Shown: positions 1-64,000 of the stretch, piece after piece
Numbering within the stretch: position 1 is the first letter of the stretch
How the letters are laid out: the number at the start of each line of letters is the position of its first letter
Source: Dehalococcoidia bacterium
GTDB lineage: Bacteria; Chloroflexota; Dehalococcoidia; SM23-28-2; RBG-16-64-32
Direction: 5' to 3'
Length of the DNA: 64,000 nt
Assembly: GCA_030649945.1 (NCBI GenBank)
Contig: JAUSFE010000125.1
Coordinates: 49,366-113,365 of the forward strand
Notes under the pieces: model-generated
Told to the model about the DNA's origin: nothing
Database searches by the model: none
Seen by the model: the letters and a program-made list of their open reading frames with translations, nothing else
Position numbers and translations under genes: made by a program

Positions 1-444
1 GCGCGGCCGGAGATCCTGGACCACAACACGGAGACCGTGCCCCGCCTCCACCGCCGGGTGCGCCCGAAAGCCCGCTACGAGCGCTCTCTGGCGCTGCTGC
101 GGCGGGCCCGGGAACTGGACCCGGGCACGGTCACCAAGAGCGGGCTGATGGTGGGGCTGGGCGAGACGAAGCACGAGCTGCTGATGGTGTTCGCGGACCT
201 GGTGGACGCCGGCTGCGAGGTGCTGACGCTGGGCCAGTACCTGCGGCCCAGCGCGAAGCACCTGCCGGTGGAGCGCTACTACCACCCGGACGAGTTCGCG
301 GAGCTGCGCGCGGAGGCGCTGGCGCTGGGGTTCCGGCATGTGGAGGCGGGGCCGCTGGTGCGGTCCTCGTACCACGCGGAGCGGCAGGTGGCGGGGGTGA
401 GGGCGGCCGGCGGGACGGCGCTGCGCCTGGAGGCGAGAGGCTAG
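1..444 (+). CDS. lipA: Lipoyl synthase, C-terminal part (5' end outside window)
   Basis: Lipoyl synthase is a radical-SAM enzyme that inserts two sulfurs into protein-bound octanoyl groups to make lipoyl cofactors for 2-oxoacid dehydrogenases and glycine cleavage. The reading frame is open from base 1 ([13 protein letters not shown]), so the track's ATG at 37 is internal. Recognisable family segments are [35 protein letters not shown] and the C-terminal [16 protein letters not shown]. The FeS-binding N-terminal half lies upstream. No lipB or other lipoate gene is visible downstream; the next gene is on the opposite strand. Confidence 0.95.
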
Positions 445-507
445 GGGCTACGGGCGATCAGGCAAGCAAGCAATCTTGAGCCGGGCTGACTGACCCTGGA
501 GGGATCC

Positions 508-1188
508 CTACGCCTCGCTGATATCGACGGAGATGACGGCGTCGCCCTGCTCGATGCAATCGACGACTTCCATTCCCTCAGTGACGCTGCCGAAGGCGGT
601 GTAAGCGCCGGTGAGGTGCGCGGCGTTGCCGAAGGTGACGAACCACTGGCTGCCACCGCTGTTCACGTCCTGCGACCGCGCCATGCCCACGGTCCCGCGC
701 TCGAAGGCGATATCGTTGAACTCGGCCGGGACGCTGTAGCCGGGGCCGCCGCTGCCGGTGCCGGTAGGGTCGCCCGTCTGGGCCACGAAGCCGGGGACGA
801 CGCGGTGGAACTTGGCGCCGTTGAAAAAGCCGTCTCGAGCCAGGAAGACGAAGCTATTGACGGTCTCCGGCGCCTGGGAGGCGCGCAGGACCATCGTGAA
901 GTCGCCGCGCACCGTCTTGACGATGGCGTTGTAGTCCTTCGCGGTGTCGATGCTGATGGCGGGCCGGGAGGCGTATTTCTTGTTCACATCAGGCTCCGGT
1001 GCTGTGCCCGAGGGAGGCGGGCAGTTGGCTGGCTGGGTGGGGCTCGCGGCCGCTGCGGCCGTCGGGCGGCCGGTCGGACTGCTCGCCGAGCTGTCCTCTT
1101 CGCCGCCGCCGCAGGCCGCGAGGACCAGCGACACGCAGACGAAGGAGAGGGCCGCGAGCAGCGGGGCGAGCCGTTTCGGATTGCGCAT
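508..1188 (-). CDS. Cyclophilin-type peptidyl-prolyl isomerase lipoprotein
   Basis: The product has a signal peptide with a lipobox (LVLAAC, Cys about 26) followed by a Gly/Ser/Thr-rich linker and a cyclophilin domain (residues about 70-226) that would catalyse proline isomerisation outside the membrane. Cyclophilin landmarks are FHRVVPGFVAQTGDPTGTG, GTVGMARS and GSQWFVTFG. I chose the ATG at 1188 because it gives a standard n-region (MRNPKR); the track start at 1224 is a TTG. It is convergent with lipA and divergent from murI. Single-domain secreted cyclophilins of this kind are common in Chloroflexi and Actinobacteria. Confidence 0.9.
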   Translation of the reverse strand: MRNPKRLAPLLAALSFVCVSLVLAACGGGEEDSSASSPTGRPTAAAAASPTQPANCPPPSGTAPEPDVNKKYASRPAISIDTAKDYNAIVKTVRGDFTMVLRASQAPETVNSFVFLARDGFFNGAKFHRVVPGFVAQTGDPTGTGSGGPGYSVPAEFNDIAFERGTVGMARSQDVNSGGSQWFVTFGNAAHLTGAYTAFGSVTEGMEVVDCIEQGDAVISVDISEA

Positions 1189-1376
1189 GGTGGCTATGAT
1201 GGCATACTGCGGCAGGAGGGTCAAAGGGCACAGCGGCGGACCCTCACCCCGGGGCTCCTGAGGCGGACGGGCGCGGGCTGGTATCCTTGTGTGGGGCTCC
1301 GGCGTTCTTACTGGAGACCGGCGGCTGGAACGCCGGGCGCGGGACGGCGACAGGGAGCGTAGAGAGAGGTCAGGCG

Positions 1377-2171
1377 ATGGACAACAGGCCGATCGGCATG
1401 TTCGATTCGGGAGTGGGCGGGCTCTCCATCTGGCGCGCGCTGCGCAAGCTGCTGCCGCAGGAGAGCATGGTCTTCCTGGCGGACAGCGGGCACGTGCCCT
1501 ACGGCGAGAAGAGCACCGCGGAGCTCCGCGACCTGACCACGCGCATCGCGCGGTTCCTGCTGTCCCAGGACTCCAAGATGATCGTCGTCGCCTGCAACAC
1601 GGCGACCGTGCACGCCATCGGCCACCTGCGCGAGACGTTCCCCGCGGTGCCGTTTGTCGGCGTGGTGCCGGTGGTGAAGACGCTGGCCCGCTGGACGCGG
1701 ACGGGGACGATAGCGGTGCTCTCGACGCCCGCCACTTCGCAGAGCGAGTACCTGGCGGGGCTGATCAGCGAGTTCGCGCCGGACAAAGAGGTGATCAACG
1801 TCGGCTGCGACGGGCTGGAGAACATGGTCGAGGCGGGCCACGTGCGCACGCGCCAGACGACCGCGCTGCTGGAGCGGCACCTGGCGCCGGTGCGGGACAG
1901 CCGCGCGGACGTCGTTGGCCTAGGCTGCACGCACTACCCGTTCCTGCGCCACCGCATCAAACACCTGCTGGGCCGCGGCGTGCGCGTGTACGACCCCTCG
2001 CGACCCGTGGCGCGCCGCGCCCGCCAGCTGCTGCGGCAGGGCGACGCCCTCGCCGCGAACCCGCACCCGCAATACCGCTTCTACACCACGGGCGATGCCG
2101 GGCTCTTCGGGCTGGTGGCTGGCAAGCTGCTGCGCTTCCCGGTGCGGGACGTGGGACACGTAGAGATCTAG
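1377..2171 (+). CDS. murI: Glutamate racemase
   Basis: Converts L- to D-glutamate for peptidoglycan. The two catalytic cysteines are visible in ACNTAT (Cys73) and GCTHYPF (about residue 184), together with the N-terminal FDSGVGGLS loop holding the Asp10/Ser11 pair. At 264 aa the length is normal. The ATG at 1377 is preceded by a purine-rich AGAGAGAGG, and the longer track ORF starting at 1287 has no support. D-glutamate synthesis implies a peptidoglycan wall. A dispersed palindrome begins about 20 nt after the stop codon. Confidence 0.95.
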   Translation: MDNRPIGMFDSGVGGLSIWRALRKLLPQESMVFLADSGHVPYGEKSTAELRDLTTRIARFLLSQDSKMIVVACNTATVHAIGHLRETFPAVPFVGVVPVVKTLARWTRTGTIAVLSTPATSQSEYLAGLISEFAPDKEVINVGCDGLENMVEAGHVRTRQTTALLERHLAPVRDSRADVVGLGCTHYPFLRHRIKHLLGRGVRVYDPSRPVARRARQLLRQGDALAANPHPQYRFYTTGDAGLFGLVAGKLLRFPVRDVGHVEI

Positions 2172-2190
2172 CGGCGGGCGTCTGCCTCCA

Positions 2191-2236
2191 CCCCGCCCCC
2201 GGTTGCGGGCACCTGAAGGTACCCGCCTACGGCAGG
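2191..2236. repeat. Dispersed palindromic repeat, copy 1
   Basis: The core GCGGGCACCT-GA-AGGTACCCGC (2205-2226) is an almost perfect inverted repeat (one mismatch). About 44 bp around it recur at 5461-5503. It lies between murI and the next gene and could act as a REP-like or terminator-like element. Confidence 0.8.
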
Positions 2237-2351
2237 CCCTCTGGGGAACCGGCCGCGTTGTGTGACCGCGGTCGCAGCCCACCCGCAGCACCCGCGCCAA
2301 AACGGGCGTAGAATAGGCGCGTCGCAGCCCGCCGCCAAAAGGAGGTCCGCC

Positions 2352-3797
2352 ATGGCCATAGCCCCCTCACCCACCAGCATTGCCGCCGTTCCGCCCGCCC
2401 TGGAGGCGTATGTCGAGACGGAACGGCGGCGGGCGGACGTTGCCGGCGTTGCCGTCGCCGCCTTCAACCGCGAGGGGCTGCTGTTCGCCGGCGGCTCCGG
2501 CTACGCCGACCTCTCGCGGGAGGAGCGGGTGACGCCGGACACGCTCTTCCGCGCCGCCTCCATCACCAAGCTCTTCACCACAACGCTGGTGCTCGAGGAG
2601 GTCGAGGCCGGGCGCCTGGCGCTGGACCAGCCGGTGAACTCCTACCTGGACGACGCGACGCAGGTGCTCGACAGGCACGGCGCCCCGGCCGACACCGTGA
2701 CGGTGCGCCACCTGCTCACCCACACCTCCGGCCTGCCGGTGTCCTGGCGCGGGCTGGAGTACGGCCCGGCGCCCTACCGTCTGCTGGTGAACGGCCTGCG
2801 GTCGATGCACACGCTGCAGGACCTGGTTTCGGGCCAGCGCACGGTGCGCCCGCCCGGCAAGCGCATCGTCTACTCCAACGGCGCGTTCGAGCTGCTGGGC
2901 TACCTGGTGCAGCGGCTGAACGGGAAACCGTATGAGGAGCTGCTGCGTGAGCGGGTGCTGGAACCGCTGGGGATGACGGCGTCGGCCATCCGCGTGGCGC
3001 CCGGTGGGCCGGGGGTGGCGACGCCGTACGGCGGGTTGATGACCGGCGCGGGACGGAAGCCGGCGCCGGCGTTGCGCAACTACAGCGGACCGGCGGGAGC
3101 GCTGGTGACGAGCGCGGCCGAGCTTTCGCGCTTCGGACAGATGGTGCTGCGGGGCGGCGAGCTGGACGGGAACCGGGTGCTGTCCGCGGAGACGCTGAAG
3201 GACGCCACCAACTTTCACGCGAAGAATCAACCGGACCTGGACGAGGGTCTGGGCCTGGGCTTCTGGGCAACAGAGTACCGGGGACGGCGGCTGGCCGGCC
3301 ACGACGGTGGCCTCGCGGGCGTCTCCACCCGCATCGTCATGTCGCCGGAGGACGGCGCTGGCGTCGTCGTCCTGAGCAACGGGGCCAATCCTCTGTTCGT
3401 GCACCGGGCGGCGGAGCGCATCCTCGAGGAGGTGCTGGGCCTGCCGCCGGAGGCCGTGCCCGGCTCGCCGCGGGGGATGGCCCCCGGCACGGAGGGCCAG
3501 TGGCAGGCGTTCGGTGAGAGGGTCTCCGGGCGCTACCGGCTGGCGGACGTCGCTCCGCCGGGTGTGCTGGGGGAGCTGATGGGAATGATGGCGCGGCCGC
3601 GGGTCTCCTACGTGGCCGACGGCTGCCTGGCGATTGACGGGGTGGGATTCGAGACGGCGTTCCTGTATCCAGACGGCGAGGTGGGCCGCTACCGGGTGGC
3701 CTGGCCCATGGCCAACGGCGCTCGCGTGGTGATAGAGGAGCGGGGAGACGGTACGCACGTCTGGGCGTCCATCGTGCACCTGGTGCGGCGGCAGTAA
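2352..3797 (+). CDS. Serine hydrolase of the class C beta-lactamase / EstB fold
   Basis: The 481-aa protein has the penicillin-binding-protein-like triad motifs: S-x-x-K in RAASITKLF (Ser70, Lys73), a Y-S-N element (VYSNGAFE), and HDGG in place of the third KTG box. These proteins include esterases, D-amino-acid peptidases and class C-like enzymes, so the substrate is unknown. No signal peptide is evident, which argues against a periplasmic beta-lactamase. The ATG at 2352 sits 7 nt downstream of an AAAGGAGGT Shine-Dalgarno sequence. A TAGAAT hexamer near 2310 may be its -10 box. Confidence 0.88.
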   Translation: MAIAPSPTSIAAVPPALEAYVETERRRADVAGVAVAAFNREGLLFAGGSGYADLSREERVTPDTLFRAASITKLFTTTLVLEEVEAGRLALDQPVNSYLDDATQVLDRHGAPADTVTVRHLLTHTSGLPVSWRGLEYGPAPYRLLVNGLRSMHTLQDLVSGQRTVRPPGKRIVYSNGAFELLGYLVQRLNGKPYEELLRERVLEPLGMTASAIRVAPGGPGVATPYGGLMTGAGRKPAPALRNYSGPAGALVTSAAELSRFGQMVLRGGELDGNRVLSAETLKDATNFHAKNQPDLDEGLGLGFWATEYRGRRLAGHDGGLAGVSTRIVMSPEDGAGVVVLSNGANPLFVHRAAERILEEVLGLPPEAVPGSPRGMAPGTEGQWQAFGERVSGRYRLADVAPPGVLGELMGMMARPRVSYVADGCLAIDGVGFETAFLYPDGEVGRYRVAWPMANGARVVIEERGDGTHVWASIVHLVRRQ

Positions 3798-3800
3798 GCA

Positions 3801-3833
3801 GCAGGGGCGTCCACCTGAGGCGGACGCCCCTGC
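3801..3833. terminator. Hairpin, probable terminator between convergent genes
   Basis: GCAGGGGCGTCC and GGACGCCCCTGC form a perfect 12-bp stem with a 9-nt loop, starting 3 nt after the stop of the serine hydrolase gene. There is no T-tract, so intrinsic termination is an inference from the position between two convergent genes. Confidence 0.6.
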
Positions 3834-3900
3834 GACCTCCTTCCGGTCCCGAAAGACCGTAAGCCGGGCGGCGGCAAGAGCGCCCGTTCGGGACGGCGCG

Positions 3901-3920
3901 GGCGGGTTTCGAAACCCGCC
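3901..3920. repeat. Perfect 20-bp palindrome beside the acyl-CoA dehydrogenase stop
   Basis: GGCGGGTTTCGAAACCCGCC is self-complementary over all 20 bases and ends one base before the acyl-CoA dehydrogenase stop codon (minus strand). It may be a dispersed repeat or part of a bidirectional terminator. Confidence 0.7.
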
Positions 3921-3921
3921 G

Positions 3922-5178
3922 CTACCGGATGTGAATGCCGGAGATGGCGCGGGCGATGACCAGGCGCTGGATCTCTGAGGTGCCTTCGAAGATCGTGTAG
4001 ATCTTGGCGTCGCGGTGCCAGCGCTCGACGGGGTTCTCGCGCACGTAGCCGTAGCCGCCCATGATCTGGATGGCCTCGTCGGTGACGTGGACAGCGGTCT
4101 CACCGGCGAAGAGCTTGGACATGGAGCCCTCGCCGTTCTCGAACGCCTTGCCGGTGCGGCCCATCCAGGCGGCGCGCCAGACGAGCAGCCTGGCGGCGTC
4201 CAGGCGCGTCTTCATGTCGGCCAGCTTGAAGGCGATGGCCTGGTTCTCAATGATCGGACGGCCGAACTGGACGCGCTGCTTGGCGTAGTCCAGCGCGAAC
4301 TCGTAGGCGGCGCGGGCGATGCCGACGGCCTGCGAGCCCACAGCCGGGCGCGTGGCCTCGAAGGTGGCCATGGCGGCCTGTGACTTGGAGCTCTTGCCCT
4401 CGCGGGCGCGCGCCAGGCGCTCGTCCAGGCGGTCCTTGCCGCCCAGCAGGCAGTGGCCGGGGACGCGGCAGTCCTCCAGGATGACTTCCGCCGTGTGGCT
4501 GGCGCGGATGCCGTGCTTCTTGAACTTCTGGCCCTGGCGGATGCCGGGCGTACCCGGCGGCACAATGAACGCCGCGTGGCCGCGGGAGCCGAGCTCCGGG
4601 ACCACCGAGAGCACCAGCACGTGGACGGCCGCGATGCCGCCGTTGGTGATCCAGGTCTTGGTGCCGTTCAGCACCCACTCGTCCTTGGCCTCATCGTAGA
4701 CGGCGCGGGACTTGAGGGAGCTGACATCGGAGCCGGCGTCGGGCTCGCTAACGCCGAAGGCCGCGAGCTGTATCTTTTCGGGTGTGCCGAAGCACTGGGG
4801 CACCCACTCCATGATCTGCTGCGGGGTGCCGCTGGCGCTGATCCCGGCGACGGCCAGGGTGGAGCCGAAGATGGAGAGGCCGATGCCGGCGTCGCCCCAG
4901 AAGAGCTCCTCGTTGGACAGCGGCATCGTCAGGCCGGTGGGATCGGAGAAGGCGTTCTGGATGAACTCCCAGGAGTAGAGGCCGATGCGCGCCGCCTCCT
5001 GGATGATGGGCCAGGGCGTCTCTTCCCGCTCGTCCCATTCGTGGGCCGCGGGGCGCACGACGTCTTTGGCGAAGCCGTGGACCCACGTCTGCATCTGGCG
5101 CTGCTCTTCGTTTAGCTCCATGGAGAACTGGGGCTGGGGAGCCCCTGTCTGAGCCTGCGGTCGCGATGTCGTTACCAT
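3922..5178 (-). CDS. Acyl-CoA dehydrogenase
   Basis: FAD-dependent oxidation of an acyl-CoA to the enoyl-CoA, feeding electrons to ETF. The 418-aa product has the standard three-domain layout: helical N-domain, central beta-domain (FGVSEPDAGSD, TKTWITNGG) and helical C-domain with the signature IMGGYGYVRENPVER and IYTIFEGTSEIQ, whose Glu is the likely catalytic base. I start at the ATG at 5178, which has a GGCAGGGAT purine stretch just upstream; an ATG near residue 20 is also possible. The acyl substrate cannot be read from sequence. It looks like a single-gene unit. Confidence 0.92.
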   Translation of the reverse strand: MVTTSRPQAQTGAPQPQFSMELNEEQRQMQTWVHGFAKDVVRPAAHEWDEREETPWPIIQEAARIGLYSWEFIQNAFSDPTGLTMPLSNEELFWGDAGIGLSIFGSTLAVAGISASGTPQQIMEWVPQCFGTPEKIQLAAFGVSEPDAGSDVSSLKSRAVYDEAKDEWVLNGTKTWITNGGIAAVHVLVLSVVPELGSRGHAAFIVPPGTPGIRQGQKFKKHGIRASHTAEVILEDCRVPGHCLLGGKDRLDERLARAREGKSSKSQAAMATFEATRPAVGSQAVGIARAAYEFALDYAKQRVQFGRPIIENQAIAFKLADMKTRLDAARLLVWRAAWMGRTGKAFENGEGSMSKLFAGETAVHVTDEAIQIMGGYGYVRENPVERWHRDAKIYTIFEGTSEIQRLVIARAISGIHIR

Positions 5179-5382
5179 ATCCCTGCCTATCACCCCGCGG
5201 CGGTGTCGCCCCGCGAGAATCCTTTGCTGGAGTCCATGCCAGCTTCGTTCTGGCATGGCTGGTTTTCAGGGTAAGTGGTCAATCGCCGGCACAACAAGAC
5301 CCGCAGAAATACGTCAATGCTGAATGCGGATTCTCAATTCCACGCTTGCATTTCGGCATCCTTGACGCCCCGCCCCCCGTTA

Positions 5383-5412
5383 GCCACAGATGGCACAGAT
5401 GTACGCAGATGC
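5383..5412. repeat. CAGAT-type short array, solo copy
   Basis: GCCACAGATGGCACAGATGT continues into ACGCAGATGC, giving three CAGAT units spaced 10-11 nt. The same unit forms larger arrays on both sides of the GxxExxY gene near 55 kb. Confidence 0.75.
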
Positions 5413-5460
5413 CCCCGCCTCCGCCCCGCCGTGGGCGCGGATTGGCTTGGATTGCCCCGC

Positions 5461-5503
5461 CCCGCCCCGGGTGCGGGCACCTGAAGGTACCCGCCTACGC
5501 AGG
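5461..5503. repeat. Dispersed palindromic repeat, copy 2
   Basis: Same element as 2191-2236, including the 22-nt palindromic core (5473-5494) and the flanking CCGCCCCGG and CGCCTACG segments. It lies just upstream of the ribH promoter. Confidence 0.8.
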
Positions 5504-5507
5504 ACGC

Positions 5508-5535
5508 TTGGCATTCCCGCCTCCTGCCGTATAAT
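5508..5535 (+). promoter_or_regulatory. Predicted sigma-70 promoter of ribH
   Basis: TTGGCA (5508-5513), a 16-nt spacer and a perfect TATAAT (5530-5535). The ATG lies only 9 nt after the -10 box, so the transcript should be leaderless or nearly so. No FMN riboswitch fits in this space. Confidence 0.65.
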
Positions 5536-5544
5536 GGCCCACGC

Positions 5545-6009
5545 ATGGCCACCGCAGACCGCAACCTGGACGGCTCCCTCCTCTCCCTGGCGGTGCTTGT
5601 CGCGCGGTTCAACGAGCACGTCACCTCGCGCCTGCTGGAGGGCGCGAGGCAGGCGCTGGGGCGCTGCGGTGTGCGGCGCCACGACGTGTTCTGGGTGCCC
5701 GGGTCGTTCGAGCTGCCGGTGGCGGCGCTGCAACTGGCCCGCAGCGGGCGCTACGACGCCGTGGTCTGCCTGGGCGCCGTGATCCGGCACGAGACGGACC
5801 ACCACCGGTACGTCGCGGGCCAGGCGGCGGCCGGCATCCAGCGCGCCGCGCTGGACACGGGGGTGCCGTGCCTGTTCGGCGTGCTGACGTGCGATACGGA
5901 CGAGCAGGCGCTGGCGCGGGCGGGCGGCGCGCAGGGGAACAAGGGGTCCGACGCCGTGGAGGCGGCTATCGAAACGGCGAACCTGCTGCGTTCGCTGCGG
6001 GCCGAGTAA
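5545..6009 (+). CDS. ribH: 6,7-dimethyl-8-ribityllumazine synthase
   Basis: Penultimate step of riboflavin synthesis: condenses the ribitylamino-pyrimidine with dihydroxybutanone phosphate. The 154-aa protein has the family landmarks VARFNEHVT, WVPGSFELPVAA, GAVIRHETDHHRYV (containing the catalytic His) and CLFGVLTCDTDEQA with GNKGSDA near the C-terminus. It is a single-gene unit about 2.4 kb from ribD and on the opposite strand; ribBA and ribE are not in the window. There is no Shine-Dalgarno sequence, which fits a leaderless transcript. Confidence 0.96.
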   Translation: MATADRNLDGSLLSLAVLVARFNEHVTSRLLEGARQALGRCGVRRHDVFWVPGSFELPVAALQLARSGRYDAVVCLGAVIRHETDHHRYVAGQAAAGIQRAALDTGVPCLFGVLTCDTDEQALARAGGAQGNKGSDAVEAAIETANLLRSLRAE

Positions 6010-6080
6010 GCCGGGAGCTGCGGCAGCGGGCGGCGCTGCGCCCTCCTTGCTCCAGTCTCTAACCTCTAACCTCCACCCTG

Positions 6081-6968
6081 CTAGCCTCCAACCTCCTCCC
6101 GGTACCACTTCGCTGTGGCCCCGCCGATCTCGTGCGGGCGGTCCTCCTGGATGAAGTGCACGCCCGGGCCGATGTCGACGCTCGTCAGGTTGGGGAAGTT
6201 CTCCTGGCACCAGCCCACCAGGTTGCGCATGATGGCGCCGGGCTGGGCCCAGAGCAGCAGCTTCGGCAGCGGGCTGCGCTTGAGCCAGTCGCTATACTGC
6301 TGGACGGCCTGGACCACATCCGGCGGCTGGCCGTCCACCGGGATCTCGTTCGGCCAGCGCCAGGTGGGCTTCCGGCTTCGGGGGTCCGGGTACGGTTCGC
6401 GGTAGCGGGCCATCTCTGCGTCCGTCAGCTTGCGCAGGACGGCGCCCGGCAGCACCTGCTCCACGAACATGTTCTGCTCCAGGATCATCTGCTCGCCCAC
6501 GCCGGGCGTGCGGAAGGCCTGGAACAGCTGGCGGGCCTGCTCCGGCCACTCGTCCCAGGTGAGGGGCCGCACGATGGCCTCCATGAAGGCGATGCCCCGC
6601 ACGTTCGCTGCGTGCTGCGCGGCGTAGTGGAAGCCCAGCGCGGACCCCCAGTCGTGGACCACGAGCGCCAGGTCCCGCAGGCCGAGCGCTTCGATGAACC
6701 CGTCCACGTATCGGTAATGATCGAAGAACCGGTACTCGATGTCCGGCTGGTCAGACTTGCCCATGCCGATGAGGTCCGGTGCGATGCAGCGGGCAAGCGG
6801 AGATACGTGCGGGATGACGTTGCGCCAGAGGTAGGAAGAGGTGGGATTGCCGTGCAGGAAGAGGACGGGTGCGCCCTCGCCCTGCTCCACGTAGTGCATC
6901 CTGGCGCCGTGCACCGAGACGAAGCGCGATTCGTAAGGGAAGGCGGCGGATATCTCTTGCTCTGCCAT
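6081..6968 (-). CDS. dhaA: Haloalkane dehalogenase, HLD-II type
   Basis: Hydrolyses carbon-halogen bonds of haloalkanes to alcohol plus halide. The 295-aa alpha/beta hydrolase matches the HLD-II catalytic pentad: nucleophile Asp106 and halide-binding Trp107 (VHDWGSALGFH), halide-binding Asn41 (HGNPTSSYLWRN), catalytic acid Glu130 (FMEAIVRP) and His271 (GPGVHFIQED). These positions agree with the Rhodococcus DhaA numbering from memory to within one residue. The ATG at 6968 has AGGAGGTCGCGAC directly upstream; the track's earlier start is in non-coding repeat. It stands alone, with no regulator or transporter beside it. The natural substrate is unknown. Confidence 0.92.
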   Translation of the reverse strand: MAEQEISAAFPYESRFVSVHGARMHYVEQGEGAPVLFLHGNPTSSYLWRNVIPHVSPLARCIAPDLIGMGKSDQPDIEYRFFDHYRYVDGFIEALGLRDLALVVHDWGSALGFHYAAQHAANVRGIAFMEAIVRPLTWDEWPEQARQLFQAFRTPGVGEQMILEQNMFVEQVLPGAVLRKLTDAEMARYREPYPDPRSRKPTWRWPNEIPVDGQPPDVVQAVQQYSDWLKRSPLPKLLLWAQPGAIMRNLVGWCQENFPNLTSVDIGPGVHFIQEDRPHEIGGATAKWYREEVGG

Positions 6969-7103
6969 GTCGCGACCTCCTGGGGCGGGATACTTACGCA
7001 TCATAGCGGACTGCGCGCGCGCCGTGGCAAGCGGGCCTGCCTGCCGTGGCAAGCGGGCCGCGCCGGCCGACATCCGTGGCCCGCGGCCCTCTGACCCTCT
7101 TCC

Positions 7104-7577
7104 TCACACTTCCTTCGGCAGGCGGCCCGTCAGACCCAGCACCCATCGCATGCACCTGTGCCCAAGATCGGCGCCGGGGAGGAACATCATCGGGCAGCCG
7201 CCCGCGATCCCGGTGATGCCGGCTGCTCGGCAGACCTCCCCCGCCTCCGCTGAGACGCTGCCCTGCCCGAAGGAGCGGTGCATCCAAACGCGGGAGACGC
7301 CCTGCTCGGCGCATTCGCGCGCGACGCTCTCGGCCACCGCCGGCGCCGTCGCGATCACCACCGCGCCGACGCCGCCGGGGATCGATTTCAGGTCGGGGTA
7401 GCAGCGGTCGCCCTCCACCTCGCCGGCGTTGGGGTTGACCGCGAAGACCTCGTAGTCCCGCTGGCGCAACGTCTTATAGATGAGATTCGCCGCCTCGCTG
7501 GGGCTGCGGGAGACGCCCGCGACGGCGATCCGTTTCTGCGCCAGGAAATCGTCTACTGCCTCTCTGAGTGAGGGCAT
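7104..7577 (-). CDS. CoA-binding protein, YccU-like
   Basis: A single CoA-binding Rossmann domain (157 aa) like the N-terminal domain of acyl-CoA synthetases and the YccU family. Visible features are IAVAGVSRSPSEAAN, the VFAVNPNAGEVEG segment and VWMHRSFGQGS. Function in the cell is undefined; a CoA-sensing or CoA-ligand role is inferred from the fold. It starts 3 nt after the phosphorylase-like gene, third in a ribD-phosphorylase-this gene operon. Confidence 0.85.
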   Translation of the reverse strand: MPSLREAVDDFLAQKRIAVAGVSRSPSEAANLIYKTLRQRDYEVFAVNPNAGEVEGDRCYPDLKSIPGGVGAVVIATAPAVAESVARECAEQGVSRVWMHRSFGQGSVSAEAGEVCRAAGITGIAGGCPMMFLPGADLGHRCMRWVLGLTGRLPKEV

Positions 7578-7580
7578 CGT

Positions 7581-8369
7581 CTAGTCCTCCCCGGGCGTGT
7601 GGCCCGTGCTCATCGGTTGGCCCGCGCCGGCGAACTTGAGCGCCGCCTGGAGCGCGACCGCCCCGATCTGGTACTGGCGCCGGCGCTGCAGGTCGCGTTC
7701 CTCGGCGGTGCGGTGGGCGGAGACGTAGACGCCGTCGATGGGGCTGTCGGACTGCACGAGCAGGGCGCCGCGCCGGGCCCCGAACCGGCGGGCGACGGAG
7801 AACACGACGGCGACCTCCAGGTCCACGCCGTAGTATCCCGCCTCGTGCCACTCCGCGAAGTGCTCCGGCGTCTCCGTCATGATGGACGCGGCGCTGACCA
7901 GCGGTCCCAGGTGATACGGCAGGCCTTCTTCCTCGCACCGCGCGGCGAGCCATTCGACCACTTCCTGCGAGGCATCCGTCCACCGCTCGTCGCCCAGGTA
8001 GTGCGCGGAGACGGAGTCCAGCGGGTGGGCCCGCGTTGGCAGCAAGACATCGCCGTAGCCGATGTCCCGCTGGAGGCCGCCGAAGTAGCCGGTTACCAGC
8101 ACGGCCCGCGCGCCCAGCAGGCAGCAGAGGTGCGTGATGTCGCCCGCTACGGCCGCACCGTATCCCGCGGCCACCGCCAGCCGCTTCTCCCCGAACATGC
8201 CGACGATGGCGTTCGGCCAGAGCGCCTTGCGGACGTCCTTGAGGGCGGAGGACCACGCGTCGAGCGCCTGCGGGTAGTCCAGGAGGCCCATGAAGATGAG
8301 GGCGTCAAGCTCCTCGCCGGGCTCCACGCCCAGCCAGTGGCGCACCTCGTCCGCCGTGAGCCTGTGCAT
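7581..8369 (-). CDS. Nucleoside phosphorylase superfamily protein
   Basis: The 262-aa product resembles PNP/uridine-phosphorylase-fold enzymes: a GYGAAVAGDITHLCCLLGA segment, GYFGGL, and YGVDLEVAVVFSVARRFG in place of the usual M-E purine/ribose-binding stretch, followed by VQSDSPIDG. It may cleave or salvage a nucleoside. I cannot assign base specificity, and several substrate-pocket positions differ from canonical enzymes. It lies 3 nt downstream of ribD and 3 nt upstream of the CoA-binding gene, so it is very probably co-transcribed with both. Confidence 0.75.
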   Translation of the reverse strand: MHRLTADEVRHWLGVEPGEELDALIFMGLLDYPQALDAWSSALKDVRKALWPNAIVGMFGEKRLAVAAGYGAAVAGDITHLCCLLGARAVLVTGYFGGLQRDIGYGDVLLPTRAHPLDSVSAHYLGDERWTDASQEVVEWLAARCEEEGLPYHLGPLVSAASIMTETPEHFAEWHEAGYYGVDLEVAVVFSVARRFGARRGALLVQSDSPIDGVYVSAHRTAEERDLQRRRQYQIGAVALQAALKFAGAGQPMSTGHTPGED

Positions 8370-8372
8370 CCG

Positions 8373-9485
8373 CTACTCCCGTGCGGCGGGCGCCGGGTAT
8401 CCCGTCACCAGGATGTCGTCGCCCAGGCGCTCGACGGTCACCTCGCGCAGGCGGAGGGCGTCCGCCATGCGGTAGGCGCCTTTGCCGGCGACGGCGGCGG
8501 GGGCGTCCGCAGCGCCGATGATGAGGGGCGCGATGACCGCGTGCACCTTATCGACGAGGCCGCGGTCGAAGAAGGAGCCCAGGATGACGCCGCCGCCTTC
8601 GACCAGCACCGAGAGGATGTCGCGCCGCCCCAGCTCTTGCAGCAGGGCGATGAGGTCTACGTGATCGCCCTGCCGGGGCAAGGCGGCGACCTCCGCGCCG
8701 CGGGCCTCCATGGCGGCGCGCCAGCCGGCGGGTGAATCGGCTGTAGTGGCGACGAGCGTCTTGCCGGGGACCGTGAAGATGCGGGCCATGGGCGGCGTGC
8801 GGCCCCGCGTATCGACGATTACGCGCAACGGCTGGCGCTCCACCTCCCGGTCTTCGGGGCGCGCTGTGAGGAGGGGGTCGTCCACAACCACGGTGGAGGA
8901 GCCGGCGAGGATGGCATCGACGCGGGCGCGCAGCGCGTGCGCCCAGGCGCGGGTCTGGGGCCCGGAGACCCAGCGCGAGTCGCCGGAGGCGGCGGCGATG
9001 CGGCCGTCCAGCGAGGCGGCGAACTTGGCGATGACGAAGGGCAGGCCCGTGGCGCGGTGCTTGAAGTACGCCTCGTTGATGCGGCGGGCCTCGTCCTCGC
9101 CCTCGCCGGCGATGGTGCGGACGCCAGCCGCCTCCAGCGCCCGGTGGCCGCCGCCGTCCACGGCCGGATTGGGGTCGGCCACGGCGTAGTGCACTTCGCT
9201 GATGCCCGCGGCGATGATGGCGTCCGTGCAGGGCGGCGTGCGGCCGTGGTGGCAGCACGGCTCCAGCGAGACGTAGAGGGCGCCGCCGCGTCCGCCCTTG
9301 GCGGAGGCCTGTTGCAGGGCCACGGCTTCCGCGTGGGGGCCGGGCGGCGGCTGCGTGACGCCCTCGCCCACGACGGCCCCGTCCGCGGCGACGACGACGG
9401 CGCCGACGGTGGGGTTGGGGGAGGTGGGCGCGCGGGCGTTGTGCGCCAGCTCCAGCGCGCGCTGCATGGGAGTGGGGACGGCCAT
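8373..9485 (-). CDS. ribD: Bifunctional pyrimidine deaminase/reductase
   Basis: Second and third steps of riboflavin synthesis from GTP: deamination, then side-chain reduction. The N-terminal deaminase has the zinc motif PHAEAVAL and EPCCHHGRTPPC. The C-terminal reductase (from about residue 150) has KFAASLDGRIA, GDSRWVSG and LVEGGGVILGSF. At 370 aa it is full length. The ATG at 9485 follows a TATAAT by 9 nt; the track start at 9539 is upstream of that promoter. It heads a three-gene minus-strand operon. Confidence 0.95.
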   Translation of the reverse strand: MAVPTPMQRALELAHNARAPTSPNPTVGAVVVAADGAVVGEGVTQPPPGPHAEAVALQQASAKGGRGGALYVSLEPCCHHGRTPPCTDAIIAAGISEVHYAVADPNPAVDGGGHRALEAAGVRTIAGEGEDEARRINEAYFKHRATGLPFVIAKFAASLDGRIAAASGDSRWVSGPQTRAWAHALRARVDAILAGSSTVVVDDPLLTARPEDREVERQPLRVIVDTRGRTPPMARIFTVPGKTLVATTADSPAGWRAAMEARGAEVAALPRQGDHVDLIALLQELGRRDILSVLVEGGGVILGSFFDRGLVDKVHAVIAPLIIGAADAPAAVAGKGAYRMADALRLREVTVERLGDDILVTGYPAPAARE

Positions 9486-9494
9486 GGCGGCTAC

Positions 9495-9500
9495 ATTATA
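9495..9500 (-). promoter_or_regulatory. -10 box of ribD operon
   Basis: TATAAT on the minus strand, 9 nt before the ribD ATG, with no Shine-Dalgarno between. A leaderless transcript is implied; I see no good -35. Confidence 0.5.
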
Positions 9501-9606
9501 GTGGACAGTGGGGAGTGAGTAGTGAGTAGTGGATGCCACCCCCCTTCAGGGTGTGGCGGTGCTGGGTCGGCCCAGCGAGGTTATCCCGCGAGCGGCGGTG
9601 CGGGTG

Positions 9607-9612
9607 TAGGAT
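9607..9612 (+). promoter_or_regulatory. Possible -10 box of the hydrolase-cyclase operon
   Basis: TAGGAT lies 9 nt upstream of the ATG at 9622, with no ribosome-binding site in between. The spacing matches those of ribH and ribD. Confidence 0.4.
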
Positions 9613-9621
9613 ATTCCCGTC

Positions 9622-10929
9622 ATGGAGCCGCGCATCCAGTACACGAAGACGAGCGACGGGGTGAACATCGCGTACGCCGTGTTTGGCGAAGGCCAACCAC
9701 TCGTCTATCCGTCGAACGTATGGGGTGACATCCATTGGTATCTGCACAACGAAGCCACGCGCAGGGAGATGAACCGTCTCGCCGCGTCAGGTTGGCGAAT
9801 TGCGAGGTATGACGGTCGCGGCATGGGCTCCTCCGACCGCGACGTGAGCGACTTCTGCCTGGAGGCCAGGCTGCGCGATCTAGAAACCGTGATCGACGTC
9901 GCGGGACTTGAGCGCTTCGTGCTCTGCGGCTACGGCCAAGGAGGACCGGTGGCAATCGCTTATGCCGTCCGTTGTCCCGACCGCGTGTCTCATCTCGTCC
10001 TCGTCAATTCGTTCGCTCAAGGGTCCGCCTACTACCAGACAGTGCCAACGATGCGCGCGCTGGCCGGAATGCGGGCGATGGCCGAGGATCAATGGGAATT
10101 CTTCACGCTAACGGTTGCGACGGCCGCCGTCGGTTTTGCCGACGGTATTCTCGCCAGGAAAACAGCAGAGTTGTTTCGCAGCGCGATGTCGGCAAAGAGC
10201 TTCCTCTCCTTCGTTGACGCGGCGGAGAAGGTAGATGTGCTCAACCTGCTTCCTGAAGTAACAACGCCTACGCTGGTGGTGCTAGATAGGTCCAGTTTCG
10301 TCACAGGGGACTTGTCCCGAGACCTCGCCACACGCATTCCCGGTGCCCGGCTCGTAGCAACTGACGACTACCCTCAGGAATTGCACTCGTTCGTCCGCGG
10401 CCAAACGCTAGCGCCCGGCGAGCTCGTGGGCGCCCCGTCCGGCACCGCGATCATCCTCTTCGCCGATATCGTCGACTCCACCGCCCTCACCGAGCGCCTG
10501 GGCGACACTGCGTTCCGGGGGAAGGCGCGCGAGCTGGACACCGCGCTGCGGACGATCATCCGCGAGAACAGCGGCACGCCAATCGAAGGCAAACTGCTGG
10601 GCGACGGCGTGCTGGCGGTGTTTACGTCGGCGAGGCAGGCGATTGAGGCGGCGCTGCGCTGCGGGAAGGCAGGAGACGAGGCCGGGCTCCCACTCCACCT
10701 CGGCATCCACGCCGGCGACGTCATCCGCGAGGAGAACAACGTCTACGGCGGCGCGGTGAACATCGCCTCGCGCATCTCGGGCCTCTCGGCGCCGGGCGAG
10801 GTGCTGGTGTCGGAGACGGTGCGGAGCCTCGCGCGCACGTCGGCGGGCGTGCGGTTCGAAGACCGGGGAGAGCACGAGTTGAAGGGCGTCGCCGACCCGC
10901 AGCGGGTGTTCGCGGTGAGGCAGGCGTGA
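9622..10929 (+). CDS. Alpha/beta-hydrolase-like sensor fused to class III nucleotide cyclase (copy 1)
   Basis: The 435-aa protein has an alpha/beta-hydrolase domain (about 1-260) and a class III adenylate/guanylate cyclase domain (about 270-433). In the hydrolase domain the nucleophile elbow reads CGYGQGG, with Gly where the serine should be, so hydrolysis is unlikely and ligand sensing is more plausible. The cyclase keeps ILFADIVDST (metal Asp), KLLGDGVLAVF (second Asp) and GAVNIASRI (transition-state Asn/Arg); the usual purine-specifying Asp before VYG is Asn. There is no TM segment, so it should be cytosolic. Its stop overlaps the next start (TGATG). Confidence 0.88.
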   Translation: MEPRIQYTKTSDGVNIAYAVFGEGQPLVYPSNVWGDIHWYLHNEATRREMNRLAASGWRIARYDGRGMGSSDRDVSDFCLEARLRDLETVIDVAGLERFVLCGYGQGGPVAIAYAVRCPDRVSHLVLVNSFAQGSAYYQTVPTMRALAGMRAMAEDQWEFFTLTVATAAVGFADGILARKTAELFRSAMSAKSFLSFVDAAEKVDVLNLLPEVTTPTLVVLDRSSFVTGDLSRDLATRIPGARLVATDDYPQELHSFVRGQTLAPGELVGAPSGTAIILFADIVDSTALTERLGDTAFRGKARELDTALRTIIRENSGTPIEGKLLGDGVLAVFTSARQAIEAALRCGKAGDEAGLPLHLGIHAGDVIREENNVYGGAVNIASRISGLSAPGEVLVSETVRSLARTSAGVRFEDRGEHELKGVADPQRVFAVRQA

Positions 10930-12242
10930 TGGAACCGCAGATCCGCTTTTGCACCAGCGCCGACGGCACACGCATCGCCTATGCCGTGCTGGGCGAAGGG
11001 CCCGCCACTCCCGTCATCTGCGTAAACAGCTGGGCCTGGACAATTGAGGCGATAATGACTCAGCCGGCGGAGCGGGCGCGTCTAGCGGACCTGGCGGAAC
11101 GGCACCAGGTCGTCACCTTCGACAATCGTGGAACCGGTGCTTCGGAGCGGGAGCCCTCAGAACTCTCGCTGGAGTCACGTGTGGCCGACCTGGGGGCCGT
11201 AGCAGACCGGCTGGGATGGCCGCGATTCCACCTCGTTGGATACGGCGACGGTGGTGCGACTGCGGCCGCCTATACTGCTCGGAACCCCGAGCGAGTCGCT
11301 CGCCTCGTGCTTTTTTCGCCGTGCGCGAGGGGCGACAGTAACTCTGAGCGAATGACTCAACTCATCCACGAGAACTGGTCCTGGGCGCGCAGAATGATCG
11401 CTTCACTTATGTTTCCTAACGGTCCCGCCGAAATGCAACGCTGGACCTCCTCGACGCTTCGTCAATCGATGAGTCCCAACTTGGCGGCCAGGGCTTTAGA
11501 GCTCAACGCCACGCTCGATATCGCCGATCTACTGCCGCGAGTGCAAGCGCCCACACTCGTACTCAACTTTCGCGACGGACCCGGCATGCCCGAGGGGCGA
11601 GAGGTGGCCGCGCTGATCCCGGATGCGCGCTTCCATGTACTCCCAGGGGAGTACGCGTCAGTGTTCGCAGGCGCCGACGAGCTCATACGAGCAATCAGAG
11701 AATTCCTCGATGAGGGCACTGAAGCGAGAGGGCCGGATATCCCCTCCGGCACCGCCGTCATCCTCTTCGCCGACATCGTCGACTCCACCGCGCTCACCGA
11801 GCGCCTCGGCGACACTGCCTTCCGCGAGAAGGCCCGCGAACTCGACGGGGCGCTGCGCACCGTCATCCGCGAGAACGGCGGCACCCCCATCGACGGCAAG
11901 CTCCTCGGCGACGGCGTGCTGGCCGTCTTCACCTCCGCCCGCCAGGCGATCGAAGCCGCGCTGCGCTGCGGGAAGGCGGGCGGCAACGCCGGGCTGCCGC
12001 TGCACCTCGGCCTCCACGCCGGCGATGTCATCCGCGAGGAGAACAACGTCTATGGCGGCGCGGTGAACATCGCGTCGCGCATCTCGGGGCTCTCGGCGCC
12101 GGGCGAGGTGCTGGTGTCGGAGACGGTGCGGAGCCTCGCGCGCACGTCGGCGGGGGTGCGCTTCGAGGACCGCGGCGAGCAGGCGCTGAAGGGCGTGGGG
12201 GAGCCGCTGCGGGTGTGGGCGGTGGTCGAGGGTGGGGTGTGA
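10929..12242 (+). CDS. Hydrolase-like sensor fused to class III nucleotide cyclase (copy 2)
   Basis: The 437-aa protein is a paralogue of its neighbours with a divergent hydrolase domain (about 1-265) and an almost identical cyclase domain (about 275-435). The elbow is VGYGDGG, again Gly for the nucleophile Ser. Cyclase metal motifs (ILFADIVDST, LLGDGVLAVF) and VNIASRI are kept. The ATG at 10929 shares its first base with the preceding TGA; the track's GTG at 10926 is one codon earlier. Translational coupling implies matched amounts and perhaps heterodimers, since class III active sites form between two chains. Confidence 0.87.
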   Translation: MEPQIRFCTSADGTRIAYAVLGEGPATPVICVNSWAWTIEAIMTQPAERARLADLAERHQVVTFDNRGTGASEREPSELSLESRVADLGAVADRLGWPRFHLVGYGDGGATAAAYTARNPERVARLVLFSPCARGDSNSERMTQLIHENWSWARRMIASLMFPNGPAEMQRWTSSTLRQSMSPNLAARALELNATLDIADLLPRVQAPTLVLNFRDGPGMPEGREVAALIPDARFHVLPGEYASVFAGADELIRAIREFLDEGTEARGPDIPSGTAVILFADIVDSTALTERLGDTAFREKARELDGALRTVIRENGGTPIDGKLLGDGVLAVFTSARQAIEAALRCGKAGGNAGLPLHLGLHAGDVIREENNVYGGAVNIASRISGLSAPGEVLVSETVRSLARTSAGVRFEDRGEQALKGVGEPLRVWAVVEGGV

Positions 12243-13570
12243 TGGAGCCGCGCATCCAGTACGCGAAGACGACCGATGGGGTGAGTATTGCCTTCTGGAC
12301 GCTGGGAGAGGGCGGCACGCCGCTGGTGATGACGTCGCCGCTGTCCTTCAGCAACATCTCTCTCGAGTGGCGGATCCCGGAGCTCCGAGCCTGGTACGAG
12401 CGTCTAGCCGGCGGCGGGATGGTGGTTCGATTCGACTGGAGAAACATGGGGATGTCGGAGCGAGGTGTGGTCGTTCGGGCTGATATCGAACAACGCGCCT
12501 CCGATTTCGAATCGGTGGTCGAGGAGCTCGGCCTTGAAACCTTCAACCTTCTCGCGTTCGGTGGACCCGGACTGCTCACCTTCCCCTACCTGGCTCACCA
12601 CCCAGACCACGTCTCGCGACTTGTGCTGTGGTCGACACTGATACGCGGATGGGTCGATAGCCCGGCGCTTTTATCCCTTGCTCAGACGGACTGGGACCTC
12701 GTGGTGGAGACTTTCGCGCACACTCAGATAGGCTGGGGAGTGGGAGGCGAGGCGCACGAGTGGGCGGAGTTCATTCGGGCAAGCATCACCCAGTCCGACT
12801 TCGTTCGCCTCTTTGAAGTGGTGCTGGAGATGGACGCCTCGCCATACTTGGAGCGCGTCGGAGCAAAGACTCTAGTGCTTTACCAGCCGCCCAGAACACT
12901 CTTCGAGGTCAACGCGCGCGAGCTGGCGACGCGAATTCCTGACGCTGAGATCGTCCGCCTGAACGAAGGGCCATTCGCCTCCTACCTGCACGAAGAGGGG
13001 AAACGGGTCACGGAGGAGTTCCTGGGGATCGCACCCGAGACTGCGCAGGCGGCGGAGACAATCCTTGCGCAGGGCATGCTGGCCGTCCTCTTCGCCGACA
13101 TCGCGGACTCCACCGCGCTCACCGAGCGCCTCGGCGACGCCGCGTTCCGCGCCAAGGCCCGCGACCTCGACGGCGCGCTGCGGGCGGCGATCCGCGAGAA
13201 CGCTGGCACGCCCATCGAGGGCAAGCTCCTGGGCGACGGCGTGCTGGCGGTGTTCACGAGCGCGCGGCAGGCCATCGAGGCGGCGCTCGCCTGCGGCCGG
13301 GCAGGAGACGAGGCCGGCCTCCCCCTACATCTCGGCCTCCACGCCGGCGACGTGATCCGCGAGGAGAACAACGTTTACGGCGGCGCCGTCAACATCGCCT
13401 CGCGCATCAGCGGGCTGTCGGCGCCGGGCGAGGTGCTGGTGTCGGAGACGGTGCGCTCGCTCGCGCGCACGTCGGCCGGCGTGCGGTTCGAGGACAGGGG
13501 AGAGCAGTCGCTGAAGGGCATTGGTGAGCTGGTTCGGATGTGGATGGTGCGGGAGGGGGAGGCGCCGTGA
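12242..13570 (+). CDS. Hydrolase-like sensor fused to class III nucleotide cyclase (copy 3)
   Basis: The 442-aa third member of the coupled trio has the same TGATG junction with copy 2. Its hydrolase domain is the most derived: the elbow reads LAFGGPG, losing both the Ser and the first Gly spacing. The cyclase domain has ADIADSTALTERLGD, LLGDGVLAVF and AVNIASRI. The N-terminal MEPRIQYAKTTDG resembles copy 1 and the fourth paralogue near 47 kb. Product cAMP versus cGMP is not decidable; Asn replaces the purine-specifying Asp. Confidence 0.87.
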   Translation: MEPRIQYAKTTDGVSIAFWTLGEGGTPLVMTSPLSFSNISLEWRIPELRAWYERLAGGGMVVRFDWRNMGMSERGVVVRADIEQRASDFESVVEELGLETFNLLAFGGPGLLTFPYLAHHPDHVSRLVLWSTLIRGWVDSPALLSLAQTDWDLVVETFAHTQIGWGVGGEAHEWAEFIRASITQSDFVRLFEVVLEMDASPYLERVGAKTLVLYQPPRTLFEVNARELATRIPDAEIVRLNEGPFASYLHEEGKRVTEEFLGIAPETAQAAETILAQGMLAVLFADIADSTALTERLGDAAFRAKARDLDGALRAAIRENAGTPIEGKLLGDGVLAVFTSARQAIEAALACGRAGDEAGLPLHLGLHAGDVIREENNVYGGAVNIASRISGLSAPGEVLVSETVRSLARTSAGVRFEDRGEQSLKGIGELVRMWMVREGEAP

Positions 13571-13616
13571 CTCCGCTCGTCCTACGAGAACCTCAGGACG
13601 AGCGGGAAGAGGCGCT
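13571..13616. repeat. CCGCTCGTCCT hairpin repeat, inverted copy
   Basis: CCGCTCGTCCT (13573-13583) and AGGACGAGCGG (13595-13605) form an 11-bp stem. It starts immediately after the stop of the third cyclase gene and ends in AGCGGGAAGAGGCGCT, also seen at 19692. The same hairpin in opposite orientation is at 19605-19637. Confidence 0.8.
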
Positions 13617-13735
13617 GGCAGAGGTGCTTCGCCAGGCCCAGGGCAATCTCATGGTTATCGGTGCCTTCGCATATGCGGTACCCTAGGCATCGCGGGATGA
13701 GAGATGCGGGACATAGCTGAGAAGGTGGTAGAGCC

Positions 13736-14581
13736 ATGAAAGACTTCAAAGGCAAGGTGGCAGTGGTTACGGGCGCGGCCAGCGGCATTGGCCGGGGGAT
13801 GGCGGAGCGGTTTGCGCGCGAGGGGATGAAGGTGGTGCTGGCGGATGTGGAGGAGGCGGCGCTGGCGCAGGCGGAAACGGCCATGCGCGCGGCCGGCGCT
13901 ACGGTGCTGGCGGTGCGCACGGACGTATCGCAGGCGGCGGAGGTGGAGGCGCTGGCGCGGCGGGCAGTGCAGGAGTTCGGCGCGGTGGACATTGTCTGCA
14001 ACAACGCCGGCGTCGTGCCGCGGGGCGGGCCTTTGTGGGAGACGCCACTCCAGGACTGGCAGTGGACCATCGGCGTCAACCTCTGGGGGGTGATCCATGG
14101 GGTGCACACGTTCGTGCCGCTCATGCTGCGCCAGGGCACGGAAGCTCACGTTGTCAACACAGCTTCGCTGGCCGGGCTGATCACGGGGCCGTTCCTTGGC
14201 ATCTACGCGGTCACGAAGCACGCCGTCGTCGCCCTGTCGGAGTCCCTTTACCAGGAGCTCGCGCTGGCCGGATCGAAGGTCCACGTGTCGGTGCTCTGTC
14301 CGGCCTGGGTGAACACCCGGCTCATGGACGCGGGCCGCAACCGGCCGCCCAACTACCGGACGGAGGATGGAGGTGAGCCGGGGCAAGACCCCATAACGCA
14401 GGCCGTGCGCGGGCTGCTGGCGACGGGGCTTTCGCCGGAGACGATAGCGGAGCACGTGGTGAACGCCATCCGGGAGGAGAAGCTCTACATCCTCACGCAC
14501 CCGGAGTTCAAGGACGGGATCAAGGCCCGCATGGACAACATCCTGGCGGGGACGAACCCGGTCGCCCAGTCCATCTTCTGA
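13736..14581 (+). CDS. Short-chain dehydrogenase/reductase
   Basis: NAD(P)-dependent oxidoreductase of the classical SDR family (281 aa). The cofactor glycine motif is TGAASGIGRG, the acidic residue after beta-2 (LADVEE) suggests NAD preference, and NNAG, the Ser (NTASLAG) and YAVTKHA supply the catalytic set. The C-terminal part resembles SDRs acting on bulky alcohols, but the substrate is unknown. It is followed 9 nt later by the DDN-like gene, so the two may be co-transcribed. AAGGTGG just upstream serves as ribosome-binding site. Confidence 0.9.
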   Translation: MKDFKGKVAVVTGAASGIGRGMAERFAREGMKVVLADVEEAALAQAETAMRAAGATVLAVRTDVSQAAEVEALARRAVQEFGAVDIVCNNAGVVPRGGPLWETPLQDWQWTIGVNLWGVIHGVHTFVPLMLRQGTEAHVVNTASLAGLITGPFLGIYAVTKHAVVALSESLYQELALAGSKVHVSVLCPAWVNTRLMDAGRNRPPNYRTEDGGEPGQDPITQAVRGLLATGLSPETIAEHVVNAIREEKLYILTHPEFKDGIKARMDNILAGTNPVAQSIF

Positions 14582-14590
14582 GGAGGCAGC

Positions 14591-15025
14591 ATGGCGCCGC
14601 CGAACAACCGGCTGCTCATCAAGGGGGCGACGTTCCTGCACCGGCTCCTGTACCGCGTCAGCGGAGGCGGCATCGGCGGGCGCTTCGGGAAGGCGCCGAT
14701 GCTGCTGCTGACGACCACGGGCCGGCGCAGCGGCAAGCCGCGCACCGTGCCGCTGCTCTACCTCGCGGACGGCGAGCGCATAGTCGTCGTCGGCTCCAAC
14801 GGCGGGGACGACCGCGACCCGGCCTGGTGGCTGAACCTGCAGCACGACCCGCGCGGCCAGATGCAGATCGGCCGGCGGCGGCGGGCCGTGACCGCCGGGA
14901 AGGCTGACCCGCAGGAGAAGGCCCGCCTCTGGCCGCAGATCACGGCCCTCTACGCGGGATACGACGAGTACCAGACCCGCACCGCGCGGGAGATACCGCT
15001 GGTGGTCCTCCGGCCGGAAGCTTAG
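14591..15025 (+). CDS. Deazaflavin (F420)-dependent nitroreductase-like protein (DUF385/DDN family)
   Basis: The 144-aa split-barrel protein has the DDN-family core PMLLLTTTGRRSGKPRTVPLLYL, then VVVGSNGGDDRDPAWWLNL and a C-terminal IPLVVLRP strand. Family members bind reduced F420 and reduce quinones or nitro compounds. Together with the PPOX protein at 27 kb it hints at F420 metabolism, but no F420 biosynthesis gene is in the window. GGAGGCAGC precedes the ATG. Confidence 0.85.
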   Translation: MAPPNNRLLIKGATFLHRLLYRVSGGGIGGRFGKAPMLLLTTTGRRSGKPRTVPLLYLADGERIVVVGSNGGDDRDPAWWLNLQHDPRGQMQIGRRRRAVTAGKADPQEKARLWPQITALYAGYDEYQTRTAREIPLVVLRPEA

Positions 15026-15106
15026 CCCCGCCGCCCCTACCGCCTTCGCGACGGCCGGCGCCCGCAGCGGCCGCGACATCCCCGTGGTACGCTTGGCGTC
15101 GGAGCT

Positions 15107-16168
15107 ATGATCGGTCCGTCGTCCCTCAGCGGCCTCCCCTTCCTGCGCGACGCCCGCCGCGGCCGCGCCTCCTCCTACGACACCGCCGGCGGCAACATGG
15201 ACTACTGGCTCCTGGACCCAGGCGAGACTCGCACCCTGGCCGCCGTCCAGGGCCCCGGCTGCGTGCGCCACATCTGGATGACCATGGCCTCGCGCGAGAC
15301 GGCGTACCCGCGGCGCGCCGTGGCGCGGATGTACTGGGACGGCTCCCCGCACCCCTGCGTCGAGGTGCCGGCGGGCGACTTCTTCGGCATGGGCCACGGC
15401 ATCGTCAAGAACTTCTGGTCGTTGCCGCTCTCGATGAGCCCCCAGGACGGGCGCGGCTTCAACTGCTTCTTCCCCATGCCCTTTGCCACGGGCGCCCGCA
15501 TCGACGTCACCAACGAGGGCGAGCGGCGCCTGGTCCTGTACTTCTACGTGGACTACGAGACGTACGAGCGGCCGCTGGCGGGCGCCGCCTACTTTCACGC
15601 GCAGTGGCGCCGCGAGAACCCTACCGGCGGCTGGGGCGACGACTCCCGCCGCTTCGCCCAGGACCCGGAGTACTTCCGCGAGGTGTTCACAACACCCAAC
15701 ACGGCGGGCGAGGGCAACTACGTGATCCTGGAGGCGCGCGGCCGCGGCCACTACGTGGGCTGCAACCTGAACATCGACTGCTTCCAGCGCGCCAAGAACG
15801 ACTGGTACGGCGAGGGCGACGACATGATCTTCATCGACGGCGTCTCGCGCCCCACGCTGCACGGCACCGGCACGGAGGACTACTTCAACACGGCGTTTGG
15901 GCCGTCACAGGAGTTCTGCTCGCCCTACCACGGCCTGCCCCTGACCTCCGGCACGCCCGAGTGGCCGTACGGGGGCAAGCACTCCATGTACCGTTTCCAC
16001 ATCGAGGACCCCGTACACTTCCGGGAGTCCATCCGCGTGACAATAGAGCACGGCCACGCCAACCACCTCTCGCACGACTACTCCTCGACGGCGTACTGGT
16101 ACCAGACGGAGCCGCACCTGGGGTTCCCGCTGCTGCCGCCGGTGGGCGAACGGCTGCCGCGGGAATAG
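15107..16168 (+). CDS. DUF2961 / GH172-like glycoside hydrolase
   Basis: The 353-aa protein matches the DUF2961 family, members of which are now classed as GH172 (fructofuranose- and arabinofuranose-acting enzymes). Family landmarks are the early SSYDTAGGNMDYW, GPGCVRHIWMT, DFFGMGHG, ENPTGGWG and the acidic HGTGTEDYFNTAFG loop that is probably catalytic. No signal peptide is present, so it is predicted cytosolic. The start follows GGAGCT closely. No sugar transporter adjoins it, so the substrate is open. Confidence 0.85.
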   Translation: MIGPSSLSGLPFLRDARRGRASSYDTAGGNMDYWLLDPGETRTLAAVQGPGCVRHIWMTMASRETAYPRRAVARMYWDGSPHPCVEVPAGDFFGMGHGIVKNFWSLPLSMSPQDGRGFNCFFPMPFATGARIDVTNEGERRLVLYFYVDYETYERPLAGAAYFHAQWRRENPTGGWGDDSRRFAQDPEYFREVFTTPNTAGEGNYVILEARGRGHYVGCNLNIDCFQRAKNDWYGEGDDMIFIDGVSRPTLHGTGTEDYFNTAFGPSQEFCSPYHGLPLTSGTPEWPYGGKHSMYRFHIEDPVHFRESIRVTIEHGHANHLSHDYSSTAYWYQTEPHLGFPLLPPVGERLPRE

Positions 16169-16372
16169 CGACCGGCGTACCCGGAATGTAGCGGATGCCT
16201 TCCAGGCTTCCAGCAGAATGGTGGGGCGACACGCGCCGCCTATCCAGCGACCGGCGCACACCAAATGTAGTAGCGGATGCCTTCCAGGCTTCCAGCGGGG
16301 TGGTGGGGCGACACGCGCCGCCTATCCGTGGGTGTGGCCGGCGCGTGGCTCAGGGCAGGGGCCCTGAGCCAC
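16168..16372. repeat. Two-copy tandem repeat ending in a perfect hairpin
   Basis: Two about 80-bp units (16168-16246 and 16247-16327) share GCGGATGCCTTCCAGGCTTC, GGTGGGGCGACACGCG and CCTATCC. After unit two comes GTGGCTCAGGGC-AGGG-GCCCTGAGCCAC (16345-16372), a perfect 12-bp stem. The array starts at the DUF2961 stop codon. A third copy is at 19348-19465, and the hairpin recurs inside putA at 29066. The remainder to 16499 shows nothing recognisable. Confidence 0.85.
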
Positions 16373-16499
16373 AGAGATGAGGGGCCGTGAGCACCGGCGC
16401 AAGGCGGCGGGGGCGGCCTCCGCGCCTTCCTCACGGTCCCGCATGCGCAAGAGGGCCGGCTCACCACCGGCCCTTCGCGCTCCGCGGATACGTCCTGAT

Positions 16500-17111
16500 C
16501 TAGTCGTCTGCCTCCACTCCCACGATGGCGCCGGTCGCAGCGTCCACCTTCACGTCGTTCTCTCCGATGTCCACGTTGAACACCAGCTTGCCCAGGTACT
16601 GTTCGAGGTCAACTTCGCCGGGCGCCCCGCTGGCCGCGCCCTGGGCCGCGGCGATGGCCTGCTCGAGCGTGATCGATGCCTGGGGCAGCAGCTCGGCGCC
16701 GTCGTCGATCTGGCCGGGCGCAACCTTCTGCTCGTCGGCGTCGTCGCCCTCGTCATCCTGGCCCTGCGACCCGCACTGCTCTTCGATATTGTCGGTGTCA
16801 GCGCCGCTCGCGTTCTCCGCCGCGTCGTCGTCAGCGCCGTCCGGCTGCGAACAGGGGACAGCCGTGTCGGCGCCGTCTGCTCCATCCTCCCCTTCGTCGT
16901 CGGGTCCGCACTGCTCTTCGATATCGTCGGTGTCCGCACCGCTTGCGGCCTCTTCGCTCGCGTCGTCCCCCTCGTCGCAGGTCTGCGCCGCGGTGGAAGG
17001 GCCGTTGTTTCCCGCCGATGTTATGCCCGAGGCCATCGTGACGGCGGCCCCGGCCAGGGCGAGCACCGCCACCAGCGCCAGTGCCCAGTACACGCGTTTC
17101 CCGAGAGTCAT
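16500..17111 (-). CDS. Secreted acidic PepSY-domain protein
   Basis: The 203-aa product has an N-terminal signal/TM segment (about 7-30), a very acidic middle with an imperfect internal duplication (ASGADTDDIEEQCG and ASGADTDNIEEQCG, each followed by a D/E run), and a C-terminal PepSY domain (LEQAIAAAQGA through VKVDAATGAIVGVEADD). PepSY domains typically inhibit proteases or sense envelope state; the Cys-containing acidic repeats could bind cations. It lies 93 nt downstream of the kinase gene, so it is probably a target or accessory of that two-component system. Confidence 0.82.
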   Translation of the reverse strand: MTLGKRVYWALALVAVLALAGAAVTMASGITSAGNNGPSTAAQTCDEGDDASEEAASGADTDDIEEQCGPDDEGEDGADGADTAVPCSQPDGADDDAAENASGADTDNIEEQCGSQGQDDEGDDADEQKVAPGQIDDGAELLPQASITLEQAIAAAQGAASGAPGEVDLEQYLGKLVFNVDIGENDVKVDAATGAIVGVEADD

Positions 17112-17204
17112 CTTGCTGTCTCCTTTGCTCTTGCTAACCTGTAAGCTAACTCTACCGCCGCCGGATGAAGCCCTCGTGAACTGAGGATGAAGAATCCAGT
17201 CAGC

Positions 17205-18608
17205 TTAGCGGGCCAGAGGCAGGCGGACGGTGAAGGTGGAGCCCTTTCCCGGCTGGCTCTCGACGACGATCGAGCCGCCGTGGGCTTCCGCGATCCAGAG
17301 GCTGATCGATAGCCCCAGCCCCGCCCCGCCGGCTGCGCGGCTCCTGGCCTTATCTACGCGGTAGAAGCGGTCGAATATGTGAGGGATGTCCTCGCGGTCT
17401 ATGCCTATCCCGGTGTCGCGCACTTTGAGCGATACTGCATCGCTCTCTGTCGCCCAGCCCACGGTCACTTCGCCGCCTGATGGTGTGTACTTGATGGCGT
17501 TGTCCAGGAGGTTGAGCATCAGTTGAATCAACAGATCTTCATCTGCCGTCACTCTTGTTTCGGGCCCCGGATCTACCCGCAGCCGCACCTGCTTGCGCTC
17601 GGCTGATGGGTGGGAATGCTCGGCGGCGGCACGGACGGCCTCCGCCACGTCCACGTCCTCCAGGGACAGCGGGATCTGGCCGGCGTCGGCACGGGCCAGA
17701 CTCAAGAGGCTGGTGGTGAGACGGATCACCCGGTCGGCCTCTTCGTTGATAGCCACGAGAGCCTGCCTGTAGGACTCCGGGCTGCGGCTCCTCTGAAGCG
17801 CCACCTCGCTATGGCCCTTGATCGCTGTCAGCGGTGTTCTCAGCTCGTGCGAGGCGTCCGCCGTGAACTGCCGCTGACGCCGGAAGGCGCTCTCGAGCCG
17901 GGCGATCATGTCGTTGAAAGTGCGGGCGAGCCTCCCCAGCTCGTCGTCCGGGAGATCGAGGTCCAGGCGCTGGCTGAGGTCATCGGCCGAGATGCGCTGT
18001 GCGAGGCCGGTCAGCCGGTCGATGGGCGTCAGCGCGCGCCCCGCGACCAGGAGCCCCCCAAAGGTCGCGATAGCCAACGTCAGGGGATAGGCGATCGCCA
18101 GGATCAGCAGCAGAGTCCGCAGGGTCTCGTCGACGTCTTCCTGAGAGATCCCGACCTCCAACGCACCGGCGGGCGCCGAGCCGCGCAGGATAGGGAGTGT
18201 GGTGACCCTCAGGGTCTGGCCGCCGGCTTCGACGCGCCGGGTCGTCGTCTCGCCCTTCAACGTCCTCTCAATGACCGGCTGGTCCACGGGCGGCCCGCCC
18301 ACCCCAGCCGAGTTATCGAACGTGACTTCGCCGGAGGAGTCGAACACCCGCGCAAAGTTCTCTCCCTCGGCCGGATCTCCCGTAAAGTCTATCCCGGTGA
18401 TCGTCGGACGGCCGGACTCATAGCTAATGGCCCCCAGCAGGAGACCTGCCCTGCTTTCGAGCAAGTTGTCAAGGTCGTCGATAAGACTCTGGCGGAGGGC
18501 GAAATAGATGCCGGCGCAGAAAGCGGCCAGGACCACGGCGAGGAGGAGGACATACCACAGGGTAATGCGAAGCCGGATGGAACGGAGGATCAACACGCCG
18601 CTACTCAT
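17205..18608 (-). CDS. Sensor histidine kinase (HAMP, HisKA, HATPase)
   Basis: The 467-aa kinase has TM1 (about 12-37), an extracytoplasmic sensor of about 125 residues, TM2 (about 165-189), HAMP (about 190-242), HisKA with His254 (ASHELRTPL), and the HATPase boxes NLLDNAIKYTP, DTGIGI and GAGLGLSI. The architecture resembles PhoR/BaeS/QseC-type kinases. Its ATG overlaps the end of the response-regulator gene by 8 nt. The sensor region has no recognisable domain; with a PepSY protein downstream, envelope or cation sensing is inferred. Confidence 0.95.
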   Translation of the reverse strand: MSSGVLILRSIRLRITLWYVLLLAVVLAAFCAGIYFALRQSLIDDLDNLLESRAGLLLGAISYESGRPTITGIDFTGDPAEGENFARVFDSSGEVTFDNSAGVGGPPVDQPVIERTLKGETTTRRVEAGGQTLRVTTLPILRGSAPAGALEVGISQEDVDETLRTLLLILAIAYPLTLAIATFGGLLVAGRALTPIDRLTGLAQRISADDLSQRLDLDLPDDELGRLARTFNDMIARLESAFRRQRQFTADASHELRTPLTAIKGHSEVALQRSRSPESYRQALVAINEEADRVIRLTTSLLSLARADAGQIPLSLEDVDVAEAVRAAAEHSHPSAERKQVRLRVDPGPETRVTADEDLLIQLMLNLLDNAIKYTPSGGEVTVGWATESDAVSLKVRDTGIGIDREDIPHIFDRFYRVDKARSRAAGGAGLGLSISLWIAEAHGGSIVVESQPGKGSTFTVRLPLAR

Positions 18609-19281
18609 TGGACCGGCCAGAGATGCGATATCCCGCGCCTCTGGCCGTCTGTATGAGCTTTCGCTCGAAGGGGCCGTCGATCTTTCGCCTCAGGTTCCTA
18701 ACGTGCACGTCGATAACGTTGGTCACGCTGTCGAAGTCGTAGTTCCATACGTGCTCGGCGATCATGGTTCTAGTCAGGACTTGATTCGGGTGTCGCATCA
18801 GATATTCCAGCAGGCTCAACTCTTTGGCGGTCAGCTCGATTGGGCCGCCGGCGCGGGCAACTGTGCGGGTGGTGGTGTCCAGGACGAGATCGTCAACCCG
18901 CAGGCTGGCGCCGAGCAAGGCGGGCTCGCGGCGGGTCAGTGCGCGGACGCGCGCGAGCAGCTCGGCAAAGGCGAAAGGCTTCACCAGGTAGTCGTCGGCG
19001 CCGCTATCCAGTCCGCGCACGCGGTCTTCAATTGCGTCTCTTGCCGTGAGCATCAGGATTGGTGTCCGCACCCCCTGGTCCCGGAGGATGCGGCAGACCT
19101 GCACGCCGTCGCGCACCGGCAGCATCACGTCCAGGACGATCACGTCAAAGTCTGCGACGTCCGGCCAGTGGAGAGCCTCGTCCCCGTCGTAGGCGATGTC
19201 CACGCCGTGCCCGTGTTCCGTCAGACCTCTCGCGATGAAGTCCGCTATGGCGCGTTCATCTTCGACCAGGAGAATTCGCAT
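18601..19281 (-). CDS. OmpR-family response regulator
   Basis: The 226-aa regulator has a complete receiver (acidic VEDE pocket, phospho-acceptor Asp51 in IVLDVMLP, Lys in DYLVKPF) and a C-terminal winged helix (LTAKELSLLEYLMRHP, VIDVHVRNLRRKI). It is first in the regulator-kinase-PepSY operon. A TATAAT lies about 38 nt upstream of its ATG. Confidence 0.95.
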   Translation of the reverse strand: MRILLVEDERAIADFIARGLTEHGHGVDIAYDGDEALHWPDVADFDVIVLDVMLPVRDGVQVCRILRDQGVRTPILMLTARDAIEDRVRGLDSGADDYLVKPFAFAELLARVRALTRREPALLGASLRVDDLVLDTTTRTVARAGGPIELTAKELSLLEYLMRHPNQVLTRTMIAEHVWNYDFDSVTNVIDVHVRNLRRKIDGPFERKLIQTARGAGYRISGRSNE

Positions 19282-19318
19282 GTCTCAGGAATCGCTATCG
19301 TCCCGCAAGAGCATAGGC

Positions 19319-19324
19319 ATTATA
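19319..19324 (-). promoter_or_regulatory. -10 box of two-component operon
   Basis: TATAAT on the minus strand, 37 nt upstream of the regulator ATG. A convincing -35 hexamer is not visible, which would fit activation by the regulator itself. Confidence 0.5.
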
Positions 19325-19704
19325 GATGAACGTCGCATGAAGACACGCCGGCGCTCACGGAATGTCGCGGATGTCTTCCAGGCTTCCAGCGAGGTCGTGG
19401 GGCGACACGCGCGGCCTATCCGTGGGGGTGACCGGTGCGTGGCTCAGGGCAGGGGCCCCGAGCCCGTATCGGACATCCCTTCCCGCTCGCCCTGAGGCAC
19501 TCGTAGGCCTGTCCTGAGCGCAGCCGAAGGGACGAGCGAACCCAGACGGTGCCGCATTCGAGCCGTCTCTGCTCCGCTCATAGTACGAGCGTTGACGCAT
19601 CTTCCCGCTCGTCCTGAGGTTCTCGTAGGACGAGCGGAGCGACCACGCCCGGCCGCTGTACTCCGCTCATGGTACGAGTACCTCACCATGAGCGGGAAGA
19701 GGCG
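19325..19704. repeat. Repeat cluster: element copy 3 plus CTCGTCC and CTCATGGT hairpins
   Basis: This 380-nt stretch has no gene. 19348-19465 is the third copy of the 16.2-kb unit, with a GTGGCTCAGGGC hairpin carrying one mismatch. 19490-19545 holds CTCGTAGG and CTGAGCGCAGCCGAAGG-type repeat. 19605-19637 is CCGCTCGTCCT-loop-AGGACGAGCGG. 19666-19694 is GCTCATGGT-loop-ACCATGAGC. The cluster ends exactly at the stop codon of the DUF4389 gene. Confidence 0.8.
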
Positions 19705-20286
19705 CTAGGCGGCGGGGGCCGCCTCGGCGCCGGTATCGAAGGCGAAGGGCGGGTATTCGTCCACGAGCGAGGCGTGGTAGGCGTACAGCCGCGCCTGCCA
19801 GCGGACGACGCCACGCTGGAAGTCGTACAGTCCACCCGAGTAGCTCTCCTGCGCGAGTACCTGAATGGCGGCGATGATCCAGATGATCGCCGAGACCCAG
19901 GTGAGCACTCCCAGCACGATGGCGCTGGGGATGCTCATGATGAGGCGCAGGAGCGCGGAGCCAACGGTGGGCGAGCCGCCGGCCCGCAGGTCAAAGCGCA
20001 CGCTAGGGTCGTCGTCGCCGGACGGGAAGTGGTCCGTCAGCATGAAGGTGTAGGCCTCAATACCTACGGCCCAGCGCAGCCAACCCTTGATGCGGGGCCC
20101 ATCGTCCTGCAGGTACTTGTCCGCGCCCTTCTGCGATATCCAGATGGCGGCGAGCACCGGCAGCGCCAGGTAGAGGGCACCGCTGATGAACGAGAAGACG
20201 AAGTAGACGATGATGCGCAGGAAGACCTGGGGGCGCTCGAACTTGTCCGGACGGACGGAGTCAAAGGTGACGGGATAGTCAGCCAT
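19705..20286 (-). CDS. DUF4389 membrane protein (copy 1)
   Basis: The 193-aa protein has three predicted TM segments (about 25-50, 107-130 and a shorter hydrophobic stretch between) and the family pattern: a YPVTF start, FERPQVFLRI, a middle loop, and a C-terminal WQARLYAYHASLVDEYPPFAF. Function of DUF4389 proteins is unknown. I start at ATG 20286, preceded by AAAGGATC; the track start is 37 codons further up. A paralogue lies directly upstream in the same orientation. Confidence 0.85.
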   Translation of the reverse strand: MADYPVTFDSVRPDKFERPQVFLRIIVYFVFSFISGALYLALPVLAAIWISQKGADKYLQDDGPRIKGWLRWAVGIEAYTFMLTDHFPSGDDDPSVRFDLRAGGSPTVGSALLRLIMSIPSAIVLGVLTWVSAIIWIIAAIQVLAQESYSGGLYDFQRGVVRWQARLYAYHASLVDEYPPFAFDTGAEAAPAA

Positions 20287-20423
20287 GGCGACGATCCTTT
20301 CTTCCCGAAGAGCTATGCCAGACCTGTCACCACGATGGTAGTCGCGGCCGGGAGATTTGTCGAGAGGAACGGAGGAACGCAGCAAGCAGGCGACCAAGCG
20401 AGGGGGCCGGAACAGGGTATGGA

Positions 20424-21053
20424 TCAGGCGGCCGGGTTCGCGGCGAGGCTGAAGGGCGGGTAGCGGTCAGTGAGCGAGGCGTGGTAGCAGAGAAGCCGCG
20501 CGCCCCAGGCGACGAGGCCGGTGTGGAAGGCGTAGAGCCAGCCGCCGTAGTTCTCGTCCACCAGCACCATCACCGCAGCCACGGTCCACGTGACCACGGC
20601 GACGGCGCTCAGCGCCGCCAGCGCCACCGCGCTGGGGACGCTGAGGACCAGCCTCAGCAGCGCTCTGCCGGTGGTCGGGCGCCCGCTGGGGCGGACCTCC
20701 AGGCGCACCACGGACTCCGGGTCGTCCAGGGGGATGCGGTCCGTGAGCAGCGCGCCGTAAGCGCCGAAAGCCACGAGCCAGTGCAGCCAGCGCTTGAGAC
20801 GCGGCGCGTTCTCATCGAAGAAGCGGTCGGGCCCATCGCGGGAGGTGAAGGCGGCGGCGAGGACGGGAATGGCGAAGTAGACAAGGGCGATGAGCCAGAT
20901 GACGGCCAGCAGCAGGGAGAACAGCAGGGCGATGGCCAGACGCAGGAAGATCTGCGCGCGGTCAAACCGCGGCGGCCGCTCGACGGCGAAGACGACCGGG
21001 TAGGCGGCCTTCGCGCCGAGGCTGTCCGAGCCGAAAGGGGTGATCCTGCCCAC
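20424..21053 (-). CDS. DUF4389 membrane protein (copy 2)
   Basis: Paralogue of the preceding entry (209 aa) with the same blocks: YPVVFAVERPPRFDRAQIF, two or three TM helices (FSLLLAVIWLIALVYFAIPV; VALAALSAVAVVTWTVAAV) and WGARLLCYHASLTDRYPPFSL. The track start is a GTG; an internal start nearer the YPVVF block cannot be excluded. It is separated from copy 1 by 137 nt without a clear promoter. The role is unknown. Confidence 0.8.
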   Translation of the reverse strand: MGRITPFGSDSLGAKAAYPVVFAVERPPRFDRAQIFLRLAIALLFSLLLAVIWLIALVYFAIPVLAAAFTSRDGPDRFFDENAPRLKRWLHWLVAFGAYGALLTDRIPLDDPESVVRLEVRPSGRPTTGRALLRLVLSVPSAVALAALSAVAVVTWTVAAVMVLVDENYGGWLYAFHTGLVAWGARLLCYHASLTDRYPPFSLAANPAA

Positions 21054-21136
21054 GCTGGTAGAACGTGCGGGACGCGCGCTGGATACCGCCGCCCGCGCTT
21101 ATGTCGAGCGGCCGCCGCCGCGCCGCGGGGCCGGGG

Positions 21137-21715
21137 CTAACCGGCGCCGGGCGGAAACTCTTCGAAGATGCGCGAGGGCGTGGGCCCCGTCTGCCCCTGG
21201 TACTTGGAGCCCAGCTCTGGCGAGCCGTATGGCCGGTCTACGCGCGTGGTCATGCGGATAAAGCTGACCTGGGCGATGCGCATGCCGTAGTAGAGGGCGA
21301 TGGGCATCTGCGATTGGTTGGACAGCTCCAGGGTCAGCCTGCCGGTCCAGCCGGGGTCCACATAGCCGGCCGTGGCGTGCACCAGCAGCCCCAGGCGCCC
21401 CAGCGAGGATTTGCCGTCCACACGCGCCACGATATCGTCCGGGAGGGTGATGGTCTCCATGGTGGAGCCGAGGCAGAAGGCGCCGGGCTGGATGACGAAC
21501 GGCGCCTCGCTCCCGATGGTCACCAGCTCCGTGAGGTCCTCCGCCGGCTGCCGCACGTCCACGAAGGGACGGCTGCTCAGGCGGAAGATGCGGAAGCTGC
21601 GGTCCAGCCGCAGGTCCACGGAGGCCGGCTGGATGGCGTTCTCGTCCAGCGGCTCAATGATCAGGCGGCCGGCGGCCAGCTCTTCTTTGATGGTGTGGTC
21701 GCTGAGGACGGTCAT
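21137..21715 (-). CDS. dcd: dCTP deaminase
   Basis: Deaminates dCTP to dUTP for thymidylate synthesis. The 192-aa protein has the trimeric dUTPase-fold core: QPASVDLRL, the catalytic stretch GKSSLGRLGLLVHATAGYVDPGW, LTLELSN and the C-terminal KYQGQTGPTPSR that closes over the nucleotide. The sequence does not settle whether it is mono- or bifunctional. GACCCTGACCC-type simple repeats lie directly upstream. Confidence 0.95.
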   Translation of the reverse strand: MTVLSDHTIKEELAAGRLIIEPLDENAIQPASVDLRLDRSFRIFRLSSRPFVDVRQPAEDLTELVTIGSEAPFVIQPGAFCLGSTMETITLPDDIVARVDGKSSLGRLGLLVHATAGYVDPGWTGRLTLELSNQSQMPIALYYGMRIAQVSFIRMTTRVDRPYGSPELGSKYQGQTGPTPSRIFEEFPPGAG

Positions 21716-21721
21716 GGTGGC

Positions 21722-21845
21722 TTAAGGGTCAGGGGTCAGGGGGTCGGGGTCAAGGGTCAGGAGAGCCGCCCCCCATGACCCCTCCCTGGACAGACCTGAA
21801 GTCTGTCCCTACTGCTGACCCCTGACCCTTGACCCTTGACTCGCG
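21722..21845. repeat. GGGTCA simple repeats around a small hairpin
   Basis: Several GGGTCAGG/GGGTCAAG units on one side are mirrored by CTGACCC/CTTGACCC units on the other. ACAGACCTGAAGTCTGT in the middle is a further inverted repeat. It fills the gap between dcd and the SIMPL operon. Confidence 0.75.
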
Positions 21846-21849
21846 TTGC

Positions 21850-22863
21850 CTACTGGATCGCGTAAGTCACACCGATGTTCGCGAACACTTCCACCTGCGC
21901 CGCCCCGCTGCCCCCGGTCTTCATTGGGTACGGCCCGGAGTAGCCGGAGGCGCACTCCGTGGTGCCGAAGGGGCTGAACGGCGTGTACGAGTAGTTGCTG
22001 GCGCCGGTGATCTCTCCCCGCGTGACGCCCAGGACCTCCGCGAAGGCGGCGCCGCGATCGCCCGCGTCTTCGACTGCGGCCACCATCGCGGCCCGCTCCA
22101 GCGGCGTGCAGTCGGCTACGGTGTAGGACACGTTCGTGCTCTGGAGCGCCAGGTTCGCCAGGCCGGCGGCGGCGTTGCGCGCCGCCTCGCTGACGGCGTC
22201 CACGGTGCCCACGTTGCGGACCCGGGCGCGCAGCGTGGCGCTGCTGAAGTACGGGTCGTAGTAGGGCTGCGCCAGCAGCTCGATGTCATCCCTCGCCACG
22301 CCCTGGGCTACCAGGGCGTCGATCACCGGCTGCAGGTCGCCCTCGGTTATCGGCTCGGCCGAGGGGCTCGGCGGCGCACCGCCTTCCTGCGGGGCGTCTC
22401 CCCCCGGGGCGGGCACCGGGTAGGGCTTGTCATAGCCGTAGCCGCCGCGGCCGAAGTAGAACTCGATCACGGCGCTATCGGCGTCCGCCTTCGCGGAGCC
22501 GTATCCCTGCACCGTGATCCCCGCGTTGCTCGCCTGCTGCAGACCCGGCGCCGGTGCGAAGCCGGGCACGCCCCTGACGCCGTCGGCGGATATGTTCGAG
22601 AAGCCGGTTGTACCGTCGACACCGCCGCCGCCCGTGACCACCTGCGTATCGCCGCCGGTCCTCGCCAGCGGCGCCGCCGCCTGCTCTCCAGACGTGCCGC
22701 CCGCCGCGCCCAGGCTGGCGCCGCGTGCCGCCACGCTCAGCCCCTTCTCCGTGGTGATCCGCGACGTTTCTCCGCCGCCGTCATCGTCGTCCCCGCAGGC
22801 GGCCGCCAGCGCGGCCACCGCCAGGACGCCGATCAGCGGCATGAAAATGAGCTTCGTATTCAT
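21850..22863 (-). CDS. SIMPL-domain (DUF541) lipoprotein, larger copy
   Basis: The 337-aa product has a lipoprotein signal (LAAACGDDDD) and a SIMPL/DUF541 domain starting near VQGYGSAKADADSAVIEFYFG and ending VEVFANIGVTYAIQ. A Pro/Gly-rich insertion interrupts the domain near residue 145. SIMPL proteins are envelope proteins of unclear function (BP26-like channels in some bacteria). The ATG follows AAGGAGGGTCTG. It is last in the sigma/anti-sigma/SIMPL operon, 10 nt after the preceding SIMPL gene. Confidence 0.85.
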   Translation of the reverse strand: MNTKLIFMPLIGVLAVAALAAACGDDDDGGGETSRITTEKGLSVAARGASLGAAGGTSGEQAAAPLARTGGDTQVVTGGGGVDGTTGFSNISADGVRGVPGFAPAPGLQQASNAGITVQGYGSAKADADSAVIEFYFGRGGYGYDKPYPVPAPGGDAPQEGGAPPSPSAEPITEGDLQPVIDALVAQGVARDDIELLAQPYYDPYFSSATLRARVRNVGTVDAVSEAARNAAAGLANLALQSTNVSYTVADCTPLERAAMVAAVEDAGDRGAAFAEVLGVTRGEITGASNYSYTPFSPFGTTECASGYSGPYPMKTGGSGAAQVEVFANIGVTYAIQ

Positions 22864-22873
22864 CAGACCCTCC

Positions 22874-23671
22874 TTACTGAATGGCGTAGGTGACTTGAAC
22901 GCTTACGGTGATATCAAGCTGGCCCGTCTGAATGGAAGTGCCAGTGGCGGGCAGCGACAATGCGCCGCCGGCGCGGGCATCGAAATAGATGGGGGTGACA
23001 CCGTCGCTCGAGGTCTCGGTGATCGCCAGCGGCGCGCCCAGCGTCACCCCCGCCAGCGTCGCCAGCTCCTGCGCCTTGGCCTTCGCCTCCGTCATCGCCG
23101 CGCCCCGCGCCTGGGAGAGGAGCGCGTCCGAGTCGTCGATGGTGAAGGTGACGCCGCTGACCTGGAGAGGATCGCCCACGGCGTCCACGGCATCGTCGAT
23201 GACCTTCGCCACGCCGTCCAGGTCGTCCGTCTTCACGGAGAGCGTGTGCGTCAGCCGGTAGCCGGTCAGTCGCGGCGAGCCGGAGGAGGAGTAGTTGTAT
23301 TCCGGGTTGAGGCTGAACTGCGTGGTCTTGATGTCCTCCTCCGCGATGCCGTTGGCGCGCGCGGAGGCGAGCAGCTTGTCCATCGCCTCAGCCGCCCCGT
23401 CGCGGGCCTCGCGGGCCGTCGGGGAGAGCACCGAGACGCCCAGGGACAGCAGCGCCGTGTCCGGCTTGGCCGTGACCAGGCCCTGGCCGGCCACCGTGAT
23501 GCCCTGCCCAGCGCCGTTCGCCTGCGTCTGGGGGGCGGCGGCGTTGGCGGGCGCGGGGCCCGATGCGCCGCCGCCGTCGTCGCCGGCGTCATCGTCGCTG
23601 CTGCAGGCGAGCGCCAGCAGGGGGAGGACGGCGATCAGGGACAGGAGCGGGACTGCGTATGTGCGCCTCAT
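22874..23671 (-). CDS. SIMPL-domain (DUF541) lipoprotein, smaller copy
   Basis: The 265-aa product has a lipobox (LLALAC) and a canonical SIMPL domain: GITVAGQGLVTAKPDTALLSLGVS, NGIAEEDIKTTQFSLNPEY, LTGYRLTHTLSV and the C-terminal VSVQVTYAIQ shared with its neighbour. The start codon overlaps the anti-sigma stop (ATGA). Its place in an ECF operon suggests it is an envelope effector of that stress response. Confidence 0.88.
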   Translation of the reverse strand: MRRTYAVPLLSLIAVLPLLALACSSDDDAGDDGGGASGPAPANAAAPQTQANGAGQGITVAGQGLVTAKPDTALLSLGVSVLSPTAREARDGAAEAMDKLLASARANGIAEEDIKTTQFSLNPEYNYSSSGSPRLTGYRLTHTLSVKTDDLDGVAKVIDDAVDAVGDPLQVSGVTFTIDDSDALLSQARGAAMTEAKAKAQELATLAGVTLGAPLAITETSSDGVTPIYFDARAGGALSLPATGTSIQTGQLDITVSVQVTYAIQ

Positions 23672-24708
23672 GGGCGCCTCCTTCTGCCCGCGAGGGCCAG
23701 GCCGAGGCCGGCGGCAAGGGCCAGCGCCAGCGCCAGCGCGAGCGCTATCTCGATCAGGACAACTGTGTCTACTCCGCCGTCAGACTGCTCCGCCTCGCCG
23801 CCCGCGGCGAGTGCCAAAGGGGCCTCCGGCGAGGGGCCGTTCGTCACCTGCATGCGAGCCTCCGGCGGCGCCGGGGTGGGCGCCGGGGCGCCGCCGGTGG
23901 CAGGCAGCGCCGGGGCCGTCGTCTGCGGGGCTTCGCCGCCCGTGGCAGGCAGCGCAGGGGCCGTCGCCGGCGGGGCTTCGGCGCCGGTGGCAGGCAGCGC
24001 GGGGGCCATCGCCTGCGGGGTTTCACCGCCGGTCACCGGCCCACCGGCCACACCGCCACCCGCGGGCGGCACACTACTCGTGTCGCCGTTGCCCAAGGTG
24101 CCGACGGTGCCGCCGTATGCCTCATCACCCGTTGCGCCACCAGCCGCTGTGCCGCCGTCCATTGCGCCGATGCCCGTTGTGCCGGCGGCCGGGGTCGGCG
24201 CGGTCGCGGGCGCCGGAGCGGGTGAGGGGGTTGTAACCAGCGAATTGTCGGCGTTCCGGGAGGCGAGCCCATCCTCTAAGACATTGCGATCGGCGGCGAA
24301 CTGCATCTCCGTGCCGCCGCCGGGTCCCCCCGGGGAAGGATTCCCGCCGGTGCTGACATCGAAGATGACGACCGCCGCGAGGGCCACCGCGAGGCCCGCG
24401 GCGGCGATGCGCGCTCCCGCCGCGATAAGGGGCAGCGAGGGCGACCGCGCGGGCAGACGCCCGCCCGTCTGGGCGGAGGCGGGCACGCCCACCTGCGCGG
24501 GGGTGAGGGCGAAGGAGCGGGGCGGCTCCACCTGCGGCAGCTCCCGCAGGGCCATGACGGTGAGCCGCAGCTCCTCCAGCTCCCGCGTGCAGGCCTCGCA
24601 CCGCTGAAGGTGGGCTTCCACGGCCGCCGCCTCGCGCGCGTTGAGCCGGCCGTCGATGTAGGGCGACAGCTTGTCTCGCAGCGGGGAGTGACGGTTGGGC
24701 CAGGGCAT
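23668..24708 (-). CDS. Zinc-finger anti-sigma factor with Pro/Ala repeat region
   Basis: The protein (about 346 aa) has a zf-HC2 anti-sigma domain (VEAHLQRCEACTRELEEL, the H-x3-C-x2-C zinc motif), a TM segment (about 115-140), a long extracytoplasmic Ala/Pro/Gly region with about four copies of PALPATGxEAP, and a second C-terminal TM (LIEIALALALALALA) ending in GRRRRP. It should hold the upstream ECF sigma at the membrane. I prefer ATG 24708, 1 nt after the sigma stop, with GAGGAAG upstream; the track's GTG is 15 nt earlier. Confidence 0.87.
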   Translation of the reverse strand: MPWPNRHSPLRDKLSPYIDGRLNAREAAAVEAHLQRCEACTRELEELRLTVMALRELPQVEPPRSFALTPAQVGVPASAQTGGRLPARSPSLPLIAAGARIAAAGLAVALAAVVIFDVSTGGNPSPGGPGGGTEMQFAADRNVLEDGLASRNADNSLVTTPSPAPAPATAPTPAAGTTGIGAMDGGTAAGGATGDEAYGGTVGTLGNGDTSSVPPAGGGVAGGPVTGGETPQAMAPALPATGAEAPPATAPALPATGGEAPQTTAPALPATGGAPAPTPAPPEARMQVTNGPSPEAPLALAAGGEAEQSDGGVDTVVLIEIALALALALALAAGLGLALAGRRRRP

Positions 24709-24709
24709 T

Positions 24710-25327
24710 TCAGGCTTCCTCACTGGATGGACGGAACCGCGAGGGCAAAAGTTCCCGCCGGGCCAGCAGGAGGAGGCGCAGGCGGTGGCGCCCGCGGCTG
24801 ATGCGCGACTTGACCGTGCCCAGGGAGCTGCCGGTGACCGCGGCGATCTCGGCGTAGTCCAGGCCCTGGACGTCGCAGAGGACGATGACCAGCCGCTGGT
24901 CCGGCGGCAGGCTGCCCAGCGCTTCCCGGAGGACGCCCGCCAGCTCCAGCCGCTCCATGTGCTCCTCCATGGTCACACCGGCCGCCGGCGCATCGTGGGC
25001 CCGTTCGTCGTCGCCGCGGGGCTCGTCCAGGGAGACGGCGGGGCGGGCGCGGCGGCGGCGCAGCTCGTCGTAACAGGCGTTGGCGGCGATGCGGAAGAGC
25101 CAGGCCCGGAAGGCGCCGCCGCGGAAGCTCCCCAGCGAGCGGCAGGCGGAGATGAACGCCTCCTGCGCGGCGTCCTCCGCCGCCTGCTGAGAGCCGAGCA
25201 TGCGCAGGCAGAGGCTGTACAGGGCGGTCTGGTAGCGCTCCACAAGGAGGTTGAAGGCGGAGAGGTCGCCCGTGCGGCTGCGAGCGATGAGGTCAGCGTC
25301 GGCATCGGTGTCCACAGGTGGGGCCAT
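24710..25327 (-). CDS. ECF sigma factor (sigma-70 family, RpoE-like)
   Basis: The 205-aa sigma factor has region 2 (AFNLLVERYQTALYSLCLRMLG, DAAQEAFISACRSL, FRAWLFRIAANACYDELRRRRA) and region 4 (LPPDQRLVIVLCDVQGLDYAEIAAVTG, GTVKSRISRGRHRLR). It is first in an operon with its anti-sigma and two SIMPL lipoproteins and is divergent from lepB. Autoregulation is likely for this class, but I cannot identify its recognition motif. Confidence 0.95.
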   Translation of the reverse strand: MAPPVDTDADADLIARSRTGDLSAFNLLVERYQTALYSLCLRMLGSQQAAEDAAQEAFISACRSLGSFRGGAFRAWLFRIAANACYDELRRRRARPAVSLDEPRGDDERAHDAPAAGVTMEEHMERLELAGVLREALGSLPPDQRLVIVLCDVQGLDYAEIAAVTGSSLGTVKSRISRGRHRLRLLLLARRELLPSRFRPSSEEA

Positions 25328-25376
25328 TCTATCAGGGCAGGAGGCAGGGTTCTCGCGGGGGGAGGGCGGCGCGGGC

Positions 25377-25382
25377 TATAAT
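25377..25382 (+). promoter_or_regulatory. -10 box of lepB
   Basis: Perfect TATAAT 11 nt before the ATG at 25394, with no Shine-Dalgarno. It matches the near-leaderless spacing seen at ribH and ribD. Confidence 0.5.
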
Positions 25383-25393
25383 GTAGAGTACGT

Positions 25394-26434
25394 ATGTCCA
25401 GATTCGATGAGCTAGACGGCGCGGAGCGCGGCGGCGGTCTACGGGAGGCGCGGGAGCCGCTGCCGGAGACGTCCTACGACCCCCTGCTGTCGCCCTGGGA
25501 AGAAGCGCCGGTCCGCCTCAGGCGGATAACCTCAGCGCAGTTCGAGGACCCGCTCTTCGCGCTGGGCGCAGCGCCTGCCTTCGAGCGGCTGGAGCCGGGT
25601 CTAGACTCCCTCGCCTGGGAGGCCCCACCCGGCAGCATGTACTCCGCGGAGAGGGCGGCCACTGGCTACCCGGACCGCTTCCAGCCCGCGTACCAGGAGC
25701 GCCTCACAGAGCTGCAGCGCCGGCTGCGCCAGGAGACGATCACCATCCCCAGGCCGCAGGGGCGCTGGGTGGTCACAGTCCGTGAGATGGCGGAGACGCT
25801 GCTGCTGGCCCTCCTTATCTTCCTCTCGGTGCGCGCGTCCTTCCAGAACTTCCGCGTCGAGGGGCAGAGCATGCAGCCCAGCCTGGAGGACGGCGAGTAC
25901 CTCATCGTCAACAAGCTCTCATACACCAGGTTGGACCTCGGCATCTTCGACTGGCTGCCCTTTTTCGAGGCCGGCGATCAATCAGAGAAGCACATCTGGT
26001 CCTCCCCCACGCGCGGAGATATCGTCGTCTTTCGCGCGCCCACCAGCATTAACCGTGACTTCATCAAGCGCGTCATCGGCGTGCCCGGCGACGTGGTAGA
26101 GATCGACGAAGGCACCGGGACGGTGAAGGTGAACGGCTCGGCGCTGAAGGAGGACTACATCCAGGGCGCCACGCACTGCTCTGGGGAGTGCCGGACGGAT
26201 ATCCCGCAAGCGTACACGCCGGAGGCGCGGGCCAGGTGCGGGTCAGACGCCTGCTACTTCGTGATGGGCGACAACCGGCAGAACAGCAGCGACTCCCGTC
26301 AGGGCTGGCTGGTGCCGGAGGAGAACATCATCGGCAAGGCGCTGATCACCTACTGGCACGAGGGCGGGCCGGAGCTGGACCTGGCGCCCAACCACTCGGT
26401 CGGCCTCACGGACGAGGCCGCGGCCGAGAACTAG
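25394..26434 (+). CDS. lepB: Signal peptidase I with long N-terminal extension
   Basis: Membrane serine/lysine endopeptidase that removes signal peptides. The catalytic domain begins near residue 130: TM helix ETLLLALLIFLSVRASF, Ser in VEGQSMQPSL, Lys in DFIKRVIGVPGD, and the GDNRQNSSDSRQ box. A C-x3-C/C-x4-C-containing insert (HCSGECRTD, RCGSDACYF) may form a disulfide. Unusually, about 130 residues precede the TM, acidic and Pro-rich and without recognisable domain; they would be cytoplasmic. pyrE follows 1 nt after the stop, so the two are co-transcribed. Confidence 0.93.
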   Translation: MSRFDELDGAERGGGLREAREPLPETSYDPLLSPWEEAPVRLRRITSAQFEDPLFALGAAPAFERLEPGLDSLAWEAPPGSMYSAERAATGYPDRFQPAYQERLTELQRRLRQETITIPRPQGRWVVTVREMAETLLLALLIFLSVRASFQNFRVEGQSMQPSLEDGEYLIVNKLSYTRLDLGIFDWLPFFEAGDQSEKHIWSSPTRGDIVVFRAPTSINRDFIKRVIGVPGDVVEIDEGTGTVKVNGSALKEDYIQGATHCSGECRTDIPQAYTPEARARCGSDACYFVMGDNRQNSSDSRQGWLVPEENIIGKALITYWHEGGPELDLAPNHSVGLTDEAAAEN

Positions 26435-26435
26435 C

Positions 26436-27035
26436 TTGGGCGGACCCGGCGCCGGCGAGGGTGCGGCCAGGAGGCTGCTGCAGGAGGCCGGCGCCCTGCT
26501 GGAGGGCCACTTCCAGCTCTCCTCAGGAAGGCACTCCCCGCTCTACGTGGAGAAGTTCCGCCTGCTGGAGCGCCCTCCCCAGACCGCGGCCCTTTGCCGC
26601 ATGATCGCGGACTGGGCGGGGGACTTATCGCCGCAGTTGGTGGCCGGGCCGACGACGGGCGGCATCATCATCAGCTACGAGGTGGCGCGGCTGCTGGGCG
26701 TGCGCGGCATCTTCGCCGAGATCCTTCCGGGGAAGGACGGCAGGGCCTTTGGGCGCGGCTTCACCATCGCCCGCGGCGAGCGCACGCTGGTGGTGGACGA
26801 CGTCCTCACCACCGGCGGCAGCGTCCGCGACGTGATAGAGGCGGTGCGCGCCGCCGGGGGCGAGCCCGTGGGGGTGGCGGTGCTGGTGGACCGCAGCGCG
26901 GGGAAGGTGGACTTCGGCCTGCCTGCCGGCAAGGCAGGCCTGCCGTTCTTCGCCTGCCTGGCGCTGGACCTGCCGGCCTACGAGCCGGGTGCCTGCCCGC
27001 TGTGCGAGCGGGGCGTGGCGCTGACGGTGACGTAA
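26436..27035 (+). CDS. pyrE: Orotate phosphoribosyltransferase
   Basis: Makes OMP from orotate and PRPP in pyrimidine synthesis. The 199-aa enzyme has FQLSSGRHSPLYVEK, AGPTTGGIII and the PRPP loop VVDDVLTTGGSV. The C-terminal PACPLC-like end (YEPGACPLCERG) is typical of the longer bacterial type. Near residue 162 the chain contains LPAGKAGLP, encoded by a GC-rich palindrome that looks like an in-frame repeat insertion. The start is a TTG 1 nt after the lepB stop. Confidence 0.92.
   Translation: MGGPGAGEGAARRLLQEAGALLEGHFQLSSGRHSPLYVEKFRLLERPPQTAALCRMIADWAGDLSPQLVAGPTTGGIIISYEVARLLGVRGIFAEILPGKDGRAFGRGFTIARGERTLVVDDVLTTGGSVRDVIEAVRAAGGEPVGVAVLVDRSAGKVDFGLPAGKAGLPFFACLALDLPAYEPGACPLCERGVALTVT
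26917..26944. repeat. Palindrome inside the pyrE coding frame
   Basis: GCCTGCCTGCC followed by GGCAAGGCAGGC forms an almost perfect inverted repeat. It encodes the extra residues LPAGKAGLP in a loop of PyrE, without breaking the frame. Confidence 0.65.
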
Positions 27036-27042
27036 GACGTGC

Positions 27043-27107
27043 CTTCCCGCTCGTCCTGGGGCCTGTTCTGAGCTTGTCGAAGGGCTCTCGAAGGATGAGC
27101 GGAGCGA
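27043..27107. repeat. CTCGTCC/CTTGTCGAAGG dispersed repeat
   Basis: Starts 8 nt after the pyrE stop with TTCCCGCTCGTCCTG, continues through TGAGCTTGTCGAAGG and closes with GATGAGCGGAGCGAC. It is related to the 13.57-, 19.6- and 28.5-kb copies. Confidence 0.75.
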
Positions 27108-27143
27108 CAACACGCACCGTGCGACTGACTGAAAGGGGAGCGA

Positions 27144-27566
27144 TTGCTATCTGAGGCCCAGGCGGAGTTCGTCCAGCGGCAGCGCGTCGCCCACCTGGCG
27201 ACCGCGGACGCCGCCGGGCAGCCCCACGTTGTGCCCGTCTGCTTCGTCTACCACCTGGGCGCTTTCTGGATAGCCATCGACGAGAAGCCGAAGCGGTCGC
27301 TGCGCCTCAAGCGGCTGCGCAACATCGCCGAGAACCCGCACGTGTCCCTGGTGTTCGACCGCTACGAGGAGGACTGGTCCCGTCTGGGCTACGTGCTCGT
27401 GCTGGGCAAGGCTTCGGTAGTGCCCCGGGGCGAAGGGCAACCCGGCGTGCTGGCGGCGCTGCGGACAAAGTACCCGCAGTACGCAGGCATGGCCCTGGAG
27501 GAGCGGCCGCTGATCAGGGTGACGCCGGAGCGGGCCGTCAGCTGGGGCGCGCCCGGCTGGGTGTAG
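27144..27566 (+). CDS. PPOX-class (probably F420-dependent) flavin split-barrel protein
   Basis: The 140-aa protein is of the pyridoxamine-phosphate-oxidase-like class: RVAHLATADAAGQPHVVPVCF, the FWIAIDEKPK strand, NPHVSLVFDRYEEDW and the C-terminal RVTPERAVSWGAPGWV typical of the TIGR03668 F420-dependent group. Its substrate is unknown. The start is TTG, preceded by GAAAGGGGAG. Its final Val-stop codons (GTGTAG) are the first bases of the MITE-like element that follows. Confidence 0.85.
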   Translation: MLSEAQAEFVQRQRVAHLATADAAGQPHVVPVCFVYHLGAFWIAIDEKPKRSLRLKRLRNIAENPHVSLVFDRYEEDWSRLGYVLVLGKASVVPRGEGQPGVLAALRTKYPQYAGMALEERPLIRVTPERAVSWGAPGWV

Positions 27567-27808
27567 CTCCCACGGATGTTGTTTACAGGTGTCGCTAGGC
27601 GGTGCCATGCCAGGCTGCCTTCCCCGCAACACGCGGGTACAGGGGGCTCCGCCCCCTGTCGGGGGTCTGGGGGTGTCCCCCAGATAACATCCCGGGCGGG
27701 TGGGTGGGACGCACGGCATCTCTATTGCGGAACGATGGGGCGGGGTGGGAGCCCCCGATGCATCGGGCGAGACTCATCTCGCCGTAAACAACCCGTGTTG
27801 GAACTACA
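27562..27808. mobile_element. MITE-like element with 25-bp terminal inverted repeats
   Basis: The left end TGTAGCTCCCACGGATGTTG-TTTAC (27562-27586) and the reverse complement of the right end (27784-27808) match at about 19 of 25 positions, with both outer TGTAG and inner GTTGTTTAC perfect. Inside lies a CAGGGGGCTCCGCCCCCTG hairpin and GGGTCTGGGGGTGTCCCCCAG, both lacking any ORF. It sits exactly between the stop codons of two convergent genes. A third copy of the end motif is at 28597-28623. Without a second full copy, mobility is an inference. Confidence 0.55.
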
Positions 27809-27809
27809 G

Positions 27810-28034
27810 CTAGGTCCGGCCGGCGGCCAGGCTGGCGTCGCTGGGGGCCTCAAATCCACAGCCCTTGTGTGTGCCATCGCAGAAGGGCTTGGCGGCGGAC
27901 TGGCCGCAGCGGCAGAGGGAGAACCACTCGCCCTCCGGAATGCGATACTCGTTCCCGTCCGCATCCACCAGCTTCGCGGGGCCGTAAACACGGTACGGGC
28001 CGTTGTTGCGGACCAGGATCGTGACCTCGGACAA
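27810..28034 (-). CDS. CDGSH-type iron-sulfur protein (small)
   Basis: The 74-aa protein has the CDGSH signature CRCGQSAAKPFCDGTHKGCGF, whose three Cys and one His bind a 2Fe-2S cluster, preceded by a beta-rich EVTILVRNNGPYRVYG stretch. The function is redox or cluster transfer, unspecified. I choose the TTG at 28034 because AAAGGAAG lies 4 nt upstream; the track's longer ORF includes GTGGGGAGTGAG simple repeats that are clearly non-coding. Confidence 0.88.
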   Translation of the reverse strand: MSEVTILVRNNGPYRVYGPAKLVDADGNEYRIPEGEWFSLCRCGQSAAKPFCDGTHKGCGFEAPSDASLAAGRT

Positions 28035-28596
28035 GTTGCTTCCTTTCAGATAGCGCGCGCCTGCAGGGGAAATGATAGCACGAGGAGGAGAGTGGGGAGT
28101 GAGGAGTGGGGAGTGAGGAGTGGCCTTGGAGCACCACGAAGGCACTAAGACACGAAGATCATTCGCGGGAGCGTTCTAGCGGGGTGTTGAACAACGGGGA
28201 CTGCAAAGGGGCGAAGCCCTGGCGCCTGTCCTGAGCGCAGTCGAAGGGCCGGGGTCTGGGGGTGTCCCCCAGATTCAATTCTCTTCTTTGGGTGGGGGGG
28301 AACGGGAACCCGTCTTCCAGCCCTCTGCTAGAGCCCCGTGGACAAATGTCGCCTAATTCTTGTGTCTTCGTGTCTTTGTGGTAAGGGCTCAGCCTAAGGG
28401 AGCGTCCTGAAGAGGCCGCCCGCCTCAGGCGGGGAGTGTTCGGCAGCCGCTCAATGGTACGAGTACCTCACCATGAGCGGGTCGGGGGCTCTTGGGCTGG
28501 CTGTGGATTCGGGCCAACCCCCTTCCCGCTCGCCCTGAGGCACTCGTAGGGCGAGCGGCGGACCACGCCGCGATCCAAGCGAATGCCTTCGTTGAC
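28035..28596. other. 560-nt repeat-only intergenic region
   Basis: No gene found. It contains GTGGGGAGTGAGGAGTG tandem units (28089-28122), CACGAAGGCACTAAGACACG (28133-28155) with its inverted partner CTTCGTGTCTTTGTGG (28367-28382), CCTGAGCGCAGTCGAAGG plus GGGTCTGGGGGTGTCCCCCAG (28229-28275), GCTCAATGGT-loop-ACCATGAGC (28450-28480) and a CCGCTCGCCCTGAGG/CTCGTAGGGCGAGCGG hairpin (28523-28560). Confidence 0.8.
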
Positions 28597-28623
28597 TGCA
28601 AACAACCTCTGTGGGAACTACAC
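28597..28623. repeat. Third copy of the MITE-end motif, at the putA stop
   Basis: Read on the minus strand: GTGTAGTTCCCACAGAGG then TTGTTTGC. It overlaps the putA stop codon in the same way as the PPOX copy overlaps its own (Val-stop written GTG TAG). Confidence 0.65.
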
Positions 28624-31600
28624 CTGGCCTGCGTCTTCCGGCGCGAACCCCCGCCGGGTGGTGTTCTCCGTCACAGAGCGCGGCGCCATGAACTGGCGCA
28701 GGTAGTCCGGCCCGCCGGCCTTTTCGCCCACGCCCGACAGCCCCAGCCCGCCGAACGGCTGCCGCCCCACCATGGCGCCGGTGATCTTGCGGTTGATGTA
28801 CAGGTTCCCCACGCGGAAGCGCCGGCGCGCCGCCTGAATGTGCCGCGGATTGCGCGAGAAGAGGCCGCCGGTGAGGGCGAAGGGGGAGTCACAGGCGATG
28901 TCCAGCGCCTCCTCAAAGTCTCTTGCCGGGAAGACGGCGAGCACGGGGCCGAAGACCTCCTCGCGGGCGAGCTCGGAGTCCAGGGGCACGCCGGTGAAGA
29001 CCGTGGGCGGGACGTAGTAGCCGCCCCCGCCAGCAGCAACGTGGGTCAGGGCCCCGGCCGTGACCGGCTCAGGGCTGGGGCCCTGAGCCACGGGAGAGGG
29101 GTGGCCCGTAGAGCCGCGACGAGAGCCTCCGTCGCCTTGCACCACCAGCGTGGCGTAGGATCTCGCGCCTGCGATGCAGGCCATGATCCTGTCGCGGGCG
29201 GCGGCGCCGATCACGGGCGGCACGAAGGTGGCCGGGTCGTGCGGGGGCCCGACGACGAGTCCGGCGACGGCGTGGCGCAGGCGCTCCAGCGCCTCAGCGT
29301 AGGCCGAGCCCACGATCACCAGCCGGCTGCAGGCGCTGCACTTCTGTCCCGCGTAGCCGAAGGCGGAGACCAGCGTGCCGGCGACCGCCTGGTCCAGGTC
29401 CGCGTCGTCGTCGATGATGATGGCGTTCTTGCCGCCCATCTCGGCGATCACGCGCTTGACGCTGCGCCGGCCCGGCCCGGCGCGCGCGGCGGCCTCGATG
29501 ATCCCGAGGCCAACGCCGCTGCTGCCCGTGAAGGCGATGTTATCGACGTCCGGGTGCCCCACCAGCGCGCGGCCCACCTGTCCGCCGGGCCCCGGCAGGT
29601 ACTGCACGACGGCCGGCGGCACCCCCGCCTCGCGCAGGATCTCCACCAGCTTGCAGGCGATAATGGGCGATTGCGCCGCCGGCTTGAGGATGGCCGCGTT
29701 GCCGCCCGCCAGGGCGCCCACGCTCATGCCGGTGATGATGGCCAGCGGGAAGTTCCAGGGCGCGATGATGGCAGCGACGCCGCGGCCCTCGTAAAAGTAC
29801 TCGCTGCACTCTCCCGGGACGTCGCCCAGGACCTGCGGCTCAGAAAGGCGCTCCGCCTGCAGCGCGTAGTAGCGCAGGTAGTCCATCGCTTCGATGACGT
29901 CGCCGTCCGCCTCGTGCCAGGGCTTGGCGCTCTCGAAGATCATGGTCGCGGCCAGCTCGAAGCGTCTGCGCTCCATGCTCTCCGCTGCCCGGCGCAAGAT
30001 GTCGCCGCGGGCGTGGGCGGGCAGGTCGCGCCAGGCCGGGAAGGCGGCGCGGGCGGCCCGGACGGCCGCGTCCACGTCCGCTACGGTCGCCTGGGCCACG
30101 CGGCCGATCACGGCGTCTGGTTCGGCGGGGTAGACGATATCGGCGTGCGGGCGATCCGAGACGCGGCGCTCGCCGATGAGCAGCGGGTAAGCGGCGCCGA
30201 ACCCGCGGCGGGCGGCCGCGATGGCGTCAGACATGCGGCGGCGGGCGTCCGGCTCGAAGAAGGGGGCCGGCGCGGCGTTGGCGAAGGGAGCACGCGCGGG
30301 CTCTGGCGTGGGCGCCCTATCGCGCGAGGGACCTGAAGCCAGCCCTGAGCCCGGCCGCAGGGGCGCTCCGCTGCGCCCACGGACTCTCGCTCGTGAGGCG
30401 GCGGCCTGCTCCGCGGCGTTGCTGGCGGCGGCGCGGGCGTTGAACCAGGCCTGGTTGGAGGTGTTCTCCAGCAGGCGCCGCACCAGGTACGCCATGCCCG
30501 GGATCACGCGGCCCACGGGGACGTAGACGCGGGTGCGGTAGCCGTCGGCGGCCACCGCCGTGCGCAGCCCTTCGGCCATGCCGTACAGCGTCTGGAACTC
30601 GATGTCACCGTCCGCTGTGCTGGCGCGGCGCGCCTTCACGATGGCCTGCGCCACGGAGCGCGGGTTGTGCGTGCCGAAGGCCGCGCGCAGGCGGGGCCGG
30701 GCGGCAAGGAGCGCGTCCGTGCAACGCTCGAATGACTGGTCCGTCTCCCGCTTCTCCTGGTAGACCGGGACGGGCCAGGAGTTCTGGCCGGCCACAATGT
30801 GCTCCTCGTCCCAGTAGGCGCCCTTCACCAGACGCACCGCGAACGGCGTGCCGCGGCGCTCAGCCAGGGTCCGCAGGCGCGCGATATCATCTTCGGCGTC
30901 GCGCAGGTAGGCCTGGACGACGATGCCCAGGTGCGGGTAGCCGCTGAACTCGGGCTCCAGCAGCAGGTCCGCGAAGGCCCGGTGCACCAGGTCCTTATAG
31001 CGGTACTGCTCCATGTCAAAGTTGACGAATGCGCCCGTCTCCATCGCCAGGCGCAGGAGGGGGCGCAGGCGCGCACGGGTCACCTCGCTGACGTACTCGG
31101 GAGCGGCGGGCTCCAGGTGGGCGCAAACGGCAGAGAGCTTGACCGAGATGTTGACGGGCGGCACGCCCTGCCACTTTTCGCCCTGAGGGCTGATCGTGTC
31201 CCCGCCGGCCGCCAGCGTCTGGATCAGCTCGCTGTAACGGGCCAGGTAGGCGTCTGCCTCAACGTCGGAGAGCGTCTCCTCGCCCAGAAGGTCCACCGTG
31301 TACGCTACCCCCTCGCCGGCCAGCTCACGCAGGGCCGGCAGCGCTTCCTGCGGCGTGGCGCCGGCGATGAAGCGGTGGGCCATGGCGAACACCCCCTGCC
31401 GCACCACCTGCGAGAGGACCGGCCGGAAGACAGGCTGCGCGGCCAGCCCGGAGGCAGTCTCGATCAGGCCGGGACCGGCGCCGCGCCCCGGCGGGCGGCC
31501 CTCCGGGCGGAAGTACTGGCGGACGTGATCGGCGATGGCGCGGGCGTCGCGCAGGGTGGGCAGGACGTCCACGAAGCGCAGCAACTTGACGCGGAAGTCA

Positions 31601-31764
31601 GGGTCAGTCGTGGCCCAGTCCAGCAGGCGCTGCTGCCACCAGGCGGGGGTCAGGGTGAGCGGGGGGTGGCCGTCAACGGCCGCCGAGAGCCGCTTCTCCA
31701 GCCCGCGGACCGAGCCTTCCAGCGCGCCCCTCCGGCCTGGCTCAGGGGAGGCGTCAACCGCCAT
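28618..31764 (-). CDS. putA: Bifunctional proline dehydrogenase / glutamate semialdehyde dehydrogenase
   Basis: Oxidises proline to glutamate in two steps. The 1048-aa fusion has an FAD-binding PRODH barrel (about 90-440; VNISVKLSAVCAHLEP, LVKGAYWDEEH, TRVYVPVG) and an ALDH domain (about 520-1030; IIAPWNFPLAI, FTGSSGVG, Glu in IAEMGGKNAIII, catalytic Cys in GQKCSACSRLV). Two low-complexity Arg/Pro/Gly insertions look repeat-derived: one in the inter-domain linker (SRARVRGRSGAPLRPGSG) and one in an ALDH loop (SPVAQGPSPEPVTAG). A TACAAT box is 17 nt upstream of the ATG. There is no N-terminal DNA-binding domain, so it is not the regulator type of PutA. Confidence 0.95.
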   Translation of the reverse strand: MAVDASPEPGRRGALEGSVRGLEKRLSAAVDGHPPLTLTPAWWQQRLLDWATTDPDFRVKLLRFVDVLPTLRDARAIADHVRQYFRPEGRPPGRGAGPGLIETASGLAAQPVFRPVLSQVVRQGVFAMAHRFIAGATPQEALPALRELAGEGVAYTVDLLGEETLSDVEADAYLARYSELIQTLAAGGDTISPQGEKWQGVPPVNISVKLSAVCAHLEPAAPEYVSEVTRARLRPLLRLAMETGAFVNFDMEQYRYKDLVHRAFADLLLEPEFSGYPHLGIVVQAYLRDAEDDIARLRTLAERRGTPFAVRLVKGAYWDEEHIVAGQNSWPVPVYQEKRETDQSFERCTDALLAARPRLRAAFGTHNPRSVAQAIVKARRASTADGDIEFQTLYGMAEGLRTAVAADGYRTRVYVPVGRVIPGMAYLVRRLLENTSNQAWFNARAAASNAAEQAAASRARVRGRSGAPLRPGSGLASGPSRDRAPTPEPARAPFANAAPAPFFEPDARRRMSDAIAAARRGFGAAYPLLIGERRVSDRPHADIVYPAEPDAVIGRVAQATVADVDAAVRAARAAFPAWRDLPAHARGDILRRAAESMERRRFELAATMIFESAKPWHEADGDVIEAMDYLRYYALQAERLSEPQVLGDVPGECSEYFYEGRGVAAIIAPWNFPLAIITGMSVGALAGGNAAILKPAAQSPIIACKLVEILREAGVPPAVVQYLPGPGGQVGRALVGHPDVDNIAFTGSSGVGLGIIEAAARAGPGRRSVKRVIAEMGGKNAIIIDDDADLDQAVAGTLVSAFGYAGQKCSACSRLVIVGSAYAEALERLRHAVAGLVVGPPHDPATFVPPVIGAAARDRIMACIAGARSYATLVVQGDGGSRRGSTGHPSPVAQGPSPEPVTAGALTHVAAGGGGYYVPPTVFTGVPLDSELAREEVFGPVLAVFPARDFEEALDIACDSPFALTGGLFSRNPRHIQAARRRFRVGNLYINRKITGAMVGRQPFGGLGLSGVGEKAGGPDYLRQFMAPRSVTENTTRRGFAPEDAGQV
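29062..29128. repeat. Palindromic element in the ALDH part of putA
   Basis: GGCTCAGGGC-TGGG-GCCCTGAGCC (29066-29089) is a perfect 10-bp stem of the same family as 16345-16372 and 19439-19464. It is in frame and encodes QGPSPEPV within an extra loop ahead of the conserved PPTVF strand. Confidence 0.75.
30290..30410. repeat. Repeat-like GC-rich segment in the putA linker
   Basis: In-frame Arg/Ser/Pro/Gly-rich stretch between the PRODH and ALDH domains, including CCAGCCCTGAGCCCGG and CGCTCCGCTGCGCCC, whose words echo the intergenic palindromes. Family relation is less certain than for the 29-kb copy. Confidence 0.45.
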
Positions 31765-31885
31765 CTGTCACACCTGCCCCTATTGTACAACGATTGGGCG
31801 GCGGCGCAGGGGAATAGAGAGGTTTCCAGCCGGATAAAGGGCCTGGTGACGGACGCGGCGGCCCTGGAACTCTATCTAGAAACAC

Positions 31886-32632
31886 TCACTCTGAATACCA
31901 GTCCCAGAGCTCCGAGCCCCAGAGGAGTCCCGCAATCGCTCCCAGCGCAAGGAAGGGACCATGCGCGATGTAGTCTCCAAACCTCCTGCGCCGTCCCGCC
32001 AGGAGAACGGCGGCGAAGAGTCCGGCGCTGAGCGTGGCGATGAACACTGCCACGATGAGCGAGCGGGGCCCCAATAGAAAGCCCATGAGCGCTATGACCT
32101 TCAGATCTCCCATGCCCAAGGCTCCACTGCCGAACGGCAGCGACAGGATGAGCAGTCCGACGGCTAGACCGATGGCAATCGCACCACCCAGAAGCACATC
32201 TGTCATCGTCATGCCCGGAAGCAGCCAGGCTGTGCAGATCGCGAGAATGACCCCGCTCAGGACGATCCGGTCGGGAAGCAGGCGCTGCTCCATGTCCGTC
32301 GCTGTGAGCGCGAGAAACGCAAGGCAGAAGACGCCGCCGAGCAGCGCTTGCGCCACATCGTCGAACTCGAGGTAGCAAGCAGCGAAGGAGGCGGCCCCGC
32401 CAGCTGCCAAGAGCACGAACCTGGGCCACAGGCGAGAGCTGCACGCCGGGCAGCGCGGCCGTACAAAGCCACCGATCAGCGGGAGAAATTCGACGCCGCG
32501 GGCGCGCGCGCGGCAATCCGGGCACCGGGAAGGCGCACCGAGAAGGGGGTTGGCGCGATAGGCGTTGGACAGCAAGAGGTCGACGGCCCAACCGGCAACG
32601 GCCCCTGCCAAGATCACAGCGACGATTGCCAT
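31886..32632 (-). CDS. Type IV prepilin peptidase (A24)
   Basis: Membrane aspartic protease that cleaves and usually methylates prepilins. The 248-aa protein has the cytoplasmic zinc-type motif (CPDC, Cys37/40; CPAC, Cys61/64), six or so further TM helices, and the two catalytic Asp: Asp113 in TATDMEQRLLPDR and Asp176 in GMGDLK. Both the large cysteine-bearing N-terminal part and the catalytic half are present, as in PilD. It is divergent from the Tad operon and is the likely processing enzyme for the Flp and TadE pilins. Confidence 0.93.
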   Translation of the reverse strand: MAIVAVILAGAVAGWAVDLLLSNAYRANPLLGAPSRCPDCRARARGVEFLPLIGGFVRPRCPACSSRLWPRFVLLAAGGAASFAACYLEFDDVAQALLGGVFCLAFLALTATDMEQRLLPDRIVLSGVILAICTAWLLPGMTMTDVLLGGAIAIGLAVGLLILSLPFGSGALGMGDLKVIALMGFLLGPRSLIVAVFIATLSAGLFAAVLLAGRRRRFGDYIAHGPFLALGAIAGLLWGSELWDWYSE

Positions 32633-32670
32633 TGGCTACATGAATATCGCGTAGAACAAGCGGAGGGCGT

Positions 32671-32692
32671 CAATTGTGTTAACAATTGTGTT
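32671..32692. promoter_or_regulatory. Operator-like inverted and direct repeat upstream of the Tad promoter
   Basis: CAATTGT-GTTA-ACAATTG is a perfect 7-bp inverted repeat, and CAATTGTGTT also occurs twice as a direct repeat 12 nt apart. It ends at the -35 box, is AT-rich in a GC-rich genome, and is well placed for a transcription factor, such as the OmpR-type regulator encoded just downstream. Confidence 0.6.
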
Positions 32693-32719
32693 GACACATA
32701 TGGATAACTGTACTTTAAT
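32691..32719 (+). promoter_or_regulatory. Strong sigma-70 promoter of the Tad regulatory genes
   Basis: A perfect TTGACA (32691-32696), a 17-nt spacer and TTTAAT (32714-32719). It is the best consensus promoter in the window and leaves a leader of about 105 nt before the small receiver-fragment gene. Confidence 0.7.
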
Positions 32720-32830
32720 AGAACTCCAACCGAAGATGCGGGAGGGCGTCTATCTTGATCGGCCGCGGACTGTGCGTGCTCCGGATCGGCACGGGGTGGC
32801 ATAATGGTATAGCGCTGGGCGGTTCCACCG

Positions 32831-33034
32831 GTGACGGCTGCGATCGAGGGATCGCGTCTAACCGGCCAATCGCTGGCGCGCTGTTGTCGTCTGGCACGTA
32901 CTACGCATATTCCCGTCGTGATCGTCTCGGAGACAACCGATGAAGAGTCGATGCTCCAAGCCTATCACGCGGACGCCGCAGACTACCTGCTGTTGGTTCC
33001 GCAAGCCAACCCACGGGGAGGGACGGTGAAGTGA
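32831..33034 (+). CDS. Half receiver-domain mini-protein
   Basis: The 67-aa ORF resembles the second half of a response-regulator receiver: IPVVIVSETTDEESMLQAYHADAADYLLLVP corresponds to beta4-alpha4-beta5, without the acidic pocket or phospho-Asp. A stop lies 7 codons upstream of the GTG, so it does not extend. Its TGA overlaps the next start (GTGA), which supports real translation. It may be a remnant that now only couples translation, or a small dimerisation partner of the adjacent regulator. No good Shine-Dalgarno sequence is visible. Confidence 0.5.
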   Translation: MTAAIEGSRLTGQSLARCCRLARTTHIPVVIVSETTDEESMLQAYHADAADYLLLVPQANPRGGTVK

Positions 33035-33762
33035 ATATAGTTCTGGTCGTAGGGGAAAGGCCAGAACAGGCGAGTTCGTTGGCGGAACGACTTGGGATCC
33101 TCGGCGTAGAGGCGATCCCGTCGGCTCGAGAATGGAAACTCGCCGTTCGGTGCCTGACCAGCCATAAGGTATCGCTAATACTGCTGGACGTTGGCGACGA
33201 CGCCGGGTCTCGCGAGTTCTTCGAGCTCGTCCGTGAAGTAACGGATATCCCGATCGTGGCGCGGGGCAGCGTCGCCCTGGCTGAACAAGCCGTGTGGTAC
33301 CTGAATAATGGAGCGGTAGACTACGTTTCCCGGACGATCCCGTCGGCCGTCCTGGTCGCCAAGATCAGCTCGTTCCTGCAGGCCGTGACGGCCGGCGCCA
33401 ACACTGGGTACATCCGTCTGGGCGATCTGGCGATAGACCTGGACCATTACTCCGTGACTCGTTCCGGCCAGGGCGTCGCCTTGACCCCGATCGAATTCCG
33501 ATTGCTTCGTGTTCTGGCCGAGAACGCCGGCAAAGCATGCAGTCACCAGGTACTGCTGGACCGAGTATGGGGCTCAGAGTTCCGGGACTGCTCTCATTAC
33601 CTGCGGCTGTACATGGGATATTTGCGGCAGAAGCTGGAGGACGATCCGAAGAGGCCCAAGATCCTGTTGACGGAGTGGGGCTACGGCTACCGGCTCGTCG
33701 ACGCCCAAAAGCAGGACGCCCGGGCCCTGCGGCGGGTGAGCTTCCGATCGGCGACCGGCTAG
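33031..33762 (+). CDS. OmpR-type regulator with atypical receiver
   Basis: The 243-aa protein has a receiver-like domain (1-120) and a clear winged helix (VALTPIEFRLLRVLAENAGK, HYLRLYMGYLRQKLEDDPKR, GYGYRLV). The receiver keeps Asp53 (LILLDV) but the acidic pair is VGER rather than D-D/E, the switch Thr/Ser position reads ARGS, and the conserved Lys is Arg (DYVSRTIP). Phosphorylation by a kinase is therefore doubtful, and no kinase adjoins it. It is the likely regulator of the Tad operon. The GTG start overlaps the preceding mini-ORF. Confidence 0.87.
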   Translation: MNIVLVVGERPEQASSLAERLGILGVEAIPSAREWKLAVRCLTSHKVSLILLDVGDDAGSREFFELVREVTDIPIVARGSVALAEQAVWYLNNGAVDYVSRTIPSAVLVAKISSFLQAVTAGANTGYIRLGDLAIDLDHYSVTRSGQGVALTPIEFRLLRVLAENAGKACSHQVLLDRVWGSEFRDCSHYLRLYMGYLRQKLEDDPKRPKILLTEWGYGYRLVDAQKQDARALRRVSFRSATG

Positions 33763-33788
33763 AACAGCTGCCTCCGACGGTTCAGCGC

Positions 33789-35333
33789 GTGTCCCGCTAC
33801 GACCGCAACATTCGCAGCGTCTGCTGCCGAGTATTGGTTGCAGTCGTTACGGTCTTGGCCTGCTCGTTGCTGAGCGCTGCCACGAGTATGGCGAGTGTTA
33901 GCGCGCAGTCCACCAGCCTTCAGATCACTTCGATCAGCACCGAAGGCTGGCCTTTGATTGACGCGACGGTTGCGGTTGTCGATGGGTCGGGACAACCGAT
34001 TACCGGATTGCCACCGCAAGCCTTCTCTGCAACGCTGGCCGGTGCGGACCTGAAGCTAACGGGGCTACAAACCACGAGCGATCCAGGTATCGGGGTTGCT
34101 GTGGTGCTCGCATTCGACGTGAGCGGAAGCATGGCCGGTCCTCCACTGGAGAATGCGCGGGCCGCCGGCCAGGCCCTGATCGCCCAGCTTGGGCCGTCTG
34201 ATCAGGCTGCCGTTGTTACGTTCGCGGACCAGCCGGTTGTGATTCAGCAATTCACCGCGGACAAGGATGCTCTCGGTGTCGCTGTCAACGGACTCGCGGC
34301 TGGTGGCAACACGAGCCTCTACGCCGGTGTCCAGGAGAGCGTGCGGCTTGCCGATACTGCCCCACTCCCCCGACGCGCCGTCGTGCTCCTTTCTGATGGT
34401 TACAACTACGGCGTCGAGGTGGTCGACCCCGCGCCATCTTTGGCCGCTGTCAGCGAAAGTTCAGTCCTCTTCATGAGTGTCGGGCTGGGATATGCTATCG
34501 ATCAGGATTACCTTTCGCAGCTAGCCACCCTGGGCCGGGGCCAATTCAGCGTCGCGCCGGCGCCAGAGGACCTGACGGCGCTGTACCGGACCGCGGCGGA
34601 CGTCCTGCGCCAGCAATATGTCCTGACGCTCGACGCTGGGTCGCTCGATCCTCACGTAGCCCATGGGGGCACTCTGCGTATCCAGACCACCGCGGGTGGC
34701 GGCGTGCTGGCGGGCGAAGCCACGATAGCACTGCCCGCAGCGCTGCTTGCGACGCCGGTAATACCGGTGACGCCGCCCCAAGCGCCGCCTCCGGCCCCGG
34801 AAGCAACCACCGCCTCGCCCGGCGAGGACTCGCTGCTCCCGTACGCGCTCGTGGCCGCCGCGGGTGCCGCCGCCATGGCCGTGGGTGGCACGCTGGTCTG
34901 GCGACGCCGGCGGCTGGTTCCGGTCGCGCAGGCGCCGGACGCTGAGACCCAGGGGCCGGAGCGCTTCGATAGGGACAGCCGGCCGGTCTCCTTCCCCACG
35001 ATTCAGCGGGCGGTGGCGAATGGCGCGCCGGGCGCCTGGCTTGAGGTTTCGCCCGGTAACCTGGTGCCGCTGGGAGATACCCCGGTCACCGTCGGCTTCG
35101 GCTCAGACTGCATGGTGATGCTCGGCAATGAGCCCTCCGCGCGCACGGAACGGGCGCGCATCTGGCGTCGCGAAGGCAACTACATGCTGCACAACCTGTC
35201 GCGCGTCGGTGGCGTCTCCATCAGCGGCCGTGCCGTCACCTGGGCAGTCCTCGAAGACGGCGACGAGATCGACATTGGGGGCTGCAAGCTCCTTTTCCGG
35301 GACGCGTTGGCCGGCGGCACCGCCAAAATCTAA
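33789..35333 (+). CDS. Secreted VWA protein with TM and FHA-like cytoplasmic end
   Basis: From the GTG at 33789 (514 aa): signal peptide (VLVAVVTVLACSLLSAATSMASVSA), a beta domain, a VWA domain with a complete MIDAS (FDVSGSM, NTSLYAG, LLSDG), a Pro-rich stretch, a TM (LLPYALVAAAGAAAMAVGGTLVW) with RRRR after it, and an FHA-like C-terminal domain (GDTPVTVGFGSDC, RIWRREGNYMLHNLSRVGGVSISG). The outside VWA could bind pilus or surface ligands while the inside FHA-like domain reads phospho-Thr or packs on partners. The track start at 33537 overlaps the regulator and is not needed. Confidence 0.8.
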   Translation: MSRYDRNIRSVCCRVLVAVVTVLACSLLSAATSMASVSAQSTSLQITSISTEGWPLIDATVAVVDGSGQPITGLPPQAFSATLAGADLKLTGLQTTSDPGIGVAVVLAFDVSGSMAGPPLENARAAGQALIAQLGPSDQAAVVTFADQPVVIQQFTADKDALGVAVNGLAAGGNTSLYAGVQESVRLADTAPLPRRAVVLLSDGYNYGVEVVDPAPSLAAVSESSVLFMSVGLGYAIDQDYLSQLATLGRGQFSVAPAPEDLTALYRTAADVLRQQYVLTLDAGSLDPHVAHGGTLRIQTTAGGGVLAGEATIALPAALLATPVIPVTPPQAPPPAPEATTASPGEDSLLPYALVAAAGAAAMAVGGTLVWRRRRLVPVAQAPDAETQGPERFDRDSRPVSFPTIQRAVANGAPGAWLEVSPGNLVPLGDTPVTVGFGSDCMVMLGNEPSARTERARIWRREGNYMLHNLSRVGGVSISGRAVTWAVLEDGDEIDIGGCKLLFRDALAGGTAKI

Positions 35334-35499
35334 CACTTTTCTTGAACCTTTCATATCTCTCGAGCAAGTGACCGCGGGTAGAATGACGCTAAAACGGAAG
35401 TGGATTGGGCGCGGACCAATCCAGAAGGGGGTGAACCACGGGAGTAATCCAGCCATAACCGGCCCCATCAACCCAGCCTATGTCTGAAGGAGGACCTTA

Positions 35500-35715
35500 A
35501 TGTTCACCATGATCAACGCACTCAGCTTTTGGCTGAAGGCGCACATCCGCAGCGAGCGCGGCCAGGACCTGATCGAGTACGCCCTGCTGGGCGGCCTCAT
35601 CGCCGGCGCCCTGCTTGCCGCCGCCGTACTTACCGGTATGACCGATGCGGTCAAGGGTATGGCTACCGGCATCGGCGAGTGCATCGACTTCGACGGCACG
35701 GACTGCCTGCCGTAA
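35500..35715 (+). CDS. flp: Flp-type major pilin
   Basis: The 71-aa prepilin has the Flp cleavage motif SERG-QDLIEYALL (Glu at +5, Tyr at +6) and a hydrophobic helix of about 20 residues, then a short tail with two cysteines (GECIDF, TDCLP) that could form a disulfide. AAGGAGG lies 9 nt upstream of the ATG. The 166-nt gap before it may hold a separate promoter for high expression of the pilin; I see no clear consensus. Confidence 0.93.
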   Translation: MFTMINALSFWLKAHIRSERGQDLIEYALLGGLIAGALLAAAVLTGMTDAVKGMATGIGECIDFDGTDCLP

Positions 35716-35781
35716 ACTAGTCGAAGGTGAGGACGGGGTGGCGGCGGCGTTGCCGCCGCCACCCCCAGTCACATTCTGCCC

Positions 35782-36249
35782 ATGATCCAACGCATCCGGA
35801 CGAAAGCGCGAAGCGAACGAGGGCAGGCTCTCATCGAGTTTGCTCTGCTCTTCCCGTTTCTCATGATGTTCCTCTTCGTGCTCCTGGACTTCGGCATCGC
35901 CATCGACAGACGAGTTGTCATCCAACACGCCGTCCGCGAGGGCGCGCGCCAGGGGGCGATCGGGCGGCCGGAGTCGGAGATTGAGACAGTTGTAATCAAC
36001 CAATCGCAAGATGTCCTCGACGCGACAGAGATAGCCATCTGCTTCGTCGATGGCCCTGATGCCAACACCTACCCAGGCAATGTCGGTGACAACGTCCGGG
36101 TCAGCGCGAACTACGTGTACTCGTTCGCGGCGGTGAGCGGACAGCTCTTGCGCCCGCTTGGAGTAGACCCGGACGACTTCGAGATAGTGATGAACCCGCA
36201 CGGTGAAGCGAGACTGGAACGCTCTGTAACCGGCGCCACAAGCTGCTAG
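35782..36249 (+). CDS. tadE: TadE-like pseudopilin
   Basis: The 155-aa minor pilin has the SERG-QALIEFALLFPFLMMFLFVLLDFGIAI processing site and TM helix, then an extracytoplasmic domain (VIQHAVREGARQGAIG, DNVRVSANYVYSFA). The prepilin peptidase upstream should cleave it. It is followed 3 nt later by the TadG-like gene. Confidence 0.9.
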   Translation: MIQRIRTKARSERGQALIEFALLFPFLMMFLFVLLDFGIAIDRRVVIQHAVREGARQGAIGRPESEIETVVINQSQDVLDATEIAICFVDGPDANTYPGNVGDNVRVSANYVYSFAAVSGQLLRPLGVDPDDFEIVMNPHGEARLERSVTGATSC

Positions 36250-36252
36250 AGT

Positions 36253-37707
36253 ATGACCATGAGACGCAGGCGAGGCTCCGGCGAGCGCGGGCAGGTGATC
36301 ATCCTTGCCCTTCTCGTGATAACAGTGACCTTCGTCGTGGGCGCGATCGCCGTGGACCTGACCCTGTGGCTCAGCGAACGGCGGGGCGCGCAGACGGATG
36401 CTGACTTCTCGGCGCTCGCCGGCGCCTTCGAACTGCTAGACCCCGACGCCAGCGCCGGCGACGCGATCCAGGCGGCGACCGATAACCTGGACGCCAACGA
36501 CGAGCAACTCAACGCCAGTCTCGCCCAGCCCATCGCGGTGGACGACAGTTGCTACGACCGCGGCGTAAACGACGCCGTGACAGTAGACGTCCGGCACGAT
36601 TCGCGTGCCCTTTTCTTTGACATCTTCGGGGTTACAGACCCAGACATCGGCGCGCATGCCAAGGCCTGTGCCGGTGCTGTCCAGGCTCCACCCAACCTCG
36701 TGCCGTTCGAGATATGGGATGACCCAGGACCATGCTTCGACACCACCGAGAAGCCCATCTTCACCGCCATGTGCCCGATCGAACTCGGCGCCCAGGGCGA
36801 CGGCTCGGACCGCGGCATACTCGACCTGGATGCACCCGACGACTACTGCAGCGACGGTGGCGGATCCGGCGACATCGCGGACGTGATCGAAAACGCGGCG
36901 GCTGGCATCTGCTTGATCAATGAGAACCCTTCCGCCGCCTGTGGGAGCGGTCCGTGGTACGACTGCGTTGCCGTACAGAACGGCAACCCTAAGAAGGTGC
37001 TGGACGGCGTAAACGCCCGCGTAATCAAGGATGGGGGCTGCGACACGGGCGGCGTACCAGGCGTGGATGACTTTTTCGAGACCGTGATCCTGGCCATCGA
37101 CCGCGGCAGTCCGTACAACAGCATCTACGAGGCCAAAGATTGCGATTCTGCCACGGCCGGCATACAGGCCAGTCCTCGCCTTGTCTCGATCGTCGTGCTT
37201 GAGGAGGACCCGCCAAACGGACTCTCAGGTGCCGGCTATCCGATCGTCGCGTTCGCCGGCTTCTACATCGCGGGCTGTGCCGCCGAGGGCGACCCTGTTG
37301 ACGACGAGTCAGACCTTGATCCGGACTGCAACGCTCCCGGAATCAGGCGCCTTGAGCCTACCGAGGACTTGTACGTGGCGGCGCCTGGCTTCGGCCCCCT
37401 TCGCGCTCCCAACGCCTGTCACGGCGGGCGGCCCCCACACGGGGTGCAGACCTCCTGCCCGCCCACGCCATCACCATCACCCAGTCCCACGCCAACCCCG
37501 ACGCCCACACCGAGCCCAGTCGCGACAGACACACCATCACCGACGCCGCCGGGGCCAACGCCGACACCGGGCCCTGGCCCCTCCAGCTGCGGCTCCCCCG
37601 GCCACTGCGTGGTCTATGGGCGCTTCGTCAACCTGATCATATCTAACGCCGACATCGGCACACCATCGGACCAAACAACTCTATTCGGCATTTCACTGGT
37701 GGAATGA
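36253..37707 (+). CDS. tadG: TadG-like surface protein with Thr/Pro-rich tail
   Basis: The 484-aa protein has an N-terminal RRGSGERGQVIILALLVITVTFVVGAIAVDLTLWLSERRGAQ-type segment split here as GERGQVIILALLV and a TM, as in Tad-locus TadG proteins. The body is acidic and Cys-rich (at least 12 Cys), suggesting disulfides outside the cell. Residues about 415-450 are a PSPTPTPTPTPSP repeat, a likely wall-spanning or glycosylated stalk. The pseudopilin Glu+5 is missing, so processing is uncertain. A VWA domain, present in some TadG proteins, is not evident here but is found in the 33.8-kb protein. Confidence 0.82.
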   Translation: MTMRRRRGSGERGQVIILALLVITVTFVVGAIAVDLTLWLSERRGAQTDADFSALAGAFELLDPDASAGDAIQAATDNLDANDEQLNASLAQPIAVDDSCYDRGVNDAVTVDVRHDSRALFFDIFGVTDPDIGAHAKACAGAVQAPPNLVPFEIWDDPGPCFDTTEKPIFTAMCPIELGAQGDGSDRGILDLDAPDDYCSDGGGSGDIADVIENAAAGICLINENPSAACGSGPWYDCVAVQNGNPKKVLDGVNARVIKDGGCDTGGVPGVDDFFETVILAIDRGSPYNSIYEAKDCDSATAGIQASPRLVSIVVLEEDPPNGLSGAGYPIVAFAGFYIAGCAAEGDPVDDESDLDPDCNAPGIRRLEPTEDLYVAAPGFGPLRAPNACHGGRPPHGVQTSCPPTPSPSPSPTPTPTPTPSPVATDTPSPTPPGPTPTPGPGPSSCGSPGHCVVYGRFVNLIISNADIGTPSDQTTLFGISLVE

Positions 37708-37725
37708 ACAAGGAGGGGGTCAGCA

Positions 37726-38559
37726 ATGGCCAGGATTGAACAACTGAAACTCGCGGGATCGAATAGAGCGCTGCTGCTGCTCGCGCTGATAGCCGGTCTA
37801 GTAGCCGCGGTCGTGGTCTTCATCGCCGTGAGCAACGGCGGAGACGATAACGCGAACCCGGCGGGTGTGTCTGATAACGTGACTAGCGCCCTGATCGCCA
37901 CGCAAAGTATTTCAGTGGGAACGGAGATCACCAGCGACATGGTGAAGATCGTTAGTGTACCGAACGACCTGCTGGTGTCAGGGGCGTACGCCGACTCTGA
38001 ACTGGTCGTCGGGGACGTGGCCAGGGTCGCGATCGCCCAGGGCGAACAGATAACCAGCAACAAGGTCGGCATCGCCGTGCCGGACAAGGGGCTTTCGGGC
38101 GTTCTCCCGCTGGGCATGCGCGCAATCGGCGTCAATGTGGAGCAAGTAACCGCGGTGGGCGGGCTGCTTCTCCCGGGCGATCATGTGGACATCGTTGCCA
38201 CCTACAAGATAAAGCGAGCGCCAGGTCTGGCCGAGGACGAGTACATCCTTCGCACGGAGACCATACTGCAGAACGTAGAGATCCTCTCGGTCGGGCAGGA
38301 GGCGCAAGAGGCCTCCGCTCGGATCGACACCTCTGCCGACCCGAGCACAACCAACCCGAGCTACACCAGCGGTGATCTTCCAGACAACGTTGAAGAGCAG
38401 CCCAGGGCCAACACGATCACGGTCGCGCTGAGTCTTGCTGACGCGCAGTTGCTGATCTCGTTTCAACAGCGCGCCGATCAGGTCTGGGCCGCGGAACGCG
38501 CATTTGGTGAAACGGCGCGGGCTGAGATTCCGCCGCACGAAGTGATTCTGGTCGAGTAG
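37726..38559 (+). CDS. cpaB: Flp pilus assembly protein CpaB/RcpC
   Basis: The 277-aa protein has one N-terminal TM (ALLLLALIAGLVAAVVVFIAV), then a SAF domain (ALIATQSISVGTEITSDMVKIV) and the CpaB core (VLPLGMRAIGVNVEQVTAVGGLLLPGDHVDIVATY), with a C-terminal TITVALSLADAQLLISFQQR. It stabilises the pilus channel in known systems; no RcpA/CpaC secretin partner exists here. AAGGAGGGGG precedes the ATG. Confidence 0.92.
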   Translation: MARIEQLKLAGSNRALLLLALIAGLVAAVVVFIAVSNGGDDNANPAGVSDNVTSALIATQSISVGTEITSDMVKIVSVPNDLLVSGAYADSELVVGDVARVAIAQGEQITSNKVGIAVPDKGLSGVLPLGMRAIGVNVEQVTAVGGLLLPGDHVDIVATYKIKRAPGLAEDEYILRTETILQNVEILSVGQEAQEASARIDTSADPSTTNPSYTSGDLPDNVEEQPRANTITVALSLADAQLLISFQQRADQVWAAERAFGETARAEIPPHEVILVE

Positions 38560-38598
38560 TGATCTTCAGGCGCGAGAATAAGAAGGGAATGGGGACGC

Positions 38599-39837
38599 AT
38601 GGCCAGGGTTCCTGAAGTCCTGATCGTTGACCAGGACCCGGCAGCCCGGTTCGAGGTGAAGCAGCTCGTCCGCGGGGCCCAGCTGGGGTTCGCCGGCGAG
38701 GCCGGCCTTGGCACGGAGGCGGTCTCGCTCGCCAGCGAAGCGAAGCCGGACGTCATCATCTGCGGGATGAGCCGCCCACCCGCGCGCTCGCTGCAGACGA
38801 TCGAGGCTCTGCTCGACGTGCTGCCCGAGACCCCGATTATCGCGTACGCCCGCGAGGAAGAAGTGGACGTAGTGCGCCAGGCGATGCTGGCCGGCGCGCG
38901 CGATTTCTTCCAGATCCCGGCGGAGGTCGAGCGTCTCGTAGATTCGATACGCTCGGTGCTCGAATCTGAAGAGCGCAAACGCCTGCGGCTGTCGGGTCAG
39001 TCGAAGGGCATCGGGCCCAAGGGCCTCGTGATCGCCATCTTCGGCGCCAAGGGCGGCGTCGGCAAGACCACGATCGCCACCAACCTTGGCCTCGCGCTGG
39101 CCGGCAACCTCGGCCAGTCGGTCGTGCTCGTGGACGGAGACAACAGCTTCGGTGATGTCGCGGCGATGCTGGATATGCGCCCGGACCGCAGCGTCGTCGA
39201 CTTCATCCGCGACACTGACAAGATCGACAGGACCAACGTCACCGAATACTTGATGCGCCACCCGAGCGGCCTCTGGGTCTTGCCTGCGCCCCGCGAGAGC
39301 CTGATGTGGCGGTCGGTGTCACCGGACGCCTTCCGCAAAGTGCTCAACATAGTCGCACGCCGGTTCGACATCGTGCTGGTGGACTCCGCAGCGATGCTCA
39401 GCGATCTGGCGTTGGCGATCCTGGACGAGGCCAACATGGTGCTCTGGGTGACCTCCACTGACTTCTCCAGCATCAACAACTCGCTCCTCGGGTTGGAGGC
39501 GCTGCAGCAGATCTCTTATCCCGAAGCGCGCATCCGCCTCGTACTGAACGTGACTTCACCAGATGACGGCGTCCGGCCGGCCAAGATCGAAACAGTGCTG
39601 AAGCGGGACTTCTTCTGGTCCATCCCGTATGACAGGGATATCCGGATCGGGGCCCAAGTGGGCAACGCGGCGGTAATCGCGAGCCCGGGCGGCAACGGCG
39701 CGCGCACCCTGATTCAACTCGCCCAGGCCCTTACCGGCGGCAGCGCCCCGGCAGCGCCGCGCCCGACTCGATCGTTCAGATTTTTCAAGCGTCGGGAACC
39801 AGCACCAGAGCCCGTTGTAGAGCAGGAGGGGGGATAA
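38599..39837 (+). CDS. cpaE: CpaE/TadZ-like ATPase with degenerate receiver
   Basis: The 412-aa protein joins a receiver-like N-domain (1-125) to a MinD/ParA-type ATPase (from about 135). The receiver has lost its phospho-Asp (VIICGMSRPP; Gly instead). The ATPase has the deviant Walker A FGAKGGVGKTTIATNL and VLVDGDNSFGDVAAML. In other systems TadZ/CpaE localises the pilus machine to the pole. It lies 4 nt before cpaF. Confidence 0.93.
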   Translation: MARVPEVLIVDQDPAARFEVKQLVRGAQLGFAGEAGLGTEAVSLASEAKPDVIICGMSRPPARSLQTIEALLDVLPETPIIAYAREEEVDVVRQAMLAGARDFFQIPAEVERLVDSIRSVLESEERKRLRLSGQSKGIGPKGLVIAIFGAKGGVGKTTIATNLGLALAGNLGQSVVLVDGDNSFGDVAAMLDMRPDRSVVDFIRDTDKIDRTNVTEYLMRHPSGLWVLPAPRESLMWRSVSPDAFRKVLNIVARRFDIVLVDSAAMLSDLALAILDEANMVLWVTSTDFSSINNSLLGLEALQQISYPEARIRLVLNVTSPDDGVRPAKIETVLKRDFFWSIPYDRDIRIGAQVGNAAVIASPGGNGARTLIQLAQALTGGSAPAAPRPTRSFRFFKRREPAPEPVVEQEGG

Positions 39838-39841
39838 ACAC

Positions 39842-41212
39842 ATGGTGTCGCCAAAGCAACAGGAAGATAAACCAGAATCGGAATGGACCATACCGTCCCG
39901 GCTGACCGACCAGGTCGCCGTCAATGACTTCGCCCCCCTGTCCGCTGAAGACGAAGAGGTAGTGCAGAAGGTGCACACCCGAGTCATCCAGGACATGGAT
40001 CTGTCCGCGGTCGAGCGTCTCGGACCATCGCGAGGGCGCGAGGCTATCGAACAGGGCGTACGGACACTTCTAGCCGAAGTCGCTGCGCACCTCTACGGGG
40101 AGCGCAAGGAGATGGTCATCCGGCGCGTAATAGACGACGCCGTTGGCCTCGGCCCGCTGGAGCCGCTCATCCAGGACAAGTCGATCTCCGAGGTCATGGT
40201 CAACGCCCCGGACGAGATCTACTTCGAGCGCGACGGCATCATCTATCTGTCTGCGCTGCGATTCCGCAACGTGGACCACATCATGCTCGTCATCGACCGA
40301 ATCATCTCGCCGCTCGGGCGGCGCGTGGACGAGTCGTCGCCATTCGTGGACGCCCGCCTGCCCGACGGTTCGCGTGTCAATATCATCATTCCGCCGCTAA
40401 TACCCCGCTCGCCGGTCGTCACCATCCGCAAGTTCCGCCCCGACAAGTACTCCATGGAGGACCTCGTCGGGAACGGCACGCTGACCCCGGAGGTGTGCGA
40501 CTTCCTGCGTGCCAGCGTGCAACTGCGCCTGAACATGGTGATCTCCGGCGGAAGCGGTACCGGCAAGACCACCGTGCTGAACGCGCTCTCCGCATTCATC
40601 CCAGAGCGTGAGCGCATCGTGACCATCGAAGACCCCATCGAGCTCAAGCTCCAGCAGCGTCACGTCATCAGCGCGGAGGCCCGGCCGCCCAACATCGAGG
40701 GCAAGAACGAAGTGACGCAGCGCGACTTGCTGCGAAACACCCTGCGCATGCGCCCGGACCGCATCATCGTCGGCGAGGTGCGTGGACCGGAAGCGTTCGA
40801 CATGATGCAGGCGATGAATACCGGCCACGAAGGATCCCTCACGACCGTGCACGCGAACTCCTCCCGCGACGCGCTGGCGCGAATCGAGAACATGGTCCTC
40901 ATGGCGGGCTTCGACCTCCCGACGCGTGCAATCCGCGAGCAGATGGCGGCAGCCTTCCACCTGATCATTCACCTCGCGCGGTTCGCGGACGGCGCTCGCC
41001 GCATCATCAACATCAGCGAGGTCGTCGGTATGGAAGAGGCCACCGTCACGATGCAGGACCTCTTCGTGTTCGAAACGACATCGATCGCCGAGGACGGCCG
41101 GATCATGGGCGAACTCACGAGCACGGGAATCGTTCCCACGTTCGCCGACCGGTTCGCCAAGGCCGGGGTGCCGCTGGAGTCCATCCTGCCGAACATTGGC
41201 CGGTGGGCCTGA
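39842..41212 (+). CDS. cpaF: CpaF/TadA secretion ATPase
   Basis: Hexameric type II/IV secretion ATPase that powers Flp pilus assembly. The 456-aa protein has an N-terminal helical domain, [18 protein letters not shown], Walker [16 protein letters not shown], the Asp box ([10 protein letters not shown]), Walker B ([20 protein letters not shown]) and the His box [12 protein letters not shown]. Full length for the family. Its TGA shares a base with the ATG of tadB (TGATG). Confidence 0.96.
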
Positions 41213-42183
41213 TGACCCTGGCGATCATCGCGTCCACCCTGGCGTTCGTGGCAGTCGCCGCGCTAATTCTGGCCGTCACCTCGATTTCGCCAGCCAGACG
41301 CGCAGAGGCTCGCCTCTCACGCCTGGACCGGACAAAGGAAAAGGAATCGACGCCAGTAGAGAACGTCCTGCGGACGGACACTGGCACGTTCCCACTACTG
41401 CGCGGTTTCACCACCGGAAACGCCTGGTCCGCCCGGACGGCGCAAGACCTGGCCCAGGCGGGCTGGGGTCTCAAGGTCAGCGAGTACCTCCTCATCAGGA
41501 TATTCGCCGCCGCCGCCGCACTGATCCTCGGCGCCCTGTTGTTGGGTAGCGCAGGCCCGGGAGGTGTGCTCATCGCGATAATCCTGGGCGCAGTTGGCTT
41601 TATGCTCCCCGCCGTGCTACTGCGCTACTACCGCTCGCGCAGGCAGCGGGCGATCAACGGCCAGCTGGCGGAGATGCTATCGCTGCTCTCGAACTCACTC
41701 CGGTCCGGATTTGCCTTCACGCAGGCCGTGGAACTCGCGGCGAAGCAGCTGGGCCCTCCGATTACTCAGGAGTTGGAGCGCTTCTTACACGACATCTCTC
41801 TCGGAGCGCCGACCGATGTCGCCCTGCAGCAGATGGCCGACCGCACCGGCAGCTACGACCTCGACATGATGGTTTCGAGCATTATGATCCAACGCAACAC
41901 CGGCGGCAATCTCTCCGAGATCCTGGACAACGTCGCGGACACGATCCGCGAACGAGAGCGGCTCCAGGGAGAGATCCGCGCCTTGACGTCCTCGCAGCGA
42001 TTTACGGGTTTAGTGCTCTCTGTCTATCCCATATTCCTGGGGGCCCTGTTCTTCGCTCTGGCGCCGGGGACCTGGAAGGTGCTCTTCGAATCAGAGCTGG
42101 GGCGCATTCTGCTCATCTCGGCCGCTACGCTGCAGGTGATGGGGATGATAACCATTCGCCGCATTCTGGCGCTGGAAGTGTAG
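41212..42183 (+). CDS. tadB: TadB-like inner-membrane platform protein
   Basis: The 323-aa protein has a T2SSF/TadB domain: N-terminal TM, two TMs near 100-145, the cytoplasmic LLSNSLRSGFAFTQAVELAAKQ helix bundle with TGSYDLDMMVSSIMIQRNTGGNL, and a C-terminal TM. I use ATG 41212 rather than the GTG at 41203 because of the exact TGATG coupling with cpaF. Confidence 0.94.
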   Translation: MTLAIIASTLAFVAVAALILAVTSISPARRAEARLSRLDRTKEKESTPVENVLRTDTGTFPLLRGFTTGNAWSARTAQDLAQAGWGLKVSEYLLIRIFAAAAALILGALLLGSAGPGGVLIAIILGAVGFMLPAVLLRYYRSRRQRAINGQLAEMLSLLSNSLRSGFAFTQAVELAAKQLGPPITQELERFLHDISLGAPTDVALQQMADRTGSYDLDMMVSSIMIQRNTGGNLSEILDNVADTIRERERLQGEIRALTSSQRFTGLVLSVYPIFLGALFFALAPGTWKVLFESELGRILLISAATLQVMGMITIRRILALEV

Positions 42184-42195
42184 GGGGGTGATTCC

Positions 42196-43095
42196 ATGCT
42201 CGCATTGATCGCTGCCGTCGCCGCTTTCGTCTCGGCTAGCTCGCTGCTGGCCTGGTTTGGCGGCGCGATGCGGAACCCCGTCGAGGCCCGGATTTCCAGG
42301 CTCGCGCCTGTCGGATCTAGTTCGGCGATGAAGGCCCCCTTTTCCGACCGCGTTTTCATGCCGGTGCTGGATGGCCTCACCAGCGGGCTGATCCAGCTGC
42401 TGCCGCACAGGTTCGTGTCGCGCGTAAGCCGTCAGCTCCTCGCCGCCGGCTCACCCATGACCACGCAGGCATTCTTCACCCTGGCCTTGCTGTGCGGGCT
42501 GGCCTTTCCGGCTGCAGGGCTCTTCTTCCTCGCACGTTCCTCCGATGGGGTCGCCGGCTGGATGATCGTCGTCGCCGCCTTCCTGGCCTTCGCAGGGTTC
42601 ATCGTGCCGTACACGTGGCTTCGGAGGCGTGTGCGCCTACGCAAGCTCACAATCTGGAGGCGGCTTGCCGATGTGTTCGACATGGTGACGGTGTGCGTGG
42701 AGGCCGGCCTGGGCCTGGATGCCGCGATGAGACAGGTGGCAGCAAAGCTGAAGGGCCCCTTTTCCGACGAGATTTCCTTGATGCTCCGGCAGGTTGGCAT
42801 GGGCCGGCCGCGCCGCGAGGCTCTTGAGGACCTGGCGTATCGTGTGGACGTGCCCGAAGTGACAACGTTCGTGCATGCCATCGTACAGGCCGAGCAGCTT
42901 GGGACCAGCCTTGGACGCGTCCTCCGGGCGCAAAGCCTGAGCCTGCGCGTCCGCCGCCGGCAAAAGGCGGAGGAGATGGCGCGCCGCGCCCCGGTGAAGA
43001 TGGTGTTCCCGCTGGTGCTCTTCATCATGCCCACCTTCTTCATCGTGACAATCGGCCCGATGTTCGTCCATCTGACGGAGTACCTGAAGGACTAA
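42196..43095 (+). CDS. tadC: TadC-like inner-membrane platform protein
   Basis: The 299-aa partner of TadB has several TMs and the T2SSF core DMVTVCVEAGLGLDAAMRQVAAKL, with DVPEVTTFVHAIVQAEQLGTSLGRVLRAQ and a final TM (MVFPLVLFIMPTFFIVTIGPM). GGGGGGTG precedes the ATG. TadB and TadC are thought to form the platform at which CpaF acts. Confidence 0.94.
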   Translation: MLALIAAVAAFVSASSLLAWFGGAMRNPVEARISRLAPVGSSSAMKAPFSDRVFMPVLDGLTSGLIQLLPHRFVSRVSRQLLAAGSPMTTQAFFTLALLCGLAFPAAGLFFLARSSDGVAGWMIVVAAFLAFAGFIVPYTWLRRRVRLRKLTIWRRLADVFDMVTVCVEAGLGLDAAMRQVAAKLKGPFSDEISLMLRQVGMGRPRREALEDLAYRVDVPEVTTFVHAIVQAEQLGTSLGRVLRAQSLSLRVRRRQKAEEMARRAPVKMVFPLVLFIMPTFFIVTIGPMFVHLTEYLKD

Positions 43096-43099
43096 CGAG

Positions 43100-44146
43100 A
43101 TGTCACCGGACGTGGGGCTGCGGCCCGACGCGTACGAGGTGCTGTTTGTTCACCCGACGGCGCCGACGGAATTGCTCGCGACCATGTACTGGGCGCTGGC
43201 AGGCGACTTGCAGAGGCGTCGCGCGGCAGGTGAGCACGTCGACGATGAGCTGCACCACCTCACACGGTCGTACGAATGCGTGGGGGACTCCGACCGCCGC
43301 GCCGGCTACAACGCATCCCTCGGGTTGCTCACCCAGCCATTGATGCTACGGCCCCTGCCTCCCTCCCGGCGGTCGGTCCTGGGACGCCTGCTTCGTCGCT
43401 CCACCCATGGACCGATTGACCTCTACGAGGTGATGGGGGTAGCCCGGAACGTTCCTCCGGAGCTTCTCCCGCACGCACATCCAATCATGCGCGACCAATA
43501 CCTGAGGTTGGGCGCCGGCAAGCGGCAGACACAACTACTCGAAGCGCTAGAACGTTCTTACGAGACGCTACGCTCACCCGAGGCCAGAGATCGGTACGAC
43601 GCGCGCGCCCCCAAACCGCAGAACGGCATTCGGCCAGATTCATCGGCAGGCGCCGGTGACGCGCCGCCCAAACGGACTGCCACGGCAGCCGCGGCGCCCA
43701 AGACCAAGAAGCGGCTAAGTCACTCGAGGGCCGTAACGGCGGCGAAGGCGACGCGAGTGACCCCGCCTGCCTCTCCCGCGAACAAGAACAAGTCCTCGCC
43801 TCCCCAGAAGCGACCGAGTGCAAAGGCTCTGCCGCTGTTGTCGCGCGCGGCCGCGTCGGTCCTGTCAATGGTTGCGGCTGGACTTCGCCTGGCATATCGA
43901 GTCATGCGCTGGGGCGCAAGCGAAGCAGGTAGCGCATGGCAGAGGATGCGTTCCCGACGCGCCACGCTTCCAGCCGTTAGCGGGCCGCCTCCGCCGGCTG
44001 TCATCCATGCCCCCGGCGATCGTGCGAAGCGCGTGCCATCGGAAGTTGAAGACCAGTTTCTCGGCAGAGTGGCAACATCCGTCAAGGAGAGCGAGAGTCA
44101 TCTGCACGGCGCGGATCCTGGCCCGGGGCCTGGGAAGTCTCCGTAA
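43100..44146 (+). CDS. Tad-locus protein with two degenerate J-domain-like modules
   Basis: The 348-aa protein starts 4 nt after tadC. Two N-terminal modules resemble DnaJ J-domains in their first and last parts: DAYEVLFVHPTAPTELL to LTRSYECVGDSDRRAGYN, and DLYEVMGVARNVPPELL to LERSYETLRSPEARDRYDAR. The HPD triad needed to stimulate Hsp70 is absent in both. The C-terminal half is Ala/Lys/Pro-rich with one short hydrophobic stretch. I infer a scaffold for the pilus platform, not a co-chaperone. Its last 65 nt overlap the convergent DUF192 gene. Confidence 0.7.
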   Translation: MSPDVGLRPDAYEVLFVHPTAPTELLATMYWALAGDLQRRRAAGEHVDDELHHLTRSYECVGDSDRRAGYNASLGLLTQPLMLRPLPPSRRSVLGRLLRRSTHGPIDLYEVMGVARNVPPELLPHAHPIMRDQYLRLGAGKRQTQLLEALERSYETLRSPEARDRYDARAPKPQNGIRPDSSAGAGDAPPKRTATAAAAPKTKKRLSHSRAVTAAKATRVTPPASPANKNKSSPPQKRPSAKALPLLSRAAASVLSMVAAGLRLAYRVMRWGASEAGSAWQRMRSRRATLPAVSGPPPPAVIHAPGDRAKRVPSEVEDQFLGRVATSVKESESHLHGADPGPGPGKSP

Positions 44147-44486
44147 ACAGCACTCGAGCGCCGATGGACACGCCCACCTGAGCCGCCCTCTCGGCGTTCA
44201 TCTCGAGAACCGAGCGCGCTCCGCGACCGACGGCTGCCCGAAACGGCTTCATGGCGGGCGCAATCTTTAGAACGCGGTCGTCCTTATCGAGAAAGATGAC
44301 GTCGATCGGGAAGCGCATGAACATCGTGTGCACCGAATAGCATGGCGTGATCAGCAGTCCCTCGTCCGCAGGCATACCATGCCGGCCCATCAAGCCCCAG
44401 AACCGCGACCAGATGTTGTCCGCAATGCGCACCCGCTCGGCCAACACCATGTCCGAGGCCTCTATGGTCGCCCGTAGCGTCTTCAT
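44082..44486 (-). CDS. DUF192 family protein
   Basis: The 134-aa protein has the DUF192 core: ADNIWSRFWGLMGR, GLLITPCYSVHTMFMRFPIDVIFLDKDDRV and MNAERAAQVGVSIGARV. Members are small beta-rich, often extracytoplasmic proteins of unknown function; here no signal peptide is present. The ATG at 44486 overlaps the upstream stop (TGATG). The 3' end overlaps the convergent J-like gene by 65 nt. Confidence 0.87.
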   Translation of the reverse strand: MKTLRATIEASDMVLAERVRIADNIWSRFWGLMGRHGMPADEGLLITPCYSVHTMFMRFPIDVIFLDKDDRVLKIAPAMKPFRAAVGRGARSVLEMNAERAAQVGVSIGARVLFTETSQAPGQDPRRADDSRSP

Positions 44487-45013
44487 CACTCTTCCGCCCG
44501 GCTCTCCTGCGTTGCGAACGGCGGACCGTACTCCAGCACAATCTCCTCGCCGTCTTCGAGGATAATGTTCGCGGGGTCTCCAGCGTAGGGACTGCCGTTG
44601 ACGGTCGCAGTGATTTCGTGTGAGGCGTCCGCCGTCCGGTCAAGCAACTGTTCCGCGCTCAAGGGCTGTGCCCAGACGGCGAAAAACTGACCGAGCGTGT
44701 ACTCCAGACGCTCCGGCGCCTCGACGTGTATCAACCCATCTTCACCATGAGTGTGCAGCCAGAAGACGCAGTTGTCCCGGATGCCAATCCGGCTCGCCAC
44801 CGGGACCTGGTCGCCTTCGATGAAGATGGACAGGTGCGCGGGCACGTGGTAGTCCAGCCGCTCGCTGCTCTGGCACTCTACACCATCGACCGTTGCGTAG
44901 GTCTTGACGGCTGAGCCTCGGATCACGGCAAACGCCGTCGCCACCACGGCAATGACGACGAAGCCCAACGCCAGGCCCCACAACCAGTCTCGCCTTCCGG
45001 TTCTCAGCGGCAT
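44486..45013 (-). CDS. Membrane-anchored protein with HTH-xx-DG-xx-H motif
   Basis: The 175-aa protein has one N-terminal TM (LALGFVVIAVVATAFAVI) and an extracytoplasmic domain with DYHVPAHLSIFIEGDQVPV and CVFWLHTHGEDGLIHVEAPE. The clustered His/Cys/Asp residues look like a metal (copper?) site, but no characterised family comes to mind. It is translationally coupled to the DUF192 protein, and the two probably act together. Confidence 0.7.
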   Translation of the reverse strand: MPLRTGRRDWLWGLALGFVVIAVVATAFAVIRGSAVKTYATVDGVECQSSERLDYHVPAHLSIFIEGDQVPVASRIGIRDNCVFWLHTHGEDGLIHVEAPERLEYTLGQFFAVWAQPLSAEQLLDRTADASHEITATVNGSPYAGDPANIILEDGEEIVLEYGPPFATQESRAEE

Positions 45014-45117
45014 GAGCTCGTAAACACCGTCACGCTGTCCTGAATTCTAACGCCTAATTCATTTGTGCGCCCGTAACACTGGGCATCCGGGCCGCGTCTG
45101 GCTATTCGGGACTCGCA

Positions 45118-45591
45118 ATGACCGACGCTCGCCGCGCCGCATTCTCTGAAGGGACGTTCAACTGGCCTGTCATCACGCAAGGTCTGTTGGCATGTGTTTG
45201 CCTCGTGGGGTTCTCGTCAATGCCTAATTCGTCGTGGCTTGTCTACCCCGCGATCGCGGTACTCGCCTACACGATGCTCGCTGGCGCGCCCGTCCGCCGG
45301 CTGTTTTCCTCGTCTGGTCTCCGGCGGACGTTGTCTCGCTGGTGCCCGAGGCTGCTGGCGACGGTCGTGGGAATCCTGGTTGCTGGGCTGTTCGCGGATG
45401 GACCGGGAGTTCTGGCCCCAGTGGGCAGTTTGCTCTTTGTTCTGATACTGGCGGTGGCCGGCTTCTTCGTTGCCACACTCGTATTTCGGGCAGGGTGCTC
45501 CGCGGTTACCTGGACCGGCGAATCATCGGCGCCGGCCTACCAGCACCTGCGCCTGCAGGCCCGCCTAATTTGGCTGTACGTGGCCGGCTAG
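45118..45591 (+). CDS. Hypothetical four-TM membrane protein
   Basis: The 157-aa protein is mostly hydrophobic: GLLACVCLVGFSS, YPAIAVLAYTMLAG, LLATVVGILVAGLFAD and SLLFVLILAVAGFFVATLVF are TM candidates, with basic loops between. I recognise no family. It lies between the pilus genes and the AAA+ gene in the same direction, so a role in the pilus machinery is possible. Confidence 0.55.
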   Translation: MTDARRAAFSEGTFNWPVITQGLLACVCLVGFSSMPNSSWLVYPAIAVLAYTMLAGAPVRRLFSSSGLRRTLSRWCPRLLATVVGILVAGLFADGPGVLAPVGSLLFVLILAVAGFFVATLVFRAGCSAVTWTGESSAPAYQHLRLQARLIWLYVAG

Positions 45592-45650
45592 AACATTGAT
45601 GACCGCGCCGACGCATACGCAAGCGACAGTGTCGGTTATGATATAGCAAC

Positions 45651-46958
45651 ATGAAGCGCGCAAACACAGCACCGCCGGTCGACTATCCCACGGCTCCGGT
45701 TTCAGTCGAAGACACGGGCCTGGACCTGGGGCTGCTGGCTGACCTCACTCTTAAGTCCCTTTACTTCGCGGGCAATATCGCGGGCGATGTCCTCAGCGAC
45801 CGTCTGGCCCTGCCGGTGCCAGTGATGACCGAAATCCTCGCCTTCCTCCGCCGGGAGCGTCTCTGCGAGGTCACCGGCGGCGGCGGGCTGTCCGTCGCGG
45901 GGCTGAACTACACCTTGACAGCGGCTGGGTTGGAAAGAGCATCCGCCGCCATGTCGCTCAACGGATATGCCGGAGCGGCGCCGGTGCCGCTGGACACATA
46001 CTTCGAGTACGTCCGCCGCCAGTCCGTGCAGAACGTCGTGCTGGACCGAGAGACGATCGAGTCCGCCCTGTCCGACCTCGTACTGGACCAGACGACGATC
46101 GACCTCATAGGGCAGGCCATCAGCTCCAAGCGCGCGGTCCTGCTCTACGGCGGCTCCGGGAACGGCAAGTCCACGGCCGCGGACTGCCTCAGAAACGCCA
46201 TTACGGGAACCATCCTCATTCCCTATGCAGTCGAAGTGATGCACCAGATCATCCAGGTGTTCGATCCGAGCACCCATGAGGTGGTCGAGGGCTCCGGGCA
46301 GCGCGCGGGAGGCCCGATGTCCGACAGGCGGTGGGTCCTGATCAAGCGCCCGCTCGTGTTTGCCGCGGGGGAGCTGGCCGCAAGCCATCTCGAATTGATC
46401 CTCGACGACGTGCACAAGACATACGAAGCGCCGATCCAGATGAAAGCCAATGGCGGCCTGCTGGTCATCGACGACTTCGGGCGGCAGCACCTGGACGCGG
46501 CCTACTTACTCAACCGTTGGATCGTCCCCCTTGAGAAGGGAGTCGACAACCTTTCTCTGCAGAACGGCGCGAGGTTCCAGGCGCCTTTTGACGTGATCCC
46601 AATCTTCGTCTCGAACCGGCCCCCGAGCGAGCTTGCGGACGAAGCGTTCCTGCGCCGTATCCGCTACAAGGTGGAGATTCCGCCCCCTAATCCGGACCTC
46701 TTCCTCGAAATACTGAGGCGAGAATGTGAACGCAACGAAGTGACATACGACGAGGCGGCGGCCCATTACCTGGTGGACCAGCACTTTACGAGACTTCGCC
46801 GTCGGATGCGAGGCTGCCATCCGCGTGACCTTATCGAAGCGATCGCGGCCGCCGCGGCCTACCGAGGTACAGACCGGGCGCTCACAGAGGCCACCATCGA
46901 TGAGGCCTGCGCTATCTACTTCGGCCTGGGCGCTGAGACTGTCGGCGCCCTGGACTAG
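45651..46958 (+). CDS. AAA+ ATPase with N-terminal winged-helix-like region
   Basis: The 435-aa protein has an N-terminal region (about 30-110: KSLYFAGNIAGDVLSDRL, VPVMTEILAFLRRERLCEV) resembling a winged helix, then an ATPase core with Walker A YGGSGNGKSTAADCL, Walker B GGLLVIDDFGRQ and an R-containing sensor RPPSELADEAFLRRIRYKVEI. It looks like a helicase-loader/MoxR-type remodelling ATPase, of a kind often seen beside Tad loci. Substrate unknown; with no DnaB or replication genes near, pilus regulation is my inference. Confidence 0.8.
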   Translation: MKRANTAPPVDYPTAPVSVEDTGLDLGLLADLTLKSLYFAGNIAGDVLSDRLALPVPVMTEILAFLRRERLCEVTGGGGLSVAGLNYTLTAAGLERASAAMSLNGYAGAAPVPLDTYFEYVRRQSVQNVVLDRETIESALSDLVLDQTTIDLIGQAISSKRAVLLYGGSGNGKSTAADCLRNAITGTILIPYAVEVMHQIIQVFDPSTHEVVEGSGQRAGGPMSDRRWVLIKRPLVFAAGELAASHLELILDDVHKTYEAPIQMKANGGLLVIDDFGRQHLDAAYLLNRWIVPLEKGVDNLSLQNGARFQAPFDVIPIFVSNRPPSELADEAFLRRIRYKVEIPPPNPDLFLEILRRECERNEVTYDEAAAHYLVDQHFTRLRRRMRGCHPRDLIEAIAAAAAYRGTDRALTEATIDEACAIYFGLGAETVGALD

Positions 46959-47097
46959 CGGCGTCAAGCGTCCCTGGCCGCCTCCGCCAGTTCGTGATAG
47001 AAGCTGAGCCTGCGGAACATCGTGGGCTGCACGGCTGGATCGCGGACGTGACCCAGGCATATTGGTCAGGAGCCGCGATTAGTCAACCGCCCGACTC

Positions 47098-47115
47098 TCA
47101 CCACTGCACAAACAT
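47098..47115 (-). pseudogene. Possible remnant of a dnaN 3' end (weak)
   Basis: Minus-strand ATGTTTGTGCAGTGGTGA reads MFVQW-stop, identical in protein to the end of DnaN at 51.7 kb, with 16 of 18 nt matching. Too short to be certain; see the stronger echo at 48626. Confidence 0.3.
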
Positions 47116-47140
47116 GGAGACACAGGTTCTCCACTGACGA

Positions 47141-48481
47141 CTACTCCCGCCACCTCACCTCGAAGACGCGCACCGGCTCCTCGAACCCCTTCATCACGTG
47201 CTCACCCAGCTCCGCGAACAGGAAGCCCTTGCCCGCGCACAGCTCCCGTACCGCCAGCGACGCCAGGATCTCCCCGCCCTCCGCTTTCGCCGCGATGCGT
47301 GAAGCGAGGATGACGGTCTCGCCGAACAGATCGCCATCCTCCTCGATCGGCTCCCCGGCGTTAAGGCCGACGCGGATGTGCAACGGCTCGGCCCCGCTCT
47401 CGTTGCGCTCCGCGAACCGCTGCTGGAGGGCCACCGCGCACTCCACGGCCCTGGTGACCGACCCGAACGAGGCCATGAAGCCGTCGCCCATGGTCTTGAC
47501 CTCAGCGCCGCCGTGCGCCGCCAGCGCCTCCCGCGTGATCCTCTCGTGCTCCCGCAGCACCGCGCGCCCCTTCTCGTCGCCCAGGCGGCGCATCATGCTG
47601 GTGTGGTCGACGAGGTCGGTGAAGAGGATGGTGACGAGACCACCGGCCGGTGTCGATGCGGCCTTCACGGGTGCGGGCACTTGCTCGCCCTCCCGCAGGA
47701 ACTCGTCGATAGCGGCCGCAGAGTCCTCCGTGACGACGAAGCGGGCGGCGGCGATGTGCGGCGCGAGCTTCTGCGCGAGCGCCGAGAAGTCGCCGAAGGT
47801 GGTCGATGTGTCGCGAACGACGAGGGTCGGCACGGCCACTGAGCGAAGCAGATCTGTCACGTCGATATCTTCAGCGGCGTCGCGATAGGCCAGGAAGGCT
47901 TTAGGCGACATCCCAGCGCGGAACGCAGCCGCCAGGCGGCGCGCAAATTCGCTGTTGGAGAAGGCCGTGAGGGCATTGGCCAGCGCTAGGGTGTAAAACT
48001 CCCACTGGTCCTCCGCGATATGGCGTAGATCTTTGGCCACGCGCATGGACGGTAGCGCTTCGTAATAGTCGGCGCCGCTGGCGAACGAGTTGACCAGGAT
48101 GAGGTGGGACAGGCGCTCGGGGTGCCGGACGGCATAGGAGATCGCGGCCGGGCCGCCTTGAGTAGAACCGCACAGTGCAAAGCGATCGGCTCCAACGGCG
48201 TCTATCACCGCCTCAAGGTCGCGCAGGCGCCCCTCGATGGAGAAGTCGACGGCACTCCGGTCCGACGCCCCCATTCCGCGTCCGTCATAGCGGACGACGC
48301 GCCATCCCCGTTCCACCACGGCGTCGGCCATTCCCACTGAGAGCGCAAGCCCGGCCGACAAGTACAGGTGTATGTCGCCCCAGGCGCCTGCCGGAAACAC
48401 GATCGGCGGCCCCTCGCCAAACACGGCGTAGGCGATGCTAACCCCGTCGCTGGTCTTGGCGTACTGAATTCGCGGCTTCAT
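47141..48481 (-). CDS. Hydrolase-like sensor fused to class III nucleotide cyclase (copy 4)
   Basis: The 446-aa protein has a hydrolase domain (1-265) closely resembling copy 1 at 9.6 kb (RYDGRGMG, AEDQWEFYTL, YAVRHPERLSHLILVNSFA), with elbow CGSTQGG where Thr replaces the nucleophile Ser. Its cyclase domain belongs to another subtype: ILFTDLVDHTSMMRRLGD, EVKTMGDGFMASF, DGDLFGETVILASRIAA and the C-terminal GFEEPVRVFEVRWRE. Here the purine-specifying Asp is present, but the usual transition-state Asn is Ile. It is a single-gene unit. Confidence 0.88.
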   Translation of the reverse strand: MKPRIQYAKTSDGVSIAYAVFGEGPPIVFPAGAWGDIHLYLSAGLALSVGMADAVVERGWRVVRYDGRGMGASDRSAVDFSIEGRLRDLEAVIDAVGADRFALCGSTQGGPAAISYAVRHPERLSHLILVNSFASGADYYEALPSMRVAKDLRHIAEDQWEFYTLALANALTAFSNSEFARRLAAAFRAGMSPKAFLAYRDAAEDIDVTDLLRSVAVPTLVVRDTSTTFGDFSALAQKLAPHIAAARFVVTEDSAAAIDEFLREGEQVPAPVKAASTPAGGLVTILFTDLVDHTSMMRRLGDEKGRAVLREHERITREALAAHGGAEVKTMGDGFMASFGSVTRAVECAVALQQRFAERNESGAEPLHIRVGLNAGEPIEEDGDLFGETVILASRIAAKAEGGEILASLAVRELCAGKGFLFAELGEHVMKGFEEPVRVFEVRWRE

Positions 48482-48625
48482 GGTGCCGTTATTCTATGCC
48501 GTCGCTGGTGACGTTTCCAGTGTGCGTGGCTCCCCGCCCGGCTTGCGGTCCGCAGAAGGACGCGAATTGCTGCGCCTCCGAGCCACCGAAGGAGAGCTCG
48601 CGACGGCTACCGGACTAGCCTACGC

Positions 48626-48649
48626 TCACCATTGGACGAACATCGGCAT
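48626..48649 (-). pseudogene. Remnant of a dnaN 3' end
   Basis: Minus strand reads ATGCCGATGTTCGTCCAATGG then TGA, encoding MPMFVQW-stop, as at the true dnaN end (51698-51721). The match is 22 of 23 nt over CACCAxTGGACGAACATCGG plus CAT. A stop three codons upstream shows it is only a fragment. Confidence 0.5.
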
Positions 48650-48716
48650 GTGCGTTCAGGATGGGCGTAGATAGCGTGGCGGTTTGGCGGCCGAGCTCTT
48701 AGACAACACCGTGGGC

Positions 48717-50843
48717 TCAATCAGCGAACCCAACCCGATGCAAGATTACCCAGACCTCGTCCCCGCTTAGGAACTGCAGGATGGTGCCGTTGCACTGCAA
48801 GTCATACTTCTGAGCTGCGCCGAACAGTTCCCAGCCCAGCCTCTCTGTCTCTGTGGTCGTCTCGTCCACCTCCTCAATAGGGAACCCGTAGTCTCCGAGC
48901 TTCAACCCGTAGGCTTCCCTAACGGACTTCCTGGTTGCCGTACCGACCAGGAAACTTTGCTCAAAGAGGCTGCCATAGAAGATGTAGTCGCCTTTGACCT
49001 CATAGGAGTCGACTCCCCGGGCCTCGGTGGTGAGGGTTTCCTCGTAGTGGGTCTCTGCTTCGTCCCGGCGGACATCGCTATGGCTGCTCACCTCGAAGCC
49101 GTCGTAGACCACCTCCAGCTTCCCGTCGTCCCGGAAGGTGGCGCGGATTTCGCCCCCAATAGAGTCCAGCGTCTGTAGCGCGATGCGGCGGCTGATGGTG
49201 CCCAGGATGCTGTCGTTGTCGACGGCCCACTCACCCTCAAGGCCCCTTGCGCCTATGACGTCGAGCACCTCGGGGACGTCCAGCTCGAATCCGCCATCGG
49301 GCTCAGTGTTGGTGACGACAACCATGGTTGCCGGACCGCAGTCTTTATCGGGCAGCTCCGAGGGGACCTCCTCTGACCATTCGAATACGTCAGGTGGTCG
49401 CGCTGACTCGCGGATCAGCCCCTGCGGTCGGAATTCAAGTGCTGCTTGCTTCGTGCCGCTGACGAAGACTAGGTACCTGGACACCCCGAATGGTCTGATT
49501 GGCACCTTCAGATATGGCGTGGCCTCCCTGTCGATCTCGACAAGTTTGGACGGCCCTTCGTAAGGGATCAGCCCGCCGCCGGTGTCTTGGATCTGCCCAT
49601 CGGTCATCGCCCTCGCGAAATCGTGGTATATCTCATCGATACCCGGGTACGCCGCCAGCGCGGCTTCCTGCTCCGGCCTGCCGCCGAAACCGGGTAGGCT
49701 TCTGACGAGGTCGAAGATGCCGTCGATTCCAACGATGTTCTCCAGGTACTGGAAAAACAGGAAGTTTTCATACGAGCGGTCGAACAAGGTGGTCGTCAGT
49801 TCCTGGAACGCCAAAAACTTTAGCGTGTTCCACTCGAAGTTGACCTTGTCGTAGACGACGTTGCTCAAGTAGTCCGCGAGCCCCTCCTCCCGCCACCGTT
49901 TAGCCTCGTGATCAGCCCGGTTCTGTTCGGTGAACTCCTCCTCCTGGAAGCAGTGGGCCAGTTCGTGGGCAATCGTCTGTTCGAACTCGCCATCCGGCAA
50001 GCCCTGCATCGACGTATATACGGCGACGCCGCAGGGCTTGCCAGCTTCGCTCCACGCCTGCGCAAGAAAGTTTCCTGCCAGCGAAACGGAAAAGACGATG
50101 TTGACGACGGGTGGCATCTTCCCCAGCTTCGCGTAGACCGGCCACGCCGTCTGCGCCGCCGCAACGGCCAGATCGTAGTGTTTTTGCGTCCAGCCCGCCG
50201 CCGGGAGCGACGGCGCGGGGAAGAAGATGCGAATGGGCTCGGGGCCAGCGGAAAATACGGGGTCGTCCAGAGAATAGAACTGGAATTCCAGGCACTGGCT
50301 GACGCCTGGAGGGCTCTGTCCATAGAAGAACAACTTGCAGTTCTCTTCGGATCCCAGGGCGGCACCCGGAGCGAGCCGGCCTAGGAGCGCAGCAGTGGGC
50401 TGACCGAGCCCCGCCATCGCCTCCAGCTGGTCATTGGAGAACACCAGCAGATCCAGCAGGCGGGTGATCTCCGCTTTGGCCTCTTCGTCGGGCCCGGCGT
50501 CCAAGTACTCGTGCGCCATCTGGAGGATGCCGGTGCCCTCAGGCCTAATGAGGTCAGGATGCCGCAGGACGCTCGCCGCATCGAGTTCGCCGACGGCGAG
50601 CTTGAGCGTGGCCACCAGACCTTCGCCCAGCGTCCATTCCCCATCCTCGACCTTGGCCAGGAGATTGTCGACGAAGCTGAGCTCAGATCGATCCGGCGCC
50701 TCTTCTTCAACCTCGGGGGTCACCCCCGGCGTCGTGGTCTCCTGGGCGGGCGGTGGCGACCCGTCGCCACCGCCGCCTCCGCAGGCCGAAAGGAGAACAA
50801 GCCCTGCCACCGCCGCGATGGCCCATCCTACAACTATCTTCAT
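48717..50843 (-). CDS. Lipoprotein with gluzincin-like metallopeptidase motif
   Basis: The 708-aa lipoprotein (lipobox LLSAC, Cys21) has a zinc-peptidase motif TIAHELAHCFQEEEF with a downstream Glu in WREEGLADYLSN, as in gluzincin-type enzymes. The large C-terminal half is beta-rich without a known domain. The ATG at 50843 was chosen because it opens a proper lipoprotein signal; the track ORF adds 48 unsupported codons. It overlaps the DUF3558-like lipoprotein gene by 4 nt (ATGA). Secreted protease or surface autolysin roles are both possible. Confidence 0.82.
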   Translation of the reverse strand: MKIVVGWAIAAVAGLVLLSACGGGGGDGSPPPAQETTTPGVTPEVEEEAPDRSELSFVDNLLAKVEDGEWTLGEGLVATLKLAVGELDAASVLRHPDLIRPEGTGILQMAHEYLDAGPDEEAKAEITRLLDLLVFSNDQLEAMAGLGQPTAALLGRLAPGAALGSEENCKLFFYGQSPPGVSQCLEFQFYSLDDPVFSAGPEPIRIFFPAPSLPAAGWTQKHYDLAVAAAQTAWPVYAKLGKMPPVVNIVFSVSLAGNFLAQAWSEAGKPCGVAVYTSMQGLPDGEFEQTIAHELAHCFQEEEFTEQNRADHEAKRWREEGLADYLSNVVYDKVNFEWNTLKFLAFQELTTTLFDRSYENFLFFQYLENIVGIDGIFDLVRSLPGFGGRPEQEAALAAYPGIDEIYHDFARAMTDGQIQDTGGGLIPYEGPSKLVEIDREATPYLKVPIRPFGVSRYLVFVSGTKQAALEFRPQGLIRESARPPDVFEWSEEVPSELPDKDCGPATMVVVTNTEPDGGFELDVPEVLDVIGARGLEGEWAVDNDSILGTISRRIALQTLDSIGGEIRATFRDDGKLEVVYDGFEVSSHSDVRRDEAETHYEETLTTEARGVDSYEVKGDYIFYGSLFEQSFLVGTATRKSVREAYGLKLGDYGFPIEEVDETTTETERLGWELFGAAQKYDLQCNGTILQFLSGDEVWVILHRVGFAD

Positions 50844-51484
50844 GGGATTCGCGCAGCGGCTTTGGTGGCCAGGCCCCTCGCAATCTTCAATTGGTTTGAG
50901 CTGTCTACTTCGGGGAGGTTCAGCACCATGCGGAAGTAGGCATCGCCCTGGCGCACACTCAGGACGCCTAGGGCCCCGGCGAACCAAACGGACTCCTCAC
51001 CAATGCTGGGCACCGGCTCGCCCCCAACGCCTTGCAGCTCGGCGCCTGCTTGGAAATCTCCCTGGGAGCCTGGCTCGATCCGCAGGTAGATTCCCGATTT
51101 GGTATCGTACTGGCAGTACTTGTTTGCAAGGTCTAGAACCCCGGTAACAAACTCGCCCAGCGCCTCGTCTGCCTCGTCCGCCGTCACCAGGGTACAGAGC
51201 TTTACCGCCGCCCTTGGGGACGCCGCGGCCGCCGTCGTGCGCCCCTTGGGCGTAGGCGTGGGCCGTCCGGCTGTCGGCGCTTGAGTGAGGGATCCGCCGG
51301 CGGGCGCCGTGGCCGCCGGCTTCTCCTCTCCGCCGCCCCCGCCGCCGCACGCCGTGAGCGCCGCCAGAGCTGCCAGTGCCAGAGCGGCAACCAGCGCGGG
51401 GGCGACCCGGTTCCGCGCCGGCGGCGAGACGACAGGTATCTGTTGCCGTGCTGCCGGCGAGGGCATTGTGAATGACCCGCCCAT
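50840..51484 (-). CDS. DUF3558-like lipoprotein
   Basis: The 214-aa protein has a signal and lipobox (LAALTAC), a Pro/Thr/Ala linker and a C-terminal domain with two Cys (KLCTLVTADEADEALG, NKYCQYDTKSG) and ISE-type strands resembling DUF3558 lipoproteins. Function unknown. ATG 51484 is 5 nt after GGAGGTACCT. The 4-nt overlap implies coupled translation with the metallopeptidase-like lipoprotein. Confidence 0.8.
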   Translation of the reverse strand: MGGSFTMPSPAARQQIPVVSPPARNRVAPALVAALALAALAALTACGGGGGGEEKPAATAPAGGSLTQAPTAGRPTPTPKGRTTAAAASPRAAVKLCTLVTADEADEALGEFVTGVLDLANKYCQYDTKSGIYLRIEPGSQGDFQAGAELQGVGGEPVPSIGEESVWFAGALGVLSVRQGDAYFRMVLNLPEVDSSNQLKIARGLATKAAARIP

Positions 51485-51696
51485 AGGTACCTCCAGACTT
51501 CCGAAGGCGCGCAGGCCGACGCAGTAGAGGTCAGCTTTCGAAGTGAGATCGGTCGGCCCGCGTTAGAATGATGCCACTCTACGCCCCCTTGGGACGTCTC
51601 GTCAACGGTTCATCTGAGCCGGATGTGCGTTCGCGGTCAGGGGGCATTGTCGGCAGGGGATGGAGACAAGGCTGCCAGCGCTATCCCCGGGCTAGG

Positions 51697-52830
51697 TCAC
51701 CACTGGACGAACATCGGCATCACCACGTGGACGTAGTCGTCCCCGTCCACGGGACGGAGCACGCCGGGGCTGGAGGGCGTCGTCGTCTCCAGCGCGACCT
51801 TCTCAGCGTCGAGCACCTGGAGGACGTCCTGCAGGTAGCGGCTGTTGAAGGCGATCTTGGAGGGCTCGCCTTCCATCTTGACGTCCATCTCGCCGCGGTG
51901 CTCGCCGATCTCCTCGGCGCGGGCGGAGACGGTCATCTTGCCCGGCTGGCTGTCCTCGCCCGGCTCCATCTGCACGCGCACGATACCGGCGCCATCGCGG
52001 GCGAAGATGCCGGCGATGCGCGTCTCCTGGAGGAACTGGCGCATGTCAATGGTGGCCTTCGTCGTGTAGGACTGCGGGATGAGCTGGCTGTAGTTGGGGA
52101 AGGTGCCCTGGATGAGCGTGGCCACAAGCTCCGCGGTCTTCAGGCGGAACAGGACCTGGGAGCGGGCGGCGTTGAACGCCATCTCCACGGGGTCCTCTTC
52201 GTCCGCGATCAGCCGCTCCAGCTCCCGCAGCGCCCGGGCGGGGATGATCACCTCTACGCGCTCCGGGACGTCCTGGGTGAGCGCGAGCTTGTAGACGGCG
52301 AGGCGGAAGCCGTCGGCCGCGGCGAGCGTCAGCTCGCGGCCCTCGGCCAGGGTGTGGATGCCGGTGAGGACGGGGCGGGTGTCGTCGCTGGCGGCGGCGA
52401 ACTGCACCTGGCCGATGGCGCGGCGCAGGGTCTTCGGCTCCAGCTTCAGGGTCAAGCCGTCGCCCACTGAGGGCACGGGCGGGAAGTCCGCGGCGTCCAT
52501 GCCCGCCATCGTCGCCTCGTTGCGGGCGCAGCTGATGTGGAGCTGGTGGCCGCGGGCCGCCACGCTGAGATCAATGCGCTCGTTGGGCAAGGAGGTCACG
52601 AAATCGCCCACCAGGCGGGCGGGGACGGTGATCTCGCCCTCCTCCTCCACCTGCGCGCCGATCCAGCAGGTGATGGCGATCATGAGATCCGTGGCGACGA
52701 GCTTAAGGCGGCCTTCGTCAGTGGCGATGAGCACGTGCGAGGCCTGGGGCAGCGTGCTGCGCACGGGCACCGCGCGGCCGACGACGCCGAGGCCCTTGGC
52801 GAGGTTTTCCTGGAGGGCTGAGACTTTCAT
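51697..52830 (-). CDS. dnaN: DNA polymerase III beta sliding clamp
   Basis: The 377-aa clamp has three repeated sub-domains; conserved pieces are MKVSALQENLAKGL, RPVLTGIH, ADGFRLAVYKLAL, GTFPNYSQLIPQSY, and the C-terminal PVDGDDYVHVVMPMF end of the usual form (PMR-like in others). Present as a single gene, not in a dnaA-dnaN-recF set. Upstream, TATACT on the minus strand about 50 nt from the ATG may be the -10 box. Confidence 0.95.
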   Translation of the reverse strand: MKVSALQENLAKGLGVVGRAVPVRSTLPQASHVLIATDEGRLKLVATDLMIAITCWIGAQVEEEGEITVPARLVGDFVTSLPNERIDLSVAARGHQLHISCARNEATMAGMDAADFPPVPSVGDGLTLKLEPKTLRRAIGQVQFAAASDDTRPVLTGIHTLAEGRELTLAAADGFRLAVYKLALTQDVPERVEVIIPARALRELERLIADEEDPVEMAFNAARSQVLFRLKTAELVATLIQGTFPNYSQLIPQSYTTKATIDMRQFLQETRIAGIFARDGAGIVRVQMEPGEDSQPGKMTVSARAEEIGEHRGEMDVKMEGEPSKIAFNSRYLQDVLQVLDAEKVALETTTPSSPGVLRPVDGDDYVHVVMPMFVQW

Positions 52831-52920
52831 AGTGGTTCACCTACATAAACAAATGAACAATAGGGCGGCAGGTCGCAGAGTAGTATACCGCCTGTCCGGC
52901 GGACTGACAATGGCCCGCGG

Positions 52921-52960
52921 GCAGGAGGTTGGAGGCGGGAGGCAGGAGGTTGGAGCGGGC
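52921..52960. repeat. AGGAGGTTGGAG direct repeats
   Basis: AGGAGGTTGGAG occurs twice around GCGGGAGGC. The reverse-complement word ACCTCCAACCTCC also follows ribH near 6060-6100. It is a low-complexity intergenic element after the hemL stop. Confidence 0.65.
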
Positions 52961-52970
52961 CGCTGCACAG

Positions 52971-54288
<1,318 letters not shown>

Positions 54289-54296
<8 letters not shown>

Positions 54297-55074
54297 CGGG
54301 CGGCACCAGGAGGGGGAGGAGTTCGCTGAGGGAGCGGACACGCATGTACGGCGGCGGCACGCGCCGCGGCCGGCGCAAGCCCGCGCGGTTGACCCAGGCC
54401 GCGGTCATGCCCGCCCGGGCCGGGCCCAGGACGTCCGGAATGGGGTTGTCGCCGGCGTAGAGGATGGCGGCCGGCGGCAGGCCCAGGAGCTCCGCCAGGC
54501 GCAGGAAGATCAGGGGATTGGGCTTGATGGCGCCGGCTTGCTCGGAGCTGAGAACGACGTCGAAGTGGAGGCCGTTGCGCGCCAGGCAGGCGTGGAGGAA
54601 GTCGTCGTCCGCGTTCGAGAGGAGGGCGATGCGATAGTGCGGACGGAGGGCCTCTATGACCGGATGGGCTTCGTCGAAGGCCGGGGCCTCGGCCAGCTTC
54701 GCCTTCAGGTAGTTGGCGGCGTCCCAGGCGTCGCCGGGGAGGCGCTGGCGCTTGAAGACGCGCTCGAACTGGATGGCCCAGGCCGCGTCGTAACGGCGGT
54801 AGACCGGGTCGCGGTGGTTCTCAGAGCGCAGGAGGAAGGACGCGCGCAGGAAGCGGCGCCAGAGGTCGGCGGCGTCGGCCTGCAGCCCCTGGCGAGCGCA
54901 GATCTCCGCCATCGTGACGATGAAGTCGGGCTCCGTGAAGTTGATGAGGGTGCCATAGCCATCGAAAGCGACGGCCCGGATGTCCGGGAGGTTGACCGTG
55001 GGGTGGCGCTTCGAACTGGCCGCAGATGCGCGCAGATTGAGCGCAGATTGGCGCAGATGACTGCTGGGGCTCAT
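54289..55074 (-). CDS. HAD-superfamily hydrolase
   Basis: The 261-aa phosphatase-like protein has motif [11 protein letters not shown] (Asp nucleophile; the second Asp is Gly), motif [11 protein letters not shown], motif [10 protein letters not shown] and motif [14 protein letters not shown]. With the +2 Asp replaced by Gly, activity may not be standard phosphatase (some HAD dehalogenases have this). The first 30 codons lie in a CAGAT-type repeat, so the N-terminus is repeat-derived. It overlaps the neighbours by 4 and 8 nt. Confidence 0.85.
55020..55062. repeat. CAGAT array, left side of the GxxExxY gene
   Basis: CGCAGATGCGCGCAGATTGA followed by GCGCAGATTGGCGCAGATGA: four CAGAT units about 11 nt apart, in the orientation opposite to the array at 55481-55563. 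It forms codons of the HAD gene N-terminus. Confidence 0.8.
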
Positions 55075-55517
55075 CGCTTTGAGCGGATCAGGCGCTTCAC
55101 CTGGACGCGCTGTGCTCCGAAGTTGATCAGTAGACCGACGGTGATGCCCGTTGCCTTCAGGTAGTGCAGAAGCTGAGATTCGTGCACAGGAAGGAGGCCC
55201 TCCGTAGCTTTGATCTCACATAGTACGGAGTTCTCCACCACGAGGTCAGCGTAGTACACGCCGACAGGTTGGTCCTTGTATTCAATCGGCACCGCCCGTT
55301 GAGTTGCTACGGCCATTCCTCGATTTCGTAGCTCCAGGACCAGGGCGGTCTCGTAGACCTTCTCAAGGAAACCGGACCCGAGCTCGCGATGAACTTCGAA
55401 GGCGGCCCCGATGATTTTCTCCGTCACCCCCTTGAGCGGGTATCCGCCATCATCGCGGGCCAGGCCTCCGTCACCTTCCGCCTCATCTGCGATAATCCGC
55501 GCCTCATCTGCGTTCAT
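55071..55517 (-). CDS. GxxExxY protein
   Basis: The 148-aa protein has the family motif GSGFLEKVYETAL, with VTEKIIGAAFEVHRELG before and EIKATEGLLPVHESQLLHYLKATGITVGLLINFG after, a PD-(D/E)XK-nuclease-like core (E-x-K in LCEIKAT). Biochemical function is unproven. I choose ATG 55517 (MNADEARI), though ATGs at 55535 and 55556 are in frame; all lie inside CAGATG repeats. The 4-nt overlap with the HAD start is present. Gene and repeats look like one inserted cassette in the heme operon. Confidence 0.88.
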   Translation of the reverse strand: MNADEARIIADEAEGDGGLARDDGGYPLKGVTEKIIGAAFEVHRELGSGFLEKVYETALVLELRNRGMAVATQRAVPIEYKDQPVGVYYADLVVENSVLCEIKATEGLLPVHESQLLHYLKATGITVGLLINFGAQRVQVKRLIRSKR

Positions 55518-55563
55518 CTGCGGCTTCGTGTCCATTTGTGAACCATCTGTGTCCATCTGTGGA
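55481..55563. repeat. CAGATG array, right side of the GxxExxY gene
   Basis: On the minus strand: TCCACAGATGGACACAGATG, then further AAATGGACACG, GCAGATGAACGCAGATGAGG and GCAGATGAGG units. It begins directly after the hemB stop codon and supplies the possible start codons of the GxxExxY gene. Confidence 0.85.
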
Positions 55564-56553
55564 CTAAATCCACCGCGCGGCCTCTTTGGCGTGGTAGGTG
55601 ATGATGATGTCCGCGCCGGCGCGCCTGATGGCGGTGAGCACTTCCAGGGTGACAAGGCGCTCGTCCAGGTAGCCGGCGGCGGCGGCGGCCTTGACCATGG
55701 CGTACTCGCCGCTGACGTTGTAGGCGGCCAGCGGCAGGCTGCAGCGGTCGCGGGCGCGGGCGATGATGTCCAGGTTCGGCAGCGCCGGCTTCACCATCAC
55801 GATGTCCGCGCCCTCCTCGATATCCGCCTCGATCTCGCGCAGCGCCTCGCGGCTGTTCGCGGGGTCCATCTGGTAGCCGCGGCGGTCGCCGAACTGCGGC
55901 GTGGACCCGGCGGCCTCGCGGAACGGACCGTAGAAGGCGGAGGCCTGCTTGGCGGCGTAGGCCATGATGGCCACGTGGCCCAGGCCCGCATCGTCCAGCG
56001 CCGCGCGGATGGCCGCGACGCGGCCGTCCATCATGTCGGACGGGGCGACGATATCGGCGCCGGCCTCGGCGTGCGAGACGGCGGTGCGCGCCAGCAGCGG
56101 CAGGGTGGCGTCGTTATCGACCTCGCCGCCGCTGACGACGCCGCAGTGGCCGTGCGAGGTGTACTCGCAGAGGCAGACGTCGGTGATGACGGCCAGCTGC
56201 GGCGCCGCCTGCTTGAGGGTGCGCACGGCGCGCTGCACGATGCCGTCCGGGTCATACGCTTCGGAGCCGCTCTCGTCCTTGGCCGCGGGCAGGCCGAAGA
56301 GGAGCACCGCCGGGATGCCCAGCGAGCGCAGCTCCTCGGCCTCGCGCGGGAGCTGGTCCAGCGAGAGGTGGTACTGGCCGGGCATGGACGGTATCTCCGC
56401 GCGCACGTTCGCGCCGTGGGTGACGAACAGCGGATACACGAAGTCCTGGGGCGAGAGCCGCGTTTCCCGCATGAGGGCGCGCAGCGCTTCCGAGCGGCGC
56501 AGGCGCCGGAACCGGCGGAAGGCGAGGGGGAATGTGCGTGTGGTGGTGGTCAT
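55564..56553 (-). CDS. hemB: Porphobilinogen synthase
   Basis: Condenses two 5-aminolevulinates. The 329-aa protein has a zinc-type metal site signature [14 protein letters not shown] (three Cys), the catalytic lysines in [16 protein letters not shown] and VKPALPNLD, and [10 protein letters not shown]. Zn-dependent class inferred from the Cys cluster. ATG 56553 follows GTGAGGCTCGCC. It lies 8 nt downstream of the HEPN-like gene. Confidence 0.95.
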
Positions 56554-56561
56554 GGCGAGCC

Positions 56562-57272
56562 TCACATCAGAGTCTTAATGGCTTTGTCCACCCGACTGAT
56601 CAACTCATCGACCTCGTCGGGCGTCGGTTCGCGCTGCTTCTTGTGATCGCACAGATTGCGGATGTCGGACAGCCTCTGGATGCCCCGCCACTGGGTCACG
56701 TCGAGCACATCCGCCTTCTTGAGCGCATCGTTAAAGTCTGAGATGTGGGCATCCTTCTTTCGTATGACGACACCATGATTCCCACAAACCTGAGCCAAGT
56801 GGCCTTCTAGCACGACCCCAGCGACTGCTCCCGCTGCCCTATCGTATCCGTTCGTCAGAAGATGACGGGCCGCATCCAACTCAGAGTCGAACAAGTCGGC
56901 CTGAAGAACCTCGCGAATGTTGGCAAGAATGTCTCCTAACCGCGCCTCCGCTGAGGCGAGTATCGCGAGCTGGCTCTGAAACTTTACGAAGGCCGCTAGA
57001 TGTACATCGAATTGCGCTTTCCCGAATGCGTCTGGCGCTGGCCCCAGGCCTTGAACGTAGTCCTCGAGCGAATATGTCTCTGGACTATAGTGCTTGCGTC
57101 TGAGATCCCGATCGTAATGGCGCCTGAAATCAGCCTCGCGGTCTGGTATCAGCGACCGGACTGCACCCAGCGCTTGCGTGTACCATTGCTGATATCCCGT
57201 CATGAAGCTGGAATGGCCCTCCTTGTTCGTCGCCTTCAGCAGGTTGGCGCCCTCTCGTACTAGCGCTTCCAA
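56562..57272 (-). CDS. HEPN-like protein inserted in the heme cluster
   Basis: The 236-aa protein has no clear characterised family but its C-terminal third is helical and includes a HEPN-type R-x4-H motif, RNLCDH, in [17 protein letters not shown]. The region before, [19 protein letters not shown], resembles the first HEPN helix. HEPN motifs mark many RNases in toxin and abortive-infection systems; a nuclease role is inferred. The start is TTG with only AAGG 13 nt upstream, so the 5' end may be truncated. Its base composition is less GC-rich than its neighbours. No MNT nucleotidyltransferase partner is near. Confidence 0.65.
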
Positions 57273-57561
57273 TTCAGCCGAGACCTTCTTTCTCCGTCGT
57301 AGTCAGCACTTCAGAACCGCTCCGGTACAGAGCGCGCCGTCAGCGGACCGAGGCAGGTCAGGGCGGGCCGCCGGCCCGGCGGGGTGCACGGTTCGCCGCG
57401 CGCAGACGCAGCCTCGCCCCCCAGGTCCCTTCGCGAAGATGCGACATCTTGCGTGCGACCCGTCTTGCCGCTCAGGACGACAGAGTTGGGGCGTCCCACC
57501 CGCTTGCCGCTGAGGATGACAGGGCGGGGCTCATCCGGCATCGGTCGCGATGTGCGGGGCG
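57273..57561. other. Repeat-filled gap, possible hemD-derived duplicate
   Basis: No gene. 57369-57530 contains CAGCCTCGCCCCCCAG, CTTCGCGAAGAT and TTGCCGCTCAG/GATGACAGGG twice, the same words as inside cobA-hemD at 58185-58287. The flank 57330-57400 also resembles the hemD codons beside that insertion (on the minus strand CLGPLTAR versus CIGPVTAQ), suggesting a duplicated piece. Confidence 0.6.
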
Positions 57562-57990
57562 TCATGGCGGCACCTCCGTCGTCTCCGCCAGGGGCAGGCC
57601 CTCGTAAATCTCCAGGAGGTTGCCGGCAGGGTCCCGGAAGTGGGCGCTGCGCAGGTGCCACGCCGGGCGGGCGCCGGGCGCGGTGACGAAGCTGACGCCT
57701 CGCTCGCGCAGCCGCTCGTACGTCTCGTCCACGCTCAGCACCTCAAAGGTGAGGGCCAGGCTGTCCTGGACGTCAGTCCGCGGGGGCCTGGCGGCGGCGC
57801 CGACGATCTCCGCCATCAGCCGCCGCTGGTAGAGGCCGATGAAGGCGCCGCCGGCGGCGAACTCCGCGTACGGGCCGGACGGGTCGCCGAAGCGCACGGG
57901 TATCTCCAGCACCTCCTCATAGAAGCGGAAGCACTCGGCGAAGTTGTCAACGAGGAGGCGGACGTGGGTGAACTCAACGGCAATCGTCAT
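57562..57990 (-). CDS. VOC-family (glyoxalase-fold) protein
   Basis: The 142-aa protein has two beta-alpha-beta-beta-beta modules: FTHVRLLVDNFAECFRFYEEVL and ALTFEVLSVDETYERLRERGV, ending FRDPAGNLLEIYEG. The metal-binding candidates are the N-terminal His (THVRL) and the C-terminal Glu (LLEIYE). Substrate unknown; the family includes glyoxalases, dioxygenases and resistance proteins. It follows the cobA-hemD gene by 39 nt in the same direction. Confidence 0.87.
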   Translation of the reverse strand: MTIAVEFTHVRLLVDNFAECFRFYEEVLEIPVRFGDPSGPYAEFAAGGAFIGLYQRRLMAEIVGAAARPPRTDVQDSLALTFEVLSVDETYERLRERGVSFVTAPGARPAWHLRSAHFRDPAGNLLEIYEGLPLAETTEVPP

Positions 57991-58029
57991 TGGCCCTGCT
58001 CCTGTGCACTCGCCCTGCGGGCGGGTCTA

Positions 58030-59700
58030 TCAGGCATGACTCTCCAGGTGCTGCCGCAGCGCCCGCACCAGGCCCTCCACGGTGTGCTCTGTCGCCTCCA
58101 CGTCCACCGGCAGCCCCAGCTCTGCCGCTGTCTGCGCGGTGACGGGGCCGATGCAGGCGATGAGGGGGCGGCGGCGTTCCGGAGAGGCACTCTCTTCGCC
58201 ACGCGCCGGTGCAGCCTCGCCCCCCAGATTCCTTCGCGAAGATACCGCCCTCCGCGCACCGGCGTCTTTGCCGCTCAGAATGACAGGGAAATCGTCGCCC
58301 AGCATCTGCACCAGGTTGCGCACGGTGGAGGAGCTGGTGAAGGTGACGATGTCGATGCGGCCGTCGCGGAGCAGTTGCATCGTCTCCTCGGGTACGCTCT
58401 CGGGGACGGCTGCCCGATACAGGGTAAGCTCTTCCACCTTCGCCCCGCGGCTCTGCAGCCCCCTTATGAGCAGGTCCCGGGCGCCCTCCGCCCGAGGCAG
58501 CAGCACAAGCTTGCCCTGGAGATCGGTCTCTTTTTCGAAGGCCTCGACGAGACTTTCCGCGATGTAGTCCTCCGGCACCAGATCGACGGCGATTCCCCAC
58601 TCCTCGATCGCTTCTGCGGTCTCGGGGCCAATGGCGGCGACGAGGCTGTCGCCAAGTGCGCGGGCGTCAAGGCCCGTCGCCCACAGGATAGTGAAGAATA
58701 TCTCCACGGCGTTGGCGCTGGTGAAGACCACCCAGTCGTAGTTGCCATTGACAAGCCGCGTGATCGCCCGCTCCACCTTCTTCTCGTCGATGGCGGGCTG
58801 TATCTCGATGGTAGGCAGTTCGATGGCGAGCCCGCCTTCTGCTTCGATCATCCTCGCCAGCTCGCTCGCCTGCTCTCGCGTGCGCGTGATGAGCACCCGC
58901 TTGCCGAAGAGGGGACGTGCCTCGAACCAGGAGAGGGTCTCGCGCAGACGCACCACGTCACCAACGACAGCGATCGCGGGCGGCGTGAGGCCGGCCTCCT
59001 GCGCGAGCGAGACGATGTCCGCCAGCGTGCCGACGATGGTCGTCTGCTCCGGCGTGGTGCCCCAGCGGATGACGGCGACGGGCGTGCCGGGCGCTCGCCC
59101 ATGGGCGCGGAGCTGATCGACCACCTCCGGCAGGGTCTTCGTGCCCATGAGGACGACCAGGGTATCGACGGCGGTGGCCAGCCTGTCCCAGCGCAGGGCG
59201 GACTCCGGTTTGGCCGGGTCCTCGTGGCCGGTGATCACGGCGAAGGATACGGCCACGCCGCGGTGTGTGACCGGGATGCCGGCGTAGGCGGGGACGGCGA
59301 CGGCGGAGGTGACGCCGGGCACGACGCCGAACGGCAGGCCGGCCGCGCGCAGGGCCTCCGCCTCTTCGCCGCCGCGCCCGAAGACGAAGGGGTCGCCGCC
59401 CTTCAGACGCACGACGCGCTTGCCCGCGCGTGCCTTCTCGATCAGCAGGGCATTGATGGTCTGCTGGTCCCAATGGGGGCCGCCGCCTTCCTTGCCGGCA
59501 TAGATCAACTCCGCCTCCGGGCGGGCATGGTCCAGCAGGCGGGGGCTGACCAGGCGGTCGTAGACGATGACGTCGGCCTCGCGCAGGCGCTCCAGGCCGG
59601 CGACTGTGATGAGGCCGGGGTCTCCAGGGCCCGCGCCGACGAGCCACACTTTCCCGGCCGGAGCGGGAGGCCGGCGGGTAGAGGGTGGACGTTCGGTCAC
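58030..59700 (-). CDS. cobA-hemD: Uroporphyrinogen-III C-methyltransferase fused to uroporphyrinogen-III synthase
   Basis: The 556-aa fusion has SUMT at the N-terminus (VWLVGAGPGDPGLITVAG, VYDRLVSPRLL, KGGDPFVFGRGGEEAEAL, PVTHRGVA; about 15-255) and HemD at the C-terminus (RVLITRTREQASELAR, FTSANAVEIFF, AIGPETAEAIEEWG, FTSSSTVRNLV; about 268-556). It closes and then methylates the tetrapyrrole toward siroheme. HemD contains an extra 39 or so residues (SGKDAGARRAVSSRRNLGG...) encoded by a repeat. GTG start, overlapping hemC by 4 nt. Confidence 0.94.
   Translation of the reverse strand: MTERPPSTRRPPAPAGKVWLVGAGPGDPGLITVAGLERLREADVIVYDRLVSPRLLDHARPEAELIYAGKEGGGPHWDQQTINALLIEKARAGKRVVRLKGGDPFVFGRGGEEAEALRAAGLPFGVVPGVTSAVAVPAYAGIPVTHRGVAVSFAVITGHEDPAKPESALRWDRLATAVDTLVVLMGTKTLPEVVDQLRAHGRAPGTPVAVIRWGTTPEQTTIVGTLADIVSLAQEAGLTPPAIAVVGDVVRLRETLSWFEARPLFGKRVLITRTREQASELARMIEAEGGLAIELPTIEIQPAIDEKKVERAITRLVNGNYDWVVFTSANAVEIFFTILWATGLDARALGDSLVAAIGPETAEAIEEWGIAVDLVPEDYIAESLVEAFEKETDLQGKLVLLPRAEGARDLLIRGLQSRGAKVEELTLYRAAVPESVPEETMQLLRDGRIDIVTFTSSSTVRNLVQMLGDDFPVILSGKDAGARRAVSSRRNLGGEAAPARGEESASPERRRPLIACIGPVTAQTAAELGLPVDVEATEHTVEGLVRALRQHLESHA
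58185..58287. repeat. TGTCATTCTGAGCGG-type repeat inside hemD
   Basis: On the minus strand it begins CCCTGTCATTCTGAGCGGCA and runs through TATCTTCGCGAAGGAATC to GGGGGGCGAGGCTGC. It sits in frame before the conserved CIGPVTA strand of HemD, and the same words fill the gap at 57.4 kb. Confidence 0.8.
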
Positions 59701-60686
59701 GACGCGGCCTCCCCGGACGGGGCTGACGCCAGGAGGGCGGCGGCGCCTTCAGCGAGCAGACGCTCCGCGAGCCGTGAGCCGAGGCTTTCGGCCTCCTCCG
59801 CCGCTCCCTCGATCTCGGCGCGCAGGAGGCGGCCGTCGGGCGCGCCGACGAGGCCGAGCAGGCGCAGCGTGGCGGCTTCTTCACCCCTCGCCCGCGCAGC
59901 GGGAGAGGGGTCGCCCGCCGCGGGCGGGGGTGAGGGCAGCCCGAGCGCGGCGATGGCGGCGTGACAGCCGCCGCCCAGGCGACGCTCGAAGGCGCGCTCG
60001 GCCGTGACGGCGATATGGGTATCGGCGTGATCCAGGGTCTTGACCGCGGGCAGGGCGCGCTCGTCATCGCTGCGGACCTGGACGGCGAGGGCGCCCTGGC
60101 CGGCGGCGGGGAGCATCTCTGCGAGCGTGAAGACCTGCGAGGCGCGGTCCAGCCAGCCGAGCCGGGCGAGGCCCGCCGCCGCGAGCACCACGGCGTCGTA
60201 ACCGCCCTCTTGCACCTTGCGGATGCGGGTGTCCACGTTGCCGCGGATATCGCGGATGCGCAGGTCCGGCCGCAGGGCCAGCACCTGGCAGGCGCGGCGC
60301 GGGCTGCCCGTGCCCACGGCGGCCCCCGCCGGCAGCCCGCTGAGCGGCGAGCCGTCGCGGGTGATGAGCACGTCGCGCACGTCCTCCCGCGGCAGCGTGG
60401 CGGCGATGGCCAGGCCGTCCGTCTCCTCGCTGGGCAGGTCCTTCAGACTGTGGACGGCGATGTCGATCTCGCCCGCAAGCAGCGCGCGCTCCAGCTCCAC
60501 CACAAAGACGCCCCGGCCGCCGATCTCGCTCAGGGAGGCGGCGCTGCGGTCTCCCTCGGTGTGCAGGGTGCGCACCTCGAACGCGGCCCCGGGATGGGCC
60601 GAGCGGAGTGCGGCGAGGACTATCTCAGTCTGGCGGAGGGCGAGACGGCTGCCCCTGGTGCCGATTACGAGAGCGCGGCGCGACAC
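59697..60686 (-). CDS. hemC: Hydroxymethylbilane synthase
   Basis: Polymerises four porphobilinogens. The 329-aa enzyme has IGTRGSRLALRQTE, HSLKDLPSEE, RRACQVLALRPDLRIRDIRGNVDTR and the dipyrromethane-binding Cys in RRLGGGCHAAIAALG. Right after this, an extra stretch SPPPAAGDPSPAARARGEE interrupts the usual sequence before TLRLLGLVGAPDG; it is repeat-derived. GTG start at 60686, 4 nt after the hemA stop. Confidence 0.95.
   Translation of the reverse strand: MSRRALVIGTRGSRLALRQTEIVLAALRSAHPGAAFEVRTLHTEGDRSAASLSEIGGRGVFVVELERALLAGEIDIAVHSLKDLPSEETDGLAIAATLPREDVRDVLITRDGSPLSGLPAGAAVGTGSPRRACQVLALRPDLRIRDIRGNVDTRIRKVQEGGYDAVVLAAAGLARLGWLDRASQVFTLAEMLPAAGQGALAVQVRSDDERALPAVKTLDHADTHIAVTAERAFERRLGGGCHAAIAALGLPSPPPAAGDPSPAARARGEEAATLRLLGLVGAPDGRLLRAEIEGAAEEAESLGSRLAERLLAEGAAALLASAPSGEAAS
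59878..59942. repeat. CCCTCACCCC/GGGAGAGGGG-type repeat inside hemC
   Basis: On the minus strand CTGCCCTCACCCCCGCCC, then a GCGGCGGGC turn and CCCCTCTCCCGC to GAGGGGTGAAG. It encodes the extra Pro/Ala/Arg stretch after the cofactor Cys of HemC and keeps the frame. Confidence 0.8.
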
Positions 60687-60690
60687 AACT

Positions 60691-62064
60691 TCAGGCTCCC
60701 CCTACCCCGCCCTCCCGAGCGCCGTGGTCGTGAGGCGTGGCCGGCGTCACGATGTGGGGCGCGGGCGGCTCGGGGCTGGGCCCATGGGCCGCAGATGAGG
60801 ACCGCGCCTCGCCGGGGTGAACGTCGAACAGGTCCTGCAGGGCTTCCATGTAAAGGCCCTTGTCCGCGCCGTCCTTCAGCCGGGCGATGGGGCGGTCCAG
60901 CATCTTCTTGACGATGGCCGCGGTCATGGCCTCTATGCGCAGGCGGGACCCCTCGTCCATTTCCGGCAGCCGCCGCAGCGTGCGCTCCAGCTCGTGCCGG
61001 CGGATGGCCTCGGCCCGCCCGCGCAGGGCGGCGATGACGGGATACACGTCCAGGGAGCGCCACCACTCCAGGAAGGCGTTGACCTCTTCCTCGACGATCA
61101 TCTCGACGCGACTGACCTCGGCCCGGCGCTCGCGCCAGCCCTCGCCGGCCACGGCCTCGATGTCGTCGATGTCGAAGAGGTGGACGTCGCGGATCTCGCG
61201 GACGGCCGGATCTATGTCCCTGGGGACGGCGATATCGATGAAGAGCAGGCCGCGGCCGTTGCGGGCCGCCATCAACGGCCGCACCTCTGCCGGCCCGATG
61301 ATGAAGCCTTCCGCGCTTGTCCCGCTGATCACGATATCGGAGCCGGCGAGCGCGTCGCCGAGCTGTGAGAACGGGACGGCTTCCGTATTGGCGCCGATCT
61401 CGCCGGCGACGGCCAGCGCGCGCTCACGGGTGCGGTTGGCCACCAGGACACGGGCGCCGGGCTGCTGCGCCAGGCTCTTGGCCGCCAGCTTGCCCATGCT
61501 GCCGGCGCTGATGACGAGGACGGTCTTGCCCGCCAGATCGCCCAGGCTCTCGCGGGCAAGGGCGACCGCGGCGGAGCTGATGGAAACGGCGTGGCGGCCA
61601 ATGTCTGTCTCTGTGCGGGCGCGTTTGCCGGCGGCGAGGGCGGAGTGAAAGACCCGCGAGAGGACGCCGTTCAGGGTGCCCGCCGCCGTGGCGGCGGACA
61701 TGGCGTCGCGTACCTGGCCCAGGATCTGCGATTCGCCCAGCACCATGGAATCGATGCCGGAGGCGACACGGAAGAGGTGGCGGACGGCCTCGCGGTGCTG
61801 CAGCACATAGAAGTGCGCGGGGTCTATCTGCGTGCCCTTGATCCCGTTCAGAAGGTCCACCAGGTCGTGGCCCGGCTGCACCGCTGCGTAGAGCTCCGTG
61901 CGGTTGCAGGTGGACAGGAGCACCGCGCCGCCGGCCGTGGCGCTGACGGCGGCCAGGGCGGGCGGCAGTTCGGCGGGCCCAAAGGCCAGCTTCTCCCGCT
62001 CCTCCACTGGCGAGGTGAGGTGGTTGAGCCCCACGCAGGTGACGAAGGCTTGCTCCTGCTTCAT
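60691..62064 (-). CDS. hemA: Glutamyl-tRNA reductase
   Basis: First step of the C5 pathway: reduces Glu-tRNA to glutamate-1-semialdehyde with NADPH. The 457-aa protein has the catalytic Cys in LLSTCNRTELYA, GESQILGQVRDA, the NADPH-binding SAGSMGKLAAKSL and ANRTRERA, and a helical dimerisation domain. The last 40 residues (EARSSSAAHGPSPEPPAPH) are low-complexity and include a GGCTCGGGGCTGGG palindrome fragment like that in putA. ATGA overlap with the precorrin-2 dehydrogenase gene. Confidence 0.96.
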   Translation of the reverse strand: MKQEQAFVTCVGLNHLTSPVEEREKLAFGPAELPPALAAVSATAGGAVLLSTCNRTELYAAVQPGHDLVDLLNGIKGTQIDPAHFYVLQHREAVRHLFRVASGIDSMVLGESQILGQVRDAMSAATAAGTLNGVLSRVFHSALAAGKRARTETDIGRHAVSISSAAVALARESLGDLAGKTVLVISAGSMGKLAAKSLAQQPGARVLVANRTRERALAVAGEIGANTEAVPFSQLGDALAGSDIVISGTSAEGFIIGPAEVRPLMAARNGRGLLFIDIAVPRDIDPAVREIRDVHLFDIDDIEAVAGEGWRERRAEVSRVEMIVEEEVNAFLEWWRSLDVYPVIAALRGRAEAIRRHELERTLRRLPEMDEGSRLRIEAMTAAIVKKMLDRPIARLKDGADKGLYMEALQDLFDVHPGEARSSSAAHGPSPEPPAPHIVTPATPHDHGAREGGVGGA

Positions 62065-62699
62065 ACGCCGCTCACCGGCTCCAGCAAAGCCCGCAGCAGG
62101 CGCTCTCTGGCCTCCGCCCGGCGGCCTCCGGCCAGCAGCCGCTTCAGCTCGGCGTCCAGGGCCGCGTTCCAGATGTCCGGCGGCGCCTGTATGCCGCGCT
62201 CGCGCAGCTCGGCGCGCACCTCCGCGGCAAGCTCGAGCATGAGCACGTGCTCCTCCGTGAGGAACTCCTGCAGCTCCTCGCGCATTTTGCGGGCCATGGC
62301 CGGGCTGGTGCCGCTGGTGGACACCGCGACGACCAGTGGGCCGCGCTCAACGACGCCCGGCATGATGAAGTCGCAGTTGGGCGGGTCGTCCACGGCGTTC
62401 ACCCAAACCCCGCGCTCTTTGCCCTCGCGCGCCACCACGGCGTTGACGGAGCGGTCGTCAGTGGCGACGAAGGCAAGCACATAGCCTTCCAGGTCGCCGG
62501 GACGGTACTCGCGCCGGGTGTGGCGGAAGCGTCCGCCGGCGGCGAGACGGGAGAGGGGCGCGCTCAGTTCCGGGCTGATCACCGTGACCTGCGCGCCGGC
62601 GTTGAGCAGCCCTTCCACCTTCTGCTGGGCGATTTTCCCGCCGCCGATGACCACGGCGGGCTTGCCGGCGAGATCCAGGAAGACCGGGTAGTAGCGCAT
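62061..62699 (-). CDS. Precorrin-2 dehydrogenase / siroheme synthase N-terminal type
   Basis: The 212-aa protein has the NAD-binding motif VVIGGGKIAQQKVEGLLNAGA, AFVATDDRSVNAVV, GVWVNAVDDPPNCDFIMPGV and a helical tail, as in SirC/CysG-N/Met8 proteins that oxidise precorrin-2 to sirohydrochlorin and may insert iron. With cobA-hemD it provides siroheme. First in the hem operon after the regulator gene, 19 nt downstream of it. Confidence 0.93.
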   Translation of the reverse strand: MRYYPVFLDLAGKPAVVIGGGKIAQQKVEGLLNAGAQVTVISPELSAPLSRLAAGGRFRHTRREYRPGDLEGYVLAFVATDDRSVNAVVAREGKERGVWVNAVDDPPNCDFIMPGVVERGPLVVAVSTSGTSPAMARKMREELQEFLTEEHVLMLELAAEVRAELRERGIQAPPDIWNAALDAELKRLLAGGRRAEARERLLRALLEPVSGV

Positions 62700-62718
62700 T
62701 GCGGCGGGTGCGGCGGCC

Positions 62719-63384
62719 CTAGGGCCGGGCAGTGGCGACCACCGCTTCGCTGTAGGACTCGGCGATGGACAGGAGCACCTGGTCGGCCAGGTTGGCGAGA
62801 AGCTCCCAGAGCTCGAGCGCCTTCTCCGCCGTCAGGTCGTTCTTCTGCGCCTCCTCCATCGCGGTCTCATCCAGCGTCTTGCGGAAGAAGATGAAGGCCT
62901 CCACGGCGTCGCGCAGGCTGAGGCCGTCGCGGGCCAGCAGGCGGCCGTACTCGTGGGCGATCTCGCGCGCCTCGTCCAGGAGGTTGGTGCGGCGGGTCCC
63001 CTTGGTCAGGTACTCGGAGACGAGCGCCACCAGGCGGCGGCCCAGGGGGCGCATGCGGTCGCGTTCTTCCTCGCCCAGGCCGGAGTACCAGTGAGCGGCC
63101 TGGCTGCGGCCGCGCTGCAGACGCCGCCGGATGCGGGTGAGCGCCAGGTTGCTGATGGCGTTGTAGGGTTCGCGGACGGTGGGGGCCTGGCCGGCGACGA
63201 GGAGACGCAGATCCTCCTCCGAGAAGCGGCGGTGCCCGCCGGGGGTGCGGAAGGAGCGCACGTGGCCGGCGTCCGCCCAGCGGCGCAGCGTGGACTCGTT
63301 TACGCCCAGGAGCTTGCAGGCCTGGCCCAGGGTGATCCAGCGGGTGGTGAGAGTCTCGGGGTCATCGCGATAACGACCAGTCAC
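62719..63384 (-). CDS. MerR/BldC-like HTH regulator of the heme cluster
   Basis: The 221-aa protein has an N-terminal helix-turn-helix (ITLGQACKLLGVNESTLRRWADAGHV, then RTPGGHRRFSEEDLRLLV) and a mostly helical C-terminal domain (about 90-221) without an obvious effector site. The GTG at 63384 has GTGAGGTTC upstream; the track start is 53 codons earlier and implausible. Divergent or leading the tetrapyrrole operon, it probably controls it; the inducer is unknown. Confidence 0.87.
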   Translation of the reverse strand: MTGRYRDDPETLTTRWITLGQACKLLGVNESTLRRWADAGHVRSFRTPGGHRRFSEEDLRLLVAGQAPTVREPYNAISNLALTRIRRRLQRGRSQAAHWYSGLGEEERDRMRPLGRRLVALVSEYLTKGTRRTNLLDEAREIAHEYGRLLARDGLSLRDAVEAFIFFRKTLDETAMEEAQKNDLTAEKALELWELLANLADQVLLSIAESYSEAVVATARP

Positions 63385-63536
63385 GGCGAACCTCACTAAA
63401 TTATGCAAAACGGGGGGCGTTGGTTGATCTGAATAGATTTTATGGCCGCCTCTGACACGTGTCAACCCAAACCAGGGTGATGACAAACGGGGAGTGCAGA
63501 AGGGCGGAGCCCAGGCCATCCCAGGGGCCGTACCCT

Positions 63537-63743
63537 CTACCAAGGGTCGTCCCTCCGCCAGTAGTCGGAGTCATGATGCCACAGGTCGCCGCCCAACGAA
63601 TTGAGAAATTCTCGTTTTGCGCCACACTTCTTGCAGTGCCCCTTGCTGGTGGTGCCCTGGGGAGTCTCAATGATCCAGTGGTGTTGGCAGGTGGAAGAGG
63701 CGACCACCGATTGACGCTCACCGCGGAGTGAGGTCTTGCCCAT
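63537..63743 (-). CDS. Small zinc-ribbon-like protein
   Basis: The 68-aa protein has CQHHWIIETPQGTTSKGHC then KKCGAKREFLNS: Cys/His and a C-x2-C pair that likely bind zinc. Similar small proteins are known in Chloroflexi and Actinobacteria without function. Either the ATG at 63743 or the track's 63746 can be the start. Confidence 0.75.
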   Translation of the reverse strand: MGKTSLRGERQSVVASSTCQHHWIIETPQGTTSKGHCKKCGAKREFLNSLGGDLWHHDSDYWRRDDPW

Positions 63744-63784
63744 CAAGATCTCCTGTCAATCATTAGGGCTGCACCCGTCCACCC

Positions 63785-64000
63785 CTACCGTTCGACAGGG
63801 ACACCCACCAGACTGCCGTACTCGGTCCAGGAGCCGTCGTAGTTCTTGACGTCCGGGTAACCCAGGAGCTCGTGGAGGACGAACCAGGTGTGGGAGGAGC
63901 GCTCGCCGATGCGGCAGTAGGCGATGATGGGCCTGTCGGCGGCGGCGCCCTGCGATCCGTAGAGCTCCTTCAGCTCTGCGGGGGATTTGAAGGTGCCGTC
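63785..64000 (-). CDS. Rhodanese-type thiosulfate sulfurtransferase, C-terminal part
   Basis: Not in the ORF track because its 5' end is beyond the window. The minus strand reads 71 codons to the TAG at 63785: [15 protein letters not shown], the active-site loop [18 protein letters not shown] (Cys persulfide carrier), and [19 protein letters not shown]. These are hallmarks of the SseA/CysA-type two-domain sulfurtransferases. Confidence 0.92.

Follow-up and report, generated by a model that had tools for sequence, protein, structure and literature searches.

The window, a stretch of 64,000 nucleotides analysed at its full length, comes from contig 81 of a soil Chloroflexota bacterium whose genome, here called G000, comprises 3.39 Mb in 142 contigs. 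All genomes compared with it are MAGs, and the genus of G000 is represented by G000 alone. At the locus described here, a divergent prepilin peptidase gene of the A24 family (31886..32632, reverse strand; Pfam Peptidase_A24, 4.6e-12) is followed on the forward strand by a promoter, a 67-codon frame, the gene for a regulator that we call R2, and a Tad pilus cluster. The cluster opens with a gene encoding a VWA protein with a weak FHA assignment (33789..35333) and continues with Flp pilin, TadE and TadG-like genes (35500..37707), CpaB/RcpC (37726..38559), CpaE/TadZ (38599..39837) and a set of genes with syntenic homologues in relatives (39842..43095), which we take to be CpaF, TadB and TadC from established knowledge of these families; all of these lie on the forward strand. 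Rfam gave no match within positions 28000-46000. The order prepilin peptidase, promoter, R2 and VWA gene was found again in an independent assembly, G014, in which a 54% identical prepilin peptidase gene likewise adjoins R2.

The near-consensus promoter reported in a first-pass annotation of this DNA was confirmed as a sigma-70-type TTGACA-17-TTTAAT site (32691..32719, forward strand; -35 box at 32691-32696, -10 box at 32714-32719) with a score of 11/12 to consensus. Only three such sites occur in the 64 kb, as against none in five locally shuffled copies; a simple promoter scan requires A at position 2 of the -10 box and hence passes over TTTAAT. Overlapping the -35 box is a direct repeat of 2 x 12 bp with a period of 12 (CAATTGTGTTAA / CAATTGTGTTGA; 32671..32694, forward strand), which occurs nowhere else in the window and is absent from the promoters of relatives. 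The first-pass annotation had described this segment as an AT-rich inverted and direct repeat: its direct part stands, but the inverted part reduces to self-palindromic short words without an inverted-repeat pair, and the CAATTGT repeats that it put forward for footprinting, being absent from all relatives, do not behave as a conserved operator. A weak candidate for an operator is the element ATGGATAACTGTAC in the promoter spacer (32700..32713, forward strand), with similar words in the regulator leaders of G002 and G014. The spacer (32697-32713) also carries TATGGATAACTG, a possible operator, and DnaA-box-like words akin to it (TGTGGATAA, TGTTGATAA and TGTGGATAT) recur in three relatives, G002, G014 and G003, again within the promoter spacer (the regulator leaders concerned are those of L007, L008 and L009, in no stated order); read as a DnaA box, the spacer is perfect in G002 only, and nothing of the kind is present in G006 or G009. 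Further downstream, the ribosome-binding site of R2 (GGGGAGGGA; 33015..33023, forward strand) falls within the end of the 67-codon frame, GGGAGGGAC is common to the R2 leaders of G000 and G014, and the stop of the small frame overlaps the R2 start in a GTGA (33031-33034), as previously noted.

R2 (33031..33762, forward strand, GTG start) is an OmpR/KdpE-like protein with a receiver-like region at residues 1-112 and a winged-helix DNA-binding domain at residues 146-222, the order typical of the OmpR/PhoB family. Pfam recovers Trans_reg_C at 5.4e-22 and Response_reg at 1.2e-05, the latter below the Pfam cut-off, and the AlphaFold model (mean pLDDT 87.8) contains a full receiver and a winged helix. 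By both sequence and fold, the nearest solved relative is KdpE (4kny/4kfc); at 134.8 bits against an NCBIfam equivalog cut-off of 325, R2 lies outside the KdpE equivalog. The five positions on which a receiver depends read G-E-D-G-R in G000, that is, Gly8-Glu9 for the acidic pair, Asp53, Gly79 at the switch T/S and Arg101 at the Lys. A response regulator counts as atypical, with a pseudo-receiver, once one or more of the residues DD, D, T and K (five in all) are missing (PMC12632262), and R2 falls within this definition; it keeps the D and one acid and lacks the full set (DD, D, T/S, K) of a canonical phosphorylatable receiver. The earlier claim that the acidic pocket, switch residue and Lys had all been replaced thus holds for the last two but only partly for the pocket, in which Glu9 is kept.

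The same pattern extends across the family. Gly occupies the switch position in 7/7 R2 proteins and Gly-Glu the acidic pair in all six that cover it, and the Lys position holds either Arg or Lys, the latter in G003, G006 and G009. The phosphorylatable Asp is retained in G000, G014, G011, G003 and G002, and is replaced by Asn in G006 and Ser in G009. In the genus comprising these last two genomes, the Asp-less receiver nonetheless shows a dN/dS of 0.062 (Nei-Gojobori, one genome pair), and for this reason we consider the domain to be kept there for something besides Asp phosphorylation; from the sequences, we infer that this role extends to the family as a whole. In the tree, the clade nearest R2 (Dehalococcoidia, Thermoflexaceae, HR29; support 81/80) has a pseudo-receiver pattern of its own, in which the switch residue is Gly and the Lys is replaced by Pro, and no Tad genes were seen in its available flanks. 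The degeneration of R2 may predate its tie to the pilus. In a KdpE-like clade from Dehalococcoidia, Tepidiforma and others (L071, L064, L096, L087, L097, L093, L089, L116 and others), the shared pseudo-receiver pattern consists of Ser at the first position of the acidic pair, Gly as the switch residue and Pro instead of the Lys.

A second feature particular to R2 lies in its DNA-binding domain. Codons 170-187 (33538..33591, forward strand) are bounded by Cys170 and Cys187 (33538-33540 and 33589-33591), both of which are invariant in the six R2 proteins that cover them, whereas in the alignment neither is present in any of 94 other OmpR-like proteins; Cys187 is additionally shared by all four proteins of a companion regulator, R1, described below. 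These two are the sole cysteines of the R2 of G006, and the R2 model puts one immediately ahead of helix alpha2 and the other where the recognition helix begins. Such a distribution suggests that the private cysteines could form a thiol or metal switch, and two OmpR-type regulators are known to respond to cysteine oxidation, RitR at Cys128 (PMC5965902) and CosR at C218 (PMC4943160).

R2 itself is not a gene remnant. The first-pass annotation had proposed to check conservation in relatives, and of the 15 family genomes 7 carry the regulator at this Tad locus, with no R2 in the 10 other genomes of the order; the copy in G009 is a fragment. In G000, G014, G011, G003 and G006, five of these seven, R2 shares its contig with the VWA gene of this Tad subtype, which comes after it; in G009 the VWA gene follows the kinase-like gene introduced below, and in G002 the contig ends before any such gene is reached. 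Closely matching CpaE proteins (63-68% identity) are confined to genomes with R2. Genomes with only a distant CpaE (about 40%) have no R2, except G014 and G009, in which the contigs end before cpaE, and the distant Tad locus of G040 (43% CpaE) has neither R1 nor R2 alongside. A search of the genome contigs with R2 alone gave no match, and an alignment-based search recovered the same R2 family members along with other OmpR proteins, none of the latter beside Tad genes. That R2 regulates the pilus is, on gene position, a good inference. G000 also carries a second, divergent Tad locus (L146:2350-9593, on G000:C105), whose CpaE is 40% identical and which shows no R2-like regulator in the stretch read.

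Four relatives of G000 (G002, G003, G006 and G009) encode at the same locus not only R2 but also R1, a complete OmpR-type regulator, and a degenerate histidine-kinase-like protein of about 300 aa whose gene sits between R2 and the VWA gene. The resulting cassette joins two regulators of the pseudo-receiver type to a kinase-like protein that is receiver-like at its N-terminus. We located such three-gene cassettes, under purifying selection, at L009:10363-12847, L011:5190-7654, L008:142-2574 and L018:4624-6817. In an alignment read by eye, the N box of the kinase-like protein has Tyr, His or Phe in place of the ATP-binding Asn, and its G1 motif is disrupted; the structural model of this protein has a pLDDT of 69 and was used for fold class only. 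In the G006/G009 genus, dN/dS is 0.12 for the kinase-like gene and 0.21 for the R1 receiver (Nei-Gojobori, one genome pair). In G009 (L018:5437-7837), R2 is broken past residue about 135 and the kinase-like and VWA genes share one frame, which either decay or an assembly error would explain. R1 (above 410 bits) and the kinase-like protein (above 420 bits) are both confined to these four genomes: across 393 genomes of the class, the next match to the kinase-like protein scores about 75 bits, a family-wide search found as the best other R1 match in G000 an ordinary regulator of 172 bits, and only ordinary kinases were found elsewhere in G000.

Phylogenetic reconstruction with 57 proteins resolved R2 as one clade (7 rows, 100/99) and R1 as another, with bootstrap values that are rough. 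G000, G014 and G011 form one clade, the sister of which is G002, an R1 genome. R1 and the kinase-like gene are both missing from G014, and the latter from G011, whose contig starts inside R2 so that R1 cannot be judged there. These relationships point to a single loss of R1 and the kinase-like gene in the common ancestor of G000, G014 and G011, with a piece of R1 presumably surviving in G000; we prefer such a loss over a gain in the other genomes, as a gain would leave the R1 piece in G000 unexplained. An exact TTGACA precedes R1 in the R1 genomes, or R2 in G014, in 5/5 relatives examined, which suggests that the promoter of the window is the former R1 promoter.

The R1 piece in question is the 67-codon frame (32831..33034, forward strand), which the first-pass annotation had taken for half of a split receiver domain with a working partner. 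A weak C-terminal receiver match is indeed present (Pfam Response_reg, E = 0.0066, 17 bits, profile positions 63-97 of 111, below cut-off), but only residues 9-55 (about 32855-32995) are receiver-like and the split domain does not hold. Against a profile of the four R1 proteins the small frame scored 26.5 bits, with a match spanning R1 positions 55-101 of 231, compared with 10.4 bits against an R2 profile. When 103 OmpR-like proteins from the loci compared were ranked by Smith-Waterman score, ranks 2, 3, 4 and 6 fell to the four R1s and rank 1 to another R1-like protein of G003, and the R2s came 63rd or below. Given this preference and these ranks, the half receiver most likely comes from the interior of R1, as the deletion relic of a once complete regulator gene. 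It occupies the syntenic position of R1, before R2, and compared with full-length R1 it has lost the first half of the receiver (beta1-beta3) and the whole DNA-binding domain; sequences between the promoter and 32831, and in the G014 leader, resembled the R1 N-terminus no better than shuffles. Separately, G003 carries an R1-like regulator away from Tad genes (L019, G003:C260, about 6330-7250; 216 bits to the R1 profile), and it is this protein, along with R1 of G002, that the half receiver matches best.

Several other readings of the small frame can be weighed against this evidence. Its 67 codons are stop-free, codon-position GC (0.67/0.51/0.66) is not far from coding, and the frame overlaps R2 in the GTGA, all of which would suit a functional small protein, namely a shortened R1 that has been retained to assist or inhibit R2 as its partner or inhibitor. 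We regard this as quite improbable, since a polypeptide without beta1-beta3 cannot form a receiver, GTG 32831 has no visible Shine-Dalgarno, and the end codons are R2 leader, running through its ribosome-binding site, rather than receiver. The half receiver is also absent from G014, an outcome of the kind that the first-pass annotation had itself named as counting against its proposal, and its counterpart in four relatives is the full-length R1. Coupling to R2 with an irrelevant protein sequence would explain both the GTGA and the placement of the ribosome-binding site within the frame; such a translated leader seems improbable, however, in that G014 keeps the same R2 leader without an overlapping upstream frame and the ribosome-binding site belonging to R2 is itself strong. 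A chance frame or mis-assembly unrelated to R1 might be invoked given the MAG origin of the genome and a Pfam match that is weak by itself, but is very hard to credit against the R1 preference at a syntenic position and the gene order shared with the independent G014 assembly. With R1 and the kinase-like gene lost from the lineage of G000, we therefore read the half receiver as most likely a deletion relic and not a signalling partner.

The remaining alternative concerns R2 itself, which might still be phosphorylated at Asp53 by a non-cognate kinase or acetyl phosphate. The Asp present in five genomes, the Lys in three and the Glu of the acidic pair are compatible with this. Nevertheless, with Gly at the switch in every R2 and at the first position of the acidic pair, strong purifying selection on the receiver where the Asp is gone, no kinase gene at the G000 locus and a degenerate one in relatives, we rate it as low in probability as the coupling leader. 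Control without phosphorylation, as the first-pass annotation had proposed, is for R2 well supported by its tie to one Tad subtype, its lost catalytic residues and purifying selection, and on this reading of the sequences R2 probably acts without phosphorylation. The accompanying suggestion of three degenerate receivers talking to each other found no support. CpaE does combine a receiver-like N-terminal domain with a ParA/MinD-type ATPase, and its receiver does have Gly in place of the Asp, just as claimed; an atypical receiver is, however, a standard part of CpaE/TadZ (PMC13170226), so the protein adds nothing to the three-receiver idea, and the CpaE of the window has the same Asp-less architecture without notable difference.

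Taken together, we consider it probable that G000 retains a relic of R1 as the half receiver and a lone R2 acting without phosphorylation, both derived from a three-gene Tad cassette. In the ancestor, R1 and R2, both OmpR-type pseudo-receivers, and the degenerate kinase-like protein would have been encoded behind a strong promoter at a family-specific Tad locus. The lineage of G000 would then have lost the kinase-like gene and R1, with the internal R1 piece, whose homology is established, staying behind in a loss that the tree implies, and R2 would have been left alone under the former R1 promoter. With its predicted receiver fold and its DNA-binding domain retained but without phosphotransfer residues, R2 could bind DNA independently of phosphorylation and regulate its own leader, the Tad genes or both. 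Its activity might depend on how much of it is present or on some signal other than phosphate, for which oxidation of, or metal binding at, the two private cysteines is the leading candidate. A more specific proposal, possible but on the unlikely side, is that the Tad locus originally held a complete pseudo two-component system, made up of two pseudo-receiver regulators and a pseudo-kinase that were all conserved despite lacking phosphotransfer chemistry, in which signalling had shifted to the cysteines of the DNA-binding domain, and which was trimmed to R2 in G000. What turns bacterial pseudo-receivers on and off is still an open matter (PMC12632262), for which these loci provide a natural series at one pilus operon, ranging from R1 and R2 together with a degenerate kinase to R2 alone, and the private cysteines a concrete alternative input. 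For annotation, the lesson is that a small receiver-like frame next to a regulator may be the remnant of a lost gene.

Comparison with known systems places each component in context. Among solved proteins, the kinase-like protein of the relatives comes closest in sequence, and second closest in fold, to DivL, the Caulobacter pseudo-histidine kinase (4q20), from which it differs in its N-terminal receiver-like stretch, its broken N box and G1 motif, its location at a Tad locus and its absence from G000. The cassette of the four relatives resembles CmrRST of Clostridioides difficile, where one operon encodes a kinase together with two OmpR-type regulators, at least one of which has a pseudo-receiver, and where hetero- and homodimers have been proposed (PMC12548384). 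CmrR and CmrS have a canonical appearance, whereas here degeneration affects the kinase-like protein as well as both regulators, and G000 is left with one regulator of the set. RitR (PMC5965902) and CosR (PMC4943160), both fold matches of R2, are OmpR-type proteins in which a cysteine replaces phosphorylation as the switch; the RitR cysteine lies in the linker, whereas the two invariant cysteines of R2, a putative switch, lie in the winged helix. The closest parallels are ChxR (PMC3960148) and HP1043 (PMC8345958; R2 also matches its structure, 2hqr, in fold), which, as reviewed (PMC12632262), share with R2 the OmpR architecture and replaced receiver catalytic residues, and which act independently of phosphorylation, as we propose for R2. 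Unlike them, R2 forms part of a KdpE-like branch that is confined to a single Chloroflexota family and linked to a Tad pilus locus, and most R2 proteins still have Asp53.
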